Shown here piece by piece: positions 1-35,383 of a DNA stretch of 35,383 nt. Both the position numbers and the translations under genes were made by a program. Each line of letters starts with the position of its first letter. Positions within the stretch are counted from its first letter, which is position 1. The notes beneath the pieces were generated by a model. The model did no database searches. It was not told the origin of the DNA and worked only from the letters and a program-made list of their open reading frames with translations. Source of the stretch: Alcaligenaceae bacterium (lineage in GTDB: Bacteria > Pseudomonadota > Gammaproteobacteria > Burkholderiales > Burkholderiaceae_B); contig CANCOC010000033.1 of assembly GCA_947379755.1 (NCBI GenBank), forward strand, positions 1 through 35,383, given 5' to 3'.

Positions 1-38
1 GGGCGAGTTTTTTTGTTCAAATTACTGAGCCTGAGATC

Positions 39-1169
39 ATGGCAACAAAACGCGACTTTTACGACATTCTTGGCGTTGCCAAAAACGCATCAGATGAAGA
101 TTTAAAAAAAGCCTACCGCAAGCTGGCGATGAAATACCATCCGGATCGCAATCCGGACAGTAAGGAAGCCGAAGAAAAATTCAAGCAGGCCAAAGAAGCC
201 TATGAGATGCTTTCTGACGGAAATAAGCGTGCGGCTTATGATCGATATGGTCATGCCGGCGTAGATCCTAACGCAGCGGGGATGGGCGGTGGTGCTGGTT
301 TCAGCGATTCGTTCGGCGATCTCTTTGGTGAGATCTTTGGCGGTCAGCAGCGTCGCGGCGGCGGTGGTGGTGGCGGACCTCAGGTTTATCGCGGTGCCGA
401 TCTGAAGTACGCGATGGAAATCACGCTCGAGCAGGCAGCCAATGGATTCGATACTGAAATCCGAGTCCCGAGCTGGGAGAACTGCGAGATTTGTAAAGGC
501 AGTGGCGCCAAGCCTGGCACGTCTCCCAAAACCTGCCGTACCTGCGGTGGTGCGGGTGCGGTGCGCATGCAGCAAGGTTTTTTCAGCGTCCAGCAGACAT
601 GTCCGACATGCCATGGCAATGGCAAGGAAATCACGGATCCTTGTGTTTCGTGTGACGGAGTGGGACGCAAGCGCCGCAACAAGACCCTTCAGGTCAAGAT
701 CCCTGCGGGCATTGATGATGGCATGCGTATTCGCTCAACCGGGAATGGTGAGCCGGGCATTAATGGCGGCCCTTCTGGCGATCTGTTCGTTGAGATCAAC
801 ATCAAGGAACACAAGATTTTCCAGCGCGACAATGACGACCTGCATTGCGAGTTGACCATCCCCTTTACGACTGCTGCGCTAGGTGGGGATATTCAAGTTC
901 CCACGCTCAACGGCAAGGCTGAAATCACCATCCCGGATGGGACGCAATCAGGCAAGACTTTCAGATTGCGTGCCAAAGGAATCAAGGGCGTGCGAGCCGC
1001 TTATCCGGGTGACCTGTATTGTCATGTCGTGGTTGAGACGCCTGTCAAACTCAGCGAAGAGCAAAAGGTTATTTTGCGTCAGTTTGAGGCTTCATTAAGC
1101 GATGGGGGCGAGCGCCACTCACCACAAAGTAAATCATGGACGGATCGGGTCAAAGAGTTTTTTTCCTGA
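39..1169 (+). CDS. dnaJ: Chaperone protein DnaJ (Hsp40)
   Basis: Co-chaperone that delivers unfolded clients to DnaK and stimulates its ATPase in the cytoplasm. The 376 residues show the full type I layout: J domain at about 4-69 with the HPD motif at 34-36, a Gly/Phe-rich linker at about 71-115, four CxxCxGxG zinc repeats beginning at Cys149, Cys166, Cys188 and Cys202, then the C-terminal substrate-binding domains. The length is normal for the family. The start ATG is preceded by a weak TGAG-type ribosome site. The gene normally follows dnaK, which would lie just left of the window. It ends 21 bases before a strong hairpin terminator. Nothing is unusual in the protein. Confidence 0.98.
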
Positions 1170-1190
1170 TTATTCAACGTCTTGGGTCGT

Positions 1191-1233
1191 AAAAAAATGG
1201 GTTGCCGCATAATTAATCGGCAACCCATTTTTT
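1191..1233. terminator. Bidirectional intrinsic terminator between dnaJ and the M16 peptidase gene
   Basis: A perfect stem pairs about 1197-1207 (TGGGTTGCCG side) with 1218-1228, with a 10-base A/T-rich loop. An A run on the left and a T run on the right let it work on both strands. It sits between two convergent genes, as expected. Confidence 0.9.
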
Positions 1234-1249
1234 CATCCTGTCTCCTGGT

Positions 1250-4000
1250 TTACTTTTTCTTGTCAAAATCCCCGGCGGCGACGCTACTGAAGTCCTCAGG
1301 TTTGAGATACTTGCGCATCGCAGCATGGATCTGTTCAGGTGTCAGCGCTGCAATTTTCTGATTCATGGCCGCTGCCCAGGCAAAGGTACGGTTGCGATCC
1401 AGATAGGCACTCCAGGTCGTTGAGAGCGTCGCGTCCTGAGCCAGTGAAAGCTTACGCAGATTGAGCAGCGCGTTGATACCGTCCTTGACTTCCTGCTCTG
1501 TGAAGCCATCTTTGACCGCACGGTCAAGCTCTTCCCGGATGGCCGTCTCAACCTTGTTGCGGTTTTCAGGTGCGTAAATAGCATAGACAGACCAGGTTGC
1601 GTTCGGTTGGTAGGCAGAAACGCTCAGACTGCTTCGCACGTTGTAGGAAAGGCCTTCTTTTTCACGCACACGCGTCCACAGGCGTGAGGTCTCGGATGAG
1701 CCGAGCAAAAAGTTTGCCATGGTCAGCGCAGGAAAATCAGGGTGAGTATCCTGAATTTCGACAGGGAGTTTTGCCAGATAAAAGGCGTTTGCCTTGTCTG
1801 GTGTCAGCGCCTGCATCTGCTCTGGCTTGACCATGCGAAAAGGCTCAGGTACGCGTTGGTAGGCTGCCGCTGGCTTCCAGCTTTGCAGGCTGCTTTTGAG
1901 CGTGGCCTCGAACTTGGCAGCGTCAAAGTCACCTACTGCGGAAACAGAGATATCGCCAGTGCCATGAAACCTGCGATGAAAGTTCACAAGGTCAGCACGT
2001 TTGATTGCCTGTGCGGCAGCGATCGATTCATCAAAGGTTGGTGCGTAACGAATGTCGTCGCGGGCCCAGGGGTTGTTGTGACGGCTGAGCATTCGGGCAG
2101 CAATCGCATTCGGTTCTGTCTTTGCGCTTTTGATACTCGCGACCAGCTTGCTGGTGTATTCGCTGAGCTGTTCCTGTGGATAATTCGCTTGCTGGATGAC
2201 ACTCAGGACAAAGCTGGTCAAAGCATCGATGTTCTCGCGTGTGGCGCTCAGGCTAATTGAAAGATCCGTGCTGGAGCCAGAGATGCCCACGTCACCCCTT
2301 AATGAATCAATTTTGTCGCTGATCTGTTCGCGTGTGAGTTTGTCTGTTCCATTCAACAGCAAGTCGGCAGCGATGGTTGACGCCATGCGCTGACCTTTCA
2401 TCAGCTCAACATTGCCGGACTGAATGTCAATGTTGACACGCACGCGATTGCCGCGCGCTTCTTTGGGGAGCAGGGCCAGTTTGACGGGTCCATTGGCAAG
2501 CTTCAGTGTTTTAAGCAAAGTGCGCGAATCAATATTTTCGGGCGTGGGGTCAAACGCTTCAGTCTGTTTGCTGGCGACGTCTCCCTTGTAGTCGGCCAGA
2601 CTGCTCTTGAGGTCAGGAATCGCTGCAAGTGGCGCCCGCACGGGCTTGTCAGTCGGGATGTATTGACCTTCCGTCCGGTTGGCTGCCAGCATATATTCGG
2701 CGCCTACACGTTGTGCCTCAGCCAGTGTGACCTTGCGGATGCGATCTCGCGAGACAAATACCATCCGCCAGTCCCCTATTGCGACATATTCGGACAGGGC
2801 GCTTGCTACGCTCTGTGCGTCACTGAAGACTTTGTCCCAGTTTGTGAGCCACTGGTTGCGTACGCGTTCAAGTTCTTCTTTTGTAAATGGTTTTTTGGCA
2901 AGCGACTCAAGCGTCGTGGTCAGTAAGCTGAGCGCGCGCTTGGGGTCCGCGCCGTGTTCAAGCGTGGCACCGAACATCACGATCCCCGGGGCATACTCGT
3001 CCATGGTGAAGCCCAGCACGCTCGTGGCTTGCTTGCTCGGAACCATAGCCTTGTACAGACGGCCGGAGGGCGTATCTGCCATCATCATGCTGGCAAGGTC
3101 CAGTGCTGCAAAGTCAGGGTGGGCTGCCGGGGGCACGTGATACATGGCTGCTACCAGTGGCGAGCCACCATTGCGGCGCAGGGTGATGCCACGTTCGCCA
3201 TCCTGCAGGGGTTCAACTGTATATTCAGGCGGGAGTTTACGTTCAGGCTTTGGAATGGTGCCAAAGGAACGCTCAATCGCCTGGAGTGTTGCCTCAGGGT
3301 CGAATTGGCCGGTCACGATCAGTACTGCATTGTCAGGCTGATAATGGGCGCGATAAAAAGCCTGTAGCTGGGCGATATCGACATTCTCGACATCCGAGCG
3401 CGCACCGATCGGGGTCTTGCCGTAGTTGTGCCATTGAAAGGCAACTCCCAGCATTTTTTGCCACAACATCTGAAAGGGGTTGTTCTCGCCACTTTCCATT
3501 TCGTTACGCACGACAGTCATTTCTGTGTCCAGATCCTGACGCGAAACAGTGGAGTGAATCATGGCATCGGCCTGCCAGTTCAAGTACCAGTTCAGTGTCT
3601 CTGGATTGGCCGCAAAGCTGGCGTAATAGTTCGTCCGATCTGTCGAGGTCGAGCCATTGGCCTGCAAGCCACGTTTGGAAAACTCGCCCAGTGCATTCGG
3701 AATGTCAGGCGTGCCTTTGAATAACATGTGTTCAAGTAAATGCGCCATGCCTGTTTCGCCATAGTTCTCATGGCGCGAGCCAACCAGATAGGTCATGTTG
3801 ACAGTGGTGGTCGGTTTGGATGCGTCTGGTGCCAATAACACGCGCAAGCCATTGCTTTGAATACGGTATTCAGTGATGCCCTCAACCGAGGTCACTTCAT
3901 TCATGCCTGCAGGCAGGGTCAGAGCCCATCCCTGTAACGCAACAAATGAGAGCGTGAGGCCCAGCAGGGCGCGTTTAAAGGCGTCAGTCAGCAAACGCAT
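1250..4000 (-). CDS. Exported M16-family zinc metallopeptidase (pitrilysin/insulinase type)
   Basis: Predicted exported zinc peptidase of 916 residues containing two tandem M16 modules. The inverted zinc motif HLLEH is at residues 87-91, and the third ligand is probably Glu167 in the RNEME stretch 76 residues later, matching the family rule HxxEH-x(74-76)-E. The second half (from about residue 470) has the M16 fold pattern but no HxxEH, as is normal for the inactive half. I chose the ATG at 4000 because it gives a clean signal peptide (Met-Arg-Leu-Leu, hydrophobic core, cleavage near GWA). An in-frame ATG at 4102 would overlap the upstream gene and bury the signal. It lies 61 bases downstream of the VWA gene on the same strand. 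Its substrates are unknown. Confidence 0.9.
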   Translation of the reverse strand: MRLLTDAFKRALLGLTLSFVALQGWALTLPAGMNEVTSVEGITEYRIQSNGLRVLLAPDASKPTTTVNMTYLVGSRHENYGETGMAHLLEHMLFKGTPDIPNALGEFSKRGLQANGSTSTDRTNYYASFAANPETLNWYLNWQADAMIHSTVSRQDLDTEMTVVRNEMESGENNPFQMLWQKMLGVAFQWHNYGKTPIGARSDVENVDIAQLQAFYRAHYQPDNAVLIVTGQFDPEATLQAIERSFGTIPKPERKLPPEYTVEPLQDGERGITLRRNGGSPLVAAMYHVPPAAHPDFAALDLASMMMADTPSGRLYKAMVPSKQATSVLGFTMDEYAPGIVMFGATLEHGADPKRALSLLTTTLESLAKKPFTKEELERVRNQWLTNWDKVFSDAQSVASALSEYVAIGDWRMVFVSRDRIRKVTLAEAQRVGAEYMLAANRTEGQYIPTDKPVRAPLAAIPDLKSSLADYKGDVASKQTEAFDPTPENIDSRTLLKTLKLANGPVKLALLPKEARGNRVRVNIDIQSGNVELMKGQRMASTIAADLLLNGTDKLTREQISDKIDSLRGDVGISGSSTDLSISLSATRENIDALTSFVLSVIQQANYPQEQLSEYTSKLVASIKSAKTEPNAIAARMLSRHNNPWARDDIRYAPTFDESIAAAQAIKRADLVNFHRRFHGTGDISVSAVGDFDAAKFEATLKSSLQSWKPAAAYQRVPEPFRMVKPEQMQALTPDKANAFYLAKLPVEIQDTHPDFPALTMANFLLGSSETSRLWTRVREKEGLSYNVRSSLSVSAYQPNATWSVYAIYAPENRNKVETAIREELDRAVKDGFTEQEVKDGINALLNLRKLSLAQDATLSTTWSAYLDRNRTFAWAAAMNQKIAALTPEQIHAAMRKYLKPEDFSSVAAGDFDKKK

Positions 4001-4061
4001 AGGATATTTCCATTTTGAAAGAGTGGGCCGAAGCTGTTGGAACAACTTCGGCCGGATTGGT

Positions 4062-5234
4062 TCATTTCGATAACAGTCGCATTGCCTGTTCAAGTCCTGC
4101 AACAGTGACAGGAAACATCTTGTCCTGAACGATATTGCGGATCAGTGCGATGGACTGGCGGTACTGCCAGGAAGCCTGGGGCTCTGGATTGAGCCATACC
4201 GCTTTGGGCCAGGTCGTGACCATGCGCTGTAACCAGTCGGCACCTGACTCTTTGTTGTAATGCTCGACAGATCCCCCCGGTTGCAGAATTTCATAGGGAC
4301 TCATTGTTGCGTCGCCGACAAAAATCAGTCGCCAGTCTGCATTGAATTTACGCAGCACATCCCAGGTTTCAAATCTTTCCATCTGACGACGACGATTCGA
4401 TTTCCACAGGTGCTCATACGGGCAGTTGTGGAAGTAATACACCTCGAGATTGCGAAACTCACTGCTGGCGGCCGAAAACAACTCCTCGACGCGCGCGATA
4501 TGGTCGTCCATGCTGCCGCCCACATCGAGCAGCATCAATACTTTGACGTTGTTGTGACGCTCCGGGACGAGTTTGATATCCAGATAGCCCGCATTGCGTG
4601 CCGTGCTTGCAATCGTGTCATCCAGATCCAGTTCAAAATCGGCACCCTGACGCGCAAAACGACGCAGCCGTCTGAGTGCAACTTTAAAATTGCGTGTCCC
4701 CAGTTCGATCGTATCGTCGTAGTCGCGGAACTGCCGTTCATCCCAGACCTTGACAGCTGTGCGATTGCCTGCCGAGGCGCCACCGACGCGCACGCCTTCA
4801 GGGTGGTAGCCACCATTGCCAAATGGAGAGGTGCCACCCGTTCCGATCCACTTGCTGCCGCCGGCATGACGCTCTTTTTGTTCTTCCTGACGCTCTTTGA
4901 ACATTTCCATGAGCTTGTCCCAGCCATGCTTCTCGAGCTCAGCTTTTTGCTCGGGTGTCAGGTTTTTTTCGAATTCCTTGACGAGCCAGTCGAGCGGGAT
5001 TTTTTTGCCTGCGGGCAGTTTTTGTTCCAGGCTGCGGTAATAGGTCGCAAACGCCCGGTCAAACCGGTCGAAGAGGGTTTCGTCCTTGATCAGTGTGGTG
5101 CGCGCAAGATAATAAAAGTCTTCGAGCGTCGGTGGCATCAGCGGCGTAGACAGCGCCTCAAGCAGCGTCAGGTATTCCTTGACGGATACCAGCAGTTTCT
5201 GGGTGCGCAGGTGATAAAAGAAATCAACAAGCAT
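4062..5234 (-). CDS. CoxE-type VWA-domain protein, probable MoxR partner
   Basis: A 390-residue cytoplasmic protein with a charged N-terminal region, a Gly-rich linker at about 124-158 and a C-terminal von Willebrand A domain from about residue 230. The metal-ion-dependent adhesion site is DVGGS at 237-241, the DxGxS variant usual in CoxE-like proteins. No signal peptide or membrane segment is visible. In known systems, VWA/CoxE proteins work with MoxR AAA+ ATPases to assemble or activate metalloenzymes or other complexes. A MoxR gene lies two genes upstream, so partnership is likely. The start at 5234 overlaps the end of the GNAT gene by 11 bases, suggesting translational coupling. The client is unknown. 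Confidence 0.88.
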   Translation of the reverse strand: MLVDFFYHLRTQKLLVSVKEYLTLLEALSTPLMPPTLEDFYYLARTTLIKDETLFDRFDRAFATYYRSLEQKLPAGKKIPLDWLVKEFEKNLTPEQKAELEKHGWDKLMEMFKERQEEQKERHAGGSKWIGTGGTSPFGNGGYHPEGVRVGGASAGNRTAVKVWDERQFRDYDDTIELGTRNFKVALRRLRRFARQGADFELDLDDTIASTARNAGYLDIKLVPERHNNVKVLMLLDVGGSMDDHIARVEELFSAASSEFRNLEVYYFHNCPYEHLWKSNRRRQMERFETWDVLRKFNADWRLIFVGDATMSPYEILQPGGSVEHYNKESGADWLQRMVTTWPKAVWLNPEPQASWQYRQSIALIRNIVQDKMFPVTVAGLEQAMRLLSK

Positions 5235-5841
5235 GGCGTTTGAGCTGGTAAAGGAGATGGTCGCGGATTTCGGGCCATTCGCCTGCGATCACGCTATACA
5301 TCACCGTGTCTCGCACAGTGCCGTCGCGACGCAGGGCACTGTGACGGATGATGCCGTCCTTTTTGGCACCCAGGCGCTCAATCGCGCGCTGTGAGGCAAA
5401 GTTGAAATTGTCGGTGCGCCAGCCTACGACTGCTGCACCAAGTGAATCAAACGCGTGGGTCAGCAGCAGGAGCTTGCAGGCGGTGTTCACATGGCTGCGG
5501 TGATGGCTCTTGGCATACCAGGTGTAGCCGATCTCCAGACGCGCGACCGGTGCAATGATATCGTGATAGCGGGTGGTCCCCATGATCTTGCCAGAGGCCT
5601 GGTCAATCACCACAAAGGGCAGCATATGTCCTGCAGCCAGACCGTCCAGAGCTGTCTGGATATAGGCGCCTGCCTGTCCGGGTTCGGGGACGGAGGTCAC
5701 GCGCAGATTCCACAGTTCGCCATCGCGTGCGGCCTCGGACAGACCTGCGTCATGCATGAGGCTGAGAGGCTCAAGGCGTACGCCATGACCCGTCAGGGTG
5801 CAGGGTGCCGGAGTGTTGAGGAAACCTTGATTCTTTGTCAT
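5224..5841 (-). CDS. GNAT-family N-acetyltransferase (RimJ/RimL-like)
   Basis: A 205-residue acetyl-CoA-dependent acyltransferase of the GNAT fold. Family hallmarks are the N-terminal LTGHGVRLEPLSL strand, the central GTTRYHDI strand, and the acetyl-CoA region after YAKSHHRSHVNTACKLLL, followed by the RTDNFNFASQRAIERLGA segment typical of RimJ/RimL-type enzymes. It acts in the cytoplasm; the acceptor could be a protein N-terminus, a small amine or an antibiotic, and nothing here decides that. The start at 5841 has a GGAAG ribosome site. It lies 13 bases after the MoxR gene and overlaps the VWA gene by 11 bases, so it is embedded in the MoxR-VWA operon. Confidence 0.88.
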   Translation of the reverse strand: MTKNQGFLNTPAPCTLTGHGVRLEPLSLMHDAGLSEAARDGELWNLRVTSVPEPGQAGAYIQTALDGLAAGHMLPFVVIDQASGKIMGTTRYHDIIAPVARLEIGYTWYAKSHHRSHVNTACKLLLLTHAFDSLGAAVVGWRTDNFNFASQRAIERLGAKKDGIIRHSALRRDGTVRDTVMYSVIAGEWPEIRDHLLYQLKRHAC

Positions 5842-5854
5842 GTCGCAGTCTTCC

Positions 5855-6736
5855 TTATGTGCGGCGTGTTGTGCCGCGGGTCATTGCGGCCAGACGCTCA
5901 AGCAGCTGCAGGTCCTGTTCGTTTTTAAGCAAGGCACCTGCCATCATTGGGATGGCAGTGGCGGCATGCGCATCAATCTGAGCCGCGCTGACATCTTCTG
6001 CAATCAGCAGACGCAGCCAGTCCAGAAACTCGGACGTCGAAGGCTTTTTCTTCAGGCCAGGTGCCTCGCGCAGTGCAAAAAACGTATCCAGTGCTGCGCG
6101 CAGGACATCAGCGTGCAAGTTGGGAAAGTGCACATCGACAATGCTGCGCAGCGTGTCGCGATCGGGAAAGCGGATGTAATGAAAGAAACAGCGACGCAGG
6201 AATGCATCAGGCAGATCTTTTTCATTATTAGAAGTGATGATGACGAGTGGGCGGTGGATGGCCTTGATCGTACTGCGTGTTTCGTAGACGTGGAATTCCA
6301 TCTGGTCGAGTTCACGCAACAAATCATTTGGAAACTCGATGTCCGCCTTGTCGATCTCATCAATGAGCAAGACCACTGGCTCGGGAGACTGGAAGGCTTG
6401 CCACAGGACGCCCTGCATGATGTAGTTACGGATATCCTTGACCTTTTCGTCACCCAGCTGCGAGTCACGCAGGCGCGACACGGCATCATATTCATACAGG
6501 CCCTGATGTGCCTTGGTGGTGGATTTGATGTGCCATTGCATCAGCGGGCGTCCCAGCGCCTTGGCAACCTCTTCGGCCAGCATCGTTTTGCCCGTGCCGG
6601 GCTCGCCTTTAATCAGCAGGGGACGCTCGAGCGTGAGCGCCGCGTTGACAGCAAGTTTGAGGTCGTCGGTTGCAACATAGCGTTCAGTACCGTCGAAACG
6701 CAGATTGGGGGCTTGGGTCGAGGAAGTTGAGGTCAT
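5855..6736 (-). CDS. MoxR-family AAA+ ATPase
   Basis: A 293-residue AAA+ ATPase of the MoxR branch. Walker A is GEPGTGKT at 44-51, Walker B is LLIDEID at 123-129, a sensor-1 region with TSNNEKDLPDAF follows, and a C-terminal lid completes the usual length. MoxR proteins act as chaperones with VWA partners, for example in methanol dehydrogenase maturation, CO dehydrogenase maturation (CoxD/CoxE) and RavA-ViaA. Here it is the first gene of a leftward MoxR-GNAT-VWA set. The promoter must lie in the 134-base gap shared with the divergent cytochrome gene. The ribosome site is weak. The target enzyme is not encoded in the immediate neighbourhood. Confidence 0.93.
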   Translation of the reverse strand: MTSTSSTQAPNLRFDGTERYVATDDLKLAVNAALTLERPLLIKGEPGTGKTMLAEEVAKALGRPLMQWHIKSTTKAHQGLYEYDAVSRLRDSQLGDEKVKDIRNYIMQGVLWQAFQSPEPVVLLIDEIDKADIEFPNDLLRELDQMEFHVYETRSTIKAIHRPLVIITSNNEKDLPDAFLRRCFFHYIRFPDRDTLRSIVDVHFPNLHADVLRAALDTFFALREAPGLKKKPSTSEFLDWLRLLIAEDVSAAQIDAHAATAIPMMAGALLKNEQDLQLLERLAAMTRGTTRRT

Positions 6737-6870
6737 TTGTCGCTAAAAGTAAGAGTCACGGATGGTAAATATGGATTGTTTAATTCTTGTTGCTCCAATT
6801 ATCGTACAATCCTAACGTTTTGCGGCCGGGAATATGCCCGGGTTTTCTCTGCTTGAGCAAGAGCCCTCAC

Positions 6871-7248
6871 ATGAAGTTGTCGAACACAATGTATCGCTTC
6901 AAGACTAATTTAGCCAGTCAGCTGGTGGCCAGCCTGGCCATCGCTGCATCCTGTTTAACGGTTTCGCCTGCCTTTGCAGCCGATGCGCCCGTCACAGGTC
7001 ACGCCGATGCTGCAAAAGCCAAGGTGTCGATGTGTATCGGATGTCACGGCATTCCGGGCTATCGGGCAAGCTTTCCCGAGGTGTACTCGGTGCCGATGAT
7101 TGCCGGCCAGAATGACAAATACATCCAGGCGGCTTTGCATGCCTACGCAAAAGGCGACCGTACCCATCCCACGATGGACGCGATTGCTGCAAGCCTGTCA
7201 GATCAGGATATTGCTGATCTGGCTGCCTACTATTCCAATCTTAAATAA
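6871..7248 (+). CDS. Exported class I cytochrome c (c553/c4-like)
   Basis: A small periplasmic monohaem cytochrome c of 125 residues that carries electrons between respiratory complexes. A signal peptide occupies about 1-36 (cleavage after AFA), the haem-binding motif CIGCH is at 55-59, and Met102 is the probable sixth iron ligand, followed by the C-terminal helix pattern LSDQDIADLAAYYS. I chose ATG 6871 over an in-frame start at 6787 because it begins directly at the signal peptide and has a GAG ribosome site. A TACAAT box at 6805-6810 is a possible -10, without a convincing -35. A second cytochrome follows after 13 bases. Confidence 0.9.
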   Translation: MKLSNTMYRFKTNLASQLVASLAIAASCLTVSPAFAADAPVTGHADAAKAKVSMCIGCHGIPGYRASFPEVYSVPMIAGQNDKYIQAALHAYAKGDRTHPTMDAIAASLSDQDIADLAAYYSNLK

Positions 7249-7261
7249 TCAGGGGGCCACT

Positions 7262-7624
7262 TTGAAACAATTTTCGCTCGCCCTCGCAGGCACACTGTTG
7301 ATCGCAACGGCCGGACTGAGTCAGGCTGCTGATCTCGCTGCGGGTAAAGCCGTATGGGAAAAAGTCAATTGCGCGTCCTGTCACGGTGCAGATGCCAAAT
7401 CTGCAGTCGACCCCGCATATCCTGTTCTGGCAGGTCAGCATGCTGACTTTCTGGTGCATGCACTGAAAGCTTATCAGCGTGGCGCTGCAGGTGCGCCTGC
7501 CTCGGCAAACGTTCGCAAAAATGCCATCATGGGTGCCTTTGCAAGTCAGTTATCCAAGCAGGATATCGAAAACGTAGCCGCCTGGCTCGCTGCTCAGCCA
7601 GGCCCACTGGCTGTGCGCAAGTAA
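7262..7624 (+). CDS. Exported class I cytochrome c, second of the pair (TTG start)
   Basis: A periplasmic monohaem cytochrome c of 120 residues. A signal peptide spans about 1-22 (Met-Lys-Gln, hydrophobic core, SQA-ADL cleavage), CASCH is at 37-41, and Met90 is the likely axial ligand. The start is a TTG at 7262 preceded by AGGGGG at about 5 bases. No ATG gives the signal peptide, so the rare start is well supported. The gene forms a two-gene operon with the preceding cytochrome. The two proteins resemble the halves of a dihaem cytochrome c4, so they may act as a pair in electron transfer to a terminal oxidase; that is inference. Confidence 0.88.
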   Translation: MKQFSLALAGTLLIATAGLSQAADLAAGKAVWEKVNCASCHGADAKSAVDPAYPVLAGQHADFLVHALKAYQRGAAGAPASANVRKNAIMGAFASQLSKQDIENVAAWLAAQPGPLAVRK

Positions 7625-7680
7625 TTCATCCTTCAATGGCTGGAGGCTGGCAGACAGAATGTAGTCCTACGGCAGACCTA

Positions 7681-7714
7681 AAAAAACCGCAAATTTAAAT
7701 TTGCGGTTTTTTTT
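7681..7714. terminator. Palindromic bidirectional terminator
   Basis: Perfect palindrome ACCGCAAATTT/AAATTTGCGGT flanked by an A run and a T run. It separates the rightward cytochrome pair from the leftward DUF1841 gene and can serve both. Confidence 0.9.
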
Positions 7715-7730
7715 ATTTGAAGTGGACTTT

Positions 7731-8159
7731 TTAGTCGCGGCTGACACGCTGACGGATCAGCTCGATATAGGCATCGCTGTCCAGAGGTGTACCCAGGCGT
7801 TGGGATTCCCAGACCACCTTTCCCAGACACTCCATGATTTCATGCGCAGCATGGTGGGGATCCGTGCGGGAGGCCAGACCTTCGAAAGCCTGGCGAATCC
7901 CGCGAGGATGATCAATCGAAAGCTGTTCGGCAATTGCCAAATGCATGGATAAGTGAAGAAAAGGGTTGGTCCTTCCTTCTTCTACGTTGAATTCCCTGGT
8001 CATGGAGTCTGCTTGTTCCATGTCATCATGGTATTCGGGATGTTTTTCTATCCAGCCGAGAGCCATGGCCTCCAGAGGTGTGAGAACCTCCAGTGCGCGA
8101 TGCTTGCGCCACGTTTCAATAAAAAACTGCCTGACCTGATCGCGCGAAGGGTTAAACAT
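7731..8159 (-). CDS. DUF1841 family protein
   Basis: A 142-residue protein recognised as DUF1841 from its beginning MFNPSRDQVRQFF, the central EGRTNPFLHLSMHLAIAEQ segment and the HHAAHEIMECLGK segment. The family is widespread in beta- and gammaproteobacteria and has no assigned function. The clustered histidines and acidic residues (HLSMHL, DPHHAAHEIME) could bind metal, but this is speculation. There is no signal peptide or membrane segment, so it is presumably cytoplasmic. It stands alone, divergent from icd. Confidence 0.85.
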   Translation of the reverse strand: MFNPSRDQVRQFFIETWRKHRALEVLTPLEAMALGWIEKHPEYHDDMEQADSMTREFNVEEGRTNPFLHLSMHLAIAEQLSIDHPRGIRQAFEGLASRTDPHHAAHEIMECLGKVVWESQRLGTPLDSDAYIELIRQRVSRD

Positions 8160-8265
8160 GCGGCAATGCCTGTGAATCTGAAGTGATTAAATCTGGAGGG
8201 CTGCGATGCTCAGACGCAATGCAGGATAAGATGATTGACTATTTTAAGGCGCAACCGGAGTCAGC

Positions 8266-9522
8266 ATGTCCTATCAGCACATCAAGATCCCTTCTGCAGG
8301 CAAAAAAATCACTCTGAATGCGGACTTTTCGCTCAACGTGCCCGATCAACCGATTATCCCCTTCATCGAAGGTGACGGTACGGGTGTGGATATCACCCCG
8401 GTCATGATCCGTGTGGTGGACGCCGCAGTCGCAAAGGCTTACGCAGGGGAACGCAACATCCACTGGATGGAAATTTTTGCCGGTGAAAAGTCCATACGAC
8501 TCTATGGCCCCGACGTGCGTCTGCCAGAAGAAACCTTGCGCGCCGTTAAAGAGTATGTCGTGTCGATCAAGGGTCCCCTGAGCACCCCGGTCGGTGGCGG
8601 CATCCGGTCACTAAATGTAACGCTGCGCCAGCAGCTTGACTTGTATGTCTGCCTGCGGCCGGTGCGTTATTACAAAGGCGTTCCTTCTCCTCTGCGTGAA
8701 CCCGAAAAAACCAACATGGTTATTTTTCGTGAAAACTCCGAAGATATTTACGCTGGAATTGAGTTTGCGGCACATACCGATGCATCGAGGCAACTGATCG
8801 ACTTTCTGCAGCATACGCTGGGGGTGACCAAAATCCGTTTTCCCGAGACTTCGGGCATCGCCATCAAGCCTGTTTCGAGCGAGGGAACCAAGCGTCTGGT
8901 CCGCCGTGCGTTGCAATACACAATTGACAATAACCTGCCTTCCTGCACGATTGTGCACAAGGGCAATATCATGAAGTTTACCGAAGGTGCTTTTCGTGAC
9001 TGGGCCTACGAGCTTGCGCGTGATGAGTTCGGTGCACAGCCGATCGATGGCGGGCCATGGTGCAAATTCAAACACCCCAGGACGGGCCGGGACATTATCG
9101 TGAAGGACGTCATTGCGGATGCCTTCATGCAACAGATCTTGTTGCGACCAACCGAATACAGCGTAATTGCGACATTGAATCTGAACGGTGATTATTTGTC
9201 CGATGCGCTGGCTGCGCAGGTTGGCGGTGTTGGCATTGCACCGGGTGCCAATTTGTCTGATTCCGTCGCGATGTTTGAAGCGACCTCAGGTACTGCACCA
9301 AAATATGCTGGCAAGGACTATGTCAATCCCGGCTCTGCCATTCTTTCTGCCGAAATGATGCTGCGTCACATGGGTTGGACAGAGGCTGCCGACCTGATCA
9401 TTCAAAGCATGGAAAAAACGATTTTGTCTAAAAGAGTGACATATGACTTTGCCCGTTTGCTAGAGGGCGCGGCACAGGTCTCATGTTCTGGTTTTGGGCA
9501 GGCCATGATTGAAAATATGTAA
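8266..9522 (+). CDS. icd: NADP-dependent isocitrate dehydrogenase
   Basis: TCA-cycle enzyme converting isocitrate to 2-oxoglutarate, CO2 and NADPH. The 418 residues match the E. coli type. The substrate loop [12 protein letters not shown] contains Ser115, equivalent to the Ser113 that AceK phosphorylates in E. coli. The metal-binding and signature region [14 protein letters not shown] is present. NADP specificity is indicated by KYAGKDYV and by Tyr and Arg in the YDFAR stretch. The start at 8266 follows a good CCGGAG ribosome site. It is a single gene, and only a weak hairpin (TGGC/GCCA, 9526-9540) with a short T-rich tail follows. Confidence 0.97.
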
Positions 9523-9849
9523 ATCTGGCGGTACTTGCCACTTTTCTTGCACTGATATTGATCATTTCTGTTTTTTTTGACCGATTTGTAAGAAAAATTG
9601 ATTTTTTTTGCGCCAAATACGGGCATACCCTGATGTGAATTGTGCCTGGCTCGTGCAGAATGGACTTCAAGCAGGTGAGGGGACAAATGCTCATTAAGAG
9701 CATGCTGGCATGACCGGCAATATAAAAACAGGCAGTGATCAATAAAAGCAAATCGCGCAACGGCTGGCACTCACGTGCTGGCCGTTGTCGCTTGAGCCGG
9801 CTTTGCTGTATCTTGCCTGAAGTGCCTATTTATATACTGGAATAAGGTT
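9523..9849. other. Non-coding gap between icd and the symporter genes
   Basis: This 327-base stretch holds no convincing gene. Two leftward reading frames cross it but look random and lack ribosome sites. It contains a weak hairpin just after icd, A/T-rich runs at 9570-9612, and a longer hairpin at 9758-9787. The promoter of the symporter pair is probably in its right half; no clear -35/-10 pair was found. Confidence 0.6.
9758..9787. other. 13-bp hairpin upstream of the symporter genes
   Basis: CAACGGCTGGCAC pairs with GTGCTGGCCGTTG around a four-base TCAC loop. All 13 positions pair if two G-U wobbles are allowed. No T run follows, so it is not a standard terminator. It lies 68 bases before the symporter start and could be part of the mRNA leader or an operator. 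Confidence 0.45.
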
Positions 9850-9855
9850 GTGTTG

Positions 9856-10110
9856 ATGAAGTTCAGGTCCATGTCTTATTGGCACCGCAATCTCGCTGTG
9901 ATTGCTTTGTTGCTGGCGATCTGGTTCGTTGCCACCTTTTTGCCTGTTTATTTTGCGGTGTATTTGTCAAAAATATTCATCTTTGGCTGGCCTTTTTCTT
10001 TCTGGATGGCGGCCTTTGGTGCTCCGGCACTGTTTCTTGTCATCATCGGTTTGTATGCGTGGCATATGACACGCGAAGATATGCGTGCGCGTCAAAACAA
10101 ACCGGAATAA
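9856..10110 (+). CDS. DUF4212 small subunit of sodium:solute symporter
   Basis: An 84-residue membrane protein with two hydrophobic segments (about 14-38 and 46-68), ending in a charged tail. The YWHRNLAVIALLLAIWFVATF stretch is typical of DUF4212, a small partner encoded directly before SSS-family symporters of the VC_2705 type. An in-frame GTG at 9850 and an ATG at 9871 are possible starts. I prefer ATG 9856 because AAGG lies about 8 bases upstream. Its stop abuts the next gene, so the two are co-translated. Its role in transport is known only by association. Confidence 0.85.
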   Translation: MKFRSMSYWHRNLAVIALLLAIWFVATFLPVYFAVYLSKIFIFGWPFSFWMAAFGAPALFLVIIGLYAWHMTREDMRARQNKPE

Positions 10111-10113
10111 GTG

Positions 10114-12159
10114 ATGTCTTCTGTGACGAACCCATCCCAAACAGCCCTGAATGCCCGCCTGTGGCGTGGCTATGTGCTGTATGCGTTTGGTTTTGTAGTG
10201 CTGATCCTGGTTCTGGCCTTGCTGGAAATCATGGGTCTGGCTCGCCAATGGATTGGCTATGTGTTTTTGCTTGTCACAGTCGTGTTGTATGCCGGGATCG
10301 GAATTTTTTGTCGCACCTCTGACCCGCTTGAGTATTACGTGGCGGGTCGCCGGGTGCCCGCAGTCTATAACGGCATGGCGACGGCGGCCGACTGGATGTC
10401 GGTGGCATCATTTCTGGGGGTGGCTGGCACGCTTTACCTGAGCGGCTACAACGGCCTTGCATACATACTTGGGTGGACCGGAGGGTATGTGCTTGTGGCG
10501 CTCTTTCTGGCGCCTTACTTGCGCAAGTTTGGACGGTTTACGATCCCTGACTTCCTGGGCGCCCGCTTCGGGGGCAACTTACCGCGTTTTGTGGGTGTGT
10601 TGTGCGCAATCCTGTGCTCCTTTACCTATCTGGTGGCGCAAATTTATGGCGTGGGCATCATCACCACGCGCATGACCGGCATTTCGTTTGAGCTGGGCAT
10701 TTTTATCGCTTTGGGCGGCATGCTTGTCTGTTCATTCCTGGGCGGAATGCGCGCTGTGACCTGGACCCAGGTGGCGCAATACATTATTTTGCTGATTGCG
10801 TATCTGGTGCCCGTGATCTGGCTGTCTGTCAAACAAACGGGGCAGCCGATTCCGCAAATTGCGGCGAGTTCAGTTTTGCAGCAAGTGAGTGAGCGCGAGC
10901 GTGAACTCACCTATGATGCGGATGAACGAAGTGTCAGACTGGTCTGGCAGGACCGCGCAAACCTGATGCAGGCCCGTATCGATGGTTTGCCTGATGCACT
11001 TGAGCTGGAATCTAAAAGTCTGCGTCTGCAGTTGTTGCGTGCACGAGCCAATGACGAGTCAATGGTTGAAGTTCGGACACTTGAGCGAGAACTTGCGACC
11101 TATCCGGCTTCTGTAGAAGCGGCACGTACGGCCTGGTCGAGTGCGCGCGATGAGTACCAGGCGCGCGCCTCTCCCCCCCTGGCGCATGCGCAGCCTTTCA
11201 CCACGAAAGCTGCTGAAAATTCGACAGATGTCAGGAATAATTTTCTTGCCCTGATGCTGTGCCTGATGCTGGGAACGGCAGGCCTGCCGCATATTCTCAT
11301 GCGCTCCTTTACGACGCCCTCTGTCAGTGAAGCGCGTAAATCTGTCTTCTGGTCGCTGCTGTTCATTCTGCTGCTGTATATGATGGCGCCTGCCCTGGCG
11401 ATCCTGGTGAAGTATGAGATTTATACCAATCTCGTTGGTATGCACTTTGCAGACTTGCCCACCTGGGTGCATGCCTGGACGGCGGTTGATCGCTCCCTGA
11501 TCGACATCATGGACATTAATCACGATGGCATTGTCCAGCTCTCCGAGATTCATGTCGGCGCCGATGTTGTTGTGCTGGCTGGGCCTGAGATCGGTGGCTT
11601 GCCGTACGTGATTTCAGGACTGGTTGCAGCGGGTGCCCTGGCCGCAGCGCTCTCTACAGCCGATGGCCTGTTGCTCACGCTTTCCAATGCGCTGTCGCAT
11701 GACACTCTGTTCAGAATCGTTTCACCCAAAATGGGTCCTGGACGTCGGGTGATTTTGTCCAAGATCCTGCTGCTGCTCGTTGCGTTTGCCGCTGCCTGGG
11801 TTGCAACCCGAACACCTGCTGATATTCTGTTTTTGGTCGGCGCGGCGTTTTCTTTTGCAGCTTCGGCGTTCTTTCCCGTGCTGGTGATGGGTATTTTCTG
11901 GAAGCGTGCAAATAAATGGGGTGCCACCTTTGGCATGTTGACTGGTCTGGGCACGACCTTCGCTTATATGGTGAACACGCAACCCTGGCTGAGGGAGCTC
12001 GTCCTGGGTGTGCCGCGTAGCATACCCATCGAATTGCTCTGGGGGATCCAGCCGATTGCAGCGGGTATTTTTGGTGCGCCCATGGCTTTTGCCGTGATTG
12101 TGGCGGTTTCTTTGCTGACGCCTCGTCCGGATGCTGCGACGCTGGAGCTGGTTGATTAT

Positions 12160-12177
<18 letters not shown>
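10114..12177 (+). CDS. Sodium:solute symporter, VC_2705 subfamily, with EF-hand-like loop
   Basis: A polytopic inner-membrane transporter of 687 residues, distantly related to the acetate permease ActP, expected to couple Na+ entry to uptake of a small organic solute. Recognisable SSS motifs include YYVAGRRVPAVYNGMATAAD, the LGARFGG loop and the late PYVISGLVAAGALAAALSTADGLLL helix. Residues 250-373 form a long charged, mostly helical insertion between membrane helices, rich in Glu/Arg and possibly coiled coil. Residues 467-478 read D-I-N-H-D-G-I-V-Q-L-S-E, a canonical calcium EF-hand loop pattern. A GTG at 10111 is an alternative start. The stop overlaps the convergent Smr gene by 18 bases. 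The substrate is unknown. Confidence 0.9.
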
Positions 12178-13816
<1,639 letters not shown>

Positions 13817-13838
13817 CTAGGTTAAGCTCCAAATTATA

Positions 13839-16226
13839 ATGTCTCTTATGCCTCGACTTTCTGCTGCCACAACGCGCCCTTCGCGCACGACCCGAAACAC
13901 CCGTAACGGGCCTTCTGCGTTACAAACCCGGCTTGTCTATCTCCTGCGTGAAGCCCGCTGGATACTGTTTGCCGCCCTTGCTGCCTGGCTCACGCTGGTG
14001 CTGTTTACCTGGAGCCCGACCGATCCTGGGTGGTCCCACTCCTCACGCACTGAGCTGCTGCATAATCGCGGCGGCCTGATTGGGGCCTATCTGGCCGATA
14101 TTCTGCTATACCTGTTCGGCTTTTCAGCCTGGTGGTGGGTCGTATTGCTGCTGCACCGCGTACGGGCAGGTTATCTGCGCCTTGCCAACCAGATTCGTGC
14201 CCGGGGTGAACCTGAAACCCTTGCACGCGTGCAATGGGAGCAAGGTATTGGCTTTTTCATGGCATTACTCGGTTCAATCGGACTGGAATCCTATCGCCTG
14301 AGTTCATTTGGCACATTGTTGCCCAGCCGCACAGACATCTCTAGCGGCGCCGGTGGGGTCATCGGACAGACCTGGTCAGCATTTCTTGGTCAGGCGGTCG
14401 GTTTTTCCCTGAGCAGTATGATTTTGCTCAGTCTGATCTGCATTGGAATCAGTCTGTTTTTTGGTTTTTCCTGGCTCGATATCGCTGAGCGCGTTGGTGG
14501 CTGGCTTGAAGTGGTCATGCTCAAGCTTAAAGACCTCCGCGGTGCCCGACAGGATCGCCGTGCGGGCGAAGTCGCCAAAGCCGTTCGGCACGAACAGGTC
14601 GAGGCTAAGCACGAGAAAATCGTGCTCAATGAGCATACCGTGCGGATCGAACCTGCGATCGTTGCCGTAGTCAAGTCTGAGCGTGTACAAAAAGAAAAAC
14701 AGCAAACGCTGTTCACCGAGCCTTCAAGCTCAAGTTCAGGTCGTTTGCCCGAATTGAGTCTGCTTGACCCTGCGCCGCCTGCTTTCGAAACAGTTTCGGA
14801 CGAGACCATCGAGTTCACCTCGCGTCTGATTGAAAAAAAGCTCGCCGATTTTGGTGTCGAAGTCCGAGTGGTCGCCGCTCAGGCAGGCCCCGTGATTACG
14901 CGATACGAAATCGAACCTGCTACGGGTGTCAAGGGCAGTCAGATCGTTAATCTGGCCAAGGACCTCGCGCGTGCGCTGAGTCTGGTGAGTATCCGGGTAG
15001 TTGAGACCATCCCGGGCAAAAATCTGATGGGGTTTGAATTGCCCAACCCGCGTCGCCAGATGGTCAAGCTCTCCGAAATTCTTGGTTCGCAAACCTATCA
15101 TTCCAGTCACTCCGTTGTCACCATGGCGCTGGGCAAGGATATTGCAGGCAATCCTGTTGTGGCTGATCTGGCCAAGATGCCCCATTTGCTGGTCGCTGGT
15201 ACAACGGGCTCAGGCAAGTCAGTCGGGATCAATGCAATGATTCTGTCGCTCCTCTACAAGGCGGATGCCAGTCAGACACGCTTGATCCTGATTGATCCAA
15301 AAATGCTCGAAATGAGTGTCTATGAAGGCATCCCGCATCTGCTGGCTCCGGTAGTGACCGATATGCGTCAGGCTGCCAATGCGCTGAACTGGTGTGTCGG
15401 CGAAATGGAAAAGCGCTATCGCCTGATGAGCAAGATGGGGGTGCGTAACCTGACAGGCTTTAACACTAAGATCCGCGATGCAATCAAACGCGAGGAACCC
15501 ATTCCCAATCCGTTTTCGCTCACACCGGATGCCCCTGAACCGCTTAAGGAGTTGCCGACGATTGTGGTGGTCATCGACGAGCTGGCCGACCTGATGATGG
15601 TTGTCGGTAAAAAGATCGAAGAACTCATCGCGCGTCTGGCACAAAAAGCACGGGCGGCGGGTATCCACCTGATTCTGGCTACCCAGCGTCCGAGCGTGGA
15701 TGTGATTACCGGTCTGATCAAGGCCAATATTCCCACACGGATTGCATTTCAGGTGTCATCCAAGATTGACTCAAGGACGATTCTGGATCAGATGGGCGCT
15801 GAAGCCCTGCTGGGTATGGGCGATATGCTCTATATGCCACCGGGCACAGGTTTGCCCGTGCGTGTCCATGGTGCCTTTGTATCTGACGAAGAGGTCCACC
15901 GCGTGGTGGAATCATTGAAATCACAAGGCGAGCCCGATTACATTGACGGTTTGCTTGAGGGCAATTCTGAAGGCGAGACCGGAGAGGGGGTCAGTAGCGT
16001 GACCGGCATGGCGGACGCTGAGTCGGATCCGATGTATGACCAGGCTGTAGAAATTGTGCTCAAACACCGTCGCGCCTCGATCTCACTTGTGCAGCGTCAT
16101 TTGCGCATTGGGTACAACCGTGCTGCGCGCCTGCTGGAGCAAATGGAAAACTCCGGGCTGGTCTCAAAGATGCAATCAAATGGCAACCGCGAAATCCTTG
16201 CCCCGAATGTGCAGCTCGAAGAGTGA
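13839..16226 (+). CDS. ftsK: DNA translocase FtsK
   Basis: Septum-located DNA pump that segregates chromosome termini and activates XerCD at division. The 795 residues include an N-terminal membrane region (about 35-220, roughly four helices), a short charged linker, the RecA-like motor with Walker A GTTGSGKS at 454-461 and Walker [14 protein letters not shown], and the C-terminal winged-helix gamma domain (about 725-795, [11 protein letters not shown] to GNREIL) that reads KOPS sequences. The linker is short, as in the FtsK/SpoIIIE size class. ATG 13839 or ATG 13848 could be the start; neither has a ribosome site. It overlaps or abuts lolA. Confidence 0.96.
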
Positions 16227-16231
16227 TCCCT

Positions 16232-16894
16232 ATGCTGAAAAAATATCTGACTGCTTTTCCCGTTGCCCGCAGCCTGTCCATGCTGGCGTTGAGCGTTGTC
16301 TGCATGCTGGGTGGGCCAGGTTTTGCCCGTGCAGCAAGCGCACAGGAGCAGTTGCGCAGCTTTGTCGAGCAAGTCAAAACTGCGACCGGTACTTTTGTCC
16401 AGTACACGGTTGGCCCGCAAGGACAGACACGGCCGCCACAAAGTGGGCAGTTTTCCTTCCAGCGCCCCGGTCGATTCAAATGGGATGTCGTTAAACCTTA
16501 CGCTCAGCAGATTGTTTCTGATGGCAAGCAGGTTTTTCAGCTGGATCCGGATTTGAATCAGGTCACCGTGCGCAATGTGGATCAGGCGATTGGTGCCTCT
16601 CCTGCAGCCATCCTGTTTGGTTCAGTTTCGCTGGAGCAGGCTTTCACCGTGACGCCGATGCCTGAACGCGATGGCATGTCCTGGCTGCGTGCAAAGCCTC
16701 GCGCAGGCGAGGCAGGCTTTACGCATCTTGAATTGGGAATGCGTGATAGTTTGCCTGTGCGCATCGTGTTGCTTGATGCCTTTGGTCAGACGACGCGGGT
16801 TGAATTGTCGGATATGGTGCGTAACCCTCCGCTGCCTGCCGCGACCTTTGTGTTTGTCGCGCCCACCGGTGCCGACGTTGTCCGCATGCAATAA
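16232..16894 (+). CDS. lolA: Outer-membrane lipoprotein carrier protein LolA
   Basis: Periplasmic chaperone that takes lipoproteins from the LolCDE exporter to LolB at the outer membrane. The 220 residues comprise a signal peptide (about 1-34, ending GFARA-AS), then the LolA beta-barrel pattern with [28 protein letters not shown] and a conserved [10 protein letters not shown] strand. The start could be GTG 16223, overlapping the ftsK stop, or ATG 16232. I prefer the ATG because GAAGAG lies at good spacing and the signal peptide begins there. It is flanked by ftsK and rarA, a common order in Burkholderiales. Confidence 0.93.
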
Positions 16895-16900
16895 CCGTTT

Positions 16901-18232
16901 ATGTCAGACCTGTTTAAAACCTCACCCATTCCACCTCTTGCCGAGTTGCTCAGGCCGGATACGCTTGACGATGTGATCGGGCAGCGCCACCTTCTGGGTC
17001 CCGGCAAGCCCCTGCGCGTAGCGTTTGAGTCCGGTCGGCCGCACTCGATGATCCTGTGGGGACCGCCCGGTGTTGGCAAGACGACGCTGGCACGATTAAC
17101 CGCCCATGCTTTTGACTGTGCTTTCATTGCCATCTCTGCTGTATTTGCCGGTGTCAAAGAAATCCGTGCCGCCATGGAAGAAGCTCAGCATACGCTGAAC
17201 CAGCATCAGCGAAGAACGTTGTTGTTCGTGGACGAAATTCACCGGTTCAACAAAGCGCAGCAAGATGCATTACTGCCTTTTGTGGAGTCTGGCCTGGTCA
17301 CCTTTATCGGTGCGACGACAGAAAACCCTTCTTTCGAAGTCAACTCCGCACTGTTGTCCCGTGCGCAGGTGTATGTGCTCGAGTCGCTCAACGAAGATGA
17401 GATGCGTGAGTTGCTGGTCCGGGCTCAGCGCAAGGTGTTGTCTGAGCTGACGTTCGAAGAGGCCGCGCTCGACACCCTGATCGGTTATGCCGATGGCGAT
17501 GCACGACGCTTTTTGAACTTGCTCGAACAAGCGGGTACCGCGGCGCAGGCTTCCCATACACAGCATGTTGATACAGCACTGGTTGAAAATGCATTGAGCA
17601 TGAACGCGCGCCGGTTTGATAAGGGCGGCGATAATTTTTATGATCAGATCTCGGCATTGCACAAATCGGTGCGCGGATCGAACCCTGATGCTGCGTTGTA
17701 CTGGCTGACGCGTATGCTCGATGGTGGCGCCGATCCAAAGTATCTGGCCCGGCGCATTGTGCGCATGGCCTGGGAAGACATTGGCCTGGCGGATCCGCGC
17801 GCCATGCAAATTGCCAACGATGCAGCCCTGACCTATGAGCGTCTGGGCTCGCCCGAGGGTGAGCTCGCATTGGCGCAGGCAACCATTTATCTGGCGATTG
17901 CCGCTAAAAGTAATGCTGGCTACATGGCGTATAACCAGGCAGTGGCTTTCATCAAACAGGATCGGTCACGTCCGGTACCAGTGCATCTGCGCAATGCCCC
18001 GACCAAACTGATGAAAGAACTCGGGTATGGGCATGCCTATCGTTATGCTCATGATGAACCTGAGGCGTATGCAGCAGGTGAAACCTACTTGCCAGAGGGC
18101 ATGCGCGAACCCGACTGGTATCAGCCAGTGCAACGGGGTCTGGAAACTAAAATCTCTGAAAAACTGTCGCATCTGCGTGAGCTGGATCGCCAGGCGCGCA
18201 AGCGCTCCAAGCGCGACGGTGACCCTTCGTGA
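16901..18232 (+). CDS. rarA: Replication-associated recombination protein RarA (MgsA)
   Basis: AAA+ ATPase of the clamp-loader-like RarA/WRNIP1 family that acts at stalled replication forks. The 443 residues show Walker A GPPGVGKT at 54-61, Walker [20 protein letters not shown], sensor 1 [18 protein letters not shown], and the C-terminal tetramerisation region with [22 protein letters not shown]. The length is normal. It starts 6 bases after lolA and its stop overlaps a 40-codon frame, consistent with one ftsK-lolA-rarA transcript. Confidence 0.95.
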
Positions 18233-18351
18233 CACCGCCACAATCTGGCGCACGACTCAAGGCCGTGCTTTGGCTGGGCGCAATCTGGCTGGCCAGTGTT
18301 GCCGCTCTGGGTGTGGTTGCGTGGCTGCTGCGCTGGCTGATTCGTTCTTAG
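18229..18351 (+). CDS. Small single-pass membrane peptide between rarA and serS
   Basis: A 40-codon frame begins with GTG at 18229, overlapping the rarA stop in a GTGA junction that suggests coupled translation. The product starts [11 protein letters not shown], then has one hydrophobic helix of about 21 residues (VLWLGAIWLASVAALGVVAWL) and ends LRWLIRS. It carries four Trp and positive charges at both ends. I know no family for it. Support is the junction, the clean membrane helix and its filling most of the rarA-serS gap. It is not proven to be translated. Confidence 0.55.
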   Translation: MTPPQSGARLKAVLWLGAIWLASVAALGVVAWLLRWLIRS

Positions 18352-18384
18352 TTGGGCTGGCGGCTACAATATTTACTTCCATAA

Positions 18385-19743
<1,359 letters not shown>

Positions 19744-19754
19744 GTCAGAGCGGG

Positions 19755-19769
19755 CTGACTTGCGGTCAG
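19755..19769. terminator. Possible weak terminator between serS and the Gly-rich gene
   Basis: A five-base stem CTGAC/GTCAG with a five-base loop lies between two convergent genes, followed only by a short A/T stretch. It is weak and may not act alone. Confidence 0.3.
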
Positions 19770-19770
19770 A

Positions 19771-20193
19771 TTAATGACCGTAATAGCCACCGCGGTTGTG
19801 GCCGTTGTGGTTGCCCTGCCTGTAGCCATTGGCGTAACCGTTGTAGTAGCCGCCGTGACCGCCGTAATAGCCACCATGGCCGCCGTAATAGCCGCGTCCG
19901 CCGTAACCACGGCCACCGCTGCCGGCCGCGATCAACGCTGCGCCACCCAGAATGACGCCGGCCGCGACGATTGCGGGCGTGTAGTCAGTCTGCGCAACAT
20001 AAGCTGGCTGAGCAACATAAGCTGGTTGTTGAACATAGACGGGCGGGGGAGCTGCGTAAACAGGCTGTTGCTGCACATAAACTGGGGCAGGTGCAACGAC
20101 AACGGGGTAACCTGCTCCTACGACCCAGGCGTTTGCGCTGGCAGTGAGCGTCAGTCCAATAAGAGCAGATGCAGTGATCAGAAGTTTTCTCAT
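19771..20193 (-). CDS. Exported Gly/Tyr/His-rich repeat protein
   Basis: A 140-residue protein of unknown function. In order: a signal peptide (1-22, cleavage near ANA-W), a Pro/Val/Tyr-rich segment with PVYV and PAYVAQ repeats (about 30-68), a hydrophobic segment (about 74-91), and a Gly/Tyr/His/Asn-rich tail (93-140) with a duplicated GGHGGYY unit. The ATG at 20193 has a GGAG ribosome site about 9 bases upstream and starts the signal peptide. Longer in-frame starts are not supported. Similar low-complexity exported proteins are common in proteobacteria. A cell-surface or metal-binding role for the His-rich tail is speculative. Confidence 0.75.
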   Translation of the reverse strand: MRKLLITASALIGLTLTASANAWVVGAGYPVVVAPAPVYVQQQPVYAAPPPVYVQQPAYVAQPAYVAQTDYTPAIVAAGVILGGAALIAAGSGGRGYGGRGYYGGHGGYYGGHGGYYNGYANGYRQGNHNGHNRGGYYGH

Positions 20194-20352
20194 GTCATTC
20201 TCCGGTGGGGGTGCGTCAAGATGACGTTCTCCCATGACTTTTATTCTAAGTGCATCATCGACCGAATAGTTAAGCCTCACATGCGTAAGCTGTTTCAACA
20301 GATTTCAATAGATTTCATTTATAGTCCAAGCTGATCATTTCAAGTGTTCCTG

Positions 20353-21246
20353 ATGCGCAGCTCAACCCTGGGTTTTCTCATGTTGCCGCCCCTTCTGTGG
20401 GCGAGCAACGCTATTGTCGGACGACTGGCTGCGGGTGCAATCCCTCCGATTACGCTGAACTTCCTGCGCTGGGTCGTTGCCATACTGATTTTGTTGCCTT
20501 TTGTTGCGGGCCGGCTCAGGCAGGATTGGGATCTGATTAAAAAACACTGGGTATTGTTTGCGGTCACTGGGTTTTTGAGTACGACTTGCTACAACGCACT
20601 GCAGTATCTCGCATTGAACACTTCGAGTCCGATCAATATCTCCCTGATCACGGCCTCGGGTCCGATTTTCACACTATTGGTCGGTCGTGCATTTTTCAAG
20701 GCCCCGATTGGTCGTGCAGCCGCTCTGGGCGCCTTGGTTTCACTGTTAGGTGTTGCCTGGGTGCTCCTGCGGGGGGATCTCGATAATTTTGTACGGATTT
20801 CTTTTGTGTCGGGTGATCTGTTCATGCTCCTGGCGATTGGCCTCTGGAGTCTCTATACCTGGTTGTTACGTGACCGCCCTGCGGCCATGTCAGGCCACAG
20901 TGTCCTCGCAGTGCAAATTATCTGGGGGATCTTGCTGGCAATGCCGATGGTGCTGGCAGAAATGCTCTGGGGCGGCTATGCCCCGATTGTCTGGACTCCG
21001 ACAGTCATCAGTATCATTTTGTACGTCGCACTTGGACCTGCTCTGCTAGGCTACCTCTGCTGGCAGCAGGCTGTTGCACGGACAGGTTCACAGTTGCCGA
21101 TGTTTTTTTTGAATCTGACGCCTGTCTTTGCGGCGCTGATGTCGGTGTTACTGTTGGGTGAGTTCCCGGAGACTTATCACGTGATCGGGTTGGCATTAAT
21201 TGTTCTTGGTATTGGTCTGGCGAATCGCTCTGGTAAAAAAATCTGA
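20353..21246 (+). CDS. EamA/DMT-superfamily transporter
   Basis: A 297-residue inner-membrane protein with ten predicted helices in two EamA repeats. Family cues are the start LPPLLWASNAIVGRLAAGAIPPITLNF, the first-repeat end LGALVSLLGVAWVLLRGD, and the second-repeat end LTPVFAALMSVLLLGEFPETYHVIGLALIVLGIGLANR. Such proteins usually export small metabolites or amino acids; the substrate is not predictable. A GTG at 20344 is an alternative start. The next gene follows within about 30 bases. Confidence 0.9.
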   Translation: MRSSTLGFLMLPPLLWASNAIVGRLAAGAIPPITLNFLRWVVAILILLPFVAGRLRQDWDLIKKHWVLFAVTGFLSTTCYNALQYLALNTSSPINISLITASGPIFTLLVGRAFFKAPIGRAAALGALVSLLGVAWVLLRGDLDNFVRISFVSGDLFMLLAIGLWSLYTWLLRDRPAAMSGHSVLAVQIIWGILLAMPMVLAEMLWGGYAPIVWTPTVISIILYVALGPALLGYLCWQQAVARTGSQLPMFFLNLTPVFAALMSVLLLGEFPETYHVIGLALIVLGIGLANRSGKKI

Positions 21247-21274
21247 GCGAATGCAACTGTTTTTTAGGATGCGT

Positions 21275-22345
21275 ATGTTGATGCGGTATATGTTGAATAT
21301 CAGTGCAAAAGTGCTGCTGGCTGCAGCCGTATTTTCTTTTTCTGCTTCAGGTATTGCACAGGAAAAACCGGGCCGGTATTTGCCGCAGGCCGGACAAACC
21401 ACACCCGTATTTCCATTTTTGCAGGGTGCAAATAAGGAGCAGGCTGATGCAGCCTGGCATTTCTATCAAAAAAACATGGGTCAGCCCATGTCTAAATGGT
21501 CGAAGGCTGAAATCCATTTCGGTGGCAAGGGTGCCGTGTTTTACCCATTCTCCGGGCCAGATTTTGTGACCGTTTCGCAACTCTATCCCCATGCAGATCG
21601 ATACGTGATGGTTGCCATGCAACAGGCGGGTGAGCCGGCCTCGCTGGCCAAAATGTCTGCAGCCCGCGCGCAGAGCTTCCAGACAAAATTTTTGCGTGAA
21701 TGGATGAAGTTCAGTCGGTTAGGGTTCTTTCGCACCGATGATTTAAATCAGGACCTGACTGATCAGCAGGCCAAGATCGGTGTCACAACGATTCTGATTA
21801 CGTTTGCCCTGTATTCCGGTTATGACGTCAATGAGGTCTATCCCATTGCTCTGGATTCGCAGTCGGGACAATACGTCAAGACAGAAGGTGGCTGGAAGTC
21901 TGTCCGGCTGATGCTCAGCAAAGACGGCAAGCCTGTGACGCTGGATTATGTCAGCGTCAACCTGTCAGATTCTTATCTGAATCAGGATGCCGCCATGCGA
22001 ACCTGGCTCGACCAGCAATCGCATCATCCCATCCTTCTTAAAGCAGCTTCCCATTTGTTGCAGGAGTCATATTTTTCAGTGCTGCGCGACATGCTGGTGG
22101 CAAATGCCACGATGGTTGTGCAGGATGAGACGGGACTGAATTACACCGAACTGTCGAAAATCGGCACCGTTGATCTGTACGGTGGATTTTTATATCCGCA
22201 TGAGTTGTTCAACCGCAAAAAGCAAGAGTCACTCGCCCGGGCATATAAAGAATCCAAAAACGTAAAACCTTTGCCTTTTGCTTTTAGCTATAACAAAACC
22301 TCAGAGCGTCGTAGTTTGCAGATCGTACGCAAAACATCCAACTGA
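21275..22345 (+). CDS. Exported protein of unknown function
   Basis: A 356-residue protein I do not recognise. It has a signal peptide (hydrophobic NISAKVLLAAAVFSFSASG, cleavage near IAQ) and a soluble remainder rich in aromatic and charged residues, with motifs such as NKEQADAAWHFYQKNMGQPM, HFGGKGAVFYPFSGPDF and a basic C-terminus. No cysteine pairs, lipobox or catalytic motif stands out. Several ATGs are possible (21251, 21269, 21275, 21281); AGGA at 21266-21269 best fits 21275 or 21281. It lies just after the DMT exporter on the same strand, so co-expression is plausible. Confidence 0.7.
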   Translation: MLMRYMLNISAKVLLAAAVFSFSASGIAQEKPGRYLPQAGQTTPVFPFLQGANKEQADAAWHFYQKNMGQPMSKWSKAEIHFGGKGAVFYPFSGPDFVTVSQLYPHADRYVMVAMQQAGEPASLAKMSAARAQSFQTKFLREWMKFSRLGFFRTDDLNQDLTDQQAKIGVTTILITFALYSGYDVNEVYPIALDSQSGQYVKTEGGWKSVRLMLSKDGKPVTLDYVSVNLSDSYLNQDAAMRTWLDQQSHHPILLKAASHLLQESYFSVLRDMLVANATMVVQDETGLNYTELSKIGTVDLYGGFLYPHELFNRKKQESLARAYKESKNVKPLPFAFSYNKTSERRSLQIVRKTSN

Positions 22346-22411
22346 CAGCATGCTGGGTACTGGGTGCCGGCCGCTTGCAGGACCCAGGCCTTCGCCCATG
22401 ACGGTGCCGCG

Positions 22412-23305
22412 TTAACGCGCAGTTCCGTGCGTAAACACTGCCTGACTGAAATGTAGTACTGCAGCATTGAACTTTTCTGCCTGGTCAACGAATAAAGCAT
22501 GGCCTGCATCGGTAAAAATCATCACCTCAACCAGCTCTGGTGTTTTTTTTGTCATCAACTCTTCAGCCTGAGCCTTTAGCCGGGGCGTGACGACATACAT
22601 CACAGGAATTTTTTGTGCTTCAACGGTTTCACGCCAATACGTGCGAGGGTAGGGCTGGTTGAGTAGCTGCATGGCAGCTTTCGGTGGTGCACGCAGCGCT
22701 GAGTCGACAATCGCCCGTGACATTTCAGTCGGTGCTGGACGATGAAACAAGTCTTTGCTGAACTTGCGCAAGTATGCTTCACGCTTGACCGGATCATTCA
22801 TGGTTTGCTGAAAATTCGATGTGCCTCCACCGCTGGGTGGCTTGGCCATGCCAATTGAATTGTCGATCAGGATCAGTCCCTTGAGGTGCGCGGGTTGGTA
22901 GCGTGCAATGTAGTCGAGCGACTCCAGCACACCGAGTGACCAGCCTGCCAGGATAAAGTCCTGCACTTGGGCAGCTTTTAAAAATTCGTCCATGTCCAGT
23001 GTGCGTCTTTTGGGGTCGTGTGCCAGCGCAGTGACATCGGACTGACCTTGCGAACGCGGGTCAAAGGCGAGCACGCGAAAATGGCTCGACAGTGCGGTAA
23101 GTTGTTTTTCAAACACAGCTGCCGGCATGATCCAGCCGGGAATCCAGACAATTGTTTGTGAACCAGAACCTGCCTCAAGGTAATGCAGGCGTACGCCATC
23201 AGAGGTTTTAAAGTGATGGTGCGTGAGGGGCTGCCCGAGGGCTGGCATCGCGCATGCAATATACCAGGCAAGCAGCATCCCTAGTAACCGAGGCATTTTT
23301 TTCAT
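22412..23305 (-). CDS. Exported alpha/beta hydrolase
   Basis: A 297-residue alpha/beta-hydrolase with an N-terminal signal peptide (about 1-24, cleavage near ALG-Q), so probably periplasmic. The nucleophile elbow is GWSLG with Ser123, and the catalytic His is His269 in DAGHA. The usual Asp position after strand 7 (VVTPRLKAQ) has no Asp; Asp148 in the LILIDNS stretch after strand 6 may replace it, as in some family members. The oxyanion region is IPGWIM. The start at 23305 was chosen for the signal peptide; a longer frame to 23458 would cross the operator region. It is divergent from the Liv operon and may share its regulatory site. The substrate is unknown. Confidence 0.85.
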   Translation of the reverse strand: MKKMPRLLGMLLAWYIACAMPALGQPLTHHHFKTSDGVRLHYLEAGSGSQTIVWIPGWIMPAAVFEKQLTALSSHFRVLAFDPRSQGQSDVTALAHDPKRRTLDMDEFLKAAQVQDFILAGWSLGVLESLDYIARYQPAHLKGLILIDNSIGMAKPPSGGGTSNFQQTMNDPVKREAYLRKFSKDLFHRPAPTEMSRAIVDSALRAPPKAAMQLLNQPYPRTYWRETVEAQKIPVMYVVTPRLKAQAEELMTKKTPELVEVMIFTDAGHALFVDQAEKFNAAVLHFSQAVFTHGTAR

Positions 23306-23376
23306 AGGACGAATAAAAGTGTATGGATTGCAGTAAGCATAACGGATCAGGCTTGAGGGTATTTCCCTATAAGTAA

Positions 23377-23408
23377 TGGTCTGACTTCTCCTTATACTGG
23401 TAAGACCA
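23377..23408. promoter_or_regulatory. Paired FadR/GntR-type operator upstream of the Liv operon
   Basis: A perfect dyad TGGTAAGACCA lies at 23398-23408 (all eight fixed positions of the FadR-family pattern TGGTNNNACCA). A weaker copy TGGTCTGACTT (six of eight) lies at 23377-23387, centred exactly 21 bp away. The 18 bases at 23393-23410 match those at 29772-29789 with one difference. The FadR-family regulator encoded at 28945-29655 is the obvious candidate protein. Confidence 0.75.
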
Positions 23409-23412
23409 CTGC

Positions 23413-23439
23413 GCAATTTTGTCTGATTGACAAAATTGC
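23413..23439. promoter_or_regulatory. 11-bp perfect inverted repeat in the Liv promoter
   Basis: GCAATTTTGTC at 23413-23423 is mirrored exactly by GACAAAATTGC at 23429-23439 with a five-base spacer TGATT. Its right arm overlaps a perfect -35 hexamer. It could be an operator for a second regulator, since as a hairpin it would largely precede the predicted transcript start. Confidence 0.6.
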
Positions 23440-23455
23440 TGATGCGGGTTGAATT
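23427..23455 (+). promoter_or_regulatory. Candidate sigma-70 promoter of the Liv operon
   Basis: TTGACA at 23427-23432, a 17-base spacer, then TGAATT at 23450-23455 (four of six). The transcript would start near 23462 and include the AGGAG ribosome site at 23470-23474. The FadR-type dyad would then be centred near -59, a position more usual for activation than for simple repression. Confidence 0.45.
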
Positions 23456-23479
23456 CATCAGTTTTTAATAGGAGACATC

Positions 23480-24694
23480 ATGAGACTTAAACATACACTC
23501 GGAGCATTGGTGCTAGCGCTTGTTGGAGCAACCGGTGCAGCACAGGCGCAAGACCTGAAATTTGGCGCGCTTTATCCTTTCAGCGGTGGTCTGGCACTAC
23601 TCGGTGACGAGAGCTATCGCGGTTTTGAACTGGCTGTCGAGGCTCGCAACGGTACCGGTGGACTGCTGGGTAAAAAAATTCAGATCATCAAAGGCGATGC
23701 GGTCGACGCGACGCAGGCCGTAGGGACTGCACGCAAACTGACCTCGGTTGAGAACGTTCAGGCAATTTTTGGCAGCTATGCCTCGCCAATCGCCTTCGCG
23801 GCCACGCAGATCAGTGAACTGGCAGGTGTGCCTTATTTTGAATTGGGTGCTATTTCTGATCCGATTACCGAACGTGGTTACAAGTATGTGTTCCGTACTA
23901 ATCCGACGGCTAAAAACTTTGCGACGCGCTCAGTTGATGCCATCAAGGATGTCATTGCTCCTGGTCTGAATGTCAAACCTGGGGATCTGCGCATTGCAAT
24001 CATTCATGAAGATGGCTTGTATGGCACGACTGTAGCCAAATATCAGACTGAAGCTGCCAAGCAAGCGGGCTTGAATATTGTTGAAACCTTGCCCTACTCG
24101 GCCAAAGCAGTTGATCTGTCTTCGCTGATTTTGCGTCTGAAAGGTGCCAAAGTAGATGTGGTGCTGCAAACCTCTTACCAGAACGATACCGTGCTGTTCT
24201 TTCGCCAGATCAAAGAAGCGGGTTTCAGTCCTAAAGCTGTGATTGGGGCTGGTGGTGGTTATTCGACCCAGGATACCGTGAATGCTGCGGGTGCTGACAA
24301 TATGCATGGCGTGTTCGATATCGATTTCACCCAATATCTGACCAACGAAGCGGGTGCTCCTGGCATCAAGAGTTTTGTCGAAGCTTACAAAAAGAAATAC
24401 GGTACAGAACCACGATCGGGCCATAGTCTGGCGAACTTTACCGGCGCCAACATTTTCTTTGATGTAATCGCACGTGCCGGCTCGATGGACAAGGACAAAA
24501 TCCGCGCAGCTGTGCTTGCAACGGATGTTGCAGTCGGGACGACACCCAGCGGCTGGGGTGCAAAATTTGACGAGTCAGGTCAGAACACGCGCGGTCTGCC
24601 TTCCGTCATGCAGTGGCTCGACGGCAAGCTGACAACTGTTTATCCAAAAGAAGCCGCAGTGGCTACGCCTTTGGTCGGCACAGTCGGTAAGTAA
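23480..24694 (+). CDS. Liv-type ABC transporter substrate-binding protein
   Basis: Periplasmic binding protein of the LivJ/LivK (peripla_BP_6) class, 404 residues. The signal peptide is about 1-23 (cleavage AQA-Q). The mature start DLKFGALYPFSGGLALLGDESYRGFELAVE and the segment AIFGSYASPIAFAATQISELAGVPYFE are typical of this class. Members bind branched-chain amino acids, amides, urea, aromatic acids or other small carboxylates, so the ligand cannot be deduced. A strong AGGAG site precedes the ATG. It is the first gene of the transporter operon, and a stable hairpin separates it from the permease gene, consistent with higher expression of the binding protein. Confidence 0.93.
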   Translation: MRLKHTLGALVLALVGATGAAQAQDLKFGALYPFSGGLALLGDESYRGFELAVEARNGTGGLLGKKIQIIKGDAVDATQAVGTARKLTSVENVQAIFGSYASPIAFAATQISELAGVPYFELGAISDPITERGYKYVFRTNPTAKNFATRSVDAIKDVIAPGLNVKPGDLRIAIIHEDGLYGTTVAKYQTEAAKQAGLNIVETLPYSAKAVDLSSLILRLKGAKVDVVLQTSYQNDTVLFFRQIKEAGFSPKAVIGAGGGYSTQDTVNAAGADNMHGVFDIDFTQYLTNEAGAPGIKSFVEAYKKKYGTEPRSGHSLANFTGANIFFDVIARAGSMDKDKIRAAVLATDVAVGTTPSGWGAKFDESGQNTRGLPSVMQWLDGKLTTVYPKEAAVATPLVGTVGK

Positions 24695-24713
24695 ACAAAC
24701 CCTCGTTGTACCG

Positions 24714-24737
24714 ATGCGGGGGCGAAAGCCCCTGCAT
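24714..24737 (+). other. GNRA-loop hairpin between binding protein and permease genes
   Basis: A ten-base stem (ATGCGGGGGC with GCCCCTGCAT, one G-U pair) is closed by a GAAA tetraloop and followed by a T-rich stretch. It probably acts as a partial terminator or a 3'-end stabiliser that lets the binding protein be made in excess over the membrane subunits. Confidence 0.6.
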
Positions 24738-24762
24738 GATTTTGTTTTGTATATAGGCTGTC

Positions 24763-25638
24763 ATGGAAATCTTTATTCAACTGGTCGTCAATGGCCTGCT
24801 GCTGGGCGGCACCCTTGCCATCATCAGTATTGGTCTGACACTTATTTTCGGAATTGTGCGGGTCGTCAACTTTGCGCACGGTGAATTCCTCATGGTCGGC
24901 ATGTATGCCGTCTATCTGATGTATGCCCACTTTGGCCTGCATCCCTATCTTGCAGCGCTCGTTGCGGTCGTGATTCTGTTCGCAGGCGGTGCCTTGATGC
25001 AGCGCTTTGTGATACAGCCGTTGCTCAATGCGGATCCTCACATTCAGATCTTTGCAACAGTGGGCGTCTCGACCGCCTTATTGAACCTTGCTCTGCTGGT
25101 ATTTGGTGCGGATGTGTTTCCGGTCAAACTCAATGACTTTACTTCGGCCACGATCAAGCTCGGCCCTATCAATCTGGTCAGCGGACAGCTCATCACCTTT
25201 TTCGTCTCTCTGGCTTTGATGGGGGGATTGCACTGGTTTTTACAAAATACCTTTCTGGGCAGGGCAGTACGTGCAACGGCTCAGCATCGCTATGCGGCTC
25301 AGTTGATGGGAGTCAATGTTGAGCGCATCTATATTTTTGCCTTCGGCCTGGGCTGTGCCTGCCTGGGTCTTGCATCTGGACTGCTGTTGCCACAATATCC
25401 GGTATTTCCGACGGTGGGATCATTTTTTGTCCTGACCACTTTCGTGATCGTGGTGCTGGGTGGGCTGGGTAGCCTGGGCGGTGCTTTTCTTGGCTCAATG
25501 ATTATTGGCCTGATCGACAGTCTGTCAGGCTACTACATTGCACCTGATTTGAAAGAAGTCGTCTATTTTCTGATTTTTATCGGCATCCTGATTTTGCGGC
25601 CAACGGGTCTGCTGGGTCTGGGTCGTGGTTCTGAATAA
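24763..25638 (+). CDS. Liv-type ABC transporter permease (LivH family)
   Basis: Inner-membrane permease of 291 residues with about eight hydrophobic helices. The LivH signature start is LVVNGLLLGGTLAIISIGLTLIFGIVRVVNFAHGEF, and the coupling-helix region is RATAQHRYAAQLMGVNVERIY. The C-terminus GLGSLGGAFLGSMIIGLIDSL is typical. It forms a heterodimeric channel with the LivM half of the next protein. Its stop overlaps the ribosome site of the next gene, indicating tight coupling. Confidence 0.93.
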   Translation: MEIFIQLVVNGLLLGGTLAIISIGLTLIFGIVRVVNFAHGEFLMVGMYAVYLMYAHFGLHPYLAALVAVVILFAGGALMQRFVIQPLLNADPHIQIFATVGVSTALLNLALLVFGADVFPVKLNDFTSATIKLGPINLVSGQLITFFVSLALMGGLHWFLQNTFLGRAVRATAQHRYAAQLMGVNVERIYIFAFGLGCACLGLASGLLLPQYPVFPTVGSFFVLTTFVIVVLGGLGSLGGAFLGSMIIGLIDSLSGYYIAPDLKEVVYFLIFIGILILRPTGLLGLGRGSE

Positions 25639-25648
25639 GGAGGCACTT

Positions 25649-27445
25649 GTGAATATGTTGAATCCAAGGGCCTATGTAACAGCGATTGCCCTTTCGCTAT
25701 TGATTGTGATTCCGCTCTTGTCCGGATCGCCTTTTTTCTATCATATTTTTGTTTTGCTTTGCAGTTTTGCGGCACTGGCGACTGCATGGAATATCGTGGG
25801 AGGTTTTGCGGGTCAGCTCTCGCTGGGCCATGCGGTGTTTTACGGGATTGGCTCTTACGCTGCGGTATTGCTGATGATGCGGTTCCAGATTTCACCCTGG
25901 CTCGGGATGCTGGTCGGCGCAATGATTTCCACGCTTGTTTCCGTTGCAATCAGCTACCCCTGTTTTCGCCTGCGTGGTCCATTCTTTGCCCTTGCGACAA
26001 TCGCAGTGCTTGAAGTGGTCCGGCTGGTCGCGATTCATCAAACAGGCCTGACAGGCGGAGCCGCTGGACTGGCTGCACCGCTGAACATCGGCTGGAAATG
26101 GATGATGTTCCGCGAAAAGTGGGTCTATCTGGTAATCGCGTTCGGATTCTTGCTACTGACCCTGGGTGTCTCGGCATATATCAAGCAATCCAGACTGGGT
26201 TACTACCTGATTGCCGTGCGTGAGCGAGAGGATGCTGCACGTGCGGTAGGCATCAATTCTGTGCAAGTCAAGCTGATCGCCGTCATGGTGTCAGCTTTTC
26301 TGACTAGCCTGGTGGGCAGCTTTCAGGCGATGTACCTGACCTATATTGATCCAAGTTCAGCTTTCTCCCTCGAACTGTCGATTCAGGTCGCGATGTTTGC
26401 CCTGATTGGTGGCCTGGGAACCGTCTTTGGTCCGTTGGTTGGGACCGTGCTGGTATTGCCGATCGCCGAACTTGCGCGTGGCTGGTTGAGTGACTTTGGT
26501 AATGGCTTTCATGGTCTGGTGTATGGCGTTGTGCTTGTTGTTGTCGTACTAACGATTCCAAAGGGGCTGGTCGGAAGATTCGGTCTCTCGTTTACAAAAT
26601 GGGTGGATCGTCTGCCCGGTGGTGCTCGCGCCAATGTCGATCACTCACTCGCCCCGGTGGAGCGTGCGGCAGCATCGACTCCTGTTATGCGGGATGCGCG
26701 GCAAACTGCTCAACCGATCCTGGTCGCAACCGGTCTGAATCTGTATTTTGGTGGTTTGCATGCCACCAATAATGTCTCGCTAGAGTTAAAGCAGGGTGAG
26801 ATCCTGGGTGTGATTGGACCAAACGGAGCTGGTAAAACGACTGTATTCAACCAGCTCTCCGGTTTTCTTCGCCCACACAGTGGAACGATCAAAGTATTGC
26901 TGCCCGACGGTAACTGGGCGACACCTCATACGCCCGAGGAGTTCGCACGTGCTGGAATTGGGCGCACATTCCAGATTGCCCAGCCGTTTGCAGATTTAAG
27001 CGTGCTCGAAAACATCATGATTGGTGCATTCATGCATACGCGCGCGCCCTCTGAAGCGAGTGCACTCGCACGTAAAGTGGCCGCACTTACTGATTTGACT
27101 GGTTTACTGGATACCCGTGCGCGCAATCTGACAGTCGGTGGGATGAAACGTCTGGAAATGGCACGTGCACTGGCAACGCAGCCACGCGTGCTTTTACTCG
27201 ATGAGGTGCTTGCCGGTTTGAATCCAGCTGACGTTGCAAAGGCGATCGAGATTATTCGTCGCGTACGTGATGCGGGTGTCTCGGTCCTGATGATTGAACA
27301 CATCATGCAAGCCGTCATGCAGTTGTCTGACAGAGTGGTCGTGATTAACTCAGGTAGCGTGTTGTGCGAAGGGTCTCCGAACGAAGTGGTGAGTGATCCT
27401 CGCGTGATTGAAGCCTATCTGGGCAAGGAATATGCAAATGCTTAA
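25649..27445 (+). CDS. Fused Liv-type permease-ATPase (LivM-LivG)
   Basis: A 598-residue natural fusion. Residues about 10-310 are a LivM permease (AWNIVGGFAGQLSLGHAVFYGIGSY and REREDAARAVGINSVQVKLIA are family hallmarks). A linker at about 315-345 joins a LivG ATPase with Walker A GPNGAGKT near residue 390 and Walker B LLLDEVLAGLNP. The ABC signature reads LTVGGMKR instead of LSGGQ-like, a variant known in some Liv ATPases. The start is GTG 25649, five bases after a perfect AAGGAGG; a GTG at 25625 lies inside livH and lacks a site. The stop overlaps livF by 8 bases. Confidence 0.92.
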   Translation: MNMLNPRAYVTAIALSLLIVIPLLSGSPFFYHIFVLLCSFAALATAWNIVGGFAGQLSLGHAVFYGIGSYAAVLLMMRFQISPWLGMLVGAMISTLVSVAISYPCFRLRGPFFALATIAVLEVVRLVAIHQTGLTGGAAGLAAPLNIGWKWMMFREKWVYLVIAFGFLLLTLGVSAYIKQSRLGYYLIAVREREDAARAVGINSVQVKLIAVMVSAFLTSLVGSFQAMYLTYIDPSSAFSLELSIQVAMFALIGGLGTVFGPLVGTVLVLPIAELARGWLSDFGNGFHGLVYGVVLVVVVLTIPKGLVGRFGLSFTKWVDRLPGGARANVDHSLAPVERAAASTPVMRDARQTAQPILVATGLNLYFGGLHATNNVSLELKQGEILGVIGPNGAGKTTVFNQLSGFLRPHSGTIKVLLPDGNWATPHTPEEFARAGIGRTFQIAQPFADLSVLENIMIGAFMHTRAPSEASALARKVAALTDLTGLLDTRARNLTVGGMKRLEMARALATQPRVLLLDEVLAGLNPADVAKAIEIIRRVRDAGVSVLMIEHIMQAVMQLSDRVVVINSGSVLCEGSPNEVVSDPRVIEAYLGKEYANA

Positions 27446-28142
27446 GTTGCAAGGAATATCTGCCGGTTATGGTGGCACTGAAATTATCCGTAACGTTTCC
27501 CTTGAGGTGCGAAAAGGGGAAGTCGTGACCATTGTGGGAGCCAATGGTGCTGGAAAAACTACGACACTGCGCACAATTTGTGGCATTGTCAAACCCACTG
27601 CGGGTTCAATAGAGTTTGAAGGGCGTCGTCTGGATGGTCAGGGATCTGACGCCATCGTGGCTGCTGGCATCACTATGGTGCCTGAGGGCCGGCAACTGTT
27701 TCCTCATATTTCTGTCAAAGACAATCTGCTGATGGGAGCCTACAAGCCCAGTGCGCGGGCCAATGCTGCGCAGCGCATGGAAGAGGTGCTGGAGATTTTT
27801 CCGCGCGTCAGGGAACGGATGACACAGATGGCAGGCAGTCTTTCAGGGGGCGAGCAGCAGATGGTGGCGATTGGACGCGGTCTGATGTCGAATCCGTCGT
27901 TGCTGATGTTTGATGAGCCTTCGCTGGGACTCTCGCCTTTACTTGTCTCTCAGGTTTTTGACGTGATTGATCAGATTGTCAGGCTGGGCATGACCGTCCT
28001 GATTGTTGAACAGAATATTGTTCACACCCTCAAGATTGCAGACCGAGGCTATGTACTAGAAAATGGTGAGATCACCATGACAGGTACTGGCCGTGAGCTG
28101 CTGGAAAACCCACATATTAAAAAAGCTTACCTGGGAATTTAA
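27438..28142 (+). CDS. Liv-type ABC transporter ATPase (LivF family)
   Basis: Cytoplasmic ATPase of 234 residues powering the transporter with the LivG half. Walker A is GANGAGKTTTLRTICG, the signature is LSGGEQQMVAIGRGLM, and Walker B is LLMFDEPSLGLSP; LivF-type MVPEGRQLFPHISVKDNL is present. ATG 27438 is chosen over ATG 27432 because AAGGAA stands at the better distance. It overlaps the previous stop by 8 bases. An SDR gene begins 4 bases after its end, so transporter and enzyme are co-translated. Confidence 0.94.
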   Translation: MLKLQGISAGYGGTEIIRNVSLEVRKGEVVTIVGANGAGKTTTLRTICGIVKPTAGSIEFEGRRLDGQGSDAIVAAGITMVPEGRQLFPHISVKDNLLMGAYKPSARANAAQRMEEVLEIFPRVRERMTQMAGSLSGGEQQMVAIGRGLMSNPSLLMFDEPSLGLSPLLVSQVFDVIDQIVRLGMTVLIVEQNIVHTLKIADRGYVLENGEITMTGTGRELLENPHIKKAYLGI

Positions 28143-28146
28143 TTTC

Positions 28147-28920
28147 ATGACTCCACAACGCCATGCAGGTCGAATCGTGCTGGTAACCGGCGCCGCAAGC
28201 GGGATCGGTGCCGCGATTGCCCGGCAATACGTGCAAGAAGGTGCAAGCGTTGCACTGATTGATGTCAATGCCGAGACCTTGTCCGCTTGTGCAGAAAGCC
28301 TGGCGGGTCTGCCCGGCCGAGTCGTCTGGGCTGTTGCGGATGTTGCCGACTTTGATCAATGCACGCGTGCGCACCAACAGGTCGTTGCAGAGCTGGGCGC
28401 AACCATCGATACGTTGATCAACAATGCGGGCATTTCTCCCAAGACAAATGGGAAACCTGCAAATTTCTGGGAAATGGATCCTTCTGAATGGATGCGCGTG
28501 GTGGGGGTGAACCTGCATGGCGCATTCAACTGGTCCAGGCTGGTGACCCCTTCGATGGTCGAGCATCAGTCTGGCAGCATCGTAAACATGTCATCGGTCG
28601 CCGCAAAGTTTTTCGTCGCCTTTACCGCGGCACATTACGGCACAACCAAAGCCGCGTTGATTGGTCTGACGCGTGATCTGGCCGGTGAGCTCGGACCACA
28701 CGGCATCACCGTCAATGCGATTGCTCCGGGACGTATCAATACACCCTTGATGCGGACTGCGTCGCAGGCAACCAATCAGGCGGTGATCGATGAGACGGCA
28801 TTGCGTCGGCTGGGCGAGCCCTCCGAGGTTGCAGAAATGGCATGTTTTCTGACATCGGCCGAAAGCAGGTTCGTGACAGGACAGGTCGTGGATGTTGCGG
28901 GAGGCTGGCTAATGACCTGA
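28147..28920 (+). CDS. SDR-family NAD(P)-dependent oxidoreductase (transporter-linked)
   Basis: A classical short-chain dehydrogenase/reductase of 257 residues. The cofactor motif is TGAASGIG (14-21) and Asp39 at the end of strand 2 suggests NAD(H). INNAG is at 91-95, and the catalytic residues are Ser150 with Tyr164 and Lys168 (YGTTK). The C-terminus ends in the usual VDVAGGW motif. It should oxidise a secondary alcohol or reduce a ketone; the substrate is unknown. It is the last gene of the Liv operon, 4 bases after livF, implying that it acts on the imported compound. Its stop codon is part of a hairpin with the downstream tandem repeat. Confidence 0.92.
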   Translation: MTPQRHAGRIVLVTGAASGIGAAIARQYVQEGASVALIDVNAETLSACAESLAGLPGRVVWAVADVADFDQCTRAHQQVVAELGATIDTLINNAGISPKTNGKPANFWEMDPSEWMRVVGVNLHGAFNWSRLVTPSMVEHQSGSIVNMSSVAAKFFVAFTAAHYGTTKAALIGLTRDLAGELGPHGITVNAIAPGRINTPLMRTASQATNQAVIDETALRRLGEPSEVAEMACFLTSAESRFVTGQVVDVAGGWLMT

Positions 28921-28934
28921 GGCTGACTCAGGTC
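28914..28934. terminator. Hairpin at the convergent SDR/gntR junction
   Basis: GACCTGAG at 28914-28921 pairs perfectly with CTCAGGTC at 28927-28934 around GCTGA. There is no T run, so termination efficiency is uncertain. A second pairing partner exists at 28944-28951 because of the tandem duplication. Confidence 0.4.
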
Positions 28935-28954
28935 TTCGGCTGACTCAGGTCTTC
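28921..28954. repeat. Perfect 17-bp tandem duplication
   Basis: GGCTGACTCAGGTCTTC occurs twice in immediate succession (28921-28937 and 28938-28954). The second copy encodes the last residues and stop of the GntR gene on the opposite strand; the first lies between the convergent genes. It looks like a recent slippage duplication. Confidence 0.9.
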
Positions 28955-29655
28955 ATATACTTGATCAGCCGTTTTTCTGCATTGTCCAGATGATCTCTGG
29001 CGGCACGTTCAGCTGCAGCCGGATCGCCTGCAGCAATTGCATTGAAAATATTCTGATGTTCCGTCTGGACGGCTTCGATCAGGTTGGTATGTCGGGTTTT
29101 GGTATGGCTGCGCAGATGACGAATCATTCTGCGGGCAGTGTGTTCAAGGTGTTGGCTTAAGGTTTCGAAGTAAGGGTTGTGTGTGGCAACCATGATGGCC
29201 TGATGAAATTCGAAGTCTTCTTCGTCGCCCAGACGATCACTTGCAATGGCATATTCCATTCCAATGAGACATTTCCGGATTTTTTTCAGATCGTCTGCTG
29301 TGCGCCGCGCTGCCGCCAGTCGCGTTGCGGCAACCTCTATCGTTGAAATCAGTTCCATCACCTGGGTCACGGATATTTTTTCGTCGATGTCGACGTCCTG
29401 AATCTTGAACGCCTCACGTGGGTCTCGCTGGGTTACAAAAACGCCGACACCTCGTTTGATGGAAATCAGGCCTTCGGACTTCAGTCGCGAAAGGGCTTCG
29501 CGAATGACAGGCCGGCTGACAGAGAATTGTTCGCACAGGTCGCGCTCGCTGGGCAGGCGGTCACCCGATGCGAGTTGTTTGGTTTGAATCAGATGGCTGA
29601 GCTGATTGGCGATTTCATCTGGTAGATGGACTGACACGGATGAACGGGTAAGCAT
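28945..29655 (-). CDS. GntR-family regulator, FadR subfamily (FCD domain)
   Basis: DNA-binding transcription factor of 236 residues. The N-terminal winged helix (about 8-75) carries LASGDRLPSERDLCEQFSVS and RPVIREALSRLKSEGLI, typical of GntR. The C-terminal FCD ligand domain (about 90-230) keeps the likely metal/ligand histidines in EDFEFHQAI, TEHQNIFNAI and RDHLDNAEKRL. FadR-type proteins bind TGGTNNNACCA dyads and usually release on binding an organic acid. Such dyads stand in its own upstream region and before the Liv operon, so it most likely controls both and itself. It sits between the two halves of the cluster. Confidence 0.93.
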   Translation of the reverse strand: MLTRSSVSVHLPDEIANQLSHLIQTKQLASGDRLPSERDLCEQFSVSRPVIREALSRLKSEGLISIKRGVGVFVTQRDPREAFKIQDVDIDEKISVTQVMELISTIEVAATRLAAARRTADDLKKIRKCLIGMEYAIASDRLGDEEDFEFHQAIMVATHNPYFETLSQHLEHTARRMIRHLRSHTKTRHTNLIEAVQTEHQNIFNAIAAGDPAAAERAARDHLDNAEKRLIKYMKT

Positions 29656-29709
29656 GTGCGCAAGAGATCAACAAATAAAGAGATGGTGCCATGATAAGCA
29701 ATTATTCAT

Positions 29710-29738
29710 AATTTAGGTGAATTAAGGGTAAGTCCCAA
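29710..29738 (-). promoter_or_regulatory. Candidate promoter of the gntR gene
   Basis: On the minus strand TTGGGA (29733-29738) is followed after 17 bases by TAAATT (29710-29715). A dyad GGGTAAGTCCC at 29726-29736 overlaps it and resembles a degenerate FadR-type site, hinting at autoregulation. Confidence 0.35.
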
Positions 29739-29749
29739 GCTGCGTTTTG

Positions 29750-29777
29750 TTGTTCTGGTAAGTCCACAATATATACT
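29750..29777 (+). promoter_or_regulatory. Candidate promoter of the AroE-like/GMC/E1 operon
   Basis: TTGTTC at 29750-29755, a 16-base spacer and TATACT at 29772-29777. Both FadR-type dyads fall on the spacer and -10, which would suit repression by the GntR protein. The leader to the ATG would be about 70 bases. Confidence 0.4.
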
Positions 29778-29787
29778 GGTAATACCA
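29756..29787. promoter_or_regulatory. Paired FadR/GntR-type operator between gntR and the AroE-like gene
   Basis: TGGTAAGTCCA at 29756-29766 (seven of eight fixed positions) and TGGTAATACCA at 29777-29787 (eight of eight), centred 21 bp apart, the same spacing as at the Liv promoter. It lies in the divergent gap next to the regulator gene, the usual place for an autoregulated FadR-family site. Confidence 0.78.
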
Positions 29788-29852
29788 CTAGCCTGAGTTG
29801 TAAATTTATTGTTAGCTGCGCTAACGCATTGCCTTTACGCCAAGAGAGCACC

Positions 29853-30650
29853 ATGATTGAAATTACAGGTCAAACTAAACTTTATTGCATCGTTGCTGAT
29901 CCGATTTTGCAGGTGAAGACGCCGCAGACAATGAATAAGCTGCTTGCAGAGCGTGCCGTTGACGGTATCCTTGTACCGACTCATGTGCCATCAGCCGGCT
30001 TGCAGGCATTCATGACGGGTATGCGTGGCGTGCTGAATCTGGGTGGCATTGTTGTCACGGTCCCGCACAAGACCAGTATTGTCGCGATGTGTGATGAGGT
30101 CACGCCCGCTGCTGCGACAGTCGGTGCAGTCAATGTGATTCGTCGCGAAGCAGACGGTCGCCTGATCGGTGACATTCTCGATGGCAAGGGGTTTGTGGCG
30201 GGTCTGCAAAGCAAAGGGATTGAGCCGCGTGGTCAATCGGTATTCCTGGCGGGTGCGGGTGGTGCGGCCAATGCCATTGCTTTTGCCCTGGCAGGTTCTG
30301 GCGTATCCAGACTCACAATTTATAACCGTACACCTGCAAAGGCGCAGGACATGATCGCGCGGATTGCCAAGGTATATCCGGACGTAAGAATGGAGGTGGG
30401 CTCTGGTAATCCTGCAGGGCATGATCTGGTGGTCAATGCCACGTCCCTTGGCATGGTCCCTACCGATGCCTTGCCGTTTGCTGTTGAGCACCTCACACCG
30501 GATCAGACGGTCGCAGAGATCATCATGAAGCCTGAGCTGACGCCTTTGCTCGAAGCTGCGCAGAAAAAAGGCTGTCGAATTCAATATGGATTGCCCATGT
30601 TGCAGTGTCAGATTGGATTGATGGCTGACTTCATGGGCATCGGAAAATAA
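29853..30650 (+). CDS. AroE-like (shikimate/quinate dehydrogenase family) oxidoreductase
   Basis: A 265-residue protein of the shikimate dehydrogenase fold. Retained features are the catalytic Lys73 in VTVPHK, Asn94, Asp110 (in LDGKG), the Rossmann motif GAGGAA at 134-139, the NADP-type NRT at 158-160, and Gln253 in the GLPMLQCQ stretch. At the N-terminus the carboxylate-binding SxS of E. coli AroE (Ser14, Ser16) is replaced by Val21 and Thr23, and NTDG is changed to DILDG. It is therefore unlikely to be the housekeeping AroE and probably oxidises a different hydroxy compound. A GAGAG ribosome site precedes the ATG. The stop overlaps the next start (TAATG). It is the first gene of the enzyme operon. 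Confidence 0.88.
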   Translation: MIEITGQTKLYCIVADPILQVKTPQTMNKLLAERAVDGILVPTHVPSAGLQAFMTGMRGVLNLGGIVVTVPHKTSIVAMCDEVTPAAATVGAVNVIRREADGRLIGDILDGKGFVAGLQSKGIEPRGQSVFLAGAGGAANAIAFALAGSGVSRLTIYNRTPAKAQDMIARIAKVYPDVRMEVGSGNPAGHDLVVNATSLGMVPTDALPFAVEHLTPDQTVAEIIMKPELTPLLEAAQKKGCRIQYGLPMLQCQIGLMADFMGIGK

Positions 30651-32245
30651 TGGAAACCTTTGATTTCGTAATCGTCGGGGGAGGCACGGCGGCATGCGTC
30701 CTCGCCAACCGGCTGACTGAGGATGGTCGGTATACCGTCTTGATGCTTGAGGCGGGTGGTGAACCCAAGAGCATGTGGATCAATATCCCGGCTGGTTTTA
30801 CCAAGCTTTTGAATGACCCGGTCTACAACTGGCGGTTTCAGACGCAACCAGAAGATAATGTGCACGGCAGAACGATCGCCGTGCCACGAGGTAAAGGTCT
30901 GGGTGGTTCGAGCCTGATCAATGGCATGATTTATGTGCATGGCCAGCCCGAAGATTACGATCACTGGGCAGCGCTTGGCGCAACAGGATGGTCGGCCAGT
31001 GACGTGGCACCTTATTTCACAAAGCTAGAGACCTATCTTCCCGGCAAGGGCGCGCGCGGTCAGTCAGGGCCCATGCATATTGCACAGGTCGCAGAACGCT
31101 ATCCTGTTGCACATGCGCTGATCCAGGCCGCTCAGCAAGATGGTCAGCCAATCAATGATGACTATAACGGTGAACGTCAGGACGGCTTTGGGTATTACCA
31201 GGTGGCGCAGAAAGGTGGCCAGAGGTGGAGCGCAGTTGACGGTTATCTCAATCCTGTCAGGCAGCGCAAGAATCTGACCATACGCACGGGTGCGCACGTG
31301 ACGCGCATCAACGTCCAGAATGGTCGTTGCACGGGTGTGACCTATCGTCAGAAGAGCGAGTTACAGAGTGTCGCGGCCAGGCGCGAAGTCATCATGGCCG
31401 CCGGTGCCGTGCAGACCCCCCAGATTCTCGAGTTATCAGGTATCGGGAATCCTGAGGTACTGAACAAATTCGGGATTCCTGTTGTGCACCCATCCAGGCG
31501 CGTGGGTGAGAACTATATCGATCATTTTGCGACGCGCATGAACTGGCGCGTCAAAAATACACAGACACTGAATGAACTGGCACAAGGGTGGCGGGTTGGT
31601 CTGGCTGTATTGGAATACTTCACGCGTCGCACAGGAATACTGACACTGGGAACAGGCCTGGTGCATGGCTTTGTCAAAACCCGTGACACGATTGCAACAC
31701 CTGATGTGCAGTATTTCTTCATGCATGCGAGCTATGCCAATGCCGCAATTCGTAAGCTCGACAATGCACCCGGCATGACCATTGGCGTGACGGGACTGCG
31801 GCCGACTTCACAAGGCAGTATTCATATTCAATCTGCGAATCCGCTTGAAGGGCCCGCAATCCGGCCGAATTTTCTTGCCACGGTTGAGGACCAGCAAACG
31901 CTGATTGATGGCATGAAGATCGCCAGAAGGATTGTGGGTCGTCATGCACTGAGTCATTTCATTGATTACGAAATGAGTCCAGGTCCTGATGTTCACACAG
32001 ATGCGCAGTGGCTGGATTTCGCCCGTGAAAATGGTCAGACCATTTACCATCCGATTGGAACCTGCCGGATGGGCAGCGATGCTGATGCAGTCGTCGATAC
32101 GCGTCTGAAATTCAATGGCCTGCAAGGGCTGCGTATTGTTGATGCCTCGGTGATGCCTGCCATGGTGTCTGGCAATACGCAGTGTGCGGTCATGATGGTC
32201 GCTGAACGCGGTGCCGATCTGATCCTTCAAGACGCACGGATTTAA
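30650..32245 (+). CDS. GMC-family FAD-dependent oxidoreductase (choline dehydrogenase-like)
   Basis: Flavoprotein alcohol dehydrogenase of 531 residues. The N-terminal FAD motif is GGGTAACVLANRL (Ala where the third Gly is usual), and the second GMC signature is VPRGKGLGGSSLINGMIYVHG. A middle substrate domain follows, then the C-terminal active-site region YHPIGTCRMG with His467 and SGNTQ with Asn509, the usual His-Asn pair. It would oxidise a primary or secondary alcohol to the carbonyl, passing electrons to quinone or another acceptor. There is no signal peptide, so it is cytoplasmic or membrane-associated. It shares a TAATG junction with the AroE-like gene. Confidence 0.93.
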   Translation: METFDFVIVGGGTAACVLANRLTEDGRYTVLMLEAGGEPKSMWINIPAGFTKLLNDPVYNWRFQTQPEDNVHGRTIAVPRGKGLGGSSLINGMIYVHGQPEDYDHWAALGATGWSASDVAPYFTKLETYLPGKGARGQSGPMHIAQVAERYPVAHALIQAAQQDGQPINDDYNGERQDGFGYYQVAQKGGQRWSAVDGYLNPVRQRKNLTIRTGAHVTRINVQNGRCTGVTYRQKSELQSVAARREVIMAAGAVQTPQILELSGIGNPEVLNKFGIPVVHPSRRVGENYIDHFATRMNWRVKNTQTLNELAQGWRVGLAVLEYFTRRTGILTLGTGLVHGFVKTRDTIATPDVQYFFMHASYANAAIRKLDNAPGMTIGVTGLRPTSQGSIHIQSANPLEGPAIRPNFLATVEDQQTLIDGMKIARRIVGRHALSHFIDYEMSPGPDVHTDAQWLDFARENGQTIYHPIGTCRMGSDADAVVDTRLKFNGLQGLRIVDASVMPAMVSGNTQCAVMMVAERGADLILQDARI

Positions 32246-32256
32246 AAAAGCGAGTC

Positions 32257-33084
32257 ATGATGCAACCAGTGATATCAAAGGGACACCCCGGCGCGCAGGC
32301 CTTTTCACAGGCAAGCTACCCTGGCCTCAACAGGCAGGTGGTCTTTAATACAGGCGCTGCAAAAGGCATTGGCCGGGCCATGTCGCATGCCTTTGCACGC
32401 CACGGCGCCAGGCTGATGTTGCTCGATCTCGATGAGGCCGGTTTGCATCAGGCGCGTGCTGAGTTACTGGAACAGTATCCCGATCTTGAGGTGGATATTG
32501 TCATGGCATCCATCACCGATGATGTGGCGGTTGAGCGAGCGATGGCACAGACGATTGAGCGTTTTGGCCAAGTCGATGTCCTGCTTAATAATGCCGGCAT
32601 CTCCATGAATAAGCCTTCGCTTGAGGTCACGGCGCAGGAGTGGCGACGTACGATCGATATTGATCTTTCAGGTGTGTTTTTCTGCTCACAGGCGGCTGCC
32701 AAACGCATGGTTGAGCAGGGCGGTGGCGTCATTCTCAGCACGGCTTCGATGTTCGGCCTGATCTCGGCAGCACGCCGTGCAGCCTACTGTGCCTCCAAGG
32801 CAGCTGTCGTGTCGTTGTGCAAGACGCTCGCTGTTGAATGGGCTCCACATAATATTCGTGTGAATGCAATATGTCCGGGTTACATCCAGACTGCACTTGT
32901 TCAGGACCTGATTGAGCGCGGTGCGCTCGACGCGCAGCGCATTACTCAGCGCACGCCACTGAACCGGCTTGGCAGTCCGGACGAAATCGCCGAGATGGCC
33001 TTGTTCCTGGCCTCGGATGCTGCCGCCTTTATCACCGGACACGCAATGGTTGCGGACGGTGGCTTTACTGCGAACGGTTTTTGA
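32257..33084 (+). CDS. SDR-family oxidoreductase (second in cluster)
   Basis: A classical SDR of 275 residues with an about 25-residue N-terminal extension before the fold. The cofactor motif TGAAKGIG is at 32-39, Asp57 suggests NAD(H), NNAG is at 111-114, and the catalytic residues are Ser164, Tyr177 and Lys181. ATG 32257 and ATG 32260 are adjacent; either may be used. It lies 11 bases after the GMC gene and 38 bases before the E1 gene, so it belongs to the same operon. It differs clearly from the Liv-linked SDR, so it is not a recent duplicate. Confidence 0.92.
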   Translation: MMQPVISKGHPGAQAFSQASYPGLNRQVVFNTGAAKGIGRAMSHAFARHGARLMLLDLDEAGLHQARAELLEQYPDLEVDIVMASITDDVAVERAMAQTIERFGQVDVLLNNAGISMNKPSLEVTAQEWRRTIDIDLSGVFFCSQAAAKRMVEQGGGVILSTASMFGLISAARRAAYCASKAAVVSLCKTLAVEWAPHNIRVNAICPGYIQTALVQDLIERGALDAQRITQRTPLNRLGSPDEIAEMALFLASDAAAFITGHAMVADGGFTANGF

Positions 33085-33122
33085 TTCATTGAAATAGCAG
33101 AATTGACTGAAATGAGAGCGTA

Positions 33123-35312
33123 ATGCCTAAATCAATATCTTTGAGTTCAGCGGCCCCCTGGGTCGAATTGCAGACCAGTGAGCACGACTGGAAGCGAGCC
33201 GATCCTGCGCTGCTTGGAACCCTGTTGTCGACCATGCACATTATTCGTGCCTTCGAGGAGACCGTGCTTGAGTTGGCAGGCGAGGGTCTGGTGCACGGAC
33301 CCGCACACTCGAGTATTGGACAGGAAGGTGGCGCGGCCGGATCAATCGTTGGCTTGACTGCCCTGGATCAGGTCAATGGATCGCACCGTGGCCATCATCA
33401 GTTCGTGGCTAAAGCGCTTGCCTATCTCGCGCCCAACGGCATTGATCCTGTTGCCCCGATTGCCAGCGATATTGCGGCCATGCTTGAACGCACGCTCGCC
33501 GAGATCCTGGGCCTGGCGCAAGGGTTTTGCAAGGGGCGTGGCGGCTCCATGCATCTGCAGTGGCTCGAGGCCGGAGCGCTGGGCACCAACGCAATCGTAG
33601 GTGGTGGTGTGCCGCTGGCAGCTGGTTCTGCCTGGGCAAATCGCCATGCCGGGACCGATGCCGTCGCGGTCACCTATTTTGGAGACGGCGCAATCAACAT
33701 TGGATCTGTGCTTGAGACCATGAATCTGGCCTCAGCCTGGAAATTGCCACTCTGTTTTTTTGTTGAAAACAACGGTTACGCTGTGTCGACGACAGTGTCA
33801 GAGGCCACAGGTGAGACCAGACTGGCCGCACGCGGACAGGCGTTCAACATTCCGAGCTGGACGGTCGACGGGATGGATCCGCTGGCGGTCCATCTGGCGA
33901 TGGGGCAGGCCCTCAAGCACATGCGCGCAGGCAAGGGGCCGACCATCATCGAAGCAAAGGTCTATCGCTTCTTTCATCAGAATGGTCCCTTTCCCGGGAG
34001 TGCGTTTGGCTACCGGACAAAGGAAGAAGAAACGCTGTGGCGCAAGCGCGATCCTTTGGATCTGCTTGCCCGCAAAATGCAGGAACGCAAACTGATCAGT
34101 GCAAAGCAGTTAACCAGCCTGCGCAGCAATATTCAGTCTGTCATGAAACAGGCTGTTGGGGCCTTGCTTGAGGCAGACACAGGAGAGCGTCAGGGCAAAC
34201 GCCGCATCAGACCAGAGCTCTGGCCCAGTCCGGACTTCAGGGACGTTGGTATTCGTGGTGACTTGAGTGAGTTCAAGAGTGCTCGCGTCGAAGATGTCGC
34301 CACATTCAAAGGTGCATGCGAAGTGCGCAAGTTTATTGATGTCGTTGCAGATGTGATGCAACGCAGAATGCAAACCGACCCTTCGATTGTTGTCATGGGC
34401 GAAGACGTCCATCGCCTGAAAGGTGGTACGAATGGAGCGACGCGTGGCTTGAAAGATGAATTCCCTGATCGAGTCCTGGGTACACCGATCAGCGAGTGTG
34501 CCTTTTCGGGGCTGGGGGGAGGTCTGGCAATGGATCGTCGTTATAAACCAGTCGTTGAATTCATGTACCCTGATTTCATGTGGGTGGCGGGTGATCAGAT
34601 TTTTAATCAGATCGGTAAAGCCCGGCATATGTTTGGCGGTGATCATGCCGTCCCGTTCGTCCTGCGTACCAAGGTGGCGATGGGAACAGGATACGGCTCG
34701 CAGCACTCGATGGATCCGGCAGGGATCTTTGCGACCAGTGCGGGATGGAGGATCGTTGCACCCTCTACGCCGTTTGACTACGTTGGACTGATGAATGCAG
34801 CATTGCTCTGCGAGGATCCGGTCCTGGTGATCGAACATGTGGATTTGTATAACAGTTCGGGTCAGGCACCCGTGGACGATCTGGATTTTGTGATCGCTCC
34901 CGGTAGTGCCGCTGTGCGTCGCGCTGGTAAAGACATGACCGTGCTGACCTATCTCTCCATGGTCGGTCATAGCTTGGAGGCCTGTGAGCAAAGCGGAATC
35001 GATGCAGAAGTGATTGATTTGCGCTGGCTGGATCGTGCCAGTATTGACTGGGCAACGATCGGTCAGAGTATCCAGAAAACCAATGCTGTGCTGATTGTTG
35101 AACAAGGATCACTCGGGCCTTCTTATGGAGGCTGGCTGTCTGACGAAATTCAGCGACGGTTTTTTGACTGGCTCGACCAGCCTGTTCAGCGGGTCACGGG
35201 CGGTGAAGCCTCACCCAGTATTTCAAAAGTGCTTGAGCGTGCCGCCTGTGCACGTACTGAAGAAGTCATCTCCGGTCTACAACGTGTCATGCGTGACAGC
35301 GGTCGCAAATAA
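33123..35312 (+). CDS. Fused alpha-beta E1 of a 2-oxoacid/acetoin-type dehydrogenase complex
   Basis: A thiamine-diphosphate-dependent E1 of 729 residues joining alpha and beta subunits that are usually separate. The alpha part (about 20-350) has the TPP motif starting GDG at 187-189 and closing with ENN about 30 residues later, plus GSHRGHHQFVAK and GKGRGGSMHL. The beta part (about 395-725) has VVMGEDVHRLKGG, TPISECAFSGLGGG with the activating Glu, YPDFMWVAGDQIFNQ and GYGSQHSMDP. The family decarboxylates 2-oxo acids or cleaves acetoin and hands the acyl group to a lipoyl E2. An E2 gene starts 11 bases later. The linker between the halves is about 50 residues. The true substrate is unknown. 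Confidence 0.92.
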   Translation: MPKSISLSSAAPWVELQTSEHDWKRADPALLGTLLSTMHIIRAFEETVLELAGEGLVHGPAHSSIGQEGGAAGSIVGLTALDQVNGSHRGHHQFVAKALAYLAPNGIDPVAPIASDIAAMLERTLAEILGLAQGFCKGRGGSMHLQWLEAGALGTNAIVGGGVPLAAGSAWANRHAGTDAVAVTYFGDGAINIGSVLETMNLASAWKLPLCFFVENNGYAVSTTVSEATGETRLAARGQAFNIPSWTVDGMDPLAVHLAMGQALKHMRAGKGPTIIEAKVYRFFHQNGPFPGSAFGYRTKEEETLWRKRDPLDLLARKMQERKLISAKQLTSLRSNIQSVMKQAVGALLEADTGERQGKRRIRPELWPSPDFRDVGIRGDLSEFKSARVEDVATFKGACEVRKFIDVVADVMQRRMQTDPSIVVMGEDVHRLKGGTNGATRGLKDEFPDRVLGTPISECAFSGLGGGLAMDRRYKPVVEFMYPDFMWVAGDQIFNQIGKARHMFGGDHAVPFVLRTKVAMGTGYGSQHSMDPAGIFATSAGWRIVAPSTPFDYVGLMNAALLCEDPVLVIEHVDLYNSSGQAPVDDLDFVIAPGSAAVRRAGKDMTVLTYLSMVGHSLEACEQSGIDAEVIDLRWLDRASIDWATIGQSIQKTNAVLIVEQGSLGPSYGGWLSDEIQRRFFDWLDQPVQRVTGGEASPSISKVLERAACARTEEVISGLQRVMRDSGRK

Positions 35313-35323
35313 AGGAATTGATC

Positions 35324-35383
35324 ATGGCGACTATCCTGCGCATGCCAGAAGTTGCAGCCAACGCGACGTCCGCAACGCTCGTG
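35324..35383 (+). CDS. Dihydrolipoamide acyltransferase (E2), N-terminal fragment cut by the window
   Basis: Only the first 20 codons are visible (MATILRMPEVAANATSATLV). The pattern MA-x-I-x-MP and the spacing to the final LV match the beginning of a lipoyl domain in E2 proteins, although the usual Gly residues of this stretch are replaced. An AAAGGAA ribosome site precedes the ATG, and the gene follows the E1 by 11 bases. It would accept the acyl group from E1 and pass it to CoA. The rest lies beyond the window, so domain content cannot be checked. Confidence 0.75.
   Translation, partial: MATILRMPEVAANATSATLV

Follow-up and report, generated by a model that had tools for sequence, protein, structure and literature searches.

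We analysed 35,383 nt of DNA from an Alcaligenaceae bacterium (assembly GCA_947379755.1, contig CANCOC010000033.1 [C33], forward strand; "the window" refers to this whole stretch) and found what, on balance, we take to be one catabolic regulon, through which a hydroxylated compound would be imported, oxidised and split by a TPP-dependent E1/E2 to an acyl-CoA. The parts carry their catalytic motifs, operator-like sites precede both operons, the genes are inherited together, and the operon lacks an E3 gene. From the sequence we infer catabolism via an alpha-oxygenated ketone or a 2-oxo acid that a TPP enzyme would then cleave, and likewise the regulation, the order and direction of the reactions, the class of substrate and the acyl product. 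All of the protein families were known already; limited full-text searches of the literature found no description of their combination.

Gene content of the window and its continuation

Profile searches recovered every gene named in the initial annotation, each in its place and with the expected domains. The transporter operon, on the plus strand, encodes a HAAT/Liv-type periplasmic binding protein (SBP; positions 23480 to 24694; PF13458, 187.9 bits), a LivH-like permease (24763 to 25638; PF02653, 142.5 bits), a LivM-LivG-like permease-ATPase fusion in a single frame (25625 to 27445; PF02653, PF00005, and PF12399), a LivF-like ATPase (27408 to 28142; PF00005; PRK11614, 263.6 bits, cutoff 441) and SDR1, a FabG-like short-chain dehydrogenase (28147 to 28920; PF13561, 208.1 bits). 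Together they supply the Peripla_BP_6 SBP, two BPD_transp_2 domains and two ATPase domains of a HAAT-type importer. SDR1, which probably starts at ATG 28147, scored above its subfamily cutoff (PRK12826.1-2, 228.5 bits versus 222) and has intact YGTTK (YxxxK) and GAASGIG motifs. The best match to the SBP among solved structures was PDB 8wch. Uptake of branched-chain amino acids was not favoured: the SBP scored far below the cutoff of the Liv SBP subfamily model (PRK15404, 115.6 bits versus 477), and in one pairwise alignment to LIVBP it has a Gly, beside gaps, at the position of the ammonium-binding Glu, presumably the residue that binds the amino group of the ligand. Divergent from this operon is an alpha/beta-hydrolase gene (22412 to 23458, minus strand; PF12697/PF00561) whose true start is probably nearer 23380. 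A relative of the hydrolase, 59 to 63% identical, adjoins AroE in 12 of 13 same-genus stretches, and its length in L037 and L039 is 318 to 324 aa.

The second operon, also on the plus strand, includes an AroE-like dehydrogenase (29853 to 30650; PF08501/PF01488), for which ATG 29853 is a more probable start codon than TTG 29829. The serines of the AroE HSxS motif hold the shikimate carboxylate. In all 17 aligned members of the AroE-like family, the catalytic Lys and Asp are retained (VTVPHK and LDG in the window) and the Ser pair is replaced by Val/Ile and Thr/Ala (QVKT in the window). Since the carboxylate-holding serines are missing, quinate and shikimate are unlikely substrates. We rejected a quinate/shikimate route on this ground, on a score below the aroE equivalog cutoff (TIGR00507, 161.5 bits versus 200.2) and on the presence in the genome of a separate housekeeping AroE, which scored above that cutoff (242.5 bits) and has both serines. 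The AroE genes of two other genomes (G011 and G090) contain stop codons inside the matched stretch.

Next is a BetA-like GMC flavoprotein (30650 to 32245; PF00732 and PF05199) with intact HPIGTC and SGN motifs and scores below both choline dehydrogenase BetA cutoffs (TIGR01810, 467.9 bits versus 732.1; PRK02106, 559.2 versus 605). SDR2 (32257 to 33084; PF13561, 229 bits) has an intact YxxxK motif and scored above its subfamily cutoff (PRK07231, 240.5 bits versus 215). A fused E1 alpha-beta of the 2-oxo-acid/acetoin dehydrogenase type (33123 to 35312) combines E1_dh (PF00676), Transket_pyr (PF02779) and Transketolase_C (PF02780) in one 729-aa frame. With these three domains and an intact 31-residue GDG...NN TPP motif, it belongs to the TPP-dependent 2-oxo-acid/acetoin dehydrogenase superfamily; it scored below the pyruvate dehydrogenase E1 equivalog cutoffs (TIGR03182, 246.9 bits versus 393.85; PRK11892, 213.7 versus 454). 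Among 80 retained of 203 E1 relatives, the fused family occurs in Proteobacteria and Actinobacteria; the viral contigs searched contained no relative.

The right edge of the window is the end of the contig, 60 bases inside the E2 gene (35324 to 35383, plus strand). The 129 terminal bases of C33 are identical to those of another contig of the same genome, C78, in an exact end overlap. C78 supplies the remainder of E2 (locus L207, 70 to 1359), which has intact ETEKA and HRCVDG motifs, followed by SDR3 (L207, 1378 to 2118) and then by glpD and glpK, both named by similarity. Of what the initial annotation had proposed to look for beyond position 35383, the rest of E2 and another enzyme, a third SDR, were there, but no E3 gene lies between E2/SDR3 and glpD/glpK on C78 or elsewhere in the operon. 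Genes resembling glpD/glpK stand beside AroE-GMC in all 13 same-genus stretches read, and in Planotetraspora glp-type genes are found near E1. We regarded the glp genes at AroE-GMC within the genus as one inherited site and retained a glycerol link only as a lead.

Operator-like sites and co-inheritance

A GntR/FCD (FadR-type) regulator containing both a GntR domain (PF00392) and an FCD domain (PF07729) is encoded in the middle of the set (28945 to 29655, minus strand). A near-identical palindrome, ACTGGTAAKACCACT, precedes both the transporter gene and the AroE-like gene, as ACTGGTAAGACCACT upstream of the SBP gene (23396 to 23410) and as ACTGGTAATACCACT upstream of the AroE-like gene (29775 to 29789). 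We take these sites to resemble the TNGTNNNACNA-type operator consensus of GntR/FCD (FadR) regulators. When at most one mismatch was allowed, a scan of the 3.37-Mb genome for ACTGGTAADACCACT gave two hits, one preceding SBP and the other preceding AroE, and both were perfect. A control in which the pattern was read backwards likewise gave two places. The count of sites is therefore no evidence in itself; it is their placing, perfection and conservation that count. The motif TGGTNNNACCA was present in both gaps in all six loci that hold both (the window, L037 to L040, and L058); the palindrome was absent from the GntR-AroE gap of L071. The two operons are probably one regulon under the GntR/FCD protein.

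Joint conservation of the two operons had been set beforehand as the test that could refute a single system. At the thresholds used (identity of at least 70% for E1, 55% for SBP, 50% for AroE, and 60% for GMC), the operons were conserved together. E1 and SBP co-occurred in 11 of 119 genomes outside the genus, with E1 alone in one and SBP alone in one (11 of 13 carriers in common); of the 32 genomes inside the genus, 5 had E1 and the same 5 had SBP (5 of 5). AroE and GMC were adjacent, 2 to 73 bases apart, in all 41 genomes that held both, and AroE occurred without GMC in G062 and G072. The AroE-GMC pair was present without transporter or E1 in 25 of the 32 same-genus genomes. One genome (G024) carries the whole set as one block at a different site, without the hydrolase. 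In each genome these searches scored only the top candidates (at most 7, 12, 6, or 2, depending on the search), which makes absences less sure than presences, and the stretches counted are not independent lineages. Fixed adjacency, co-occurrence, and operator-like sites that are conserved and suitably placed together put the gene set beyond chance. The shared site and the co-occurrence support the initial proposal that import and oxidation form a single system, which one FadR-type regulator probably controls.

In 7 of the 12 non-genus genomes with E1, the E1 genes form a separate cluster that includes a second Liv transporter, so E1 can serve another input. Neighbourhoods were clustered from 100 loci (L037 to L136), several of which are the same genome twice. 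Two candidate links were rejected. Twelve loci, of which ten bear the name Achromobacter, have a DRL-domain gene close to E1, and we took this DXR-like/methylerythritol association as a vertical neighbourhood; a PIG3 gene in L058 has no close relative in the window's genome (best, 36%).

Proposed pathway and its alternatives

In the pathway that we favor, the ABC transporter would take up a small compound that bears hydroxyl groups and is probably no amino acid. The fixed pair of AroE-like and GMC enzymes, with SDR1 to SDR3, may oxidise its hydroxyl groups to a ketone with a neighbouring oxygen function, that is, an alpha-hydroxyketone, an alpha-diketone or a 2-oxo acid. The fused TPP-dependent E1 would attack the carbonyl, break a C-C bond and load the acyl group onto the E2 lipoyl arm, yielding an acyl-CoA, and E2 would be reoxidised by an E3 encoded elsewhere.

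Related alpha- and betaproteobacterial cassettes carry varying TPP enzymes: E1, an acetolactate-synthase (ALS)-like protein, or a split transketolase. Among 18 stretches fetched by AroE or SBP and holding SBP, AroE, and GMC, 12 had such a C-C-cleaving enzyme (E1 in 2, ALS-like in 6, split transketolase in 5, one stretch having two kinds). No TPP enzyme was seen in the other six (L143, L144, L181, L182, L191, and L192), two of which instead carry an aldehyde dehydrogenase together with a GlcD-like oxidase. Over all 27 stretches with SBP, AroE, and GMC, the count is 21, but nine of these (the window, L037 to L040, L044, L058, L074, and L140) were fetched because of E1, and 12 of 18 is the unbiased figure. 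L071, L076, and L190 were excluded because SBP was not in the stretch. In L147, GMC and ALS were taken from record annotation, as was AroE in L148; AroE in L189 and E1 in L185 come from genome searches. The AroE-like, GMC, and fused-E1 genes, which the initial annotation had raised as a possible conserved set of Burkholderiales, do co-occur, and they do so beyond Burkholderiales as well; AroE and GMC are the fixed part, whereas in related cassettes other TPP enzymes take the place of E1.

Many pSymA plasmids of the alfalfa symbiont Sinorhizobium meliloti carry a variant of the cassette; its AroE-FabG stretch is present in strains Rm41 and SM11. We tentatively suggest an unrecognised alpha- and betaproteobacterial pathway that includes these plasmids, with a fixed AroE-like/GMC pair, its own HAAT importer, and a cleavage enzyme that is swapped. 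If so, the swapping of the cleavage step between TPP enzymes would point to a common alpha-oxygenated ketone derived from a hydroxylated, possibly cyclic compound. S. meliloti is genetically tractable, so standard genetic methods can be used to look for the substrate. Identifying it would assign functions to three groups: a non-shikimate AroE subfamily, the fused E1 family, and the ALS-like subfamily PRK06112, which is annotated as acetolactate synthase.

We weighed three other explanations. The E1/E2 might be an acetoin dehydrogenase or a close acyloin dehydrogenase, with SDR2 and SDR3 making the acyloin from a 2,3-butanediol-like diol, E1/E2 releasing acetyl-CoA and an aldehyde, and the transporter, AroE, and GMC preparing or adding related diols. 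SDR2 reaches 221 bits on the meso-2,3-butanediol dehydrogenase (BudC) model, although the cutoff is 270, and an actinobacterial E1/E2 cluster, that of Citricoccus, has two SDRs, a VOC protein, and MFS carriers. However, with the acetoin E2 model the E2 of the relative L075 reached 86 bits (cutoff 307) and with the pyruvate dehydrogenase-type model TIGR01349 it reached 501 (cutoff 445), the operon has no E3, and acetoin requires neither AroE nor GMC. We consider this explanation unlikely.

Less likely still is an aromatic C6-C3 or aryl-glycol substrate. GMC would then oxidise the alcohol at the end of the side chain and SDR/AroE those at benzylic or secondary positions, with E1/E2 cleaving an aryl alpha-diketone or 2-oxo acid. 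Such a substrate would suit the best solved relative of GMC, a chloramphenicol-inactivating oxidoreductase (8b7s, 365 bits), which narrowly exceeds choline dehydrogenase (9lq0, 361 bits). It would also suit a 2,4'-dihydroxyacetophenone-dioxygenase-family gene that follows the same transporter in Caballeronia, with a homologue likewise placed in G066, but the stretches read at these two dioxygenase-type loci contain neither AroE nor GMC. No cassette in the neighbourhood tables examined has a ring-cleavage or aryl-CoA gene, and the known substrates of AroE-family enzymes are polyhydroxylated alicyclic or sugar-like compounds rather than aryl ketones. The least likely of the three is that the importer with SDR1 and the AroE-GMC-E1 route are unrelated neighbouring pathways. 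The occurrence of AroE-GMC without importer and E1 in most same-genus genomes is consistent with this, but the operator-like site common to both operons, the carrier sets (identical in the genus and nearly so outside), and the single block in G024 all argue for one pathway.

Comparison with known systems

The AroE-like enzyme shares family domains and the catalytic Lys and Asp with quinate/shikimate dehydrogenases (AroE and YdiB) and differs from them in its replaced Ser pair and its score below the TIGR00507 cutoff. Its match among solved structures, 4k28 (179.5 bits), is named simply a shikimate dehydrogenase family protein. 5-Ketofructose reductase (PDB 7cok, 107.5 bits) is an AroE-family enzyme that acts on a non-carboxylated polyhydroxy ketone; it is reported to be a sugar reductase, and the window enzyme is less similar to it than to 4k28. 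In TRIS degradation, TaoA is a choline-dehydrogenase-like GMC protein that acts on a small polyhydroxylated alcohol, as we suggest for the window's GMC; the main text of that report contains neither the word shikimate nor the word acetoin (PMC10848231).

The S. meliloti-type cassettes resemble the cyclohexane-1,2-dione hydrolase/IolD systems in having an ALS-like TPP enzyme at the place of cleavage. This ALS-like protein shows no particular closeness to that hydrolase (154.7 bits, versus 202.1 for an acetolactate synthase), and the solved structures did not indicate its specific function. Ring-dione cleavage of the cyclohexane-1,2-dione hydrolase/IolD type is one possible common logic. Acetoin dehydrogenase (aco) systems, like the window, combine an E1 and E2 of the pyruvate/acetoin dehydrogenase superfamily with SDR-type dehydrogenases nearby, and the window's E1/E2 would similarly act on an alpha-oxygenated ketone. 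In contrast to aco, the window has a fused E1 alpha/beta in an operon without E3, an E2 whose relative in L075 falls below the acetoin model cutoff, and an added AroE-like enzyme, GMC flavoprotein, and Liv-type importer.

Gene content and ends of the locus

All of the genes that the initial annotation had named between 22412 and 35383 were recovered by open reading frame listing and domain scans. The fused E1 is one 729-amino-acid frame with E1_dh, Transket_pyr, and Transketolase_C domains and contains a TPP motif. We adjusted the probable starts of the gene for the first short-chain dehydrogenase (SDR1) to the ATG at 28147 and of the AroE-like gene to the ATG at 29853. The window is contig C33, one of 154 in a 3.37-Mb genome, and ends after 60 bases of E2. 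Its end overlaps that of another contig of this genome, C78, over 129 identical bases. C78 carries the complete E2 (with ETEKA and HRCVDG motifs), followed by a third SDR gene (SDR3) and, on the opposite strand, glpD- and glpK-like genes. Of what the initial annotation had proposed to look for to the right of 35383, C78 thus supplies the rest of E2 and a further enzyme, SDR3; an E3 was not found between E2/SDR3 and the glp-like genes. The locus is probably a catabolic operon built from known families, in a combination of which a few limited full-text searches, for the whole set and for parts of it, found no description.

Operator-like sites and co-inheritance of the two operons

The FadR-type consensus is TNGTNNNACNA. 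It has 10 matches in the window, compared to a mean of 5.3 in 100 shuffled sequences, none of which reached 10. Two of the 10 matches fall within almost identical 15-mers; the operator-like sequences are ACTGGTAAGACCACT at 23396, upstream of the periplasmic binding protein (SBP) gene, and ACTGGTAATACCACT at 29775, in the gap that separates the regulator gene from AroE. Allowing at most one mismatch, the 15-mer pattern was found genome-wide at these two places only, both mismatch-free. As a control, we searched with the same pattern reversed, which likewise matched two places in the whole genome; hence, it is the placing of the sites, not their number alone, that is telling. The core TGGTNNNACCA has five copies in the window, two of them within GMC and one at 19458. 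In five loci with the same operon (L037 to L040 and L058), both gaps contain it or have it at their margin, with a few more copies at other positions of the same loci. L058 has an extra site upstream of a gene for a PIG3-type quinone oxidoreductase, a family that also belongs to the Sinorhizobium meliloti and Rhodovulum cassettes. The GntR-AroE gap of a partial relative, L071, is without TGGTNNNACCA. In 17 E1 loci of a type other than the window's, the comparable gap never contains the palindrome; a single locus, L069, has one adjoining E1. From these sequences, we conclude that the importer and AroE-GMC-E1 operons probably form one regulon, with the sites as putative operators.

Co-inheritance was scored in 151 genomes (the window's own and 150 relatives) at identities of at least 70% for E1, 55% for SBP, 50% for AroE, and 60% for GMC. 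Within the genus, E1 and SBP occurred in the identical 5 of 32 genomes. Among the 119 genomes outside it, E1 was carried by 12, SBP by 12, AroE by 13, and GMC by 11; E1 was found jointly with SBP in 11, with AroE in 12, and with GMC in 11. Fisher values for these overlaps do not correct for kinship among the genomes. AroE and GMC were neighbors, 2 to 73 bases apart, in 41 of 41 genomes with both, and two genomes (G062 and G072) had AroE without GMC. When the best two candidates per genome were scored in 398 genomes of the phylum, E1 at ≥60% identity was found only in the window's genome and in G454 (69%), of the same class, where AroE lies 7 kb from E1 on the same contig.

The initial annotation had proposed a single import-and-oxidation system, to be abandoned if the two operons were not conserved together. 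They are conserved together, and the shared sites and co-inheritance support the system well as genetics; as chemistry, it is plausible.

Related cassettes and history of the site

The importer genes (SBP, permease, fusion, and ATPase) with AroE and GMC, and mostly with FabG, were seen in annotated plasmid records and further genomes. Hosts include S. meliloti (pSymA), Rhodovulum, Paracoccus albus, Salipiger, Pacificitalea, Neorhizobium, Acidovorax, Comamonadaceae, and others; the FabG-AroE stretch of pSymA is present in 31 Sinorhizobium plasmid records. At least one TPP enzyme occurs in 21 of the 27 stretches that combine SBP, AroE, and GMC: an acetolactate synthase (ALS)-like protein in 7, a split transketolase in 6, and E1 in 11, 9 of which had been fetched because of E1. 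Of the 18 stretches fetched via AroE or SBP, 12 carry such an enzyme (an ALS-like protein in 6, transketolase in 5, and E1 in 2). E2 was seen with E1 in 10 of the 11 E1 stretches, the exception being L140. The S. meliloti ALS-like protein matches PRK06112 at 961 bits (cutoff, 673), and P. albus has all three kinds of enzyme. Since the window's genome has 6 Transket_pyr matches (5 above the cutoff) per 3.37 Mb, transketolase- or E1-type neighbors are not expected by chance; ALS-like proteins fall outside this rate. The swapped enzymes suggest a common alpha-oxygenated carbonyl intermediate.

We examined the site in 13 genomes of the genus that lack both E1 and SBP. These have serS, one to a few genes, the hydrolase (12 of 13), AroE-GMC, and then the glpD/glpK-like genes on the opposite strand (13 of 13); GlpD there scores below its equivalog cutoffs. 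In the window, by comparison, the importer, SDR1, and regulator genes separate the hydrolase from AroE, and SDR2-E1-E2-SDR3 separates GMC from glpD. In G024, the block is located at another site. The difference may stem from a gain of the block at this site or from its loss in the other genomes.

Several neighborhoods had further features. Same-genus stretch L171 has cydA/cydB between rarA and serS, where the window has a short gap (18232 to 18406). Three Planotetraspora loci (L102, L108, and L127) have a glycerol-3-phosphate-dehydrogenase-like gene soon after the fused E1-E2 region and glycerol-kinase-like genes nearby. Both L102 and L127 also have an MIP channel gene; families were scanned for the L127 members only. 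The glp genes near E1-E2 in Planotetraspora and near AroE-GMC in the window's genus may be coincidental or may point to a connection with triose metabolism. On Acidovorax temperans plasmid pEP1, transposase genes of the IS5 and IS1380 types lie within and after the cassette, which also comes with ALDH, GlcD-like oxidase, OYE, and ETF genes; the host strain was isolated from contaminated Tris-acetate-phosphate medium. A VOC/glyoxalase-family gene is often near fused E1 (directly after it in 23 and divergent directly before it in 27 of the 97 loci among L037 to L136 in which an E1 was called); the window's operon has none. A Paenarthrobacter ureafaciens plasmid (L139, 825 to 19790) has a related fused E1 (59%) with E2 and VOC genes, and amidase, RidA, cupin, flavin reductase, and Liv-type importer genes nearby, which suggests a different, nitrogen-containing input for the same E1 family. 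The same plasmid has an annotated Pycsar effector and cyclase pair at 26247 to 27576.

Enzyme and transporter specificity

We aligned 17 AroE-like proteins encoded in cassettes and in E1 clusters, and every one keeps the catalytic Lys and Asp of the AroE family. In the same 17, the HSxS serines, which hold the carboxylate in shikimate dehydrogenase, are replaced by Val/Ile and Thr/Ala; the housekeeping AroE of the window's genome has the serine pair (HSRS). The nearest solved relative of the AroE-like protein is 4k28, named merely as a family member, and 5-ketofructose reductase is fourth. The substrate of this AroE relative is reported to be a polyhydroxy ketone (PMC7954740).

The window's GMC protein is BetA-like, yet it scores under both choline dehydrogenase cutoffs. 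The SBP scores far under the Liv cutoff and, in one pairwise alignment, does not match the Glu with which LIVBP binds the amino group.
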